From Bacteroidaceae bacterium (GTDB lineage: Bacteria > Bacteroidota > Bacteroidia > Bacteroidales > Bacteroidaceae), in contig JAFROT010000041.1 in NCBI GenBank assembly GCA_017429525.1, positions 1-45,201 on the forward strand: a DNA stretch of 45,201 bases, written 5' to 3'. The position numbers were made by a program, and so were the translations under genes. The notes below the pieces were generated by a model. That model searched no databases, was not told the DNA's origin, and saw only the letters and a list, made by a program, of their open reading frames with translations. Positions 1 through 45,201 of this stretch are shown one piece after another. The stretch's first letter is position 1, and every line of letters begins with the position of its first letter.

Positions 1-61
1 AAGGTAAGGAATAACTGGTCTATCTTTCCATGTTATTGAGTTTTTTAAACGTTAATAATTT

Positions 62-84
62 TAAGAGTTCGCTAAAGACTCTTA
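62..84. terminator. Short hairpin, probable terminator of a gene left of the window
   Basis: TAAGAGT (62-68) pairs perfectly with ACTCTTA (78-84) across a 9-base loop, and TTTG follows. Nothing codes nearby, so the likeliest role is the end of a transcript entering from the left. The stem is short and AT-rich, so this is only a suggestion. Confidence 0.35.
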
Positions 85-104
85 TTTGAGGCTGCAAATT
101 TAAA

Positions 105-146
105 GTAGGTACGACGGAAATTATGTGATTGTTCCGTCGTACCTAC
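105..146. repeat. 15-bp perfect inverted repeat
   Basis: GTAGGTACGACGGAA (105-119) and TTCCGTCGTACCTAC (132-146) are perfect reverse complements separated by 12 bases. No T-run follows directly on either side, so it is not a textbook terminator. It could be a terminator core, an operator or a small palindromic repeat element. It sits at the left edge of a gene-free stretch. Confidence 0.6.
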
Positions 147-198
147 GGCACTTTGTTTAATCGCCGATAAAAGCAGGGGTTCCGTCCTACGGACTTCA

Positions 199-386
199 CC
201 CCTGCCTAAATTCCTTCGCCCCTCTGGGGCTTTGAGTCAACTAAAAGTTGGAGCCATCTCATTGTCCATTGTCCATTTTTCAGGCCCCTGCCTAAATTCC
301 TTCGCCCCTCTGGGGCTTTGAGTCAACTAAAAGTTAGGGCCATCCCATTGTCCATTGTCCATTTTTCAGGCCCCTGCCTAAATTCT
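199..386. repeat. 86-bp direct tandem repeat, two copies plus a partial third
   Basis: The string CCCCTGCCTAAATTC recurs at 199, 285 and 371, an exact 86-base period. Two copies are complete and nearly identical and the third stops after about 16 bases. Each unit contains GCCCC-TCT-GGGGC followed by TTTG (a terminator-like hairpin) and a heptamer run (CATTGTC twice). No credible gene lies in 1-733; the small open frames there have no family resemblance. Confidence 0.8.
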
Positions 387-516
387 CACCGCCCCTCTGC
401 TCAGCCCTGCCAGCACGACCGCTCAGCGCTGCCTGCGCGACTGCTCGCCCTCGCTCACCCAGCAGGCCGCAAACATCAACTTATCCAGACAAAACCATCA
501 ACACATTATGACGAAA

Positions 517-544
517 CAGGTGGACCACCAAGGTGATCCACCTG
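517..544 (-). terminator. Probable terminator of the GH128-like gene
   Basis: A 28-base near-perfect palindrome (AGGTGGA / TCCACCT and CACC / GGTG around a central AA, one mismatch). On the minus strand it lies about 190 bases past the hydrolase stop and is followed by TGTTTCG. The 22-bp tandem repeat lies between stop codon and hairpin, so it would be part of the 3' UTR. Confidence 0.5.
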
Positions 545-551
545 CTTTGAC

Positions 552-727
552 TATTCGCATCGCTTACTGCGACCATTCGCAACGCCCTGTGCGACCATTC
601 GCAACGCCCTGTGCGACCATTCGCATCGCTTTTCGCGACCATTCGCATCGCCATGCGCGACCATTCGCATCGCCCTGCGCGACCGTTCGCAACGACCTGC
701 GCGACCGTTCGCATCGCTTGCTGCAAC
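552..727. repeat. 22-bp minisatellite, eight contiguous copies
   Basis: Eight head-to-tail 22-bp units of the form (C/T)(A/G)TTCGCA(A/T)CG... run exactly from 552 to 727, with no spacers, and end 6 bases from the stop codon of the hydrolase. Because 22 is not a multiple of three, a reading frame shifts phase with each unit, so this is not a coding repeat. Units differ at a few positions, with the two copies at 574-617 identical. Copy number is expected to vary between strains. Confidence 0.9.
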
Positions 728-733
728 CAGCTT

Positions 734-3451
734 CTACTTCACGATGACTTTCTTGCCGCCGACGATGTAGATGCCTTTGCGCGTGGGAGCGTTGCTGTTG
801 AGGAGTCGGCCGCTGAGGTCGTAGACGCCCGAGGCTGTGGCGGCGCTGCCGCTGGCGTCGGTGCGGATGTCGCGGATGGCATCGAAGTCGGGGTCGGTGC
901 TGATGATGATATAGCCGACGCGCTCGGTGGCCGAACGGGTGCTGGAGAGCACCTTGTCCTTGTCGCTCTTGTCCACCTGCATGCGGACGCGGCCGTCGGT
1001 GGTGGGCGTCGAGCTGGAGCCTACGCGGAGGATGGCGGCTGCATCGTAGTCATAGGTCTGCAGCTGAACCATCATCTCGGCATCCTGCAGCTCCATGGGA
1101 TAATCAATCTTCTGCTGGGCCGTCTTGAACGTCAGGGTTGTGTCGCCGACGCAGAAGAGGGTGCCGGCGCCGTCGCTGGCCACGCCTTTCTCAATGGCTA
1201 CATAGCCTACGCGGCGAGCAATCTTGCCGGTGGTAATATTGCTCTCGAGCATCATCGCCATCTTGAAGCCCTCGGGCGTGACGTCCCAGACGCGCCACAT
1301 GCAGGGCTTGGCGGTGGCCGACGAGGTGATGGGGGTGATCATCACGATGGGCACCGTCTTGAAGGGCTGTGCGAAGCGGACCTCGGTCACGTCGAAACTG
1401 ACGGAGCTCTCGCCGTCGGCATTGGTGACGTAGGCTGCCTCGTAGTCAAGCGAGCCGATCTTGCCGTGTCCGGGCTTGGCGGCGATGAAGGTAGAGGTCT
1501 CTTTGGAGCTGGCTGTCGAGCCTTCGTCGGCTGCCCAGCGGTTCATGCGATAGCGGAAGTAGGCATAGTCGCCGTCGATATCGTTGATGCTCATCAGGTT
1601 GTCCACGAGGCCGATGCCGCTGTTCTTGTTGGAGACGCTGCCGCCTACGACGATGGGCTCGCTGGCCTGAGCAAAGGGATGCAGGAAATAGGTGAAGCTC
1701 TCCTCGAGCGGTTCGGCGGTGATGGTTCCGTACTGCACGTCGGCCGTACCACGGCTGCTGGCGAGGTTGTTGGTGACGATGTCGGAGTTGACGGTGGAGT
1801 TGTTGTACATCTTCTCCTGCACGCGGTAGCTGTAGGCAGCGGGCTCGGTGATGGTGTCGTTGTAGGTCATGCTGCTCTTGTCCTCGAGTTCAGCGCCAGT
1901 CCATTCGGCGATGGTCGTCCATGCGCCGCCTTCGACGCGGCGTTGCAGCGCTACGGTGTTGGCGAGGTCGCCGTTGCGGGGCGTCCACGTGAGCTTGAAG
2001 ATGGAGGTGCGGGGCGTGAAGGTGCCCTTGAAGTTGTCGGCGGCTTCGGCCGGTGGTGCCTTGGGAATGTAGTTGCCGTAGCCCGTGTAGCCAGGGCCGT
2101 TGGTCTTCATCGTGGCGAAGTACTCGCCGGCGGGCGTGAGCTTGCCGTCTCTGAGTATCTTCGAGCAGTTGCGCTCGCCGTTCCAGTAGAAATACCTCTC
2201 GCATGCGGGATTGGAGTTGAGGTTGTCAAGTATGCGACCGACGACGGTCTTGTTGAGCTGCAGGTCGGAGGCCGTGGGATTGTCCAAGCTGGAGGCTTCC
2301 TTGAAGATACCGCTACCTCCGCTCCATGAGGCGCCCCACACCCATTCGGTAATCCAGACGGGGCGCTTGAACGTCTGTGCCCAGTTGTTGACATTGGTGG
2401 TGAAGGCTCCTTCGTTCCAGTATCCGTGGAGGTCGATGATGTCGCATCGCCATCCGCGCTTGTCGATCTCTCTGAGGAAATCGGCCAGGAAGCCGGTCGC
2501 ATTCCAGTAGTCGCTGCCGTCCCACGACGATGGAGTGCACAGTCGCATGCCGGTGGCCATGGCAGCCTCCCAGTTGGCCAGAATCTGCTCCATGGTCCAC
2601 GTCCCGTGGTCGGATGAGTTGCGGGGCTCGTTGTTGTTCTTCATGTGGGGCGAGTAGTCTACTCTTCCGCAGTCGGCGGGCGTGGGCCAGCTCTCGTCGA
2701 TGCGATGGGGCACACATTCAGCGTCGGGAAGCATGCTGCTGCCGGGACCCCAGCTGAAAGTGGTCTGCCCGTTGACTTTGGCCAGATTAGCGGCGCTGAG
2801 GTCAGCGACGCCGACTTTGCTGGTGTCGTACCACTTGAAGAGGCGGTACGACGAGATGCGCTGGTCCATCAGGTTGGGGAGCGACACCTCGAGGTCGGCA
2901 TCGTTGGCGATGAAGCAGCGGCTGTAGCCTTTACCAGCTTTCTTCAGCGCGAAGGTGACCATGTAGCCGCGCTTGAGGCGGAAGCTGCGGATGCGGTTGT
3001 TCCAGGCCGTGGGTACGTTCTTCATGAAGCCGCCGGAATGGCCCTCGGTGAAGTTGTTGCTGCTCTCGCCATCGAAGTCCTTCCCGTCGAAGACGGTGAG
3101 GGGGCGGAAGGTGGTGCCGCCATAGGGCAGGAGGATGGCACCGCGGTCATAGAGCTTGAGTTGGCAGTTGGTCCCGTCGGCAGCTCGCTTGCCGTCGATG
3201 GTGATGTATTTCAGGAAACTCTTGGCTTTGGAAGGTTTCAGGTTGTCGAAGATGACGACGGCGTGGTCCGTATTGACAATGTCAATCTTGCCCTCATCGG
3301 TGAAGGGCGTAGTGCTGCTGATGTGGTAATCGACATCTTCGGTCAGGCTCAGCGCTTCCGTCACTTGTTCCACGGTCGTTTTCGTGTTCTTGGCCCAAGC
3401 GGGGGCCATGGCAATCGCAACAAGCAAAGCGATCAGTGAGAGTCGTTTCAT
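734..3451 (-). CDS. Secreted glycoside hydrolase, GH128-like (Glyco_hydro_cc)
   Basis: A 905-residue exported carbohydrate-active enzyme. It starts with a signal peptide (MKRLSLIALLVAIAMAPAWA), followed by roughly 210 residues without an obvious catalytic motif. Next comes a TIM-barrel-type catalytic core with a NNNEP motif (candidate acid/base Glu) and a WITEW motif (candidate nucleophile Glu), the arrangement of PF11790/GH128 beta-1,3-glucanases. An FN3-like segment (APPAEAADNF..., LTWTP) and a further beta-rich module follow. The C-terminus reads 'YDLSGRLL...KGIYIVGGKKVIVK', the usual Prevotella surface or type-IX-secretion-like tail. It lies 79 bp downstream of the small lipoprotein gene on the same strand and may be cotranscribed with it. 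The substrate is not shown by the sequence; beta-1,3-glucan is inferred from the family only. Confidence 0.8.
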   Translation of the reverse strand: MKRLSLIALLVAIAMAPAWAKNTKTTVEQVTEALSLTEDVDYHISSTTPFTDEGKIDIVNTDHAVVIFDNLKPSKAKSFLKYITIDGKRAADGTNCQLKLYDRGAILLPYGGTTFRPLTVFDGKDFDGESSNNFTEGHSGGFMKNVPTAWNNRIRSFRLKRGYMVTFALKKAGKGYSRCFIANDADLEVSLPNLMDQRISSYRLFKWYDTSKVGVADLSAANLAKVNGQTTFSWGPGSSMLPDAECVPHRIDESWPTPADCGRVDYSPHMKNNNEPRNSSDHGTWTMEQILANWEAAMATGMRLCTPSSWDGSDYWNATGFLADFLREIDKRGWRCDIIDLHGYWNEGAFTTNVNNWAQTFKRPVWITEWVWGASWSGGSGIFKEASSLDNPTASDLQLNKTVVGRILDNLNSNPACERYFYWNGERNCSKILRDGKLTPAGEYFATMKTNGPGYTGYGNYIPKAPPAEAADNFKGTFTPRTSIFKLTWTPRNGDLANTVALQRRVEGGAWTTIAEWTGAELEDKSSMTYNDTITEPAAYSYRVQEKMYNNSTVNSDIVTNNLASSRGTADVQYGTITAEPLEESFTYFLHPFAQASEPIVVGGSVSNKNSGIGLVDNLMSINDIDGDYAYFRYRMNRWAADEGSTASSKETSTFIAAKPGHGKIGSLDYEAAYVTNADGESSVSFDVTEVRFAQPFKTVPIVMITPITSSATAKPCMWRVWDVTPEGFKMAMMLESNITTGKIARRVGYVAIEKGVASDGAGTLFCVGDTTLTFKTAQQKIDYPMELQDAEMMVQLQTYDYDAAAILRVGSSSTPTTDGRVRMQVDKSDKDKVLSSTRSATERVGYIIISTDPDFDAIRDIRTDASGSAATASGVYDLSGRLLNSNAPTRKGIYIVGGKKVIVK

Positions 3452-3530
3452 AATGTATTTTGATGTTTGTTAGTTAGTTTGTCACTCTTGAAGTCCAAAG
3501 CCGCTGACGGCTTGCTGGGCGTCGGCGGTG

Positions 3531-3941
3531 TCAGCGGTAGTCGTCGGGACCGAAGGTTGCTTCGATGAAGACCTTGCCGGTTGACGCCGAGTTGTAGCGG
3601 TAGGTGAGTACGAAGCCCTTGTCCTTGTAGCGCTTCAGATGGAGGTCGTTGCGCACGCTCTCGAGGAGTTTTGCGCGGAAGGTCTCGATGGCCTCGGTGG
3701 TCAGCAGCGAGTCGTTGTCCAGTTCGCCTACGACGGTGTAGCAGTAGGTGAAGCCCGCAGGGGCAGTCACGTAGGTCATGCTGTCCATGCGGATGTAGGT
3801 GTCGACCATGCGAGGACATTCGCGCTCGCTGTACTCCTTGGCCTCGCGGCGGCAGCGGTCCTCGAAACTCTCGGTGCAGGAGGCTGCCAGGAAGGCCGCG
3901 AGAAGGATGAGATAAAGTGGCTGGGATAAGATGTTACGCAT
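3531..3941 (-). CDS. Small lipoprotein, unknown function
   Basis: 136 residues with a lipoprotein signal: a hydrophobic stretch, then LAASC|TES, so Cys would be lipidated and the mature protein anchored in the envelope. The mature part has several charged residues around two early Cys (FEDRCRREAKEYSERECPR) and no motif I recognise. The start codon overlaps the end of the TSCPD gene by 8 bp, which suggests translational coupling. It ends in TGA, so UGA is used as a stop in this genome. Confidence 0.7.
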   Translation of the reverse strand: MRNILSQPLYLILLAAFLAASCTESFEDRCRREAKEYSERECPRMVDTYIRMDSMTYVTAPAGFTYCYTVVGELDNDSLLTTEAIETFRAKLLESVRNDLHLKRYKDKGFVLTYRYNSASTGKVFIEATFGPDDYR

Positions 3942-4269
3942 GGCTCTCTGCTTTTAGTTGTTCCAGCGCGTGCGAGAGTTGGTCGGGGCAGCTGGTGGGC
4001 CGTGCGCCGCAGGTGGTGCCGCGCAGCAGGTTGATGACCTTGTCCACTTCCATGCCTTGCACCAGCTTGGTGATGCCTTTGGTGTTGCCGTTGCAGCCGC
4101 CGAAGAAGGTGACGCTCTCGATGATGCCGTCCTTGGCCTTCACTTCGATGGCCTTGGAGCAGGTGCCTTGGCAGGTGTAGAGGGTCGTACACTCATGGCC
4201 CAAACCCAGACCCCCTCCCCGCTCCCCCTCAAGGGGGAGAGTGGAATGTATTTGACTGGATGAATTCAT
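3934..4269 (-). CDS. TSCPD domain protein (TIGR03905 family)
   Basis: The core GTCSKAIEV...GGCNGNTKGI...GMEVDKVINLLRG..CG.RPTSCPDQLSHALE is the signature of the TIGR03905/TSCPD family, small Cys-containing proteins of about 80 residues whose role is not established; a similar domain occurs at the end of some class II ribonucleotide reductases. The protein is longer than usual at the N-terminus. Residues 9-24 or so (TLPLEGERGGGLGLGH) are encoded by a copy of the GC-rich palindromic element described separately. No ATG lies between the first Met and the conserved core, so either the repeat has been captured as coding sequence or a TTG just before GHEC is used. It overlaps the next gene by 8 bp. 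Confidence 0.8.
   Translation of the reverse strand: MNSSSQIHSTLPLEGERGGGLGLGHECTTLYTCQGTCSKAIEVKAKDGIIESVTFFGGCNGNTKGITKLVQGMEVDKVINLLRGTTCGARPTSCPDQLSHALEQLKAESHA
4208..4241. repeat. GC-rich palindromic element, copy 1 (inside the TSCPD 5' end)
   Basis: AGACCCCCTCCCC followed by CTCCCCCT-ca-AGGGGGAG (4222-4239). It shares the layout 'AGACCC(T/C)CCCC...palindrome' with copies at 4345, 4383, 16090 and 16219. Here it is translated in frame as part of the TSCPD protein's N-terminus. Confidence 0.65.
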
Positions 4270-4344
4270 ATCTTATGCCTTTCTTTTAATTCTTCTCTTT
4301 CAATCAATTATTCTCTCTTATCTTTTCCCCTATCCTTGAAGGTA

Positions 4345-4383
4345 ACCACCCCCTCCCTACAAGGGAGGGTGAGGGGAGGGTCT
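4345..4383. repeat. GC-rich palindromic element, copy 2
   Basis: CCCTCCCT (4351-4358) pairs with AGGGAGGG (4362-4369), then GAGGGGAGGGTCT follows. Read on the minus strand it begins AGACCCTCCCC, like the other copies. It lies between aspS and the TSCPD gene and could act as a terminator. Confidence 0.6.
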
Positions 4384-4420
4384 AAGGTGAGGGGTGGGGC
4401 TAAGGTTGGGAGGGGGTCTT
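4383..4420. repeat. GC-rich palindromic element, copy 3 (overlaps the aspS stop)
   Basis: On the minus strand this reads AAGACCCCCTCCCAACCTTAG..., a degenerate copy of the same element. The aspS stop codon (TAG at 4400-4402) and its last few codons (TPSQP) fall inside it, so the repeat has defined the extreme C-terminus of an essential enzyme. Confidence 0.5.
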
Positions 4421-6163
4421 CTTGAGTTCAAGATACAGCTCGTCCAGCTGCTTCTGCTCCAGACGGGCGGGAGCGTCGAGCATGACGTCGCGGCCGCTGT
4501 TGTTCTTCGGGAAGGCGATGCAGTCGCGGATGCTGTCGAGGCCGGCGAAGAGGCTGACCCAGCGGTCCAGACCGTAGGCGAGACCTCCGTGAGGGGGTGC
4601 GCCATACTTGAAGGCGTTCATCAGGAAACCGAACTGCTCCTGTGCGCGCTCCTCGGTGAAGCCCAGGATGCGGAACATCTTGTCCTGCAGCTCCGGGTCG
4701 TGGATACGGATGGAGCCGCCACCCACTTCAACGCCGTTGCACACCATGTCGTAAGCATCGGCGCGCACGGCTGCGGGGTCGGTGTCGAGCAAGGGGATAT
4801 CCTCGTCCTTGGGGTGGGTGAAGGGGTGGTGGGTAGCCATGAGGCGGCCTTCCTCCTCGCTCCACTCGAACATCGGGAAATCGATCACCCAGAGCAGCGA
4901 GAACTTATTCTTGTCGCGCAGACCCATACGGGCGCCCATCTCCAGACGGAGCTCGCACAGCTGCTTGCGCGTCTTCATGGCGTCGTCGCCGCTGAGGATG
5001 AGGATGAGGTCGCCGGGTTGTGCGTTCATTGCAGCCTTCAGTTCGTCCATCACTTCGGGACCATAGAACTTGTCGACGCTCGACTTGACGCTGCCGTCCT
5101 CATTGACGCGGGCGTAGACGAGGCCCTTGGCGCCAATCTGCGGACGCTTCACAAAGTCGGTCAGTTGGTCGAGTTGTTTGCGCGTATAAACTGCCTGGCC
5201 GGTAGCGCAGATGCCGCCGATATACTTGGCCTCATCGAAGACGCTGAAGCCGGGGGCCTTGGCGAAGACGTCCTTCAGCTCGACGAACTTCATGCCGAAG
5301 CGCGTGTCGGGCTTGTCGGAGCCATAGTACTTCATGGCATCGGCCCACGTCATGCGGGGGAAAGCGCCCTCCAGCTCGATGCCGCGCAGCTCGCGGAAGA
5401 GGTGCTTGGCCATGCCCTCGAAGGTCTGCAGGATGTCCTCCTGCGTGACGAACGACATCTCGCAGTCGATCTGCGTGAACTCGGGTTGGCGGTCGGCGCG
5501 CAGGTCCTCGTCGCGGAAGCATTTGACGATCTGGAAGTAGCGGTCCATGCCCGAGACCATCAGCAGCTGCTTCAGGGTCTGGGGGCTCTGGGGCAGGGCG
5601 TAGAACTGACCGGGATTCATGCGCGAGGGCACGACGAAGTCGCGAGCACCCTCGGGCGTTGAACCGATGAGCATCGGCGTCTCAATCTCCAGGAAGCCGA
5701 GGCTGTCGAGATAACGGCGCACCTCCATGGTCATCTTGTGGCGCAGCTCCAGGTTCTTGCGCACGCAGCTGCGTCGCAGGTCGAGGTAGCGATATTTCAT
5801 GCGCAGGTCGTCGCCGCCGTCGCTCTGATCCTCGATGGTGAAGGGGGGCGTGACGCTCTCGTTGAGCACGCGCAGTTCCGTGGCGATAATCTCGATGTCG
5901 CCTGTGGGCAGGTTCTTGTTCTTGTTGGAGCGTTCGTTGACGGTGCCCGTCACCTGAACGACGTATTCGCGGCCGAGTTTGTTGGCCTGCTCGAAGAGGG
6001 GCGTGCCCTCCTCGAAGACAATCTGTGTGATACCATAGCGGTCGCGCATGTCCACGAAGGTCATGCCCCCCATCTTGCGGGTGCGCTGCACCCATCCGGC
6101 CAGCGTCACCGTCTGGCCCACATTGGCGATTCGGAGCTCGCCACAAGTGTGTGTTCTATACAT
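4400..6163 (-). CDS. aspS: Aspartyl-tRNA synthetase
   Basis: A 587-residue class II aminoacyl-tRNA synthetase that charges tRNA-Asp (possibly also tRNA-Asn if it is non-discriminating). The N-terminal OB-fold is visible ([24 protein letters not shown]), then motif 2 ([18 protein letters not shown]), the bacterial GAD insert, and motif 3 near the C-terminus ([10 protein letters not shown]). Length and domain order match the bacterial-type enzyme. I chose the Met at 6163 ([10 protein letters not shown]), the usual start for this family, rather than an in-frame Met 23 codons upstream whose extra residues look like leader sequence. The C-terminal end lies in a dispersed palindromic repeat. A promoter and a leader hairpin lie upstream. 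Confidence 0.97.
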
Positions 6164-6215
6164 TATATTGAGTTTATTGTTTAATGATAATCGCTGATAA
6201 TCGCTCGCAGTCTTG

Positions 6216-6236
6216 GGCTTTGCGGAGCGCAAAGCC
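6216..6236. promoter_or_regulatory. Hairpin in the aspS leader
   Basis: GGCTTTGCG (6216-6224) and CGCAAAGCC (6228-6236) form a perfect 9-bp stem with a 3-base centre, between the aspS promoter and its start codon. A direct repeat TGATAATCGC lies between it and the start codon (6185-6204). It may be an attenuator or a dispersed palindrome; no tRNA-binding leader features are visible. Confidence 0.45.
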
Positions 6237-6248
6237 TACATTTGGCTG

Positions 6249-6256
6249 CAAAGTTA
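6249..6256 (-). promoter_or_regulatory. aspS promoter, -7 box TAACTTTG
   Basis: The minus strand reads TAACTTTG, matching the Bacteroidetes TAnnTTTG -7 consensus, about 86 bases before the aspS start. Transcription would begin near 6243, giving an 80-base leader. Confidence 0.6.
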
Positions 6257-6339
6257 TAGCTAATTTCCGACTTCGCGGCAAAAAAGTCTATTTTTCTTTG
6301 CCTTGGCAGCCAAAAACGTGTCAAAAATGTTCCTGCGAT

Positions 6340-8772
6340 TCAGGGTTTCACCATCTCAGCTTTCACTTCCACCTCGCCTGCCGTTCCGTTGGAGCGTAGG
6401 ATAGCCAGTGCGCGGCCGCGGAAGAGGGTAGGGGTGGTGGAGCGGAAGCTGCGCATGTCGGAGGGGTGAGCTGTTCCACAGGCGATGAGCTCGCCCGCGC
6501 CCTCGTTGCTGATGGTAATCTGTGTCTGGCAGTCGCTGGTGATGGTGCGGCCTTTGGCGTCGACGAGTTCGAGGGTGACGAATGCCAGGTCGTTCACGTC
6601 GGCCGAGAGGGTGGCGTCCTCGTAGACGCAGCGCACCCCTACGGCGGGGCCTGTGGTCTCGAGCACGAACGCCTCGGCGGGCAGCTCGTGCCCTTCGGCG
6701 TCGAGATTGACGGCGCGTAGCGTGCCGGGCTGATAGGGCAGGTTGAAAGCAGTCCAGAACGTATGGTTGGGCGATTGCTCGCCTATGAGTTCTTGATTAA
6801 GGTACAGGCGCACACGCGAGGCGCGACTGTAGACGTTCACCGTCACGTTCTCGCCCTCATGGCCCGGCCACGTCCAGCTCTGCTCTTCGAGTTGCCAGCC
6901 CCAGCCGTTGTTGTGGGACGGTCCCACCTGCACGGCCATCGTCACCGGGGCCTGACGCCAGACGACGTCGCGGTAGTAGGACTGAGGCTTCTTCTGTCCG
7001 ATGAGGTCGATGTCGCCGCAGTTGGCGTTGAACCAAGGCCAGTCTTGGAAGAACATATTGGGTTCGCGGTCGGCGTAGGCGGCACCGATGCCCGACTCGC
7101 CCAGATAGTCGACAGCCGTCCATACGAAGTCGCCGATGACGTAGGGCAGGCGCTCCACCATCGTCCAGTTCTCCGAGGCCTGCTTGGCATAGCTCTCCAG
7201 TCCGCACATGACGCGGTCGGGGTTGGTGGCATGGTCGGGCTCATAACGGCCGAAGAGGTAGTTGTAGCCGCCGATGTCCAGGCTCTCGAAAGCCTTCACG
7301 TTCTCGACCTTCCATTTGTCCTCCCAGCGTTTGCCGGCGTTGTCCCAGACGGAGCCTTCGTCCCATCCGCAGATGGCGGCTGTCACGGGGCGGGTGGTGT
7401 CCAGCTTGCGGATGTCGGCGCGCAGGCGGGCTGCCGCGTCGGTGCCTTCGGGGTCGATGCGTCCGGGAATCTCGTTACCGATGCTCCAGATGATGACGGA
7501 GGGGTGGTTGCGGTCGCGGCGCACGAGGGTCGACATGTCGTCGTCGCTGTGGGTCGGGAAGAAGTTGTGGTAGTCGTCGGGGTTCTTGGCGCGTACCCAT
7601 TGGTCGAAGCACTCGTCAATGACCATCAGTCCCAACTCGTCGCATGCGTCGAGGAAGTGCTCGGAGGGCGGGTTGTGGCTGGTGCGGACGGCGTTGAAGC
7701 CTTGAGCCTTCAGCAGCCGCAGCTTGCGCGTCTCGGCCTTGTCGAAGGCAGCCGCGCCGAGGAGTCCGTTGTCGTGGTGGACGCAGCCGCCGCGCAGGAG
7801 CATATCTTCTCCGTTGAGGCGGAAACCGTCGGTGGCCGAGAACGCCAGCGAGCGCAGTCCGATGCGCTTGGTCAGGGCGTCCAGGGTGTGCCCCTTGCGA
7901 TCCTTGACGCTGATGACGGCGTCGTAGAGCACAGGCTGCTCGGGGTTCCAGGTGCGGGCATTGGTGAGCGGCAGACTGAGGGCTATGTCTTGCTGGCGAC
8001 CGGCGGCAAGCTTGCCATAGCGGGTCGATCCGCTGGCAATGATGCTGCCGTTGGCGTCGATGAGGTCAACGCAGACCGACCCTTTGGCGGCAGAGCGGTC
8101 CTCGTTGTAAAGGCGTGTCGTGACGGAGAGCATTCCCGTGGCCAGACCGTTGCGGATGGTCAGTCCCTCGTCATTCAGCGTCAGGAAGGTATCCCATTCG
8201 TCGACGTGAACGGTCGCCGTGCGCTGCAGCCAGACGTGACGGTAGATGCCGCTGCCAGCGTACCAACGTGAGTTGTTGCCGGCGTTCACGACCTTCACAA
8301 CCAGGCTGTTCGCTCCTTCATGGAGCAGGTCGGTGATGTCGTAGCGGAAACTGCTGTAGCCGTAGACATTCGTGCCGGCAAGCGTGCCGTTGACGTAGGT
8401 CCACGATTGGTTGTAAGCGCCTTCGAAGTAGAGGACGACACGTCCGTCTAGGTCGCCGGCCGTGATGTTGAGCGTCCGCTCATACCAGCCTTCACCGCCC
8501 ACGGTATGGCCTGTGCGGTAGCCACCGATACTCTTGGACGAGAAGGGGCCGATGGCATCGCCGCCAGCCTGTGCTGCAGCTTCGGGTTCAACGCTCCAGT
8601 CGTGGGGCAGGGTGAGCGAGCGCCACTGTGCGGCTACGGAGGGCGTGGTGAGCACGGCGCTGCCGTCGCCTAAGAAGAAATGCCAATCGGCATCTATGCA
8701 CTGTCGGCGCTGGGCCGAGACCGTGACGGCTGCCATCAAAATGGCGGACAGGATGGTAAATAACTTTTTCAT
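6340..8772 (-). CDS. Secreted GH2 glycosidase (beta-galactosidase type) with DUF4982
   Basis: An 810-residue exported enzyme. Signal peptide (MKKLFTILSAILMAAVTVSA), sugar-binding jelly roll (residues about 30-190, with ESW-like NQSWTYVNG and NNSRWYAGSGIYR), Ig-like domain, then a TIM barrel. The barrel has RTSHNPP (about 373), the acid/base in IGNEIPG (Glu434), and a candidate nucleophile in the GLESYAKQ region. A DUF4982-like domain follows (WTWPGHEGENVTVNVYSRA). Hydrolysis of a beta-galactoside is typical of the family but the substrate cannot be read directly. The start at 8772 is chosen because the -7 box lies at 8798-8805, so the Met at 8808 would be upstream of transcription. It is divergent from the GH35 gene, suggesting joint use on galactose-containing glycans. 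Confidence 0.9.
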   Translation of the reverse strand: MKKLFTILSAILMAAVTVSAQRRQCIDADWHFFLGDGSAVLTTPSVAAQWRSLTLPHDWSVEPEAAAQAGGDAIGPFSSKSIGGYRTGHTVGGEGWYERTLNITAGDLDGRVVLYFEGAYNQSWTYVNGTLAGTNVYGYSSFRYDITDLLHEGANSLVVKVVNAGNNSRWYAGSGIYRHVWLQRTATVHVDEWDTFLTLNDEGLTIRNGLATGMLSVTTRLYNEDRSAAKGSVCVDLIDANGSIIASGSTRYGKLAAGRQQDIALSLPLTNARTWNPEQPVLYDAVISVKDRKGHTLDALTKRIGLRSLAFSATDGFRLNGEDMLLRGGCVHHDNGLLGAAAFDKAETRKLRLLKAQGFNAVRTSHNPPSEHFLDACDELGLMVIDECFDQWVRAKNPDDYHNFFPTHSDDDMSTLVRRDRNHPSVIIWSIGNEIPGRIDPEGTDAAARLRADIRKLDTTRPVTAAICGWDEGSVWDNAGKRWEDKWKVENVKAFESLDIGGYNYLFGRYEPDHATNPDRVMCGLESYAKQASENWTMVERLPYVIGDFVWTAVDYLGESGIGAAYADREPNMFFQDWPWFNANCGDIDLIGQKKPQSYYRDVVWRQAPVTMAVQVGPSHNNGWGWQLEEQSWTWPGHEGENVTVNVYSRASRVRLYLNQELIGEQSPNHTFWTAFNLPYQPGTLRAVNLDAEGHELPAEAFVLETTGPAVGVRCVYEDATLSADVNDLAFVTLELVDAKGRTITSDCQTQITISNEGAGELIACGTAHPSDMRSFRSTTPTLFRGRALAILRSNGTAGEVEVKAEMVKP

Positions 8773-8797
8773 AGTCTCTTTTTTGCTATTATGGCGA

Positions 8798-8805
8798 CAA
8801 AGGTA
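8798..8805 (-). promoter_or_regulatory. Promoter of the GH2 gene, -7 box TACCTTTG
   Basis: The minus strand reads TACCTTTG, a perfect TAnnTTTG match, 26 bases upstream of the GH2 start. It faces away from the GH35 promoter in the same 241-bp gap. No clear -33 box is visible. Confidence 0.65.
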
Positions 8806-8966
8806 CATTTTATTTCTGACTTGACGAATGAATCCGCCATTTTTTTACCGAATAGAAACCTCAATACGTTAGTTTTTGCATAGGCCCATTTCGGATGATA
8901 TGGCCTTTTTCTCTCTCCTTCCTCTATTTTTTCTGATAAAAAGGGCTGTTGAAGAGGAAAAAATTG

Positions 8967-8974
8967 TACCTTTG
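8967..8974 (+). promoter_or_regulatory. Promoter of the GH35 gene, -7 box TACCTTTG
   Basis: TACCTTTG lies 40 bases before the GH35 start codon. A TTG at 8949 is a possible but closely spaced -33 element. Confidence 0.65.
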
Positions 8975-9013
8975 CAACCGAATAAAACGTTTATCACTCA
9001 TAACAACTGACTA

Positions 9014-11419
9014 ATGAAACGATTGATTCTCTCGCTGGCCATGGCGGCCGGTCTCCTCTGCTGCAATAGCATTGCAGCTGCGCCCGCTCCTAAGGCAGGC
9101 TCCTTCAAGGTGGGCGACAAGACGTTCCTGCTGAACAACAAGCCCTTCGTGGTCAAGGCCGCGGAAGTCCACTATCCACGCATTCCGCGTGAGTACTGGG
9201 AGCAACGCATTCAGATGTGCAAGGCGTTGGGCATGAACACGCTGTGCATCTACATCTTCTGGAACTCACACGAACAGCAGGAAGGCGTGTTCGACTTCAC
9301 AGGCAATAACGACATCCGCGCCTTCGTGAAGTTGGCACAGAAGAATGGTATGTGGGTCATTGTCCGTCCCGGTCCCTACGTCTGCGCTGAATGGGAGATG
9401 GGCGGCCTGCCCTGGTGGCTGCTGAAGAAGAAGGACATACGCCTACGCGAGCAGGATCCTTATTTCATGGAGCGCCTCGAGATCTTCGAGAAGAAAGTGG
9501 GCGAGCAGATTGGCGACCTCACCATCGAGAAGGGCGGTCCCATCATCATGGTGCAGGTGGAGAACGAATACGGCTCATACGGCGAGGACAAACCTTACAT
9601 CAGCGCCGTGCGCGACATCATCCGCAAGAGTGGCTTTGACAAGGTCGAGCTCTTCCAGTGCGACTGGAGCTCGAACTTTACCAAGAACGGTCTCGACGAC
9701 CTCACTTGGACGATGAACTTCGGCACAGGCGCCAACATCGACAACGAGTTCAAGAAACTGGGCCAGCTGCGCCCCAACAGCCCGAAGATGTGCTCTGAGT
9801 TCTGGAGCGGATGGTTCGACAAATGGGGCGGTCGCCACGAGACACGCGGTGCCGAGGCCATGGTCGATGGCATCTCGCAGATGCTCGACCGCGGCATCTC
9901 CTTCTCGCTCTACATGACTCACGGAGGTACCAACTGGGGCCACTGGGCAGGCGCCAACAGCCCCGGCTTTGCTCCCGACGTCACCTCCTATGACTACGAC
10001 GCTCCCATCAACGAAGCCGGACAGGTGACCGACAAGTTCTGGAAGTTGCGCAAAGCCATGGAGAAGTACAGCGGCAACTGGGATCCCGTCAGTCAGAAAT
10101 GGGTTGGCAGCAAGAAACTGCCCGCCGTGCCGAAGGAATACCCGACCATCGCCATTCCTAAGTTCGAGCTCAACGAGTACAAGCCCCTCATCTATGGCTG
10201 CGACAGCGTCGCCAAGGAAGGCGGGCTGATGACCTTTGAGGAGATGGACTTCGGTTGGGGGACCATGATATACACCACAAGCCTGCCCGAGATTCCCGTG
10301 CAGAGCATCCTCAAACTGGATGCCCACGACTACGCACAGGTGTTCATCGACGGACAGTTCATCGGCAAGGTGGATCGCGTCAAGCACGAGCAGACACTGA
10401 AACTGCCCGCCGTGAAGAAAGGACAAGAACTCATGATCATCGTAGAAGGCATGGGCCGCATCAACTTCGGCCGTGCCATCAAGGACTTCAAGGGCATCGT
10501 GGCCGACGTGACTATCACGGCTGAGGTCGATAATGCCGAAACCAGCTGGAAACCGCGCCAGTGGACCAAGATACGCATCCAGGACGACTATAACACGGCC
10601 TTCCGCGCCATGGCAGCGCCCGCCGACGAGCGCACCGACGCCAGCCCCCTCGCACCCAAGGGCATCGGCTACTACCGCGGCACCTTCAACCTGAAGAAGG
10701 TGGGTGACACCTTCCTCAACCTCGAGAACTGGGGCAAGGGACAGGTCTATGTCAACGGCCACGCCATCGGTCGCCACTGGTACATCGGACCGCAGCAGAC
10801 GTTGTACGTCCCCGGCTGCTGGCTGAAGAAGGGCAAGAATGAGGTCATCGTCCTTGACGTGATGGGCCCGCGCGGCGAGCGCACCATCGAAGGTCTGCAG
10901 AAGCCCATCATCGACAAACTCAACCTCGACCGTCCGCAGACCCACCGCCTCGAAGGTCAGAAGATAGACCTCAGCGGCGAGAAACCCGTCAAGGAAGGTG
11001 AGTTCGCTGCTGGCAACGGCTGGCAGGAAGTGAAGTTCGACCAGCCCGTCAGCGGTCGTTATGTCTGCATCGAAGCCCTCAACAGCCACATGAACCGCGA
11101 GTACTGCTGCATTGCTGAGTGGTATATGCTCGGCGCCGACGGCAAGCGCCTCTCGCGCGAACCCTGGCAGGTGGCCTACTGCGATGACGAGGACATCAGC
11201 AGCGGCAACAAGACCGCCGACAAGATCTTCGACTTGCAGGAATCAACCTACTGGAGCACCAACCGCGGCGTGAAGTACCCCCACCACCTCGTCATCGACC
11301 TCGGTCAGGACCAGACCTTCACGGGCTTCCAGTACCTCCCCCGCGTCGAAGCCGGAGCGCCCGAGAGCATCAAGCAATACCGCATCTACGTGAAGAGCAG
11401 CCTGTTCAAAGGCCTGTAA
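9014..11419 (+). CDS. Secreted GH35 beta-galactosidase with C-terminal F5/8-type domain
   Basis: An 801-residue exported enzyme that would remove terminal beta-linked galactose from oligosaccharides. Signal peptide (about residues 1-22). The TIM barrel carries the GH35 hallmarks AAEVHYPRIPREYWEQRI, IVRPGPYVCAEWEMGGLPWWLL, the acid/base in VENEYGSYG (Glu185) and the nucleophile in CSEFWSGWFDKWG (Glu262). Two beta-sandwich jelly rolls follow (including GYYRGTFNL and GKGQVYVNGHAIGRHW). The final 140 residues resemble an F5/8 type C/discoidin carbohydrate-binding module (YWSTNRGVKYPHHLVIDLGQ). Length fits the Bacteroidetes enzymes of this type. It has its own promoter and a strong terminator, so it is probably monocistronic. 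Confidence 0.95.
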   Translation: MKRLILSLAMAAGLLCCNSIAAAPAPKAGSFKVGDKTFLLNNKPFVVKAAEVHYPRIPREYWEQRIQMCKALGMNTLCIYIFWNSHEQQEGVFDFTGNNDIRAFVKLAQKNGMWVIVRPGPYVCAEWEMGGLPWWLLKKKDIRLREQDPYFMERLEIFEKKVGEQIGDLTIEKGGPIIMVQVENEYGSYGEDKPYISAVRDIIRKSGFDKVELFQCDWSSNFTKNGLDDLTWTMNFGTGANIDNEFKKLGQLRPNSPKMCSEFWSGWFDKWGGRHETRGAEAMVDGISQMLDRGISFSLYMTHGGTNWGHWAGANSPGFAPDVTSYDYDAPINEAGQVTDKFWKLRKAMEKYSGNWDPVSQKWVGSKKLPAVPKEYPTIAIPKFELNEYKPLIYGCDSVAKEGGLMTFEEMDFGWGTMIYTTSLPEIPVQSILKLDAHDYAQVFIDGQFIGKVDRVKHEQTLKLPAVKKGQELMIIVEGMGRINFGRAIKDFKGIVADVTITAEVDNAETSWKPRQWTKIRIQDDYNTAFRAMAAPADERTDASPLAPKGIGYYRGTFNLKKVGDTFLNLENWGKGQVYVNGHAIGRHWYIGPQQTLYVPGCWLKKGKNEVIVLDVMGPRGERTIEGLQKPIIDKLNLDRPQTHRLEGQKIDLSGEKPVKEGEFAAGNGWQEVKFDQPVSGRYVCIEALNSHMNREYCCIAEWYMLGADGKRLSREPWQVAYCDDEDISSGNKTADKIFDLQESTYWSTNRGVKYPHHLVIDLGQDQTFTGFQYLPRVEAGAPESIKQYRIYVKSSLFKGL

Positions 11420-11438
11420 CTCTCTCATCAGAATGCTT

Positions 11439-11473
11439 AAAGCCCCGCTGCGTCCGTGACACAGCGGGGCTTT
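11439..11473. terminator. Bidirectional rho-independent terminator
   Basis: AAAGCCCCGCTG (11439-11450) and CAGCGGGGCTTT (11462-11473) form a perfect 12-bp stem with an 11-base loop. A-rich and T-rich ends on both sides serve the two convergent genes (GH35 and the MscS-type channel). Confidence 0.9.
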
Positions 11474-11530
11474 GCTTTCTGGTGAATTAAAGAGTTAACC
11501 GTTAAATCCTTAATTCCTAAGTTGTCTTCT

Positions 11531-14074
11531 TTACTCCTTGATTACATGCAGGTCGCGCTGCGGGAACGGAATCTCGATGTTGTTGCGGTTGAGCGTCTCG
11601 TAGATGGCTTCCTTGATGCGACCAGCCAGGGCGATACGCTCCTCGACCAGCATCCAGACGCAGACGTCGAGGTCTACGCTGCTCTCACCGAAGTCAGAAA
11701 AGAGAACGCTGACGGGGCGTGACGGGTCGGCCATCGGCTGCCCTGCGGCATTATGCTCCTGGCAGATGGGCGTGAGGGCCTCGACGAGGAGCGCTCGGAC
11801 ATGAGACACATCCGTGCCATAGGCTACGCCTACGGGCATCTTGACGAGCTCATAGCTGTGGTTGCGCGTCATGTTCTTGAAATTCTTGCTGAACAGCGCT
11901 TTGTTGAGGAACGCGATGACACAGCCGTCGGCCGTGACGATTTGCGTGCTCTGGTAGGTGATGCTCTCCACTTTACCCGTGATGCCATCGCACTCGATAT
12001 AGTCTCCCACACGCAAACGGCCCGTCATCAGCGAGATGCCATAGAAGAAGTTCTCAATCAGGTCCTGCATAGCGAAACCGAGACCCGTAGCGAGACCTGC
12101 CGTGACGATGGAGATACCGCTCTTGGGGACGTTCAGGATGACGAGGACGATGATCGCATATAGCCCGTAGGTCAGGATGGCGATGATGTTGCGGGCAAGC
12201 GTGAGGTTGTAGCTATCGTCGCCCGTGCTCGTGGTGCGGCGGAAATACGCATAGAACTCGCGAATGGCATAGTTGAGGTAGCGAAACACGAACCACAGCC
12301 CGATGACGAGGCAGAGCTTGAAAAGCGAGATCTGGATGAGGCCTTGCTGGTCGACAAAATTCGTGTAGAAGGCCTTTTGGCAGACACTCGTCATCTCGAA
12401 GATCTCGGCTGCCCAGTAGATGCTGACGAGAACAGAGCCCACGGCGAAGATGGGAACGGCTGTGAGGTGAATGAAGTCGTAGAGCCACGTCTGCGTAATC
12501 CCTTTCTCGTGAATGTGATAGCGCTTCTCGTAGAGCTCCATCAGATCGTAGAAGCAGGTTACAGTCGTGATGGCGGCCAGCTGGAAGGTCCACCAGACCA
12601 GAATCTGCACGGCCAAGAGCGTATAGTCTATCCAAGCAGCCACGCAGGCTGCGACCATGACGGCTGTGGTGATATGCGAGAAGATGACATCGGAGAGGGG
12701 CAGACCACTGCGATGACGACGGACCATCCACAGTTGCCAAAGTGTGAAGACGAGCAGCAGCGGCGGGAAACCGACATTCAGGATGCTGTTGGGAACCAGA
12801 ATGACGCGCAACATGATGACAATGCTCGACAGGCACATCAACGGCGTGTAGATGAGGGCTGCGTGAGGCATCTGGTCGCTGTGCAGACGAATGTACAACG
12901 AGAGGAAAATGACCTCCAACAGCCACGCCATCGTGATGATGAGCGCCGTGCTCATCTGGATGGAGTTGCGGGGTACGAATGAGCGAATCACCATGACGAT
13001 GATGGCGAACAGCGCGATGCCAATGACGAAGGTGAGGACGGTGCGCCGCGTGCGCAGTCGTTCGCTGCGCCAACGACGAGGCAGCAGCCAGCGCAGGACC
13101 ACGTAAGTGATTCCGAGGGCCAGCGAGAGATAGAACAGAACAAAGATGCTGATGAACAGGACGTGCATGCCGCGCCATTCCGAGTAGCTGCCGTCGTGAC
13201 CGGCAAGAGGCTTGTACTTGGTCGTAGCCGAACTCTCGGCCTGGCGGACGTAGCGCGGCAGGTTGCCGAGAATGGTGAAATAGTTGGAACCTCCGTCGCG
13301 GAAGATGTTGTCCTGTAGGATCTTATAGCGTGACTGCGCGAAGCGGTAGAGCTGATGCACCTTCTCCTGCACACTCTTGTAGTAAGAGCTCTCAGCCTCG
13401 AGGCTCTCCAGAAATTCCTGCATGCCACGACGGATTGTCTGGGCGTATGCGATGCAGGCGCGGCGGTCCTCGAGCTGCTGTCCGCTCAGGTAGAGCGGCT
13501 CCTGCGGGTGTTCGTCATCCTGTATGGAGCCGTCCATCGGGCGCTCGGGTAACTCGTGGTCGGCGGTTAAACTGTCGTGGTGCGCGATTTCGTCGCGAAG
13601 CGAGTCGATGGCGTTCAAGAGGATGCTGTCGCTCTCGGAGAGTGAGTCGGTGGCGAGCACGGGTGGCATACTCTTGAGCGACGCGATGAGTGCGTCGTAA
13701 CGCTCAATCTCAGTGCGCATGCGTGCAATGATACGGTCGTAGGGGAGCATCTTGCCGTTGCGGTCGTCGAGCTTGCGGTGGAGGTCGACAGCCTGCTGAC
13801 AGGCGTATGCCATGTCGAACGTGTTGTCGGTCGACTGCGAATAGAGCATCAGGCCGATTTGCTCGCACTGGTTCATATAGGAGACGAGCTGCTGGTGCTG
13901 GGCTGCGCCTTGCTGCTCATAACGCGCTTTGAAGGCTTGCTGTTTGGCATAGTCAGCTGCCAATTCGGCGCGCAGGACACCGAGCGTGCGGGCGAGATCG
14001 CGCTCCTTGAGTACGGCACCTGCTGGCACAGCAAGTGCCAGCAGGGCAATGAAGACGAACAGGAGTCTTTTCAT
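11531..14074 (-). CDS. MscS-family mechanosensitive channel, large form
   Basis: 847 residues: signal peptide, a long soluble N-terminal part rich in charged helices (residues about 20-290, probably periplasmic), and a chain of hydrophobic segments from about residue 300. The MscS domain follows at roughly 630-830. The pore-lining helix and beta domain are recognisable (TAGLATGLGFAMQDLIENFFYGI, then RLRVGDYIECDGITGKVESITYQST and VIAFLNKALFSKNFKN). The role is release of solutes on membrane tension, with a large periplasmic sensor as in MscK-like proteins. It is last in a run of minus-strand envelope genes, 74 bp after the DUF4468 gene. Conductance and gating partners cannot be inferred. Confidence 0.9.
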   Translation of the reverse strand: MKRLLFVFIALLALAVPAGAVLKERDLARTLGVLRAELAADYAKQQAFKARYEQQGAAQHQQLVSYMNQCEQIGLMLYSQSTDNTFDMAYACQQAVDLHRKLDDRNGKMLPYDRIIARMRTEIERYDALIASLKSMPPVLATDSLSESDSILLNAIDSLRDEIAHHDSLTADHELPERPMDGSIQDDEHPQEPLYLSGQQLEDRRACIAYAQTIRRGMQEFLESLEAESSYYKSVQEKVHQLYRFAQSRYKILQDNIFRDGGSNYFTILGNLPRYVRQAESSATTKYKPLAGHDGSYSEWRGMHVLFISIFVLFYLSLALGITYVVLRWLLPRRWRSERLRTRRTVLTFVIGIALFAIIVMVIRSFVPRNSIQMSTALIITMAWLLEVIFLSLYIRLHSDQMPHAALIYTPLMCLSSIVIMLRVILVPNSILNVGFPPLLLVFTLWQLWMVRRHRSGLPLSDVIFSHITTAVMVAACVAAWIDYTLLAVQILVWWTFQLAAITTVTCFYDLMELYEKRYHIHEKGITQTWLYDFIHLTAVPIFAVGSVLVSIYWAAEIFEMTSVCQKAFYTNFVDQQGLIQISLFKLCLVIGLWFVFRYLNYAIREFYAYFRRTTSTGDDSYNLTLARNIIAILTYGLYAIIVLVILNVPKSGISIVTAGLATGLGFAMQDLIENFFYGISLMTGRLRVGDYIECDGITGKVESITYQSTQIVTADGCVIAFLNKALFSKNFKNMTRNHSYELVKMPVGVAYGTDVSHVRALLVEALTPICQEHNAAGQPMADPSRPVSVLFSDFGESSVDLDVCVWMLVEERIALAGRIKEAIYETLNRNNIEIPFPQRDLHVIKE

Positions 14075-14148
14075 AGAATGTAAATAAAGGACTCAACCCC
14101 GGAGGGGGCAAGCGGCTTAGTGAAACAGATACTCAGACCGCCAGTCCG

Positions 14149-14766
14149 CTATTCAATGACGGTAGCCGCTTTCGGAGCCGGCTGTGCGGGCTGGGGAGTC
14201 TCAAAGGCGTTGCGGGCACCTTCGAAGATCTCATTGGCGCGGTCGACGGTCTTGCGACGGAACTTGCCGCTGCGGGGCAGCAACTTCGTGCCCGCCTTGT
14301 TGATGGCTTCGCGGTCGCTGATCCATTCCTCGGCTTTGTATTCCTCGCCGCCATTACCTTCCTGGTCAAAGCCATAGTGGTAGCTGATCTTGGTCAGGGT
14401 CATGGCGACTTTCGAGTTGGCTGTACATTCGGCTGTGATGAGGTAGCGGAAATAGGTGTGGTCCCAGTTGAGGAACTTCTTCTTGAAAGTCATGATCTCT
14501 TCGACGTTAGCCACGACGGTGTTGTCGACATCAGAGATGAGACGTGTGCGCAATTCCTGACGGCCGTTGGCGACAAGGCCCTTCACGTAGTTGAGCATGA
14601 CAGCATAGATCTGAGCCTGCGTCTTGCCGGGGACGCTGAACGTCTGCTTGAACGTGACGATGCCGTTTTGCTCAGGAACAGCGCCTTTGAGGTACTTGGA
14701 ATCGTCGGTTTGGGCCATCGCCAGAAGAGGCATGGCCAGCATGAGGGTGAGAATGATTTTTTTCAT
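14149..14766 (-). CDS. DUF4468 protein with signal peptide
   Basis: 205 residues. Signal peptide MKKIILTLMLAMPLLAMA, then an alpha/beta domain typical of DUF4468 (FKQTFSVPGKTQAQIYAVMLNYVKGL), a Bacteroidetes family with a TBP-like fold and no established function. The C-terminus is low-complexity (TPQPAQPAPKAATVIE). I chose the Met at 14766 because it gives a clean signal peptide; an upstream Met at 14796 would add ten residues. It lies between the ABC permease and the MscS-type gene. Confidence 0.8.
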   Translation of the reverse strand: MKKIILTLMLAMPLLAMAQTDDSKYLKGAVPEQNGIVTFKQTFSVPGKTQAQIYAVMLNYVKGLVANGRQELRTRLISDVDNTVVANVEEIMTFKKKFLNWDHTYFRYLITAECTANSKVAMTLTKISYHYGFDQEGNGGEEYKAEEWISDREAINKAGTKLLPRSGKFRRKTVDRANEIFEGARNAFETPQPAQPAPKAATVIE

Positions 14767-14799
14767 AGTATACATATAACTGTTGAATTGATTCATACT

Positions 14800-14838
14800 G
14801 AATGACGAATGATGAATGACGAATGACGAATGATGAAT
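14800..14838. repeat. Heptamer tandem repeat, five units
   Basis: GAATGAC/GAATGAT units repeat head to tail from 14800 to 14834, with a degenerate sixth. A related, more diverged run lies at 22173-22207 in the opposite orientation. It fills the 93-bp gap between the permease and the DUF4468 gene. Confidence 0.8.
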
Positions 14839-14859
14839 CGTTTTTTTGTAGCAAATGAA

Positions 14860-16080
14860 TCATTCGTATCGGATGGCCTCGATGGGATCAAGGCGGGCAG
14901 CCTTCTGTGCGGGGAAGTAGCCGAAGCCGACGCCGATAGCTACGCAGACAGCGAAACTGACGATGACGCTCCACGCAGGGATGACAGCCGGATAACCGAT
15001 GATGGCATTGCAGCCCCACGTGAGCAAGGCTCCGAAGAGAACACCCAATATTCCGCCCGTCAGGCTGATGAGGATGGACTCGATGAGGAACTGATTGGAG
15101 ATGTCCAACCCACGGGCGCCCACGCTCATGCGCAGACCAATCTCCTTCGTGCGCTCGGTGACGCTGACCAGCATGATGTTCATGATGCCGATGCCAGCCA
15201 CGAGCAGCGAGAAGGCGGCGGCTACGACGAGGATGATGGTGATGGTGTCCATCGTCGACGACATCGTTTCCATCCACTCCTGTTGTGAACGGATCGTGAA
15301 GTTGTCAACCTCGTCATCTTTCAGCTTATGTGTGCGGCGCAGGATCTGCGTCAAGTCCTCGATGGCTTGGTCGGAAAGTTCCTCGGTGACGGCCGAGCAG
15401 AGGATGCTGTTGAAGTGGGTCTGAGCAGCCAGACGCTTCATCACCGTCGTGTAGGGCGACACAATGACGTTGTCCTGGTCCATACCCCAGTTGTTGTAGC
15501 CCTTGCCCTTGAACACGCCGATGATACGCAATGGGATGCTCTTGAAGCGGATGGTCTTGCCCAAAGGGTCTTGGCCGTTCGGGAAGAGTTCCTTGACGAT
15601 GGTCTGACCGACGACGCACACCTTGGCACTCTTCTTCACGTCTTCTTCAGTGAAGAACACGCCTTCCTCAACTTGCCACAAGCGGATGCCGAGGTAGTCA
15701 GGACTCTCGCCGTAGCAAGTCGAAGTGGTGTTGTTAGAACCGAAGACAGCCTGTCCGCTGGTGCTGACTTCAGGCGACACTTTGTTGACAAACTTGGCTT
15801 CAGCCAGAATGGTCTCGTAGTCCACCTGCTTGAGCGTCTGCATGGCCGAGGGGTCCAGACGTACACCGCCACGCATGTCGGCTCCGGGACGGATGGTAAG
15901 CATGTTCGTACCGTTCTTCTGGATCTCCTCGCGGATGCTCTGCTTGGAGCCTTGGCCGATGGCCATCATGACGATGACGGCCCCGACACCGATGATGATG
16001 CCGAGCATCGAGAGGAACGAACGGCCTTTGTTGCTGAGGATGGCCTTAATGGCTATCTTAAAGAGATTGATAAAACTCAT
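14860..16080 (-). CDS. MacB-type ABC transporter permease (FtsX family)
   Basis: 406 residues. N-terminal transmembrane helix (FLSMLGIIIGVGAVIVMMAIGQGS), a large periplasmic MacB_PCD-like domain, then three C-terminal helices of the FtsX permease domain (from about residue 285, IILVVAAAFSLLVAGIGIMNIMLVSVTERTKEIGLRM). It is the membrane part of a MacAB-type exporter, a mechanotransmission pump for peptides, lipoproteins or macrolide-like molecules. Unlike E. coli MacB, ATPase and permease are separate genes. It lies about 180 bp downstream of the ATPase gene, with two GC-rich palindromes in the gap that could reduce read-through. Confidence 0.92.
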   Translation of the reverse strand: MSFINLFKIAIKAILSNKGRSFLSMLGIIIGVGAVIVMMAIGQGSKQSIREEIQKNGTNMLTIRPGADMRGGVRLDPSAMQTLKQVDYETILAEAKFVNKVSPEVSTSGQAVFGSNNTTSTCYGESPDYLGIRLWQVEEGVFFTEEDVKKSAKVCVVGQTIVKELFPNGQDPLGKTIRFKSIPLRIIGVFKGKGYNNWGMDQDNVIVSPYTTVMKRLAAQTHFNSILCSAVTEELSDQAIEDLTQILRRTHKLKDDEVDNFTIRSQQEWMETMSSTMDTITIILVVAAAFSLLVAGIGIMNIMLVSVTERTKEIGLRMSVGARGLDISNQFLIESILISLTGGILGVLFGALLTWGCNAIIGYPAVIPAWSVIVSFAVCVAIGVGFGYFPAQKAARLDPIEAIRYE

Positions 16081-16089
16081 AGTTATAGA

Positions 16090-16140
16090 CCCACCCCCAA
16101 GCCCCTCCCGTCAGGGAGGGGAGCGGCTGGCGCTTGGGGA
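16090..16140. repeat. GC-rich palindromic element, copy 4
   Basis: CCCCTCCC (16102-16109), GTCA, GGGAGGGG (16114-16121), preceded by GACCCACCCCCAAG. It is the mirror image of copy 5, about 100 bp away; together they flank the ATPase-permease gap. Confidence 0.8.
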
Positions 16141-16218
16141 CTAATGGGACATAATTAGTTTGTAATTTATGATGATGCTTTTTTACTCAGTTCTCACCCA
16201 GATTAGCCTTCAATCCGG

Positions 16219-16258
16219 AGGCTCTCCCCTCCCTGACGGGAGGGGTCGGGGGAGGGTC
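16219..16258. repeat. GC-rich palindromic element, copy 5
   Basis: CCCCTCCC (16226-16233), TGAC, GGGAGGGG (16238-16245), then TCGGGGGAGGGTC. On the minus strand this matches copy 4 almost exactly in the core. Its edge abuts the stop codon of the ATPase gene (TGA at 16260-16262). Confidence 0.8.
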
Positions 16259-16259
16259 T

Positions 16260-17006
16260 TCAATCCTCCGGCGCTGGCAGGGCGGCGAGGGCTTCGGCAG
16301 CGCTGCGGATGTTGGTGTTAAGAACGTCTTCGCGAATCTTGCCGTCGCGGAGGACGATGTTGCGCGAGCTGTACTGAGCGATCTCGGGGTTGTGCGTGAC
16401 GAAGATGATGGTGCGCCCCTCAGCATGCAGTTTCTGGAAGAGCACGAGGACCTCGTAGCTGGTGCGCGTGTCGAGGTTACCCGTAGCCTCATCGGCCAGG
16501 ATGACGGCAGGGTTGTTGACCAGGGCTCGTGCAATCGCTACGCGCTGCATCTGTCCGCCCGACATCTGGTTGCTCTTGTGCTCAAGACGGTCGCCCAGCC
16601 CCACTGCCTTCAAAGCCTCGATGGCGGCCTCGCGTCGCTGCTTGGCACTATATTCCTTATTATACATCAGCGGCAACTCGACGTTCTCGACGGCGGTCGT
16701 CTTGGCCAGCAGGTTGTAGTTCTGGAAGACAAAGCCAATCTTGCGGTTGCGCAGACGAGCACGCTGACTGCGCTTCATCGTACGCACGCTGACGCCGTCG
16801 AGGTAGTACTCGCCACTCGTGGGCGTGTCCAGACAACCCAGCTGGTTCAGCAGCGTCGACTTACCCGAGCCCGAGGTGCCCATGATGGTGACGAACTCAC
16901 CTTCGTGAATCTCGAAGGAGATGCCACGGAGCGCCTTCACCGTCTCGTTACCGACTTGGAAGTTGCGGCGGACATTGTCGAGCTTGATGACAACTTTCTT
17001 TTCCAT
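16260..17006 (-). CDS. ABC transporter ATP-binding protein (MacB/LolD type)
   Basis: 248 residues with Walker A ([16 protein letters not shown], about residue 42), Q-loop (VFQNYNLL), signature [15 protein letters not shown], Walker B ([12 protein letters not shown]) and H-loop ([11 protein letters not shown]). This is the ATPase of the adjacent FtsX-type permease. Its ATG follows the TAA of the MacA-like gene with no gap, so the two are translated as one operon. The family powers transport of substrate from the periplasm through a TolC-like channel rather than across the inner membrane. Confidence 0.95.
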
Positions 17007-18188
17007 TTACTTCTTGGCAGCGTTGTTGCCGTTCTTCTGGTTGTTGTTATTGTTGCGGTTACGCGGTCCGGGCATGAAGGGGTTGCTCTTCTGCTGGCCG
17101 TCGCCACTCTCTTCGGCTTGGCTGAAAATCATGTCGGCCAGAACCTCGGTGCCTGCGTTGACGCCACTGACGATTTCGGTCATCGTGCCGTTGCTGACGC
17201 CAATCTCTACAGGCAGCGCCTTGAACGTCTTGCCTTCGCGCACCCACAGCTTCTGCTTGGCATCGCAGGGCACGATGGTCTCGTCCTCGGAGATAAGGGC
17301 CTCGTTGGGCGAGAAACGGAGCGCCTTGGACGAGACTGTCAGGACGTCATTCTTCTCGAGCGTGAAGATGGTGACGTTAGCCGTCAGACCGGGCTTCAGC
17401 TTCAGGTCAGCATTCGGAGCGCTGATGACCACCTCGTAGGTGACGACGTTACTCTCAGTCGTGGCCTGCTGACGCACCTGCGTCACGACGCCTTCGAACG
17501 TGTCGTTGGGGAATGCGTCGACCGAGAACGTTACGCGCTGTCCTTCCTTCACCTCGCCGATGTCAGCCTCGTCGATGTCGGCAATGACGCGCATATCTGT
17601 CAGGTCCTGAGCAATAGTGAAGAGGGTAGGGGTGGAGAACGAAGCGGCTACCGTCTGTCCTTCCTCGACAGCCTTGGAGAGCACGACGCCGTTGATAGGC
17701 GAGGTGATGGTGGCATAGCCGAGGTCGGTCTCCGCACGTTTCACGCTCTGGAGGGCAGTGGTGACCTGCTGCTGAGCCTGCACGTAGGAGAGGCGAGCCT
17801 GCTCGAAATCGTTGGCGCTGATGAGGCCCTTGTCGAAGAGGCTCTTCTGGCGCTCGAAGTTGGCTTTCTGATAGGCGAGGGCGCTCTGCACGCTGGTGAG
17901 GTTGGCGCGCTGGCTCGCGAGGGTACTGGTAAGGTTGGTCTTATCCAACTCTGCGATCACCTGTCCGGCTTTCACTTCTGAGTTGTAGTCGACGTAGATC
18001 TTGGCGACGATACCGCTGACCTGCGTACCGACCTCAACGCTCGTCACAGGTTCAATCGTGCCTGTTGCTGTGACGGTCGTGGAGATATTGCCTTTCTCCA
18101 CCATGGTCGTTTCATACTCGGGACCTTTCTTCTTGGAACAGCCCACGAGGACAAGTCCAATCCCTAACAATAAAATGCTCTTTTTCAT
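17007..18188 (-). CDS. Periplasmic adaptor, MacA-like membrane fusion lipoprotein
   Basis: 393 residues. Lipoprotein signal (LVLVGC|SKKK), so anchored by lipid. Barrel-sandwich/lipoyl half (GTIEPVTSVEVGTQVSGIVAKI), a long alpha-hairpin (about 95-160, Gln/Ala-rich, QARLSYVQAQQQVTTALQS), the second lipoyl half (LGYATITSPINGVVLSKAVEEGQ) and the beta-barrel. The end is Asn-rich and low complexity (RNRNNNNNQKNGNN). It links the inner-membrane ATPase/permease to the TolC-like outer-membrane channel. The gene lies about 108 bp after the TolC-like gene and directly before the ATPase. Confidence 0.93.
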   Translation of the reverse strand: MKKSILLLGIGLVLVGCSKKKGPEYETTMVEKGNISTTVTATGTIEPVTSVEVGTQVSGIVAKIYVDYNSEVKAGQVIAELDKTNLTSTLASQRANLTSVQSALAYQKANFERQKSLFDKGLISANDFEQARLSYVQAQQQVTTALQSVKRAETDLGYATITSPINGVVLSKAVEEGQTVAASFSTPTLFTIAQDLTDMRVIADIDEADIGEVKEGQRVTFSVDAFPNDTFEGVVTQVRQQATTESNVVTYEVVISAPNADLKLKPGLTANVTIFTLEKNDVLTVSSKALRFSPNEALISEDETIVPCDAKQKLWVREGKTFKALPVEIGVSNGTMTEIVSGVNAGTEVLADMIFSQAEESGDGQQKSNPFMPGPRNRNNNNNQKNGNNAAKK

Positions 18189-18242
18189 ATATTTGTGTCT
18201 GTCAATTTTTTAAGTCTATGCTCGATTCGTTTTGTTTATTCA

Positions 18243-18292
18243 ACTTGGCCGCTCGGCGCTTGCGATGCTTCGCTTGCGAAGAATTCGTCAAC
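18243..18292. repeat. Dispersed repeat with core CGCTCGGCGC, copy 1
   Basis: CCGCTCGGCGCTTGCGATG followed by CTTCGCTTGCGAAG, between the TolC-like and MacA-like genes. Related sequence occurs at 28899-28962 (reverse orientation) and 37612-37770. All copies are in gene gaps or at broken gene ends. Confidence 0.55.
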
Positions 18293-18295
18293 TTC

Positions 18296-19627
18296 TTATA
18301 TTCCTAATTCTCCGCCTTCGTAGAAGCGCAGTAGTTGAGTGTTGAGAATCGTCGTATATTTGCTTTGCAGTTTGTTTTGCTGAGCTTGCAGCAGGTTGTC
18401 GCGAGCTTGCAGCAGGTCGACGATATTCTTCAGCCCGGCCTTGAACTGCTCATTGATGAGTTCGTAGTTGGTCTCTTGGCTCTTGACGGCAGCGTCAGCG
18501 CTGATGAATCGCTGCTGTGCGCTCGTAGCTTGCAGCCAGATGTTCTCAATCGTGGAGCCGAGCGCCGTCTGCTTGTCCAGGAGGTCAAGGGCAGCCGTCG
18601 TCTTGTTGATCTTGGCACGTTCTACGTTTGTCTTGTTGCGGCGGTTGTCGAAGATAGGCACGCTCACGCCGAGGCCCACGCTTCCGTTCAGGTTGCGCTT
18701 GAGTTGTTCGCCAAAGCCGTCGTTCGAGGCGCTGTAGTGGCTGTCGCCCACGCCGGCATTGATGCTGATGCTGGGCAGGTAGCCGCGGCGGGCAATGTCA
18801 AGTTGCAGGTTGGCAGCGTCAGCTTGCAGCTGGGCGGCACGCATCTCAGGACGTGTGTTGAGGGCTTGTGCGTAGACTTCAGCTTTGTCGGGGATAGGCT
18901 GCAGAGCCTGGGCATCGGCCATTTCCTCGCCGGCCACGTCGAAGGGCGTGTTGATGTCCAGCTGAAGGAGGGATTTCAACTGACGCTTGTAGCCGTCGAT
19001 CTGCGTCTGGGCGTTCACGACGTCATACTGCGTCTGCGCCACTTGCGACTCCAACTGGGCCACGTCGGCCTTGGCCAGGTCGCCTACTTTGTAGCGCTCC
19101 TGTCCGCGCTCCAACTGCTGCTGGGCCGTGGCGGCCAACTGCTCGTTGACGTGTTTGGCCTCTATCGTGTAGAGAATCTGGACGTATAGCTGTGCAATCT
19201 GTTCTTGGATGCTCTTCAGCGTCTGCTCGGTCTGTACCGCGGTCAACTCGGTCTGCACCTTCTGCGCCTGGATGTTCTTGTGGTTGATGCCACCGTTCCA
19301 GACGGTCCAGTTGGCATTCAGCCCGTAGGAGCCGTTCTCCGTCACCTTGTTGTTGGTGCTGGTGGCCATGCCGTTCTGCACGATGACGGTGGCCTCCTGG
19401 AACGGACGATAGCCCACACCCTGGCTCATGGAGAACGAGAGGCTGGGGAAGAGGGCAGCTTGCGACATCTTCAGCTGTTCGGCTGCATCAAGCTCAGAGA
19501 GGCGATTCTTCTGGAGTGTGATATTATTCTCGGCGGCATAGTCGAGACAACGTTGCAGTGTCCATGGCTCAGCACTTGCGCTGATGGCAGCCAATGCGCA
19601 CGCAACGGATAAAAGTAGTTTTCTCAT
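18296..19627 (-). CDS. TolC-like outer-membrane efflux protein
   Basis: 443 residues with a signal peptide (MRKLLLSVACALAAISASA) and two copies of the OEP coiled-coil/beta motif. The helical regions contain the expected heptads (ERYKVGDLAKADVAQLESQVAQTQYDVVNAQTQ and the second copy QFKAGLKNIVDLLQARDNLLQAQQN). It forms the trimeric exit duct for the MacAB-like pump encoded downstream. I chose the Met at 19627 because the -7 box at 19698-19705 puts the transcript start near 19691 and because it gives a proper signal peptide; the longer frame from 19669 does not. First gene of the minus-strand export operon. Confidence 0.93.
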   Translation of the reverse strand: MRKLLLSVACALAAISASAEPWTLQRCLDYAAENNITLQKNRLSELDAAEQLKMSQAALFPSLSFSMSQGVGYRPFQEATVIVQNGMATSTNNKVTENGSYGLNANWTVWNGGINHKNIQAQKVQTELTAVQTEQTLKSIQEQIAQLYVQILYTIEAKHVNEQLAATAQQQLERGQERYKVGDLAKADVAQLESQVAQTQYDVVNAQTQIDGYKRQLKSLLQLDINTPFDVAGEEMADAQALQPIPDKAEVYAQALNTRPEMRAAQLQADAANLQLDIARRGYLPSISINAGVGDSHYSASNDGFGEQLKRNLNGSVGLGVSVPIFDNRRNKTNVERAKINKTTAALDLLDKQTALGSTIENIWLQATSAQQRFISADAAVKSQETNYELINEQFKAGLKNIVDLLQARDNLLQAQQNKLQSKYTTILNTQLLRFYEGGELGI

Positions 19628-19697
19628 TATTCGTAATGTTCTGTCTTGTGAATGATTTTCAGAGTCCAATCGGTTACGCTTTTACGCAAAAACCGTA

Positions 19698-19705
19698 CAA
19701 AGGTA
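19698..19705 (-). promoter_or_regulatory. Promoter of the efflux operon, -7 box TACCTTTG
   Basis: Perfect TAnnTTTG on the minus strand, about 70 bases before the TolC-like start. It should drive the outer-membrane, adaptor, ATPase and permease genes. It is back to back with the MATE promoter about 100 bp away. Confidence 0.65.
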
Positions 19706-19776
19706 GTCTTTTTTCTTCTTAAATGACAAAAATGCTTGCCGAAAGTTTAATGTTTAAAGGAGTTTAACGCAAATTA

Positions 19777-19808
19777 TTGTATTATGACGCAAAAACGTTG
19801 TACTTTTG
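19777..19808 (+). promoter_or_regulatory. MATE gene promoter: TTG, 21-bp spacer, TACTTTTG
   Basis: TACTTTTG at 19801-19808 matches the -7 consensus, and TTG at 19777-19779 fits a -33 element. The start codon at 19825 is only 17 bases beyond the -7 box, which gives a very short leader and rules out the Met at 19777. Confidence 0.7.
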
Positions 19809-19824
19809 TGCCCGCAAAAATCCT

Positions 19825-21249
19825 ATGGCAAGCATAAAAGACCAACTTCTGCTGCGCATTCGCGAGCATGGCAAGTTGTCGACCGCAGAACAACTGCGGT
19901 TGACGATTCTCTTGTCCCTGCCCGCCATCTTGTCTCAGCTGTCCAGCATCCTGATGTTCTACATCGACGATGCCATGGTCGGCTCGCTCGGTGCGCGCGC
20001 CTCGGCCAGCATCGGAATCGTGGCCACTTCGATGTGGCTCTTCTGGAGCATCATCTCCTGCGCCGCCACGGGCTTCTCCGTGCAGGTGGCCCATCGCGTC
20101 GGAGCCAACGACCTGGAGGGTTCACGCAAGGTGTTTCGTCAGAGCTTGCTCGCCTCGTTGGTGCTGTCGGTCGTCACCGGTATCGTTGGAGCTCTCATCG
20201 CACCCTCTTTGCCCCATTGGTTAGGCGGCGAGCCCGACATCTGCCGGGATGCCTCCACCTATTTTCTCATCTTCACCCTCGGCGCTCCGTTGGCGATGGT
20301 CGACATGCTGGCCAGCGCAATGTTGCGCTGTGCGGGCAACATTAAAGTACCTTCGTTGGCCAACGTCGTCATGTGCATCCTCGACGTGGGGTTCAACTTC
20401 TTCCTTATATTCCCTACGCGCACGATCGTTCTCTTTGGCCATTCCGTCCTCATCCCCGGCGCAGGGCTCGGTGTGGCAGGCGCTGCTATCGGCACGCTCA
20501 CGGCCGAAGCGTTCATCGCCCTCTATCTGTTGTGGTTCGCTGCCGTGCGCTGTCCTGAGCTTCGGCTCTTTGGCGAGCGCGGGTCGTTTCTCACAGAGCG
20601 TCCCATCCTCCGTGAGGCCGGCAATATCGCAGGGCCGATCTTCTTGCAGCGTGTGCTGATGAACGTGGCGCAGATCACCATCACTGTTATCGTTGCACCC
20701 CTTGGTGCCGTGGCGATTGCGGCCAATGCCTTGGGCATCACGGCTGAGAGCCTCTGCTATATGCCTGGCTACGGCATCGGTGAGGCGGCCACGACGCTTG
20801 TCGGACAGAGCATAGGTGCAGGCCGGCGCCGTCTGACAGAGCGCTTTGCTTGGATGACCACCCTCTTGGGCATCGGCGTGATGACGCTCATGGGAGCCGT
20901 GATGTACGTGGCGGCTCCTCTGATGATGGCCTCACTGACGCCTGACGAGGCGGTGCGCCAACTCGGTACGGAATGTTTGCGCATCGAGGCATGGGCCGAG
21001 CCGGGCTTTGCCGCCAGTATCGTAGCGATGAGCTGTTTCGTAGGTGCGGGCGACACGCGTAAGCCTGCCTTCCTCAATCTGTTCTCGATGTGGGCCGTTC
21101 GTGTCACGCTGGCCGCCCTCCTCGCGCCCCGCTACGGCCTCCACGGCGTATGGCTCGGCATGGCCATCGAGCTCACCTTCCGCGGCATCATCTTCCTCGC
21201 CCGTCTCAAGTGGGGCCATTGGATGAAACGGCTGAATATTACCAGATAA
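19825..21249 (+). CDS. MATE family efflux transporter
   Basis: 474 residues, twelve predicted membrane segments in two six-helix halves, typical MATE/NorM-DinF size. N-half: LSLPAILSQLSSILMFYIDDAMVGSLG, the usual MATE opening with a membrane Asp. C-half: GPIFLQRVLMNVAQITITVIVAPLG, and GYGIGEAATTLVGQSIGAGR, a well-conserved MATE loop. It is an inner-membrane exporter of cationic drugs or metabolites driven by Na+ or H+; the substrate is not deducible. Start chosen from promoter spacing (see the promoter entry). Followed 61 bp later by the DUF3737 gene in the same direction. Confidence 0.95.
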   Translation: MASIKDQLLLRIREHGKLSTAEQLRLTILLSLPAILSQLSSILMFYIDDAMVGSLGARASASIGIVATSMWLFWSIISCAATGFSVQVAHRVGANDLEGSRKVFRQSLLASLVLSVVTGIVGALIAPSLPHWLGGEPDICRDASTYFLIFTLGAPLAMVDMLASAMLRCAGNIKVPSLANVVMCILDVGFNFFLIFPTRTIVLFGHSVLIPGAGLGVAGAAIGTLTAEAFIALYLLWFAAVRCPELRLFGERGSFLTERPILREAGNIAGPIFLQRVLMNVAQITITVIVAPLGAVAIAANALGITAESLCYMPGYGIGEAATTLVGQSIGAGRRRLTERFAWMTTLLGIGVMTLMGAVMYVAAPLMMASLTPDEAVRQLGTECLRIEAWAEPGFAASIVAMSCFVGAGDTRKPAFLNLFSMWAVRVTLAALLAPRYGLHGVWLGMAIELTFRGIIFLARLKWGHWMKRLNITR

Positions 21250-21257
21250 CGCAATGT

Positions 21258-21294
21258 CGAAATCCCGAAATCCCGAAATCCCGAAATCCCGAAA
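21258..21294. repeat. 8-bp tandem repeat (CGAAATCC), four and a half units
   Basis: CGAAATCC repeats four times (21258-21289) and a partial CGAAA follows. It lies between the MATE stop and the DUF3737 start. An ATG at 21254 would translate it as extra N-terminal residues, which I consider unlikely. Confidence 0.85.
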
Positions 21295-21310
21295 AATAAG
21301 CTTCAACTAT

Positions 21311-22162
21311 ATGCAACTCATTAAAGATCAAACATTCGGAGGCGAGCGCCCGTTGTTCGCCATCCACGACACACGACTGGAGAACGTAACCATCACTGAG
21401 GGCGAGAGCGGCATCAAATGCTGCCAGCGCCTCGAGGCCGACCATTGCCGTTTCATCGGCAAATATCCTTGGTGGCATGTCGACGGCTCGCTGATCACCA
21501 ACTGCTTCTTCGAGGTCGGTTCCCGCTCGGCTATCTGGTACTCCAATGATATGACGATGCGCGACACCATCATCGATGCACCTAAGTTCTTCCGCGAGAT
21601 GCGCGGCCTCACCCTCGAGAACGTGCAGCTCAACGATGCCGACGAGACTTTCTGGCGCGTCACCGATCTCAAGGTCCGCAACGTCCGTCTCCACGAGGGC
21701 ACCTATCCCTTCATGTTCTGCGAGAACGTTGATGTCGACGGCCTCGAGAGCGATTCCAAGTATGTCTTCCAGTACGTCAAGAACGCTGTCATTCGCAACG
21801 CACACATTGTCACTAAGGATGCTTTCTGGGAGACCGAGAACGTCACCATCTACGATTCCCACCTCGATGGCGAGTACATCGGTTGGCACTCCAAGAACCT
21901 GCGTCTCGTGCGCTGTCATATCGCCGGCGAGCAACCCCTCTGCTACATCGACGGCCTCACCCTCGATGACTGCACCTTCGACCCCGCTTGCGACCGTGCT
22001 TTCGAGGATAGCAGCAATATCGACGCCTCTATCCGCGGTGCCATCACCGAGATCAAGAACCCCATCAGCGGGCGCATCACGGCTGACGCTGTCGGGCACG
22101 TCACCATTGACGAGCACATCAAACAACCTGCCAACTGCGAGATCATCATCCGTCAGGCATAG
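21311..22162 (+). CDS. DUF3737 protein, beta-helix repeat fold
   Basis: 283 residues. Throughout, short strands of about 20 residues recur with alternating hydrophobics (LENVTITEG, LEADHCRFIGKYPWWHVDG, MTMRDTIIDAPKFFREM, LTLENVQLNDADETFW, LRLVRCHIAGEQPLCY), which is the right-handed parallel beta-helix pattern of the DUF3737 family. There is no signal peptide, so it is probably cytoplasmic. Function is unknown. The Met at 21311 matches the usual family start (QLIKDQTFGGERPLF); the longer frame from 21254 would translate the 8-bp repeat. Probably cotranscribed with the MATE gene. Confidence 0.88.
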   Translation: MQLIKDQTFGGERPLFAIHDTRLENVTITEGESGIKCCQRLEADHCRFIGKYPWWHVDGSLITNCFFEVGSRSAIWYSNDMTMRDTIIDAPKFFREMRGLTLENVQLNDADETFWRVTDLKVRNVRLHEGTYPFMFCENVDVDGLESDSKYVFQYVKNAVIRNAHIVTKDAFWETENVTIYDSHLDGEYIGWHSKNLRLVRCHIAGEQPLCYIDGLTLDDCTFDPACDRAFEDSSNIDASIRGAITEIKNPISGRITADAVGHVTIDEHIKQPANCEIIIRQA

Positions 22163-22172
22163 CTGTAAAAAC

Positions 22173-22207
22173 CGATTCGTCGTTCATCTTTCGTCTTTCG
22201 TCATTCA
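22173..22207. repeat. Diverged heptamer repeat
   Basis: On the minus strand this reads as GAATGAC GAAAGAC GAAAGAT GAACGAC GAATCG, the same heptamer family as at 14800. It occupies the 48-bp gap before the aminotransferase start, so it lies in the leader or in a read-through region. Confidence 0.6.
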
Positions 22208-22210
22208 ACT

Positions 22211-23383
22211 ATGGACTACAATTTCGATCAACTCATCCAGCGCCGCGGCACCCATTGCGTCAAGTGGGACGAGGCCTCTGAAGGCGAACTGCCCATGTGG
22301 GTTGCCGACATGGACTTCGAGACGGCCCCCTGCGTCCGCGAAGCCGTGCAGCGTCGTGCTCAGCATGGCGTCTATGCCTACAACCTGATCCCTGACTCCT
22401 TCTACGAGGCCATCACTTGGTGGAACAGCCATCGCCATGGCTGGGCTCCGCGTCGTGAGTGGATGCTCTACACCAGCGGTGTCGTTCCGGCCTTCTCGGC
22501 CATCATTCAGGCTTTGGTCAGCCCCTCCGAGAGCGTGCTCTTCTTCACGCCCGCCTACAACTGCTTCTTCTCCAGCGTACGCAACAATGGCAGTCGTGCC
22601 GTCGAGTTCCCGCTCACATGGACGCCGGCCGACGAGACTTATACCATCGACTTCGAGGCCCTCGAGCAGACCATCGCGCGCGAGCGCCCGCGCTTGTTCC
22701 TTTTTTGTAATCCTCACAACCCCAGCGGGCGCGTGTGGACGCTCCAGGAATTGCAACGCGTGGCCGACTTGTGCCGGCGCTACGACATGATCCTGCTCTC
22801 CGACGAGATCCATTGCGAGTTCGTCGACCCGCAGCTCGGACGTCGCTATCTGCCTTTTGCTCCGATAGCCGACGAGGCGGGGTGCCAGTGGGTGATCGCC
22901 AATGCTCCCAACAAGGCCTTCAACACGGCCGGCCTGATGACGGCGTACATCATCACGCGCTTCGATGATCTCCGTGAGCGCATCGACCGCACCATCAACA
23001 TCAACGAGATATGCGATATCAACTGCTTCAGCTTTGTAGCACTTGAGGCGGCTTATACGCCTGAGGGCGAGGCTTGGCTCGATGCCCTCGTCGACTATAT
23101 CTACGATGGCTACCGTTATTTCCATCGTGAGATGAAGGCGGCCTTCCCCGACCTTCCCATCGCTCCGCTCGAAGGCACTTATCTGGCATGGATGGACGTC
23201 ACGGCCTTCCCCCTCACGTCCGACGAGATTTCCGCCCGTCTGCGTGCCGAACAGAAAGTGTGGATCAATGGTGGCGAGATGTACGGCCAGCAAGGATTCA
23301 TGCGCATCAATCTCGCCACGCAACGTGCTCGTCTCGTCGAGGGTACGCGACGCATCATCGAGGGCCTGCGTGCCTTGCAGTAG
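22211..23383 (+). CDS. MalY/PatB-type PLP enzyme (cystathionine beta-lyase-like)
   Basis: 390 residues, fold type I PLP enzyme, cytoplasmic. Family signatures: opening NFDQLIQRRGTHCVKWD, LPMWVADMDFETAP, the aromatic VYAYNLIPDSFYEAI, SDEIHCEF (PLP-binding Asp) and the Schiff-base Lys235 in NAPNKAFNTAGL. The last differs slightly from the usual SxSKTFNxAGL (Asn-Lys-Ala), but the lysine is in place. Likely reaction: C-S lyase on cystathionine or a related S-linked amino acid, releasing pyruvate and ammonia; aminotransferase activity is an alternative. A strong hairpin terminator follows. Confidence 0.92.
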   Translation: MDYNFDQLIQRRGTHCVKWDEASEGELPMWVADMDFETAPCVREAVQRRAQHGVYAYNLIPDSFYEAITWWNSHRHGWAPRREWMLYTSGVVPAFSAIIQALVSPSESVLFFTPAYNCFFSSVRNNGSRAVEFPLTWTPADETYTIDFEALEQTIARERPRLFLFCNPHNPSGRVWTLQELQRVADLCRRYDMILLSDEIHCEFVDPQLGRRYLPFAPIADEAGCQWVIANAPNKAFNTAGLMTAYIITRFDDLRERIDRTININEICDINCFSFVALEAAYTPEGEAWLDALVDYIYDGYRYFHREMKAAFPDLPIAPLEGTYLAWMDVTAFPLTSDEISARLRAEQKVWINGGEMYGQQGFMRINLATQRARLVEGTRRIIEGLRALQ

Positions 23384-23398
23384 CACAAGAGTCTTGAA

Positions 23399-23467
23399 CC
23401 AAAAGGAAGCACCGCAATTGGATGCGCGAGTAAGCGTAATCATTTCCAATTGCGGTGCTTCTTTTGG
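23399..23467. terminator. Long bidirectional hairpin terminator
   Basis: The left arm (23399-23422, starting CCAAAAGGAAGCACCG) and right arm (23445-23467) are complementary over 23 pairs with one bulge, around a 22-base loop. It lies between the convergent PLP-enzyme and umuD-like genes. The stem is longer than most terminators, but the A and T ends fit use in both directions. Confidence 0.75.
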
Positions 23468-23518
23468 GGAGGTAAACAGATTGCTCATCACCCCCCTTGC
23501 GCCTCATCCCTTCTCTTC

Positions 23519-23971
23519 TCAGCCTCGATGTTTGCCAGTACTCTTGTGGATGCAGTAGGTCACGACGCCCCAGATCGTGCTGCTCTGTTCGGGTGTGATG
23601 GTGATGGGTTTGTAGGCTTCGTTGTGAGGCAGCAATCGGATTACGCCGTGCTCCCGTTGCGTCAGGTCCAGCTCTTTGATGGTGAAACCGCCATCCACGT
23701 AGGCCACTACGACATCCCCCGTCTGCGGTTCCAGCGAGCGGTCCACGACCAACAAGTCACCAGGCATATAGCCTGCATCCACCATGGAATCACCCTTCAC
23801 CCGCGCAAAGAACGTGGCCTCGCGGTTGTGGATGAGGGCTTTGTTCAGGTCGATGGCCTCCTCGTCATAGTCGGTAGCAGGAGAGGGGAACCCCGCACGA
23901 ATACCTTCGGGGAAATAGGGTAGGAGTACCTCTTCGGCCACTTCGGCAGTCAGGATTTGCAGCTCGTTCAT
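23519..23971 (-). CDS. umuD: UmuD-like S24 family autoproteolytic protein
   Basis: 150 residues from the Met at 23971. The N-terminal arm carries the Ala26-Gly27 cleavage site (GIRAGFPSPA). The protease domain has the catalytic Ser62 in KGDSMVDAGYMPGD and Lys99 in GGFTIKELD. No DNA-binding helix-turn-helix precedes it, so it is UmuD-like rather than LexA-like. After self-cleavage it would join the UmuC-like polymerase encoded next door for translesion synthesis. I reject the Met at 23998 because it lies on the -7 box. Unusually, umuD and umuC are divergent here instead of forming an operon. Confidence 0.9.
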   Translation of the reverse strand: MNELQILTAEVAEEVLLPYFPEGIRAGFPSPATDYDEEAIDLNKALIHNREATFFARVKGDSMVDAGYMPGDLLVVDRSLEPQTGDVVVAYVDGGFTIKELDLTQREHGVIRLLPHNEAYKPITITPEQSSTIWGVVTYCIHKSTGKHRG

Positions 23972-23995
23972 GGGATGAATTACTTTTTTGTGCTG

Positions 23996-24003
23996 CAAAA
24001 GTA
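23996..24003 (-). promoter_or_regulatory. umuD promoter, -7 box TACTTTTG
   Basis: Perfect TAnnTTTG on the minus strand, 25 bases before the umuD start. The near-palindrome at 24025-24036 sits where the -33 contact would be. Confidence 0.65.
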
Positions 24004-24024
24004 CAAAAAAATGTTGAATCCTGT

Positions 24025-24036
24025 TTGTCCGAACAA
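24025..24036. promoter_or_regulatory. Near-palindrome between umuD and umuC, candidate damage-response operator
   Basis: TTGTCCGAACAA is palindromic at 10 of 12 positions. It lies midway between the two divergent -7 boxes (23996-24003 and 24078-24085) and overlaps the expected -33 region of umuD. One repressor bound here could switch both genes. It does not match the E. coli LexA box; the regulator is unknown. Confidence 0.45.
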
Positions 24037-24077
24037 GAAAAATAGTGGCCGACGAGCCTTCTCGTCTTAAATTTCAC

Positions 24078-24085
24078 TACCTTTG
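24078..24085 (+). promoter_or_regulatory. umuC promoter, -7 box TACCTTTG
   Basis: TACCTTTG lies 8 bases before the umuC ATG, so the transcript would be leaderless or nearly so. No -33 box stands out. Confidence 0.55.
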
Positions 24086-24093
24086 TCCTCGCT

Positions 24094-25467
24094 ATGCTCT
24101 ACGCGCTGGTCGATTGTGACAACTGTTATGTCTCTTGCGAACGAGTCTTCAACCCCGGACTCGAAGGCAAGGCTGTCGTGGTTCTCTCGAACAACGACGG
24201 CTGTGTCGTAGCCCGCAGTCAGGAGGCTAAGGCGATAGGCATACCCGAAGGCTTGCCCTTCTTCCAGCTGTCCGAACGCTTCCCCGGGCAGGAGATTCAC
24301 GCGTTGAGCAGCAACTATACCCTCTACGGCGATATGTCGCGCCGCGTGATGAACATCCTCCGCGCCGCTGCTCCCGATATCTTCGTCTACAGTATTGACG
24401 AGGCCTTCCTGATGCTGGATGAATCGCCTTATATGCCGATGGACTACAAGGCGTGGTGCGAAGCCCTTGCCGCTAAGGTTAGGCGCTGGACTGGAATGCC
24501 TGTCAGCATCGGCATCGCCCGCACGAAGACGTTGGCCAAGGTGGCCAGCAAGTTTGCCAAGCGTTATCCAGGCTTTCACAAGTGCTGCTTCATCCAGACC
24601 GACGAACAGCGCGAGAAGGCGCTCTCGCTGTTTCCTGTTGCTGACGTATGGGGCATCGGGCGTCGCCATGCAGCCCGCCTCTTGGCCGCAGGCGTTAGGA
24701 CGGCGCTTGACTTCACGCGCCTGCCAGCTGCTTCGGTGCAGAGGTCTATGACCGTCACGGGTTTGCGCACTTGGATGGAGTTGCACGCTCGCGACTGCAT
24801 CGCGCTCGACAACCTGCCGCGCAAGCAGACCATCTGCACCTCGCGCAGTTTCCCTCACATGCTGTCGGCCCTCGACGCCCTCAAAGTAGCCGTCGCCGGC
24901 TTTGCTGCCCGCTGTGCGCAGAAACTGCGTCAGCAGAAGAGTATGGCGCAGATGGTCACCGTGTTCATGTCCACCAATCCTTTCCGCGAGGAACTGGATC
25001 AGCTCTCGCTCAGCCGAACCGTCTGCCTGCCTGCGCCCGCTCAATCCGACGCCGAAATCATAACAGCGGCTCACGAGGCGCTGGCCGACTGTCTGGAGGC
25101 GGCCCGTCGACGCCTCTCGGCCGACTATGCCGAGTTGGAATACGAACCGCAGACCATGGGCCTGCGTCCTGCCGATCATCAATGGAAGCGCGCCGGCGTC
25201 ATCGTAGGGGGCATCGTCCCCGAGACGGAGATTCAGACCTCTTTCCTCGACATCCCGCCCGTCTTGAAACAGAGGTTGCAGCAACTCTCAGCCGTTGCCG
25301 ACCGCATCAACGCCCGCTTTGGCGACGAAGCCCTGCAAGTGGCTGCAGCCCTTCGTGCCACAGACCCTGCCACCGGCAAAGCCCTGACCTTCCGCAACAG
25401 CATCCTCCACGACCGCCGCTCACCCTTCTACACCACCGACATCCGCGACATCATCGGCGTGGAATAA
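24094..25467 (+). CDS. umuC: Y-family DNA polymerase, UmuC-like subunit
   Basis: 457 residues. Catalytic acidic residues are in place: Asp7 in YALVDCDNCYVSCE and Asp102/Glu103 in YSIDEAFL. The palm/finger signature VVVLSNNDGCVVARSQEAKAIGI and the helix-hairpin-helix region VADVWGIGRRHAARLLAAGV are typical of UmuC rather than DinB. The little-finger domain follows and the C-terminus has the UmuC extension (RNSILHDRRSPFYTTDIRDI). Carries out error-prone translesion synthesis, with cleaved UmuD as partner. Divergent from umuD with a shared control region. A hairpin in the motif cluster at 25595-25644 lies downstream. Confidence 0.95.
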   Translation: MLYALVDCDNCYVSCERVFNPGLEGKAVVVLSNNDGCVVARSQEAKAIGIPEGLPFFQLSERFPGQEIHALSSNYTLYGDMSRRVMNILRAAAPDIFVYSIDEAFLMLDESPYMPMDYKAWCEALAAKVRRWTGMPVSIGIARTKTLAKVASKFAKRYPGFHKCCFIQTDEQREKALSLFPVADVWGIGRRHAARLLAAGVRTALDFTRLPAASVQRSMTVTGLRTWMELHARDCIALDNLPRKQTICTSRSFPHMLSALDALKVAVAGFAARCAQKLRQQKSMAQMVTVFMSTNPFREELDQLSLSRTVCLPAPAQSDAEIITAAHEALADCLEAARRRLSADYAELEYEPQTMGLRPADHQWKRAGVIVGGIVPETEIQTSFLDIPPVLKQRLQQLSAVADRINARFGDEALQVAAALRATDPATGKALTFRNSILHDRRSPFYTTDIRDIIGVE

Positions 25468-25586
25468 GGACTAATTTGAATTGAGGCTTCAATCCGCGCT
25501 CAATCCTTCTTATTGATCGAAGTCCTTTTTCCAGCGTTTGATGATACCTCTCTTCCTATTTTTCTCCTATAATTTGCTCAATTTTG

Positions 25587-25675
25587 CCTTCACACCTTCA
25601 CCGCTCTTGCAAGATGCTGATAATCTTGCAGGTAGCGGTGAAGGATGGGTGAAGGATACCCCTGTTGGGTGAAAG
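25587..25675. repeat. CCTTCAC/GTGAAGG motif cluster A (left end of the VirE unit)
   Basis: CCTTCAC at 25587 and 25595 (8-bp spacing), then GTGAAGG at 25638 and 25649 and GTGAAAG at 25669. Between them, CCTTCACCGCT (25595-25605) pairs with AGCGGTGAAGG (25634-25644), and TGCAAGAT (25608) pairs with ATCTTGCA (25623), giving a 19-bp two-part hairpin. The same layout, including GGTAG(G)CGGTGAAGGAT, recurs inverted at 28692-28782 on the other side of the VirE/DUF6078 pair. The rest of 25468-25736 holds no gene. Confidence 0.75.
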
Positions 25676-25736
25676 ATAAACCCTCAAAAAGGGCGTTTTG
25701 TTCAAAACACGACTATTGCCTGATGCGGAGTCTACG

Positions 25737-27899
25737 CTATCGGCGGCGCAGCAAGTACTGGTTGCCGCTCCTCGTGTGGCGGCTCACGATGCCCTCTATG
25801 CCTTGCAGCTGCCGGCCGAAGGCCGTGAGGGCGGGTGGCGTGAAGGCCGTGCCCACCAGCCGGCGCATCGTCTGCGATAGCGCGGCGCCACTGTACCAAT
25901 ATGTCGAGCCGCTCGGATAGTCCTGATTCCCGGCTACTTCAGCCGTCTCGGCATCGGCCTGGCTGCCGGCTTCGAAGTACTCCAGCACATATTGCAGCGC
26001 GCTGGGCAAGCGGTGGAACTGGCGGTTGCTCGCCATCAGCTCGGCCGTCTCGGCATCGTCCAACCAATAGCGTGCACCGTGGTCGAGCTCGTAGAGAGCC
26101 TGAGCGAAGAGTTGCTCGTGGTTAGGCGTCGTGCTGACATCGATGTTGCCCGTGACGCGCACGCCGATGAAGCGGCGCGAGCCCGAGGGGTCGGTCAGCA
26201 CGTCGGTCATGTTGGTCGTAGCGATGAACGTGGCCAGGCGTGGCACCTCTTCGATGTGCTTGGCATACGGACGCCTCACCTTGACCGATGGCAGCTGGAC
26301 GATGTTCTTGAGGAACCCCTGCTGCTTCTGCGGCGAGATGCGGTTGAACTCGTCCAGGTTGATCAGCAGCATCTGCGCCATCGCCTGGTGCACGGGCCTC
26401 TCCTCCGCGAGCGAGAGGTTGTCGGTATAGCCCCACGAACGTAGTTCGCGCGGGAGCAGGTTGCGACAGAACGTGCTCTTGTGCATGCCTTGAGGCGAGA
26501 CCAGTAGCGGCACCAACGCGTTGCCGAAGCGCTGGTCGCGCCCCAGCCATTGTGCCACCATCGCCAGCAGCCAGACGTGGAACCAGCGGGCCCATTGCTC
26601 AGGTTGGTCGGTAGGCACCGTGGCCGCCAGGGCGCTGATGCGGTCGCGCCCATCCCAGCGGCCATCGCATTGGAACAGGTACTCCTCGATAGGGTTGTAG
26701 GTAGGGACAAGGGTCGAATTGACAAAGCGGTGCACGTCGCGGTCCCACACGTTGAGGCCCGCCTTGTGCAGGTCGATGGTGAACGTGTTGACCACCTGCT
26801 CCGTCACTGGCTGCCACGGCGTCGCCCACGAGTGGTTGGGGCGGAACTCGGTGTAGCCCATGATGGTGTTGTGGCGGAAGACGTAGCGCGTCTGCATGCG
26901 GCGGATGAGGTCGCTCATCAGGTCGCCCGAAGAGGTGGGACGTCCCCGCCTGCGTGTCACGTTGTCGTCGGCATAGACAGCCATGACGACGGTTCTGACG
27001 AAGTCTTGCGTCAGACCTGGTTCATCTTTGAATTTCAAGTGGTTCCACAGGTGGCAGACAGCCTCTTCCTCACCGATGCCCGACTGGGCCATCTCTGTGG
27101 CGACGCCTGTCGTGAAGCCCTGCCACCACTCATTCGTGTTGCGCGTCATCCCGCCTAATGACGCTTCGGTCTTACCTACTGCACGCTCGTACAGCTGTTC
27201 GTTGCGCGCATACGTCTCCATCTCCACCTCGCGGTAGTCACGTTGCGGTTCGGGCAGCGCCAGCAGGTGCATCTCCGTGTCGGCAACGGCCTCGTTGGGC
27301 GCGCCGTTGCTGATGCGTAGAGGTGCTGCCTGCAGGTTCGTCAGCGGGTGCTCGTCCAGTGGCATGAGCATCCCCTGCTTGAGGGAAGGCTCCATGCGCG
27401 TCACCTTCTGGCCGAGCACGCCGTCGTACACGGGCACCACTTGTCGGTAAGCGCGGACGTACAGGTCCTCGGCATCCACTTCCGAGGTGGGCGCCACGCC
27501 GTTCTCGGCCTCGATGCGCACCAGGATCTTCACCGAGTGCCCGCTGGCGCCAGTGAAGGTCGCCCATGTCGAGGGCAGGAGCATCGCCCTGCGCTTGAGC
27601 TGCTCGCAGGCTTCGGCATCAGCCAGCTCCTTCACCTCCAGCACTACGAGCCCGTTGAACGCCACCATGTGGAGGTCGCCCAGCGCATCGCGACCCAGTT
27701 CGCAGCTTACGTGCAAGCGTGGAATCTCATGGAGGCGATAGTACGTCCCGAAGTGTGAGTGCGACCGCAGCGAGGCTCGGTAGTCGCTGATCAGGAATCG
27801 GTTAGGATCCTGCGTGATACGTTGCAAGAACCATTCAGCATCGCGCGTCAGCAGGTGCAGTCGGTTCTCCTTGTCTGTTCTTATACTTGTAAATTTCAT
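25737..27899 (-). CDS. VirE/BT4734-type protein: primase-like N-terminus plus P-loop helicase-like ATPase
   Basis: 720 residues from the Met at 27899. N-terminal part (about 60-230) matches the BT4734/BF3469 (VirE N-terminal) family, seen as LHEIPRLHVSCELGRD and TGASGHSVKILVRIE, which resembles archaeo-eukaryotic primase folds. From about residue 440 comes a VirE-type ATPase (PF05272): Walker A-like LLVSPQGMHKST (about 470), acidic LLINLDEFNRI, and sensor-like LATFIATTNMTDVLTDPSGSRRFIGV. The tail resembles DUF3874. The architecture is that of a replicative primase-helicase of phages and plasmids; the cellular role of these Bacteroidales proteins is unknown. It follows the DUF6078 gene on the same strand, and motif clusters flank the pair. 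An upstream Met at 27965 adds only hydrophobic residues and was not used. Confidence 0.85.
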   Translation of the reverse strand: MKFTSIRTDKENRLHLLTRDAEWFLQRITQDPNRFLISDYRASLRSHSHFGTYYRLHEIPRLHVSCELGRDALGDLHMVAFNGLVVLEVKELADAEACEQLKRRAMLLPSTWATFTGASGHSVKILVRIEAENGVAPTSEVDAEDLYVRAYRQVVPVYDGVLGQKVTRMEPSLKQGMLMPLDEHPLTNLQAAPLRISNGAPNEAVADTEMHLLALPEPQRDYREVEMETYARNEQLYERAVGKTEASLGGMTRNTNEWWQGFTTGVATEMAQSGIGEEEAVCHLWNHLKFKDEPGLTQDFVRTVVMAVYADDNVTRRRGRPTSSGDLMSDLIRRMQTRYVFRHNTIMGYTEFRPNHSWATPWQPVTEQVVNTFTIDLHKAGLNVWDRDVHRFVNSTLVPTYNPIEEYLFQCDGRWDGRDRISALAATVPTDQPEQWARWFHVWLLAMVAQWLGRDQRFGNALVPLLVSPQGMHKSTFCRNLLPRELRSWGYTDNLSLAEERPVHQAMAQMLLINLDEFNRISPQKQQGFLKNIVQLPSVKVRRPYAKHIEEVPRLATFIATTNMTDVLTDPSGSRRFIGVRVTGNIDVSTTPNHEQLFAQALYELDHGARYWLDDAETAELMASNRQFHRLPSALQYVLEYFEAGSQADAETAEVAGNQDYPSGSTYWYSGAALSQTMRRLVGTAFTPPALTAFGRQLQGIEGIVSRHTRSGNQYLLRRR

Positions 27900-27949
27900 T
27901 AGATATGTGAGTTTTGTGAGGTTAAAAAGTAAAGTCAGCCAGATGAAGA

Positions 27950-27959
27950 GGGTTAACCC
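27950..27959. promoter_or_regulatory. Perfect 10-bp palindrome upstream of the VirE-type gene
   Basis: GGGTTAACCC is fully palindromic and lies 51 bases before the VirE-type start. A possible operator; chance cannot be excluded at this length. Confidence 0.3.
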
Positions 27960-28070
27960 GTTCAATCTGATTCATTGCTAAGGTTGTGGGCAGTCGGCAG
28001 CAAACTTTAGATGACTGCTTAGGCCTCTCTTGAACATTCGCGTCGGGCTGAGCAGCCGTTTGTGTCGGCT

Positions 28071-28110
28071 TGTCTCATTAATGAGACTGATGAGTCTCAC
28101 TGATGAGACA
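28071..28110. promoter_or_regulatory. Four alternating TGTCTCA/TGAGACA half-sites
   Basis: TGTCTCA (28071), TGAGAC (28082), GTCTCA (28094) and TGAGACA (28104) alternate in orientation, so inner and outer pairs can form hairpins. It sits 12 bases past the DUF6078 stop and about 170 bases before the VirE-type start, so it may attenuate or control the second gene. The same half-site pair, spaced by 5 bases, occurs at 37513-37531. Confidence 0.55.
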
Positions 28111-28121
28111 ACCTGGCGCGA

Positions 28122-28556
28122 CTATTCGGGGAAATAGTAGCGAACGGTTGTCTGGTCGTAGACGGGCGGTTGCGTGTAGCCGAAGTAGCGGAAGACGGCA
28201 GCCACGCGTTTTTGCTGCTCGGGCGTGATCACGTAGCGTCCGGCACGATAGCGGTAGTACTGAGCGCGGCTGCCGAAGCACGCTTCGAGCACGTTGCGCA
28301 GTCGAGACACGTCATCAGACTTGACATTGTTGAAGATCTTTGTCATCCCTCGCGCTACGACGACCGGTTCGTCGGCCACGAAGAGGTTGCACTTCTCTCC
28401 CCGGCGAGCAGCGGGCAGCACGGTGGCATGTTGCTCCAGCGTCGCGGGGGCGAGTGTGGCCGCATGACGGCGTAGGCACGTCTCGGCCAGCGGACAATCA
28501 CTTTGGTAACAGATGGCCCATTTACGGGGCACTTCCTTGAACGTAAACTCTGTCAT
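28122..28556 (-). CDS. DUF6078 family protein
   Basis: 144 residues from the Met at 28556 (MTEFTFKEVPRKWAICYQSDCPLAETCLRRH). Matches my recollection of the Bacteroidales family DUF6078: two closely spaced Cys pairs near the N-terminus (CYQSDCPLAETC), possibly a metal site, and a C-terminal half with LRNVLEACFGSRAQYYRYRAGRYVITPEQQ. No signal peptide. In Bacteroidales it is commonly a neighbour of VirE/BT4734-type genes, as here, which suggests a functional pair. It has its own promoter at 28602-28609 and its product is small and basic, so nucleic-acid binding is plausible but not shown. Confidence 0.75.
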   Translation of the reverse strand: MTEFTFKEVPRKWAICYQSDCPLAETCLRRHAATLAPATLEQHATVLPAARRGEKCNLFVADEPVVVARGMTKIFNNVKSDDVSRLRNVLEACFGSRAQYYRYRAGRYVITPEQQKRVAAVFRYFGYTQPPVYDQTTVRYYFPE

Positions 28557-28601
28557 GAGGTACAAAATTTAAGGGTTAAAAATACGGTTCCTAAATCGAT
28601 G

Positions 28602-28632
28602 CAAAGATACAACATTTCCCATCAAAATCCAA
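28602..28632 (-). promoter_or_regulatory. Promoter of the DUF6078/VirE unit: TTTG, 20-bp spacer, TATCTTTG
   Basis: The minus strand has TATCTTTG at 28609-28602, with TTTG about 20 bases upstream, both matching the Bacteroidetes consensus. Start codon follows about 46 bases later. Confidence 0.7.
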
Positions 28633-28691
28633 ATTTATCCCCTCTATTATCCTTTCCTAAATGTTAAAAACCGTGTTAAAAACATTTAAAT

Positions 28692-28782
28692 CCTTCACTC
28701 GTCACCCCATCCTTCACACTATCCTTCACCGCCTACCAATTTGAACATCAACCATTAACATCAAAATGTGAAGGCGTGAAGG
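28692..28782. repeat. CCTTCAC/GTGAAGG motif cluster B (right end of the VirE unit)
   Basis: CCTTCAC at 28692, 28711 and 28723, then GTGAAGG at 28768 and 28776 (8-bp spacing). Read on the minus strand, order, spacing and flanking bases match cluster A. The region 28566-28960 is otherwise an AT-rich gap with no gene. Confidence 0.75.
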
Positions 28783-28845
28783 ATAAATGAGGCAAAAACT
28801 CATAGTGTAAATATCGGTAACATTTCAGATTAGGTGGGTCCTAAT

Positions 28846-28875
28846 AATTAGCTTCAGATGTTTTTGTAGCTAATT
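28846..28875. terminator. AT-rich hairpin downstream of the restriction operon
   Basis: AATTAGCT (28846-28853) pairs with AGCTAATT (28868-28875). It lies just past the last gene of the minus-strand defence operon and may end that transcript. Confidence 0.4.
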
Positions 28876-28889
28876 TTCGAGAGGATTCA

Positions 28890-28982
28890 CACTTTAGGTC
28901 GCCGAAGCATTCTTCAGACTCACTGCGTTCGAAGAAGTGTCGCAAGCGCCGAGTGGCGGGCTATGATTCAAAGCCTAAAGTG
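28890..28982. repeat. Dispersed repeat, copy 2, bounded by a 9-bp inverted repeat
   Basis: CACTTTAGG (28890-28898) and CCTAAAGTG (28974-28982) enclose a segment that, on the minus strand, contains ACTCGGCGCTTGCGA and GTGAGTCTGAAG, like the copies at 18243 and 37612. It covers the 3' end of the small protein gene at 28961. Confidence 0.5.
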
Positions 28983-29146
28983 CGAAGCATCCGAAAGAGC
29001 ACAAAGCATCGAAGCAAAAGGAAATGTCTGCCAAGGCCACGTTGTTCCTCCAGCTCATCCGCTTTCTTCAGCATCTCATCCGTCAAGGTCAGTCCCACTT
29101 TCTCCAACCCTTTGATGCTGGCATATAAAGTTTCAAGTTTAGTCAT
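28961..29146 (-). CDS. Small defence-operon protein, C-terminally truncated
   Basis: 61 residues. The first 34 or so (MTKLETLYASIKGLEKVGL..., DEMLKKADELEEQ) form a charged helical segment like small proteins of about 80-90 residues that I recall beside helicase/methyltransferase systems in Bacteroidetes. After ELEEQ the sequence becomes Arg/Phe/Leu-rich and is encoded by the dispersed repeat at 28890-28982, so the native C-terminus has been replaced. It is the last gene of the defence operon, 40 bp after the DprA-like gene. Function unknown; probably inactive if the lost tail mattered. Confidence 0.5.
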   Translation of the reverse strand: MTKLETLYASIKGLEKVGLTLTDEMLKKADELEEQRGLGRHFLLLRCFVLFRMLRTLGFES

Positions 29147-29186
29147 AAGGCGTATGATGAATAATAGATTATGTAATCTTTTATGG

Positions 29187-29633
29187 TTATATGGTAATGA
29201 GCTTATCTGAAAAATCTGTTTTTAGGGGATATAAGCTGCTGGATGCTGTGTTGCCAACTATTAAGATTCGGTCGGCTTGTTCGCAGATGTAGCGGTTGCG
29301 GGCAATGGCTGTTGTGCGAGATTGGCGAGAGGATGAGGAGGTGGAGATGATGAGCAGGCGACCACTGTCGAGCAAAGGCTGCAGGTCTGCGGGAATGGTC
29401 TTGTACATGGCTCGTGCCAGCACGAGGATAATCGGTTGCTGCCCTTTGACCAAGAAGCGCCAGACATCCTTCTCTAATCGACTGCTGAACCCGCTGATAA
29501 CGCACTGTCCTTCGTCCCTCATCTTCACGGCCCAATCATAACACTTCAGCACCATATCCACAGGAATGGTGCTCGATGCTAAGAAAGCGGTCTTGGACAA
29601 CTTAAGCAGATCCTTATTGCCGAAGTAATCCAT
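29187..29633 (-). CDS. DprA/SMF-like Rossmann-fold protein in a restriction operon
   Basis: 148 residues. The pattern GQCVISGFSSRLEKDVWRFLVKGQQPIILVLARAMYKTIPADLQPLLDSGRLLIIS is that of the DprA/Smf Rossmann core (DprA typically has SGxAxGID...). This one is short, lacks the N-terminal SAM and C-terminal winged-helix domains of the competence protein, and has no GID motif. Its ATG lies 2 bases after the methyltransferase stop, so it belongs to that operon. DprA-like domains in defence loci are thought to bind DNA ends or nucleotides; a role in substrate recognition or nucleotide sensing is an inference. Confidence 0.65.
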   Translation of the reverse strand: MDYFGNKDLLKLSKTAFLASSTIPVDMVLKCYDWAVKMRDEGQCVISGFSSRLEKDVWRFLVKGQQPIILVLARAMYKTIPADLQPLLDSGRLLIISTSSSSRQSRTTAIARNRYICEQADRILIVGNTASSSLYPLKTDFSDKLITI

Positions 29634-29635
29634 AT

Positions 29636-32600
29636 CTAATCAAGGTGGAAGATGATTTTCCAGGCTGTCTTTCCTTTCGGGTTGATACCTGACCTAAAAG
29701 AAATCTTGGTTACCGCCTTCACAAGTGTTTTGTCGTCGCAGACCAACTTGATGGAAGGGATAGCCTTGGCTGTGTATGGGCAATGATCGTTAGAGAGTTT
29801 GATTCTTCCGTTTTCCATCACCAGTACTTGCCTGGCGAATTCTTCATCGTCAAGGTATCGCTTAATAGTCGTTTTCTCACCGCTGCTGATTTTCTCCAGC
29901 GTTTCGTGGCGAACCGTCATAGTAAGCGTGTTGTCTTTTGACGCAGGTTCTTGCTTCTGAAGCCTCTGCTGAGGTTTTTGCTGAGGTTTCGCTTGCTGGG
30001 GCTTTTGAGGCAGAGGGGTAGATTCACGTTCCTCGTTCAACTCATCACCCATGCGGTATTTGATATCATAGTTGATGATGAAGTCGAGCTCTTCTTCCGT
30101 GAAGCCATAGTGCGTGGCAAGGGCTTTGTCAATCTCGTCGATGATGGGTTTGGACTTTGCTGGTAAATATTGTGCAAATGTTACATCGCCAGTTCTATAA
30201 ACAGCATCAACCATCTCTGCATTATCCTGCATTTCTTGCATTAGAACATCACATAAAGAAATTAATTTCTTCTTTAATTGTCCATTGATATTTTCATATT
30301 CAATTGGAAAGTCTTTTAAATCACTCGGGTTATTTGTTCTTGCGTCAGAGTGCATTACATAATACCAAAAATATAGTGAACTATTAAGAACGGAAGTAAA
30401 CACCTTTAATTGTTCTATTGTGTCAAAATAGAGATGTGTTTCACGGGATGATGAGCTCTTTACCCCATTTAAGAAAAACAGAGGTTTGAACGTAGACATA
30501 AACTTCCAATATCGTCCGCCACTGTTTTTATAGTAGAAAACATTCTCACTATTTCTAACAGAATAATAGCCAATATTCTTTGATATATCATTTAGAGACT
30601 TTAGCATATCACATTCTGCAGAACAGCAAATCTTAGGAAATATATCTGACCGACAGACCTCCTTACTATTAAAATATGATACATTTTGGAATAACAGTTT
30701 TCTATTTTCCGATTTCCATTTATAATAATATGTAGTATATATAGTATTACAATTACTCTGATTACCTAATTGTGAGACAAAGATAGATAAATTTCTTTCT
30801 GCTCCCTCAAATAGTTTACTAGGTCTCTCAGCATAATTGCTAATATACGAATTGGCAGTCTTATTAATGAAGACCTTCATGAGCGATTCCATTCTTGCCG
30901 TACAAAAAGCACTTATAGGTATAATCATGCCAATATAGTTCCCATTTTTCATTATACAGAATGAACGTTCAATACAATATGAATACAAATTGCCAGAGTC
31001 TATTGTATTATAATTGTGGACAGTGTATATACTTCTAACTTTACTATACTCCACATACGGCGGATTGCCAATAATCACATCGAAGCCGCCATTGCCATAG
31101 ATGATGTCGTAGAACTCGGCGAGCCAGTGGAATGGCTGGTGAGTGCGCTTCCATTTGTCATAGTCCATGCCTGGGGCGGTGGCGATGTGGAGATTGTGAT
31201 TCAGCAGTTCATTAAGCTTTGCAAGGCGGTCTTTCAGTTGCGCCTTGGCGTGCTTGAATGTTTCCAAATCGGCGTCCTGCTCCAACTGTACTTTGCGGAA
31301 AGTGTCGTAAGCTGATGAAACAATGTCTATCTCATTATAGACTTTACTCTCAAACTCCTCACGGGCGAACATATCCATATACTTCACACCTTCTTCCATC
31401 TCCTTCTCTGTAGCATAACCCACCAGCGTGTTGCCACAACGGATATTGAAATCCACGTCGGGCAATGGTTCCAAGCCGAGATTCTGGTCACGAGGATTGA
31501 CATCTACCACAGCCACCATCTTCAGGAACAGGCGCAGTTTGGCTATCTCGGTTGCCTCCACCATGATATCCACGCCATAGAGGTTGCGCAGGATAATGCT
31601 CTTGTAGATGAAGTAGCGGATATTGGAGCGATATTTTACATTCAGTTCTCTCAGTTCTTCCTCGAAGAGTTTGGGATTCTGTGCATTCCAGTCCTGCATA
31701 CGGGTGATGCACACCTCATAGAGTGGCTCCAGAATATTGAGGGCTGCAAATAGGAATGCACCAGAGCCGCAGGTGGGGTCGAGGATGCTTACATGCTGCA
31801 ATGCTGAATAGAAATGCTTCACTAAAAGATGATCATCAGTATTCAGCAACACATCGTAAGTAAACTGACGGATGTCTAGATTATAAGTGATGAAGTCGTT
31901 GACCTCTGTAATCTCGCCCTTCACGATTTTCTGGCGGATACTATCGTAGCGTTGCAACCGCTCTACCGTCTCTCGCCATATCTCTGTAGGCAGGTTCCAA
32001 GGCTCAGGAGTGCGCTCGTTCCAACGGCTGCGACGTTCCAGCAAGTTGGGCTTAGTGGTGTCGATACCCTCAGCGATGTAGTCAGGTATAGGCGTCTCGT
32101 GCCCATGCTTTACTGCATCATAGATATAGGTGTCGCCACTCTCCTTCAGGAATTGCCAAATGCTGCCGTTCGTCTTAAAGGCATTGGCAGTTGTCTTCTT
32201 TGTGGCATCAAGCAGGAAGGGCACAATCGTGTTGCGACCGATGTACTCTGTAATGTCCTCTTTAGTATAGTAGGCCCCCATCTGGGCACGGTCGTTGATA
32301 TACTGCTCGAAGATGTAACCCAGCACGTCTGGGTTGATGTCGCGACCAGTGGCCGTCAGACGGTCGTCAAGGTGCCAGTGCCAGTTGTCGAAGAAGGCAA
32401 ACAGGCTCACGAAGGCTTCATCTGCAATGTCGATGTCGGGATAGTTCTTTTCCAGTTCGTGTTCATCGAACATCCCCCCGTTCAGATAAGGTATGCGACC
32501 GTACTTCTGCAGGAAGTCGCGTTCGTGGCGAGGAGAGTTGAGGCCATCGTGGAAGAGTGAGCGTAGGAATCCCTTATAGAAGGTATAGAACTTGCCACTA

Positions 32601-33298
32601 CGTTGTTGTACCAACGTAAGTTTATCACGCAGATAGTTGACGTTCAAATCGAGAAAGCCTTTCTTCTGAATGAAGTAACAGAACATCAGGCGATTAAGCA
32701 TCACCGAGGTGTACCATTGCTTATTCTGATTATTCTTCGGCTCGATGTTATCGTCTATACCTGTGATGAATTGGGCAAAGCGGGTATGTTCCTTGCGAAA
32801 GCCTTTATAGAAGTCATTGGTTATCTTCTCAGAGTTGATGATGAATGTTCCCTGCACGCGCTCCTTCACATCCATGATGGTGGTCCGCTCATCGAGGCCG
32901 AAAGTGAGGTCGTCAACTTTCTCGAAAAGAAAACCTGCTCGCTCAGCCGTCTCATACTCTACCAATACGAGGTCTCGCTTCTCCACCTTCTTCACAGGCA
33001 CCACCCAAAGATGGTGCTGCGACTTAGGTAAATGGTAGATGCAAATGTAGTCATTGGCCTGTCGGCGAAGGCGGGTGTCTATTTTCTTGCATAGCGAGGA
33101 CGTGGGAATCTCTGCCTGCTGACATGTGAGGACTTGGAATCCGCTGCGTTCGGCAATGAGCTGGAAGGTATAAGTGATGCCCTCGATGAGGAGGTCAAAG
33201 GACTTCTGTCCGTGAGGGTTGTTCCATCCCATTTCGCGGATGAAGAGTTCACGGAAGTTGGATTCTGCAATATGCTCTGTGAAGGTTCGCTTGTTCAT
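29636..33298 (-). CDS. Eco57I-type N6-adenine DNA methyltransferase of an ATP-dependent restriction system
   Basis: 1220 residues. N-terminal region (1-330) of unknown role, then the class I MTase core: DPTCGSGAFLFAALNILEPLYE (about 505, SAM motif I), LYGVDIMVEATEIAKLRLFL, and catalytic motif IV IIGNPPYVEY (about 742). The following 300 residues, the expected target-recognition region, are encoded by strikingly AT-rich DNA (about 30180-31060). After that come a KPQQ-rich linker (about 1105-1130) and a final domain of about 80 residues resembling ASCH/PUA folds (TVRHETLEKISSGEKTTIKR). It methylates adenine to mark host DNA and, with the PLD-SNF2 gene upstream, makes a restriction module. Size and partner recall DrmMI of class 1 DISARM, but drmA, drmB and drmC are absent. 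Confidence 0.85.
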   Translation of the reverse strand: MNKRTFTEHIAESNFRELFIREMGWNNPHGQKSFDLLIEGITYTFQLIAERSGFQVLTCQQAEIPTSSLCKKIDTRLRRQANDYICIYHLPKSQHHLWVVPVKKVEKRDLVLVEYETAERAGFLFEKVDDLTFGLDERTTIMDVKERVQGTFIINSEKITNDFYKGFRKEHTRFAQFITGIDDNIEPKNNQNKQWYTSVMLNRLMFCYFIQKKGFLDLNVNYLRDKLTLVQQRSGKFYTFYKGFLRSLFHDGLNSPRHERDFLQKYGRIPYLNGGMFDEHELEKNYPDIDIADEAFVSLFAFFDNWHWHLDDRLTATGRDINPDVLGYIFEQYINDRAQMGAYYTKEDITEYIGRNTIVPFLLDATKKTTANAFKTNGSIWQFLKESGDTYIYDAVKHGHETPIPDYIAEGIDTTKPNLLERRSRWNERTPEPWNLPTEIWRETVERLQRYDSIRQKIVKGEITEVNDFITYNLDIRQFTYDVLLNTDDHLLVKHFYSALQHVSILDPTCGSGAFLFAALNILEPLYEVCITRMQDWNAQNPKLFEEELRELNVKYRSNIRYFIYKSIILRNLYGVDIMVEATEIAKLRLFLKMVAVVDVNPRDQNLGLEPLPDVDFNIRCGNTLVGYATEKEMEEGVKYMDMFAREEFESKVYNEIDIVSSAYDTFRKVQLEQDADLETFKHAKAQLKDRLAKLNELLNHNLHIATAPGMDYDKWKRTHQPFHWLAEFYDIIYGNGGFDVIIGNPPYVEYSKVRSIYTVHNYNTIDSGNLYSYCIERSFCIMKNGNYIGMIIPISAFCTARMESLMKVFINKTANSYISNYAERPSKLFEGAERNLSIFVSQLGNQSNCNTIYTTYYYKWKSENRKLLFQNVSYFNSKEVCRSDIFPKICCSAECDMLKSLNDISKNIGYYSVRNSENVFYYKNSGGRYWKFMSTFKPLFFLNGVKSSSSRETHLYFDTIEQLKVFTSVLNSSLYFWYYVMHSDARTNNPSDLKDFPIEYENINGQLKKKLISLCDVLMQEMQDNAEMVDAVYRTGDVTFAQYLPAKSKPIIDEIDKALATHYGFTEEELDFIINYDIKYRMGDELNEERESTPLPQKPQQAKPQQKPQQRLQKQEPASKDNTLTMTVRHETLEKISSGEKTTIKRYLDDEEFARQVLVMENGRIKLSNDHCPYTAKAIPSIKLVCDDKTLVKAVTKISFRSGINPKGKTAWKIIFHLD

Positions 33299-33331
33299 GA
33301 GTTAGTTTACAAGTAGACAGTTTACAAGTTG

Positions 33332-35338
33332 TTAATTCGCTCTCAGTCCCATGGAACAAATGATAGTGGAATCTTTGTGCTCGGCATGATCATGGTCTAT
33401 TCGGCAGAGGGTGCCATTCTTGTACATCTCCAGCACCGTATCTACAATATCATCGTTGGTGCTGACACGCAGCAGACGTCCAAGAATGACCTTTGTGCTC
33501 TCCACGAACTGGAAGTTGTAGATGTCGTCAATGGCTAATTTGAGCAACTGACGCTTCTCCTCCGTGAAGAAGAGGTCCAAGGGTCGTTCGTAGTAGTTCT
33601 GCAGCAGTTCAATGATACGATAGCGCGTGCTGAAGCGGTTGCCGAGAATGCCGCTGACGTTGGTGTTCTCGTTCTTCGTGTTCTCTACCGCTTTCTCCAC
33701 GAGGTCGAAGTGATTGTCAAGAGGTTCTTGCGCAGGCTCGTCAGCAGAACAGGCCAATGCCTGAAGGATTTTCTTCTGCGACTGGCTGATGACCTCACCT
33801 TTGGAGTTGAACCATGTTAAAAGGTCGTAGTCGTTGTGGGTCTTGATGTAGGTGACTACTCCGTCATGGAGCACATCGGAGGCTTTTCTTGTAGAATAAA
33901 TAACATCGGGTAGTTCGGGGATAATCTGTTTCAGGCGAGGGTTGGCGTCGGTGGCGTTCTTCCAAATCTGGTAAGCGTAGGAAGCCAAGTCGACATCGCT
34001 GTCGTCCTCGTCGTCGTCGAGCACACCACTCTTCTCGTTGTACATGTCGGTGAGGTTTTTGGCATTGCCCTCGAAGAACACCTCATCGCTGCCCACTATG
34101 CTGGCATTCTCGTTGATGCGGTCGTTGAGCCGTTGGCGCAGACGGATGATGTTCTCCACCTGGTCGGCAGGGAAGAATGAGTAGCAGAAAATCTGTTCTG
34201 CTTCCTGGCCGATACGGTCCACACGTCCTGCGCGCTGGATTAATCGGATGATAGCCCAGGGGAGGTCATAGTTGACGATGACATGACTGTCCTGTAGGTT
34301 CTGACCTTCGGAGAGAACATCGGTGGCCACTAAGATGCGCAGCTCGTTGGACGCTGAGACCTCAGCTTTGTTGGACAGCGGAGAGAAATGCTCGACAATT
34401 GAAGTTGGATTGGAGCTTGCCCCGGTGGCGCGACCGATTTGTTGGAAACCGCGCCTCCGCAATTGGCGATAGACGTAGTTAGCTGTGTCGGAGTATTGGG
34501 TGAAGATAAGAACCTTCTCGTTGCCGTGCGTCTTTGTCAGTAAATCCTGCAGTTCATTGAGTTTCTGGTCGGTCGTGGGATTCCACTTGCCACAGAGCTC
34601 TATCATCTTAATCAGACGTTCGCAGTCCTGTTTCAGATGTGTTTTCAGCGAACGTCTGAAATAGGTGGAATCCAACCAGTCTACATTGTTCTTGCCGCTG
34701 AGGATGTTGTAGTATTCCCGAGCCTTGGCCATATAGATTTTCATATCGGTAGGAATTTCTATCAACCCGTCGCCGCTCATGCGGTCTTCTTCGTCGTTGT
34801 CATGGTCGAAGATGTCGTTGATGTCTTCATCCTCGATGTACGTATCGGGCAGTTCATTCTCATCGCCAATGGGCAATGGCAATTTGTTTTCGATGGCGTA
34901 CATGAAGACGGCATTGCGCAAGATATGGCGATAGAGCGTCAGCAGGAAGGAGAAGCCGCTGCTGTCTATGCGCTTGAAGAAGGTGCTCTTGCAGAACCCC
35001 ATCATCCGCTGTCCTGCACGGGAAAGGTTTTCCAGCAGACGCTTGTCGCGCTCTGAAGCCGAAGTGGTCTTTGACGTATCTTCGTAGGTCGAGAGCCCAT
35101 AGCGTGGCAGCCGCAGTTCTTCCATCATGCTGATCATCTCCTCGCTGTAGAGGCGGCTATATTGGTCGCCGTCAACAGTCTTGAACTTGATAGCCTTGGG
35201 TACTCGGTCGGGGAAATAGTTGCGTCGGCCATCGTTGAACTCCAGGTACTTGCGCCCGCTCTTCGGGTCGGTCTTGGCATAGTTCTCTTTGATGAAAGTG
35301 CGTGTGCGACGCACTAGAAACAGCTTCATCAATTCCAT
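33332..35338 (-). CDS. SNF2-type helicase, C-terminal half (after in-frame UGA)
   Basis: 668 residues if started at the internal Met (MELMKLFLVRRTRTFIKENYA). Contains the second RecA-like lobe, with helicase motif V-like VLSEGQNLQDSHVIVNYDLPW and motif VI LIQRAGRVDRIGQ, then a long charged C-terminal region. It is in the same frame as the upstream half, separated only by a TGA at 35417-35419. The 26 codons between (AFLQQHSEVFIRS..., DDW) fit the family. So this is the downstream part of one gene of about 1126 codons. It ends 34 bp before the methyltransferase start. Whether it is translated from an internal start is unknown; alone it lacks Walker A. Confidence 0.75.
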   Translation of the reverse strand: MELMKLFLVRRTRTFIKENYAKTDPKSGRKYLEFNDGRRNYFPDRVPKAIKFKTVDGDQYSRLYSEEMISMMEELRLPRYGLSTYEDTSKTTSASERDKRLLENLSRAGQRMMGFCKSTFFKRIDSSGFSFLLTLYRHILRNAVFMYAIENKLPLPIGDENELPDTYIEDEDINDIFDHDNDEEDRMSGDGLIEIPTDMKIYMAKAREYYNILSGKNNVDWLDSTYFRRSLKTHLKQDCERLIKMIELCGKWNPTTDQKLNELQDLLTKTHGNEKVLIFTQYSDTANYVYRQLRRRGFQQIGRATGASSNPTSIVEHFSPLSNKAEVSASNELRILVATDVLSEGQNLQDSHVIVNYDLPWAIIRLIQRAGRVDRIGQEAEQIFCYSFFPADQVENIIRLRQRLNDRINENASIVGSDEVFFEGNAKNLTDMYNEKSGVLDDDEDDSDVDLASYAYQIWKNATDANPRLKQIIPELPDVIYSTRKASDVLHDGVVTYIKTHNDYDLLTWFNSKGEVISQSQKKILQALACSADEPAQEPLDNHFDLVEKAVENTKNENTNVSGILGNRFSTRYRIIELLQNYYERPLDLFFTEEKRQLLKLAIDDIYNFQFVESTKVILGRLLRVSTNDDIVDTVLEMYKNGTLCRIDHDHAEHKDSTIICSMGLRAN

Positions 35339-35416
35339 CCAGTCGTCGGCATGAGAACTCTTCTCGAAAGCTTTAATACTGCGGATGAAGACTTCAGAAT
35401 GTTGTTGCAGGAAGGC

Positions 35417-35419
35417 TCA
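35417..35419 (-). other. In-frame UGA interrupting the PLD-SNF2 helicase gene
   Basis: The codons read ...GAG CTG GGC GGC GAT TGA GCC TTC CTG..., with continuous, family-like coding on both sides in the same frame. A single base change (for example from GGA, CGA or TGG) explains it. Other genes here end in TGA (lipoprotein at 3531, ATPase at 16260), so UGA is a real stop. No selenocysteine-type hairpin is evident. Confidence 0.75.
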
Positions 35420-36712
35420 ATCGCCGCCCAGCTCACGGATATACTCTTCCGGGCGGATTCCAAGGTCATCGTCCTCGCTGATGAACAGCTTGAGTTGTGC
35501 CGCCAAGTCGGAGAAGTCCTTGTTGTAGGGCGTTGCGGTGAGGAGCAGGACCTTGCAGTCCTGATGTTCTATGAGGTGCTTAATGTTTTGATAGCGCTTG
35601 CCTGAAGCATTGCGCAGGTTGTGGCTTTCATCTACGATAATCAAGCGATAGTAGCGTGCGCTGTCCACATCAATAGGCTTGGCCATTGACCAGATGTCGG
35701 CCTTCAGATCGTAGCGGCGGCGATACTTGTCCCACATATCCTGCAAGTTGGCAGGACAGATGATGAGCGTACTGCTGGCGAAGGTCATTTCATAAATCTT
35801 GGCGATGGCGCAGGCGGTGATGGTTTTGCCCAGCCCCACGACATCGCCGATCATCGCCCCACCACGTTTTTCGCTGTTCAGGTGGCGGGCTGCTATCTTG
35901 ACGGCCGTCTGCTGGAAATCAAAAAGCTCGCGCTGAAATTCTGGCGGCAGAGTGAATTCCTTGATGCCGCTGCGTGCGTCTGCGCTGAGATGGAAGGCTG
36001 TCTTCAGGTATATATAATAAGGTGGGATGATTTTTTCTCCAGCCCAACTGTTGTCAATGGCCTCTATAAGCTCTTTGGTGATGTCGATGCAGTAGTGGTC
36101 GTTCCAACGCTCCTCGAACCAGTCATAGAATTTCTGAGCGTCGTCGCTGTCACCAAATTCAGCATTTAACTCACCTTGTTTTGTAAGGCCAGAATAAGTG
36201 AGGTTGCTGCTGCCCATGATAGCCTGAATCTTGTTGAAATTATCATCGGGACGGTGGGCAAGATAGAGTTTTGCATGAAGAGGCTCTGCCACATAGAGTT
36301 TTACGCAGACCTTATTGTCCTTGAGTTGTGCAGACAGACGACGAAGTGTCCATTCATCCTGCTTAGTAGGGAGGCCAAGTAGCAGTTGGCGCTTGAAATC
36401 TCTTGCGATTTCCAATTTGCATTGGCTCACATAATTGCTGTCTGGCAGTTGCTGAGCAGAATACAACCGACGGACAAGCTCTTGGTCGGGTTGGTGCATG
36501 CCAATGAGCAGGCGACAATAACGGAGTTGCTGCTGATTACCTTCATAGACGTAGTCTCCCGGCAAGTCGTCGATCTGATTTACCACGAGGTTCCAACCAC
36601 GAAGATTGAAATAGCCGACACAGAAATCCACACGTTTCACACCTACATTCGTGATAATGTTCTGCAGGCCTTGTGTGAATTTAGTTTCAATGTTGTCGTA
36701 AATCCTGGACAT
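35417..36712 (-). CDS. PLD-nuclease/SNF2 helicase fusion, N-terminal part (truncated by UGA)
   Basis: 431 residues before the UGA. Residues 1-220 form a phospholipase-D-like nuclease domain with His146-x-Lys148 (LHAKLYL) and GSSN (167-170); the Asp of a full HKD motif is not obvious. From about 260 follows the first lobe of an SNF2/SF2 translocase: Q-motif region FDFQQTAV, Walker A GDVVGLGKT (289-297), Walker B IIVDESH (358-364) and motif III LLTATP (390-395). Together with 33332-35338 this is an ATP-driven DNA translocase with its own nuclease, functionally like the separate PLD nuclease and helicase of NgoAVII/CglI systems. As encoded, the protein stops before the second motor lobe and is probably inactive. 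An extensive structured leader precedes it. Confidence 0.8.
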   Translation of the reverse strand: MSRIYDNIETKFTQGLQNIITNVGVKRVDFCVGYFNLRGWNLVVNQIDDLPGDYVYEGNQQQLRYCRLLIGMHQPDQELVRRLYSAQQLPDSNYVSQCKLEIARDFKRQLLLGLPTKQDEWTLRRLSAQLKDNKVCVKLYVAEPLHAKLYLAHRPDDNFNKIQAIMGSSNLTYSGLTKQGELNAEFGDSDDAQKFYDWFEERWNDHYCIDITKELIEAIDNSWAGEKIIPPYYIYLKTAFHLSADARSGIKEFTLPPEFQRELFDFQQTAVKIAARHLNSEKRGGAMIGDVVGLGKTITACAIAKIYEMTFASSTLIICPANLQDMWDKYRRRYDLKADIWSMAKPIDVDSARYYRLIIVDESHNLRNASGKRYQNIKHLIEHQDCKVLLLTATPYNKDFSDLAAQLKLFISEDDDLGIRPEEYIRELGGD

Positions 36713-37046
36713 AGTTGCGATAACGTTTTAGCCAGCACACACGTTATCGGCAAGTTTATAGGCTTCTCAACATCGGGCCTCCAGACATGGAAATAGCGCA
36801 GGACGCCACTTATCCATATCTGGAGGCCCTAGGAAAGCCTATAACACCTGATAAGTCGTGCCTACGCTATCGCATAGGCATTAACTTGTCTTCTGGTGTT
36901 ATGTATATCAGTGAATTTCCTAGGTTCCCAGATATATACCAACAACATTAATGCTGTAAGTTTATGATTCCGATAAGATTTGAGGGCTCCTCCGCTGAGG
37001 TTTCCTGCGGCTCACATCTGAACCGCTTCGTGCCCTTTCGGGCACA
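36713..37046 (-). ncRNA. Highly structured noncoding segment, candidate leader RNA or independent ncRNA
   Basis: About 330 bases with no gene but many long inverted repeats (plus-strand coordinates). CGATAACGT 36718/36741 (9 bp, ends 5 bases before the helicase ATG). TTATAGGCTT 36757/36835 (10 bp). 36775-36790 with 36814-36829 (16 positions, one G.T). TAACACC 36842/36895, GATAAGT 36850/36884 and TGCCTA 36859/36875 nested as one 20-bp hairpin. CCTAGGAAA 36828/36916 and ATATCTGG 36816/36928 (17 bp in two parts). GTGCCC-GGGCAC 37030-37045 with a GAAA loop on the minus strand. The 36816-36836 arm is shared by two incompatible pairings. A TATCTTTG promoter precedes it on the minus strand, so a structured 5' leader of the defence operon is likeliest. 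It matches no RNA family I know. Confidence 0.6.
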
Positions 37047-37078
37047 AAGATAATGATTTTTTTGTGAGGTGTTGCAAG
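37045..37078 (-). promoter_or_regulatory. Promoter of the defence operon/structured RNA: TTG, 22-bp spacer, TATCTTTG
   Basis: The minus strand reads TATCTTTG at 37052-37045, with TTGC about 22 bases upstream. It would start RNA near 37039, just at the GAAA-capped hairpin, about 326 bases before the helicase ATG. Confidence 0.6.
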
Positions 37079-37160
37079 AAAAGAGATAAAAAGATGGGGT
37101 GGAAGGTGAAAAATGATTTGTTGCGGTCGGTTTGTTACAGATTATTCTGATGTAAGTGTC

Positions 37161-37463
37161 TCAGATAGGCCTCGGTGATGATTGAGGACATTTCATCGGG
37201 AAATCACATAAGAACTGTAGCTTGAAATCGTTTGACCAGCTACTGTTATTGCCGACTTCCTTGAAATCGCTCATCAAGGTTTTGAGGTCGTCCTCTGGCA
37301 TGGGATAGAGCCAGGTGTTCCTTATCCACATCCCGAGCGAGAAGTGGAGGAGGGCGCTGTCGCCTGCAGCGGCAATCTCTTGCTTGTCGCTGGCGCTGAG
37401 ATGCTTGTCGAGGAGGGCGAAGCATTCGTCTTTCGACATGGGGTAGGGGATGTCCTTTTCCAT
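37161..37463 (-). CDS. DUF6794 protein, frameshifted near the C-terminus
   Basis: 100 residues as read from the Met at 37463. The core (MEKDIPYPMSKDECFALLDKHLSASDKQEI, then LLHFSLGMWIRNTWLYP) matches the DUF6794 family, small proteins of unknown function. The last ten residues (MKCPQSSPRPI) are foreign. Shifting frame at TTTCCC (about 37200) gives PDEMSSIITEAYLRHLHQNNL ending at 37135, and the PD..S.II...L pattern is the family's usual end. So a one-base deletion (or sequencing error) has broken the gene. Start chosen because a TATCTTTG promoter lies at 37496-37503, making the upstream Met at 37643 untranscribed. Confidence 0.75.
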   Translation of the reverse strand: MEKDIPYPMSKDECFALLDKHLSASDKQEIAAAGDSALLHFSLGMWIRNTWLYPMPEDDLKTLMSDFKEVGNNSSWSNDFKLQFLCDFPMKCPQSSPRPI

Positions 37464-37495
37464 AGCGTTCAGGAGTTTTCTGTTGTTTGGCGCTG

Positions 37496-37503
37496 CAAAG
37501 ATA
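37496..37503 (-). promoter_or_regulatory. DUF6794 promoter, -7 box TATCTTTG
   Basis: Perfect TAnnTTTG on the minus strand, 33 bases before the start codon. An inverted repeat (37513-37531) overlaps the expected -33 region. Confidence 0.65.
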
Positions 37504-37512
37504 AGAGCGGGT

Positions 37513-37531
37513 TGTCTCAAATCGTGAGACA
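37513..37531. promoter_or_regulatory. Inverted repeat TGTCTCA-5-TGAGACA, candidate operator
   Basis: Perfect 7-bp arms with a 5-base spacer, 10 bases upstream of the DUF6794 -7 box. The same half-sites occur four times at 28071-28110 near the VirE-type gene, which suggests a shared DNA-binding regulator. Confidence 0.45.
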
Positions 37532-37611
37532 GGATGAAAGTATTTTTAGATTTGTTCCCGAAAATGCCCGAAAAGACGAAAAAGGACGAAAAAAGATCTT
37601 TTTTCAACGTT

Positions 37612-37770
37612 TCCGCTCGGCGCGAAGCGACGCTTCTTCTCAAGACTCACTACGTTCGAATGAGCGAACAAGTTCGAGCGCGAGCGAAGCGAGTCTGAAG
37701 CGCTCGACCTTTGGTCGCTTCGCTCTGCGAAGAACTTTCCCGCTCGGCCTTGGCCGCTTGACACTTCAAG
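37612..37770. repeat. Dispersed repeat, copy 3 (longest)
   Basis: GC-rich, palindrome-laden block (CCGCTCGGCGCGAAGCGACG, AAGACTCACTACGTTCGA, GGTCGCTTCGCTCTGCGAAG, CCCGCTCGGCC) in the gap upstream of the DUF6794 promoter. It shares cores with the copies at 18243 and 28890. The remaining gap up to about 37900 contains only a GTTTTCTGCGCA direct repeat. Confidence 0.55.
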
Positions 37771-37883
37771 AACTTTTCTACAGGTTGTTCATACGTCTGC
37801 TGCGCTAAAAGTGCGAAAGGAAGGGCTGTTTTCTGCGCAGAACGCGGTTTTCTGCGCAACAAACGCAGGCTTTTCGTAGGAGA

Positions 37884-37917
37884 TTGTTCTTATTAATAAT
37901 AAGATGTTGTATTTTTG
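37884..37917 (+). promoter_or_regulatory. Promoter for the lipoprotein remnant/BspA-like gene: TTG, 23-bp spacer, TATTTTTG
   Basis: TATTTTTG at 37910-37917 fits TAnnTTTG, and TTG at 37884 fits a -33 element. It is the only plausible promoter before the 7-kb BspA-like gene, which starts 284 bases later. Confidence 0.55.
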
Positions 37918-37964
37918 CGTGAATTATTCATGAAAATGACTACAAAGAAATACTCCAAAAGTCG

Positions 37965-38072
37965 ATGAAAAAGAATTTAACATGGATGCTGGCCGCTCTC
38001 CTCTTCGGCTTGACGGCGGTGACGCTGACGGCTTGCTCGGACGATGACTCCGGGACGCTTCGTACATCCTGA
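37965..38072 (+). pseudogene. 35-aa lipoprotein remnant
   Basis: MKKNLTWMLAALLFGLTAVTL followed by TACSDDDSGTLRTS and a stop. This is a complete lipoprotein signal peptide with lipobox (LTAC|S) and the acidic start of a typical Prevotella lipoprotein, but the mature domain is missing. It could be a pseudogene left by deletion, or a short leader peptide translated ahead of the BspA-like gene. It was too short for ordinary gene calling. Confidence 0.55.
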
Positions 38073-38200
38073 GCTTGCCGAAGGACACTTGAAGACATCT
38101 AACAAGATCTAAAACAAAATCAGTTTTGAACGATAACAGGTATTGCGCTTTGCGCTTTTGCTTGACAACTAAAGATAAACAATTGCTAGAAATAAAAACT

Positions 38201-41200
38201 ATGAAGAAGAAACTGTTCAGTATCCTTGTATTGTGGCTGACGATAGCAGCTACGGCGCAGTCGCATGTCCTATTCTCCTTTGTGAATGACGAGGGGGCTG
38301 CGACCAGCATCGCCAATGAGATAAGTGCGACCAGCATCGCCAATGAGATGAGTGCGGCCAGCGTCGCCAATGAGGTAGCACCCGATGAGGTGGAAGCCGA
38401 TGAGGTAAAACTTCGTGACGGCTCGTTGGTCAAACGGCAACGCATGCCGAAACGGGCGCCGACGGAAGACTACACGTACACCTATAAGGGCGTGAAGTAC
38501 ACCTACATCACCGAGAACAACTACACGCGGTTCTTCAACACCTCGGTTCACAAACCGAGCGACTACGGCTGGTACACCGACGCCGAGGGCTGGTATGTGA
38601 ACGCCGAGAAGGCCTACATCACTGCCGCCAGCATCGATGCCGACAACTTCCCGTCGAGCGGTGAGGTGTATATCCTCAACGACCTGGTGGGCTTCTTTAA
38701 GGATCACACCCACCTGGGCTGCATCGCCGACAACGCCTTCCGCTACATGTCGGGCGTGAGGCGCGTCTATTTCCAGGACTGCGGTGCCTTGAGCTATACG
38801 GCCAACAGCGACTTCTACTTCTTCATCGGCGACTGCGCGTTTGCCAACTGCGAGAACCTGGAGGAGGTGAACCTGATGCAGTGGACCACCAGCGGCGACA
38901 ACCACTGGCAGGCACTGCCCCCAACGGCAGTGAAGCGCATCTGGGGTTCGATGCTCGACAACTCGCCCAAGGCGTGGCTGCGCGTGGGCACCAGCGTCTA
39001 TCAGCAATACCTCGGCAGCCAGACATGGGTGCAGGTTCGCAACCGCATCACCACCTTCGAGCATTCATCGGACGACATCACGGTGAACGGCGCCGTCTAC
39101 AGCTTCCTGAAGGCCGAGGACGGCAGTGCCCTCTCGAACGCCGATGACCAGCACGAGGAGATCATGAAGACGCTGCGCCTGTGGAACGCCGACTACCAGA
39201 ATTTCAACGCCGCCTCGCTGCTCAGCGACAAGAGCCGCACCCAGGACAACGCCAACCTGTGGTACACCACGGTGAAGGGCGTCGACAACGACTACCTGAA
39301 GAAGAATGACGGCGTGCTACGCATCTACAACGACCCGGGTTCGTACTACAACTACAAGACCATCGCCATCCGTCGCGGGGCCTTCGAGAACTGCAGCGAC
39401 CTGAAGGCCGTGGAGTTCTGGCAGACCAACGGTCGCAGCAGTAACTCGTACAGCGAGCCGAAGCTGGTCATCGAGAACGGCGCCTTCAAGAACTGCAAGA
39501 ACCTGAAGGAGATTCGCTTGTTCTACAAGGTGGAGGATGGTGAAGACCGCTGGCAGGTGCTCGGTCCGACTGACATCATCCCCGGCAACAACATCTTCGG
39601 TCTGCCTCCGATGGACGAAGTGATGGCCATGGACACGGAAGACAAACAGACAGCGTGTGCCCTGCCCGACGACTTCCGCATTCTCGTCTCTCCCGACCGC
39701 TATTCGGAGTTCATCGTCGACCCCAACTGGTCCCCCTACGCCAACTTCATCAAGTCTGCTGACTATATGCCCACCGCAAAGGCCGACATCGTCAAGAACG
39801 GACTCACCTACGGCTATGTGGGTGGCACGGATGGAATCCTCTCGACGGATCAGGTGGTGACGCAGTCCTACTCGCTGTGGAGCATTCCCACTACCGTCGC
39901 CGAGGTGGCGTCGATTATCTATTCCTTCTATAGCATCTATCAAGCTCTGAAAGCAGCCTCTGTCGCCGTCGAGGGATTGGAAGAGTTCTCAGATGATGCC
40001 ATCGTGCAGGTGGTGGAAAAGACAGTGGCCAGCTCCAGTGACGATGTAGCTGGAAATGTCTTTTATAATGCGAAGGATTTTGGAATAGCCGACAAATTGC
40101 ACAAAGATGTCCTGTTCATGAAGCAACTATCGAACGAGATGCTCAGTGAAACAGGCGAAGTCACTGCCTATGAAATGGGCGTATTCTATGGCAAGAATTT
40201 GAAGCAATTAGGTCTTGGCGAAGAGATGATTGAAAGATTTGCTAATTTAGGAATGTGCAATGACAATGGCCTCATCATAATGAAAGGAGAAGAATTATTC
40301 GCAGCCTTTTGTAGTGATCGTCCAATACGAATGGCCATGAAGGATATGGCTTTTTATTTCAAGTGGATTTGCGATCCTAGCAAGGTGGCTCCGGCAGCGA
40401 TTCTCAAAGAGAGAAAGGAAGAACTCATTGAAGGTATTATTCTCAACAGAGTTTCGGGAAATATCATAAACACATCGACAGGTCATTCGCTCTTCAGTAG
40501 CAGGGATGCGGCGTCTGTAGCAGTGAGGGACGCTATCATGGGTACCATCGGCAACTCAACACTTATTTCCGGCGTGCTGGGTAGCGGCATGGCCACAGCG
40601 AAGACACTGCAGGATGGTTTCAACATGGCTATGCTGAAGGATGGCATGAAAAATAATATCATGTCGAATATTCATGCTGTGAGCACGCATGCCAGTAACA
40701 TGGTGATCATCACACCGCACAAAAACCTCATCTACCATACCTATCTCAAAAGTGCACCTGATGATATCGAGAATGCCGTGATCTACACGGGTGTGTCGAA
40801 GGACACGCGCACCACCACGTGGCTTCCCCAGGTGTTCAAGAACAAGAAACAGCTGAAGACCATCAGGTTCCACGACAATAGCGACCGCAACAGCCACAAC
40901 ATGTCGGGCAACCTCATCTTCATTCCCGACTCAGCCTTCGTCGGGTGCGACGCTTTGGAGACCCTCGACTTGCGTATGATGACCGATGACAATGGAGAGA
41001 GAGCCATGGGCCCGGAGGACTTCGTGCTCTGCGGCGACGACATCTTCGCCGGTCTCGATTCCACAAAGTTCCATATCATCATCCCCATCGAGCGACGGCT
41101 TGACTTCCTGCTCAGTGACAGTTGGCGACAGCACAAGCGCTTCTTCGTTTATCAAGAAGTGGAGGAGAAGGTCAACTTCACCGAGTTTGGCGTGAAGTAT

Positions 41201-44200
41201 GCCTTTAGCTATCAGAATGCCAACCAGTACGTGGAGAAGCAGCTCGGACACACCATCGAGCACCTGCACGCCATCGGCCCCGACGACGACTACATCAAGG
41301 ACAACAACGGCGCCCTGGGCTTCTTCAACGACATCGGCTCCTACAACAACTACAAGCTCGACTACGCCCGCAAGAATGCCTTCCGCAAGAACCAGAACGT
41401 GAAGAGTGTCTCGTTCTGGGACGTGGCCGGCTGGCTGTGGACGGGCGACGCCTACACCGATCTGCAGATGACGCTGCAGGACTCGTGCTTCGCTGAATGT
41501 CCGAACCTTGAGTATGTCGATATGCTCTACCTGCGCACCGACGGCTCGAACATCGCCGAACCCCTCACTCCGCGAATGCTGCAACTGGGCAACGGCGTGT
41601 TCGACCAGTCGCCGAAGGTACGCTTCAAGATGACCGACCGTCAGACGGAGTGGTTCGCCGCCGACTCCGCCTGGGTGAAATATCAGGACCGCTTCCTGCC
41701 CGCGCTCTTCCTACCCGCCGACCCCGTGGTGGTGAGCAAGCTGAGCGACCTGAAATACCGCACGGACGTGGCCCGTCCGTGGTACGACAATAACGCCTCG
41801 AAGTGGGGCGACTGGCTCGACATCACAAGGGTGACGTCGAACAACTACCTCAACGGCAAGTTCGCGGGCACCGACCTGCGCTCGTTCCCCGACTTCAAGC
41901 GTTTCGAACTGATAGGACTCGACTATGTGGGCGGCTCTTGGTTCGTCAACTGTACGAACCTCAGCGCTATCGAGCTGCCTTCGACCATCAAGACCATCGG
42001 CGGCTACGCTTTCCAGAACTGCTCGTCGCTGAAGGAAATCACTATCCCTGCCGCCGTCGAGAAGATTGACGAGGGGGCTTTCTTCAATAGTGGACTGAAG
42101 ACTGTGCGTTGCGAAGGCGTCAAGCCTCCCACCTTGGGCAGCTTTGGCCTACATCCCCTCAACTTCGACGGGTTCGTCATCTACGTGCCTGCCGAGGCTG
42201 TGGATGCCTACAAGAAGGCTTGGCCCAACCATGCCCAGTACATCAGGAGCAATGCGGATGACCGCAAGCTCACCGAGGTGGATGTCGATAAGCCCGGCAA
42301 GCTGGCTGAGAAGCTGGGACTGACGACGATTATGTCCGGCGACCGTTTGCGCAACGTCGGTGGAGCCTACTGGAAGTACGACTCGCTGACCGTCCGCGGC
42401 CACCTCAACGGCCTCGACGTCGGCGTGCTGCGCCACCTGATGGGCGCCGACGCGTGGGACAGCGATCCTACCGACGGACGCCTACGTTATTTAGACCTTC
42501 ACAATGCCCACTTCGACCAGGACACGAAATACTCCTACAACCTCTACGGCGTCGACGAGTACCTCGAGAAGGCCAACTGGGTAGGCGAATACATGTTCCA
42601 GAACTGCACGGCACTGGAGACGCTGATTCTGCCGGAGTCCGTGACCGAGATTGGCGAGAACGCCTTCGAGAGAGCCACAAACCTGAAGCATCTCTTCGTG
42701 GGTGAGCGTTTAGAGAAGTACACACGCGACCTGATACAAGACATCCCCGGGGGCTTGGATGAACTGGTGTTGATGACCGACTCTTTTGCCACCAGCGAGA
42801 GCGAAGACCCGTGGGAAGGCCCCATCGCCATGGTCTATACGAAGAAGTCGCGGCTGGGCGACTACATGAGCGACCCGGCACTGACCAACCGCGCACAGGG
42901 CATCGCCGCCCCCTTCGAGGACGAAGAGGTGATGCACATCCTGGCGGTGCGTCGCTGCTACTTCCCCTCGCAGTACCTCAACGTGGAGAGCACTAAGAAT
43001 CCGTTCGGCAGTTATCTCGACGGCGACGGCTACTTCTTCTATCGCGACAAGGATCTGAAGACCTTCGATGAGTTCCGACTCTTCAGTAACGTCCGCGAGC
43101 TCGACTACGACTTCCAGAACTGCTCGGGCCTGGAGCGCATCACGCTGCCCGCCTCGATAGAGCACATCGGCTTCAATGCCTTCACCGGCTGCGCGAAGTT
43201 AGCCTCCATCCACATCAGCGCCGACTCCGTGCCCGTGCTGGATCGCGATGCCTTCCGCGACCTGCCCGCCGACTTCCAGATCATCGTGCCGAAGACCCAT
43301 GTGAAGCGCTACCGCGAGCAATGGGCTCAGTATGCAGACCACGTCGTAGGCGAGGACGAGGACTTCCGCAGCGACATCATCGAGGTGACGCTGACCGAGC
43401 CCAACACGCTGGCCCAGCATCTGGGACTGCAATATACTTACGAAGCATTCGAAGAAACGTGGTACGAGAAGCCTCTGAAGAAGTACCGTGTCACCTCCGT
43501 CACGGGCGACTACTCCCATATCCGTGGCTTGAAGGTCAACGGACCCATCTCGAGTGCCGACTTCATGGTGATGCGCTTCCTGGCAGGTTTCGACATCGTC
43601 AAGGACCGTCGCAACGCTACGTCTCTTGGCAACGCACGCAATTATCTGGCGCAGCTGGAGTACATCGACCTCTACGATGCCGACATCGTCTGCACCGACT
43701 TCAGTTATCCTAACTCCGACGGAGAGGTGGAGACTAAGGCCTTCTGCCGCTGCTACGCGCTGAAGACGCTCATCCTGCCGCGCACCGCCACCTATGTCGC
43801 TGAACGTGCTTTCCAGGAGTGCGAGAATCTGCAGACGCTGGTCATCGGCGACGAGTGCGAGAAATTCCTCTGGAGCTCGCTCGACGACTGCGCCTCGATG
43901 ACCCGCATGTACATCCTCTCGAAGAAGAAGATGGAGATGACCGACGAGAACTGGCTGCGTCGCAACCTGAGCAACAACTACAACCCGACGTTCGATGCCG
44001 TCTATGTGCGTCCGTCGCTCTATCAGGACTACCTCGCCGACGAGGCCTACGTGGGCCCCGACCATCGCACCAACAGCGTCTCGACGGGAGCCTTCAAGGA
44101 CGACGAGTCGTTCGCCGCCTTCGCCGCTCACGCTGCTGCCACTCAGGACGACCTGCGGCAGATAGGCGACATCAGCGGCTGGTTCCGCAATCATACCGGT

Positions 44201-45196
44201 GTCATCGACTTCGATGCCCTCCAATATACCAGCATCGACTCGTTGCGCACCGCCGACGTAGCGCCGCTCACACAGCTGCGCAACGTCACCCTGCCCGCCA
44301 CCGTCAAGGGTGTGGGCAAGGATGCCTTCACGCATGCCACCCACCTGCGCTATGTCGATATGAGCAAGTGTGCTGACTACGCGCCGACGCTCGTCGCTGA
44401 AGGTGGCGTCCGCTCGCTCGGCATCGGCGCCAACACGCTGGCCTACGTGCCCTCCTCTTATGGCGCGACCGCCGACGTGAACGTGGCCGTCAGCGACGGC
44501 GCCAGCGGCTTCAAGGCGCAGACCTTCCGTCTGGTCGACGGTCTGGATTACTGCGTGCCCTTCGCCGTCACGGCAGAGAATGTAGAGAACACGCGTACGC
44601 TCGTTCAGAGCGCCGTGCCCTACACCGTCTGTCTGCCCTACGCCCTCGACATCCCCGTCGGCGCAAAGGTCTACCGCCTCTCGGGCCGCGACACGGACGA
44701 GCTGATCTTCACCCAGCACATGGGACGCATGCAGCCCATGGAGCCCTACCTGGTATGGGCGGAGCAGAGCGATGCCCCGCTCTCCACCACGAGCGCTACG
44801 CTGCCTGCCAGCACCGACGGTCAGACCTTCGGCCGTCAGCAGTCGTCGGTGGGCTACACCCTGCGCGGCACGCTCACCGCTATCGGCAATGCCGAGGCTG
44901 TGGAGTTGGGCGCCTACGTGCTGAACGACGACGCGAAGTGGCATCCTGTACTCTCGGACACTGATGAGCACAGCGCCGTCACAATCCCCGCCTTCCGCTG
45001 CTACCTGCTGCAGAGCCGTCAGGGCGGCACCCGCGCGGCCATCGGCATGGCGCTGGAGGGCGTCGACGGCATCGAACAGCTGCGCACCATCGACAGCGAC
45101 GGCACCGAGCGCGTCTACGACCTCAGCGGCCGCAGAGTAAGCGAACACGCCAAGGGCGTTGTCATCAAGAACGGTAAGAAAGTCATCAAGAAATAA
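38201..45196 (+). CDS. BspA-like leucine-rich-repeat surface protein
   Basis: 2331 residues from the Met at 38201. Signal peptide (MKKKLFSILVLWLTIAATA), three 9-residue repeats (TSIANE(I/M)SA, about 34-60), then many LRR_5 repeats of the Treponema/BspA type (SIELPSTIKTIGGYAFQNCSSLKEITIP-like units), which form an elongated adhesive scaffold. Residues about 565-835 (39880-40700) interrupt the repeats with a helix-rich, AT-richer segment without LRRs. Two similar segments (around GVDNDYLKKNDGVLRIYNDPGSYYNYK and GPDDDYIKDNNGALGFFNDIGSYNNYK) show internal duplication. The C-terminus (VYDLSGRRVSEHAKGVVIKNGKKVIKK) is the Prevotella surface-anchoring or secretion tail. Likely a surface adhesin; its ligand is unknown. 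The in-frame Met at 38126 would precede the signal peptide and was rejected. Confidence 0.9.
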   Translation: MKKKLFSILVLWLTIAATAQSHVLFSFVNDEGAATSIANEISATSIANEMSAASVANEVAPDEVEADEVKLRDGSLVKRQRMPKRAPTEDYTYTYKGVKYTYITENNYTRFFNTSVHKPSDYGWYTDAEGWYVNAEKAYITAASIDADNFPSSGEVYILNDLVGFFKDHTHLGCIADNAFRYMSGVRRVYFQDCGALSYTANSDFYFFIGDCAFANCENLEEVNLMQWTTSGDNHWQALPPTAVKRIWGSMLDNSPKAWLRVGTSVYQQYLGSQTWVQVRNRITTFEHSSDDITVNGAVYSFLKAEDGSALSNADDQHEEIMKTLRLWNADYQNFNAASLLSDKSRTQDNANLWYTTVKGVDNDYLKKNDGVLRIYNDPGSYYNYKTIAIRRGAFENCSDLKAVEFWQTNGRSSNSYSEPKLVIENGAFKNCKNLKEIRLFYKVEDGEDRWQVLGPTDIIPGNNIFGLPPMDEVMAMDTEDKQTACALPDDFRILVSPDRYSEFIVDPNWSPYANFIKSADYMPTAKADIVKNGLTYGYVGGTDGILSTDQVVTQSYSLWSIPTTVAEVASIIYSFYSIYQALKAASVAVEGLEEFSDDAIVQVVEKTVASSSDDVAGNVFYNAKDFGIADKLHKDVLFMKQLSNEMLSETGEVTAYEMGVFYGKNLKQLGLGEEMIERFANLGMCNDNGLIIMKGEELFAAFCSDRPIRMAMKDMAFYFKWICDPSKVAPAAILKERKEELIEGIILNRVSGNIINTSTGHSLFSSRDAASVAVRDAIMGTIGNSTLISGVLGSGMATAKTLQDGFNMAMLKDGMKNNIMSNIHAVSTHASNMVIITPHKNLIYHTYLKSAPDDIENAVIYTGVSKDTRTTTWLPQVFKNKKQLKTIRFHDNSDRNSHNMSGNLIFIPDSAFVGCDALETLDLRMMTDDNGERAMGPEDFVLCGDDIFAGLDSTKFHIIIPIERRLDFLLSDSWRQHKRFFVYQEVEEKVNFTEFGVKYAFSYQNANQYVEKQLGHTIEHLHAIGPDDDYIKDNNGALGFFNDIGSYNNYKLDYARKNAFRKNQNVKSVSFWDVAGWLWTGDAYTDLQMTLQDSCFAECPNLEYVDMLYLRTDGSNIAEPLTPRMLQLGNGVFDQSPKVRFKMTDRQTEWFAADSAWVKYQDRFLPALFLPADPVVVSKLSDLKYRTDVARPWYDNNASKWGDWLDITRVTSNNYLNGKFAGTDLRSFPDFKRFELIGLDYVGGSWFVNCTNLSAIELPSTIKTIGGYAFQNCSSLKEITIPAAVEKIDEGAFFNSGLKTVRCEGVKPPTLGSFGLHPLNFDGFVIYVPAEAVDAYKKAWPNHAQYIRSNADDRKLTEVDVDKPGKLAEKLGLTTIMSGDRLRNVGGAYWKYDSLTVRGHLNGLDVGVLRHLMGADAWDSDPTDGRLRYLDLHNAHFDQDTKYSYNLYGVDEYLEKANWVGEYMFQNCTALETLILPESVTEIGENAFERATNLKHLFVGERLEKYTRDLIQDIPGGLDELVLMTDSFATSESEDPWEGPIAMVYTKKSRLGDYMSDPALTNRAQGIAAPFEDEEVMHILAVRRCYFPSQYLNVESTKNPFGSYLDGDGYFFYRDKDLKTFDEFRLFSNVRELDYDFQNCSGLERITLPASIEHIGFNAFTGCAKLASIHISADSVPVLDRDAFRDLPADFQIIVPKTHVKRYREQWAQYADHVVGEDEDFRSDIIEVTLTEPNTLAQHLGLQYTYEAFEETWYEKPLKKYRVTSVTGDYSHIRGLKVNGPISSADFMVMRFLAGFDIVKDRRNATSLGNARNYLAQLEYIDLYDADIVCTDFSYPNSDGEVETKAFCRCYALKTLILPRTATYVAERAFQECENLQTLVIGDECEKFLWSSLDDCASMTRMYILSKKKMEMTDENWLRRNLSNNYNPTFDAVYVRPSLYQDYLADEAYVGPDHRTNSVSTGAFKDDESFAAFAAHAAATQDDLRQIGDISGWFRNHTGVIDFDALQYTSIDSLRTADVAPLTQLRNVTLPATVKGVGKDAFTHATHLRYVDMSKCADYAPTLVAEGGVRSLGIGANTLAYVPSSYGATADVNVAVSDGASGFKAQTFRLVDGLDYCVPFAVTAENVENTRTLVQSAVPYTVCLPYALDIPVGAKVYRLSGRDTDELIFTQHMGRMQPMEPYLVWAEQSDAPLSTTSATLPASTDGQTFGRQQSSVGYTLRGTLTAIGNAEAVELGAYVLNDDAKWHPVLSDTDEHSAVTIPAFRCYLLQSRQGGTRAAIGMALEGVDGIEQLRTIDSDGTERVYDLSGRRVSEHAKGVVIKNGKKVIKK
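38300..38380 (+). repeat. 27-bp coding tandem repeat, three units
   Basis: Units at 38300, 38327 and 38354 encode (A)(T/A)S(I/V)ANE-type nonapeptides just after the BspA-like signal peptide. The first two are identical but for one or two bases. Copy number could vary by slippage without changing frame. Confidence 0.8.
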
Positions 45197-45201
45197 CCCT
45201 A

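Follow-up and report, generated by a model that had tools for sequence, protein, structure and literature searches.

A structured leader RNA family in front of a Bacteroidaceae restriction operon, probably a switch-like cis-acting control module

The expression of restriction-modification (R-M) systems is known to be controlled by DNA-binding proteins and by promoter inversion, and invertible (phase-variable) promoters occur in Bacteroidota. Controller (C/XRE) proteins are known from R-M systems (e.g. PMC8053105), and RptR, a DNA-binding repressor of type I R-M islands, is described in PMC12255303 as binding a TAGCTA palindrome. With regard to RNA, Bacteroidales-1, Bacteroides-1, Flavo-1 and 6S-flavo are structured RNA motifs of Bacteroidetes that are contained in Rfam (PMC2864571), and for Flavobacterium psychrophilum PMC9723704 describes 64 structured 5' regions, a part of which has no Rfam match.

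Herein, a stretch of 45,201 nucleotides from a Bacteroidaceae bacterium (positions 1 to 45,201 of contig JAFROT010000041.1, assembly GCA_017429525.1), which is termed the window, was analysed with regard to a gene-free leader of 334 nt on its minus strand (36713-37046), extending from a TATCTTTG motif to the ATG at 36712 of a restriction operon. Judged from sequence, the leader is probably a structured 5' region transcribed from the TATCTTTG promoter that exerts switch-like cis control over this operon, and the best reading is that of an interchangeable cis-acting control module rather than a part of a ribonucleoprotein. The motif (37045-37052, minus strand), which was recognised by its sequence and by the position of the motif in relatives, is presumably a -7 promoter motif of the Bacteroidota type, and transcription would start just downstream of it.

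The place of the RNA in front of the restriction operon is filled by an XRE gene or its remnant in 12 of 49 relatives, so that a role similar to that of the C/XRE controllers is likely, although the latter are proteins and the module of the window is an RNA leader. RptR resembles the module in being a dedicated regulator tied to R-M loci, but it is a protein and not an RNA. Four relatives of the operon carry an arrangement that resembles an invertible promoter in the RNA's place, whereas the RNA leader possesses one promoter motif in a fixed orientation, and an unsystematic inspection of its loci showed no arrangement of this type. With riboswitches and attenuators the RNA shares a promoter-proximal structured leader, mutually exclusive helices and, in most relatives, a hairpin with a U-rich stretch; in contrast to them, the genes downstream of the RNA family share no pathway, no Rfam class matches, and no terminator can be recognised in the copy of the window. 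The four Rfam motifs named above belong to the same phylum, and none of them matches the RNA in the window or in 58 further loci.

The leader RNA is not described in the titles and abstract beginnings listed by searches of the open literature, nor in passages of PMC2864571, PMC7366714, PMC8040213, PMC9723704 and PMC10994844, and the term counts in PMC8632094 are all zero. Members of the family could be among the F. psychrophilum 5' regions of PMC9723704; the family appears to be uncatalogued in Rfam 15, and it may be described elsewhere in print. The locus deserves attention in that one and the same operon can stand behind any of three modules, namely the RNA leader, an XRE gene and an inverted-repeat promoter arrangement, and in that hundreds of genomes in the window's family carry the RNA, many of them more than once. 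With the helices, coordinates and lists of genes below, the RNA can readily be mapped, probed and tested, and, if it is a switch, its trigger becomes directly testable.

Fold, strand and covariation of the leader

The minimum free energy (MFE) of the minus-strand leader amounts to -141.6 kcal/mol as against -91.8 +/- 5.2 for shuffled sequences (z -9.59; 0 of 100 shuffles as low), which, together with the covariation in relatives, bears out the dense RNA-like structure that the initial annotation had noticed in the gap 36713-37046. A stable fold is likewise predicted for the plus strand (z -6.85), as is expected of complementary DNA, and the strand therefore had to be settled by comparison with relatives. 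The Rfam scan proposed in the annotation found no family for the leader, Rfam 15 giving no match in the window at the gathering score. At E up to 10, the best match of the leader was mir-1265 (E 0.011, 24.7 bits, the gathering score being 79), which is one long hairpin resembling another. Three scans of the 58 further loci against Rfam yielded five matches altogether, none of which overlaps the leader RNA. A match to the Rfam family Acido-Lenti-1 was observed at L022:2673-2717 (minus strand), in a locus with a partial leader copy.

Conservation was assessed in three alignments. A1, a MAFFT alignment of 35 cores made without structure, was scored with three helices picked after the relatives had been viewed, which favours the structure; 96.5% of its cells are paired (81.4% when shuffled) at a covariation score of 0.541 (0.257 when shuffled), and the signal collapses on sliding the 3' partners by 1-3 columns. 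The covariance model R1 was constructed from A1, with the window as one of its 35 sequences. Since its source leaders were reached via the PLD-SNF2 protein or via DNA similarity to the window leader, the top-scoring R1 matches lean to R-M loci, and for this reason separate counts in six genomes and a second model, R2, were employed. A2 comprises 97 members (94 distinct rows) matched by R1 at E 1e-8 among 100 loci, L061, L064 and L071 having matched at weaker scores only and standing outside it, and A3 comprises 39 members drawn from weaker matches within the family and from further families of the class, no member of A3 having been identified before an R-M gene. Both were fitted to the structure-bearing R1, which favours the structure, and the paired cells amount to 97.9% in A2 and 94.4% in A3, with changes on both sides in 22 and 23 of 24 pairs and scores of 0.726 (0.274 shuffled) and 0.741 (0.242 shuffled), respectively. 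R2, built solely from A3, detects the window core with 111.4 bits (E 1.1e-19), so that the R-M-side members and the others look like one family. Compensatory changes exceed both the shuffled and the slid controls, and the covariation among homologous leaders, which had been set as a test beforehand, is clearly present in A1, A2 and A3; by these comparisons, the leader core is a member of a large family of predicted structured RNAs without an Rfam match.

Individual helices were assessed by a swap test, which compares how favourably, in terms of energy, a segment pairs with the partner from its own sequence and with the partners of other members. The test set consisted of 80 non-redundant members of the 97 (under 85% identity), a filter beyond which kinship remains; the segments are crude, and the U-run is misplaced in a few members. 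Four negative-control pairs gave z values of +1.8, +0.8, +3.2 and -0.8.

The strand is indicated by the hairpin P5b, where U.G pairs at one position are found in 62 of the 94 rows of A2 and G.U pairs at another in 55. These would be A.C mismatches on the other strand, and the minus strand is therefore the RNA. The covariation and the strand-specific G.U pairs uphold the earlier suggestion that selection acts on RNA rather than only on DNA, and they also bear on the reading of the leader as an insertion-element end or another DNA-level repeat. Several copies per genome, inverted repeats and the occurrence beside unrelated genes are in line with such a repeat, which is nevertheless scarcely credible, as the U.G and G.U pairs hold on one strand only, compensatory changes are present, the place after the promoter and before the ORF is fixed, and the leader has no match in plasmid and phage DNA. 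A DNA repeat without RNA strand bias was rejected on the strand-specific pairs and the fixed leader position. The annotation had named the recurrence of the sequence next to unrelated genes as an insertion-element end as a refutation of its proposal; the family is indeed found beside such genes, but as a promoter-proximal leader.

Position and parts of the leader

Of the 80 non-redundant relatives, 73 carry TAnnTTTG at a distance of 40-140 nt before the core, compared with 4 on the reverse strand. An ORF of at least 100 aa on the strand of the RNA begins no more than 110 nt behind the core in 88 of 95 members of A2 and in 27 of 39 members of A3. In the divergent direction, where counting began 90 nt upstream of the core, the figures are 7 of 94 and 9 of 39. 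Within A2, the ATG follows the core at a median distance of 61 nt. The RNA is hence promoter-proximal, on the same strand as the gene and soon followed by an ORF, as a cis-regulatory leader would be.

All parts described here are on the minus strand. The leader starts with a 5' domain (36960-37045) of three hairpins (37030-37045, 37007-37026 and 36989-37000), the first two of which are in the MFE fold, and its start and end covary in relatives (z -8.5, n=66). It is followed by the conserved RNA core (36779-36959; R1, 161.1 bits; R2, 111.4 bits), which in relatives contains near-invariant bases, some of them unpaired. Helix P3 (36816-36935) is formed by strand 1 (36928-36935) and strand 2 (36816-36823), with both-side changes in 8 of 8 pairs of A2 and a swap-test z of -27.7. 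Helix P4 (36828-36924), in which CCUAGGA at 36918-36924 pairs with UCCUAGG at 36828-36834, is paired in 100% of cells over the 94 distinct rows and displays both-side changes in 7 of 7 pairs. The inner arm P5/P6 (36841-36902; P5L with P5R, z -24.9) carries P5b as its apical hairpin (36872-36880 with 36859-36867), 98.2% paired with many U.G and G.U pairs. Further out, a pseudoknot (36758-36842) joins 36835-36842 to 36758-36765 (P5Rend with post, z -9.5), and an outer closing helix (36744-36945) joins 36939-36945 to 36744-36750 (z -10.5 and -8.9).

Two alternative hairpins use strands of P3. PA (36903-36939) pairs 36931-36939 with 36903-36909 (S1 with PAr, z -9.7) and excludes P3 because strand 1 is common to both. 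The long hairpin S2-S3 (36775-36829) pairs 36814-36829 with 36775-36790 and is in the MFE fold; strand 2 is common to it and P3, and the two are mutually exclusive. This is the G.U-tolerant pairing that had been pointed out at the outset, and it is both present in the window and backed in relatives (swap z -12.6). PA, P3 and S2-S3 thus share strands, and each of them passes the swap test. A GC-rich and then U-rich stretch, which resembles a terminator in most relatives and in the window reads as a degenerate UAUUU, is situated at 36791-36809. The arm of the hairpin before the U-run gives z -9.1 with its own 5' side and z -9.8 with P5b.

Cis-regulation, two states and attenuation are what we infer from this architecture, since the mutually exclusive pairings are all conserved. 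The core of about 200 nt, closed by the long-range helix 36939-36945/36744-36750 and bearing the inner arm and the pseudoknot, would come into being stepwise during transcription, strand 1 pairing locally as PA at first and then with strand 2 as P3, stacked on P4, whereupon strand 3 could later capture strand 2 to give S2-S3. Such a two-state switch would set the amount of transcript that is elongated or translated. The mutually exclusive helices could also in part belong to one pseudoknotted fold instead of two states.

With respect to the output step, 71 of 78 relatives have a U-rich stretch (at least 6 T in 9 nt) separating strand 2 from strand 3, and the hairpin at this stretch has -8.7 kcal/mol in relatives compared with -5.7 when shuffled. 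A terminator-like site was not found within 36600-37200 in the window, and a classical attenuator is therefore not claimed for its copy; among nine leaders that come from further families of the class (L213-L221), most have a broken U-rich stretch, at least 5 unbroken T being present in 3 of the 9. Attenuation, taken together with these observations, cannot be the whole answer. In relatives having the hairpin and the U-run, transcription attenuation would be the most likely route, and copies with a degenerate U-run, the window included, would be controlled by another. In known riboswitch classes the output step can differ between clades, and it may do so here.

The same U-rich stretch, along with a few members that stand alone, lends some colour to the reading that the element is chiefly a small RNA whose 3' end lies at the U-run, with incidental read-through into the gene. 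L227, L230, L234 and L239 have no same-strand ORF close behind the RNA, and members without a close ORF, including the 12 of 39 in A3 that fail the 110-nt test, would fit a free small RNA. This is quite improbable for the family as a whole, however, in view of the strong preference for a same-strand over a divergent ORF among strong members (88/95 vs 7/94) and of the conserved pseudoknot and outer helix, which reach beyond the U-run.

Several other elements were considered and set aside. The ATG-proximal hairpin at 36718-36749, which the annotation had singled out just before the start codon, does fold in the window copy, but its arms are not conserved as complementary (z -0.4, n=70), and it was rejected as a regulated element. 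Between the leader and the start of the coding region, too, the pairing signal is weak (z -1.4 and -2.2). A leader-peptide attenuator was likewise rejected, there being no conserved short ORF within the core, where ORFs of at least 8 codons are open in at most 26 of 80 members at any column.

Distribution and the genes behind the RNA

A DNA similarity search (E up to 0.01), in which many matches were short, detected the leader in 35 of the 399 genomes of the window's family, the genome of the window included. R1 at E up to 0.01 extends this to at least 309 of the 399; since six first-look candidates were scored per genome in the large searches, copies per genome are lower bounds. When 150 candidates were scored in each of 12 chosen genomes, still a subset, all 12 were matched with at least 2-19 copies each, and the window's own genome holds four matches with R1 (E up to 0.1) and five with R2 (E up to 0.01). 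Among 395 genomes drawn from the phylum, at least 40 are matched by R1 at E up to 0.001, comprising 3 members of the family, 1 further genome of the order, 34 further genomes of the class and 2 from outside the class.

The genes behind strong matches were counted in the 78 A2 loci found through the RNA, that is, without the 19 loci (window included) found through the PLD-SNF2 query; 77 of them have a downstream protein, and these proteins were grouped by BLAST clusters holding Pfam-matched members. Firm R-M proteins of unrelated families account for 62 of the 77, or 64 with L135 and L116. They include 15 SNF2-type helicases (PLDc_2 is matched at 1e-5 by six proteins in the set), 15 EcoRI-type methylases, 10 Eco57I/MmeI-type methylases, 9 HsdM/N6 methylases, an MmeI cluster of 5 (with the short L135, which is itself not matched by Pfam), 5 N6/N4 methylases, 3 D12 methylases, one HsdR-like protein and the L116 protein, a probable type IIG enzyme (DUF7149/DUF7814). 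The other 13 consist of three PAP2 and two LRR proteins, one each of acyltransferase, SPFH, DprA and TPR type, and lipoprotein-like and unknown proteins.

A separate count took all matches listed for six genomes, with 150 candidates scored in each, which gave 69 matches. Among those of at least 76 bits, 17 of 23 stand before R-M-type genes (18 with L135), the tally including L180, which has no Pfam match yet is 47-77% identical to the Eco57I-type cluster, and L174, which is just below its Pfam cut-off. Of the 46 weaker matches, 42 have an ORF in reach, and the scan of these revealed three R-M-type proteins (two N6/N4 methylases and one GmrSD), one PD-(D/E)XK domain and four LRR proteins, the remainder belonging to other or unknown families. 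It is accordingly the strong-scoring clade, within a broader family of leaders, that is associated with R-M genes. The proposal that the element is a riboregulator of the restriction genes therefore needs qualification: it survives as the best reading, but the RNA is not specific to PLD-SNF2 genes, and its weaker matches stand mostly at unrelated surface or hypothetical genes.

This breadth invites the alternative of an orphan riboswitch class, whose core would bind a metabolite or an ion and set the expression of many kinds of gene. The compact covarying core with its near-invariant bases, the many copies per genome (at least 2-19 in the 12 chosen genomes), the class-wide spread and the mutually exclusive helices are all in keeping with it. 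The absence of a common pathway among restriction genes, LRR surface proteins, PAP2, acyltransferase, SPFH and lipoprotein-like proteins, and the lack of a matching known Rfam class, nevertheless render this alternative rather doubtful.

Processive antitermination has precedents in EAR, put and LoaP. By analogy, the RNA might serve as a recruitment site for an RNA-binding protein or a NusG-type elongation factor and promote read-through of long or foreign operons. The promoter-proximal position in 73 of 80 relatives, before long restriction operons, and the one weak match (L212, 31.9 bits) that precedes a NusG-family gene agree with such a site, but some members have no operon close behind them, and we regard it as unlikely.

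Some neighbouring genes were observed in passing. The gene behind the weak match in L212 lies at 1012-1563 on the plus strand (Pfam NusG, E 1.8e-9). In L227, a reverse transcriptase of 319 aa (1599-2558, minus strand; RVT_1, E 6e-21) is encoded about 440 nt behind the RNA, with no closer ORF. In the window, an ORF of 2356 aa with BspA-type leucine-rich repeats occupies 38126-45196 on the plus strand, i.e. on the opposite strand beside the leader; members of the RNA family also precede LRR proteins.

The PLD-SNF2 operon and its exchangeable upstream modules

The operon behind the leader is encoded on the minus strand. Its first ORF (35417-36712, 431 aa) contains the PLD nuclease and the N-terminal part of an SNF2 helicase, and the C-terminal part of the same helicase (Helicase_C) forms a separate ORF of 668 aa at 33332-35338, both assigned by Pfam. 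They are followed by a type IIG restriction-methyltransferase of the Eco57I/MmeI-like kind (29636-33298; Pfam, and PADLOC REase_MTase_IIG with E 1.3e-263) and, at the end of the operon, by a small DprA/SLOG-like protein (29187-29633; PADLOC PsyrA, E 1.2e-10), whose Pfam match to DNA_processg_A is below the cut-off; the same weak match recurs at the operon end in L036. The helicase frame of the window (33332-36712) is interrupted, with a gap of 78 nt between the parts of 431 and 668 aa. In 37 of the 49 PLD-SNF2 relatives, a single ORF of 1119-1136 aa is present, a further relative has 910 aa, and eleven are short or cut off; a conserved two-subunit split was rejected since relatives have a single ORF, and the interruption represents either a decayed copy or an assembly error.

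The 49 PLD-SNF2 loci were gathered from genome contigs by protein similarity. Upstream of the operon, the RNA is present in 21 and an XRE-type ORF or its remnant in 12, while no locus has both and 16 have neither; two of the 12 XRE cases are remnants of 16 residues, and the four XRE ORFs that were tested all match HTH_3 in Pfam. A search of the 16 'neither' loci for inverted repeats found four with widely spaced arms and two with closely spaced repeats of a different kind (L050 and L055), the other ten having none. The four are L033 (1306-1494), L034 (7649-7836), L036 (7610-7880) and L048 (7630-7884), where arms of 17-24 nt, 96-100% complementary and 154-231 nt apart, enclose a promoter motif facing away from the operon, with a motif on each strand in L036. 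A tyrosine recombinase gene is located just upstream in L033 and L034.

In a protein tree of 40 rows (39 of the 49 loci plus the window, ten partial loci being omitted), the RNA label requires 5 changes, at least 4 of which are forced by well-supported branches. One clade of 22 unites 18 of the 21 RNA rows with four 'neither' rows, and another of 14 contains 7 of the 8 XRE rows together with six 'neither' rows and one RNA row; L033, L034, L036 and L048 all fall in the RNA-rich clade. Leaders at least 77% identical to that of the window stand before divergent PLD-SNF2 genes and HsdM genes, from which it follows that leaders and genes have been shuffled independently.

These exchanges bear directly on whether the RNA is a component of the defence machine, i.e. 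the guide or scaffold of a ribonucleoprotein, as the initial annotation had envisaged in considering a separate ncRNA component. A large structured RNA adjoining nuclease and helicase genes would be consistent with it. The RNA is missing, however, in 28 of the 49 PLD-SNF2 relatives, 12 of which have the XRE gene or remnant instead, and numerous unrelated enzymes, as well as surface proteins, are encoded behind the same RNA; an RNA required by the enzyme is hardly likely when its module is replaced by an XRE gene or an inverted-repeat promoter. The notion is therefore disfavoured and very improbable, and a component of the CRISPR, retron or omega-RNA kind was rejected, an obligate tie to one effector family not being observed.

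Returning to the reading of a switch-like cis-acting leader, a bolder extension, which we put forward only tentatively, would regard the family as an uncatalogued sensory class of leader RNA, spread class-wide and beyond, one clade of which became a plug-in RNA controller for operons of R-M and related defence systems that replaces C/XRE proteins or invertible promoters and couples the expression of defence to a signal shared by all copies in the cell. If this were true, the common signal might, for instance, be the entry of DNA, takeover by a phage or the state of growth.

Accessory genes are also present at these loci. One without a Pfam match is found inside the operon in L036 (14646-15311) and likewise within the operon in L048, and a gene which by eye is of the same kind follows the RNA in L004. 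Finally, the window encodes a protein with VapE-like and BT4734-like domains at 25737-27965 on the minus strand, which suggests a mobile element near the defence operon.
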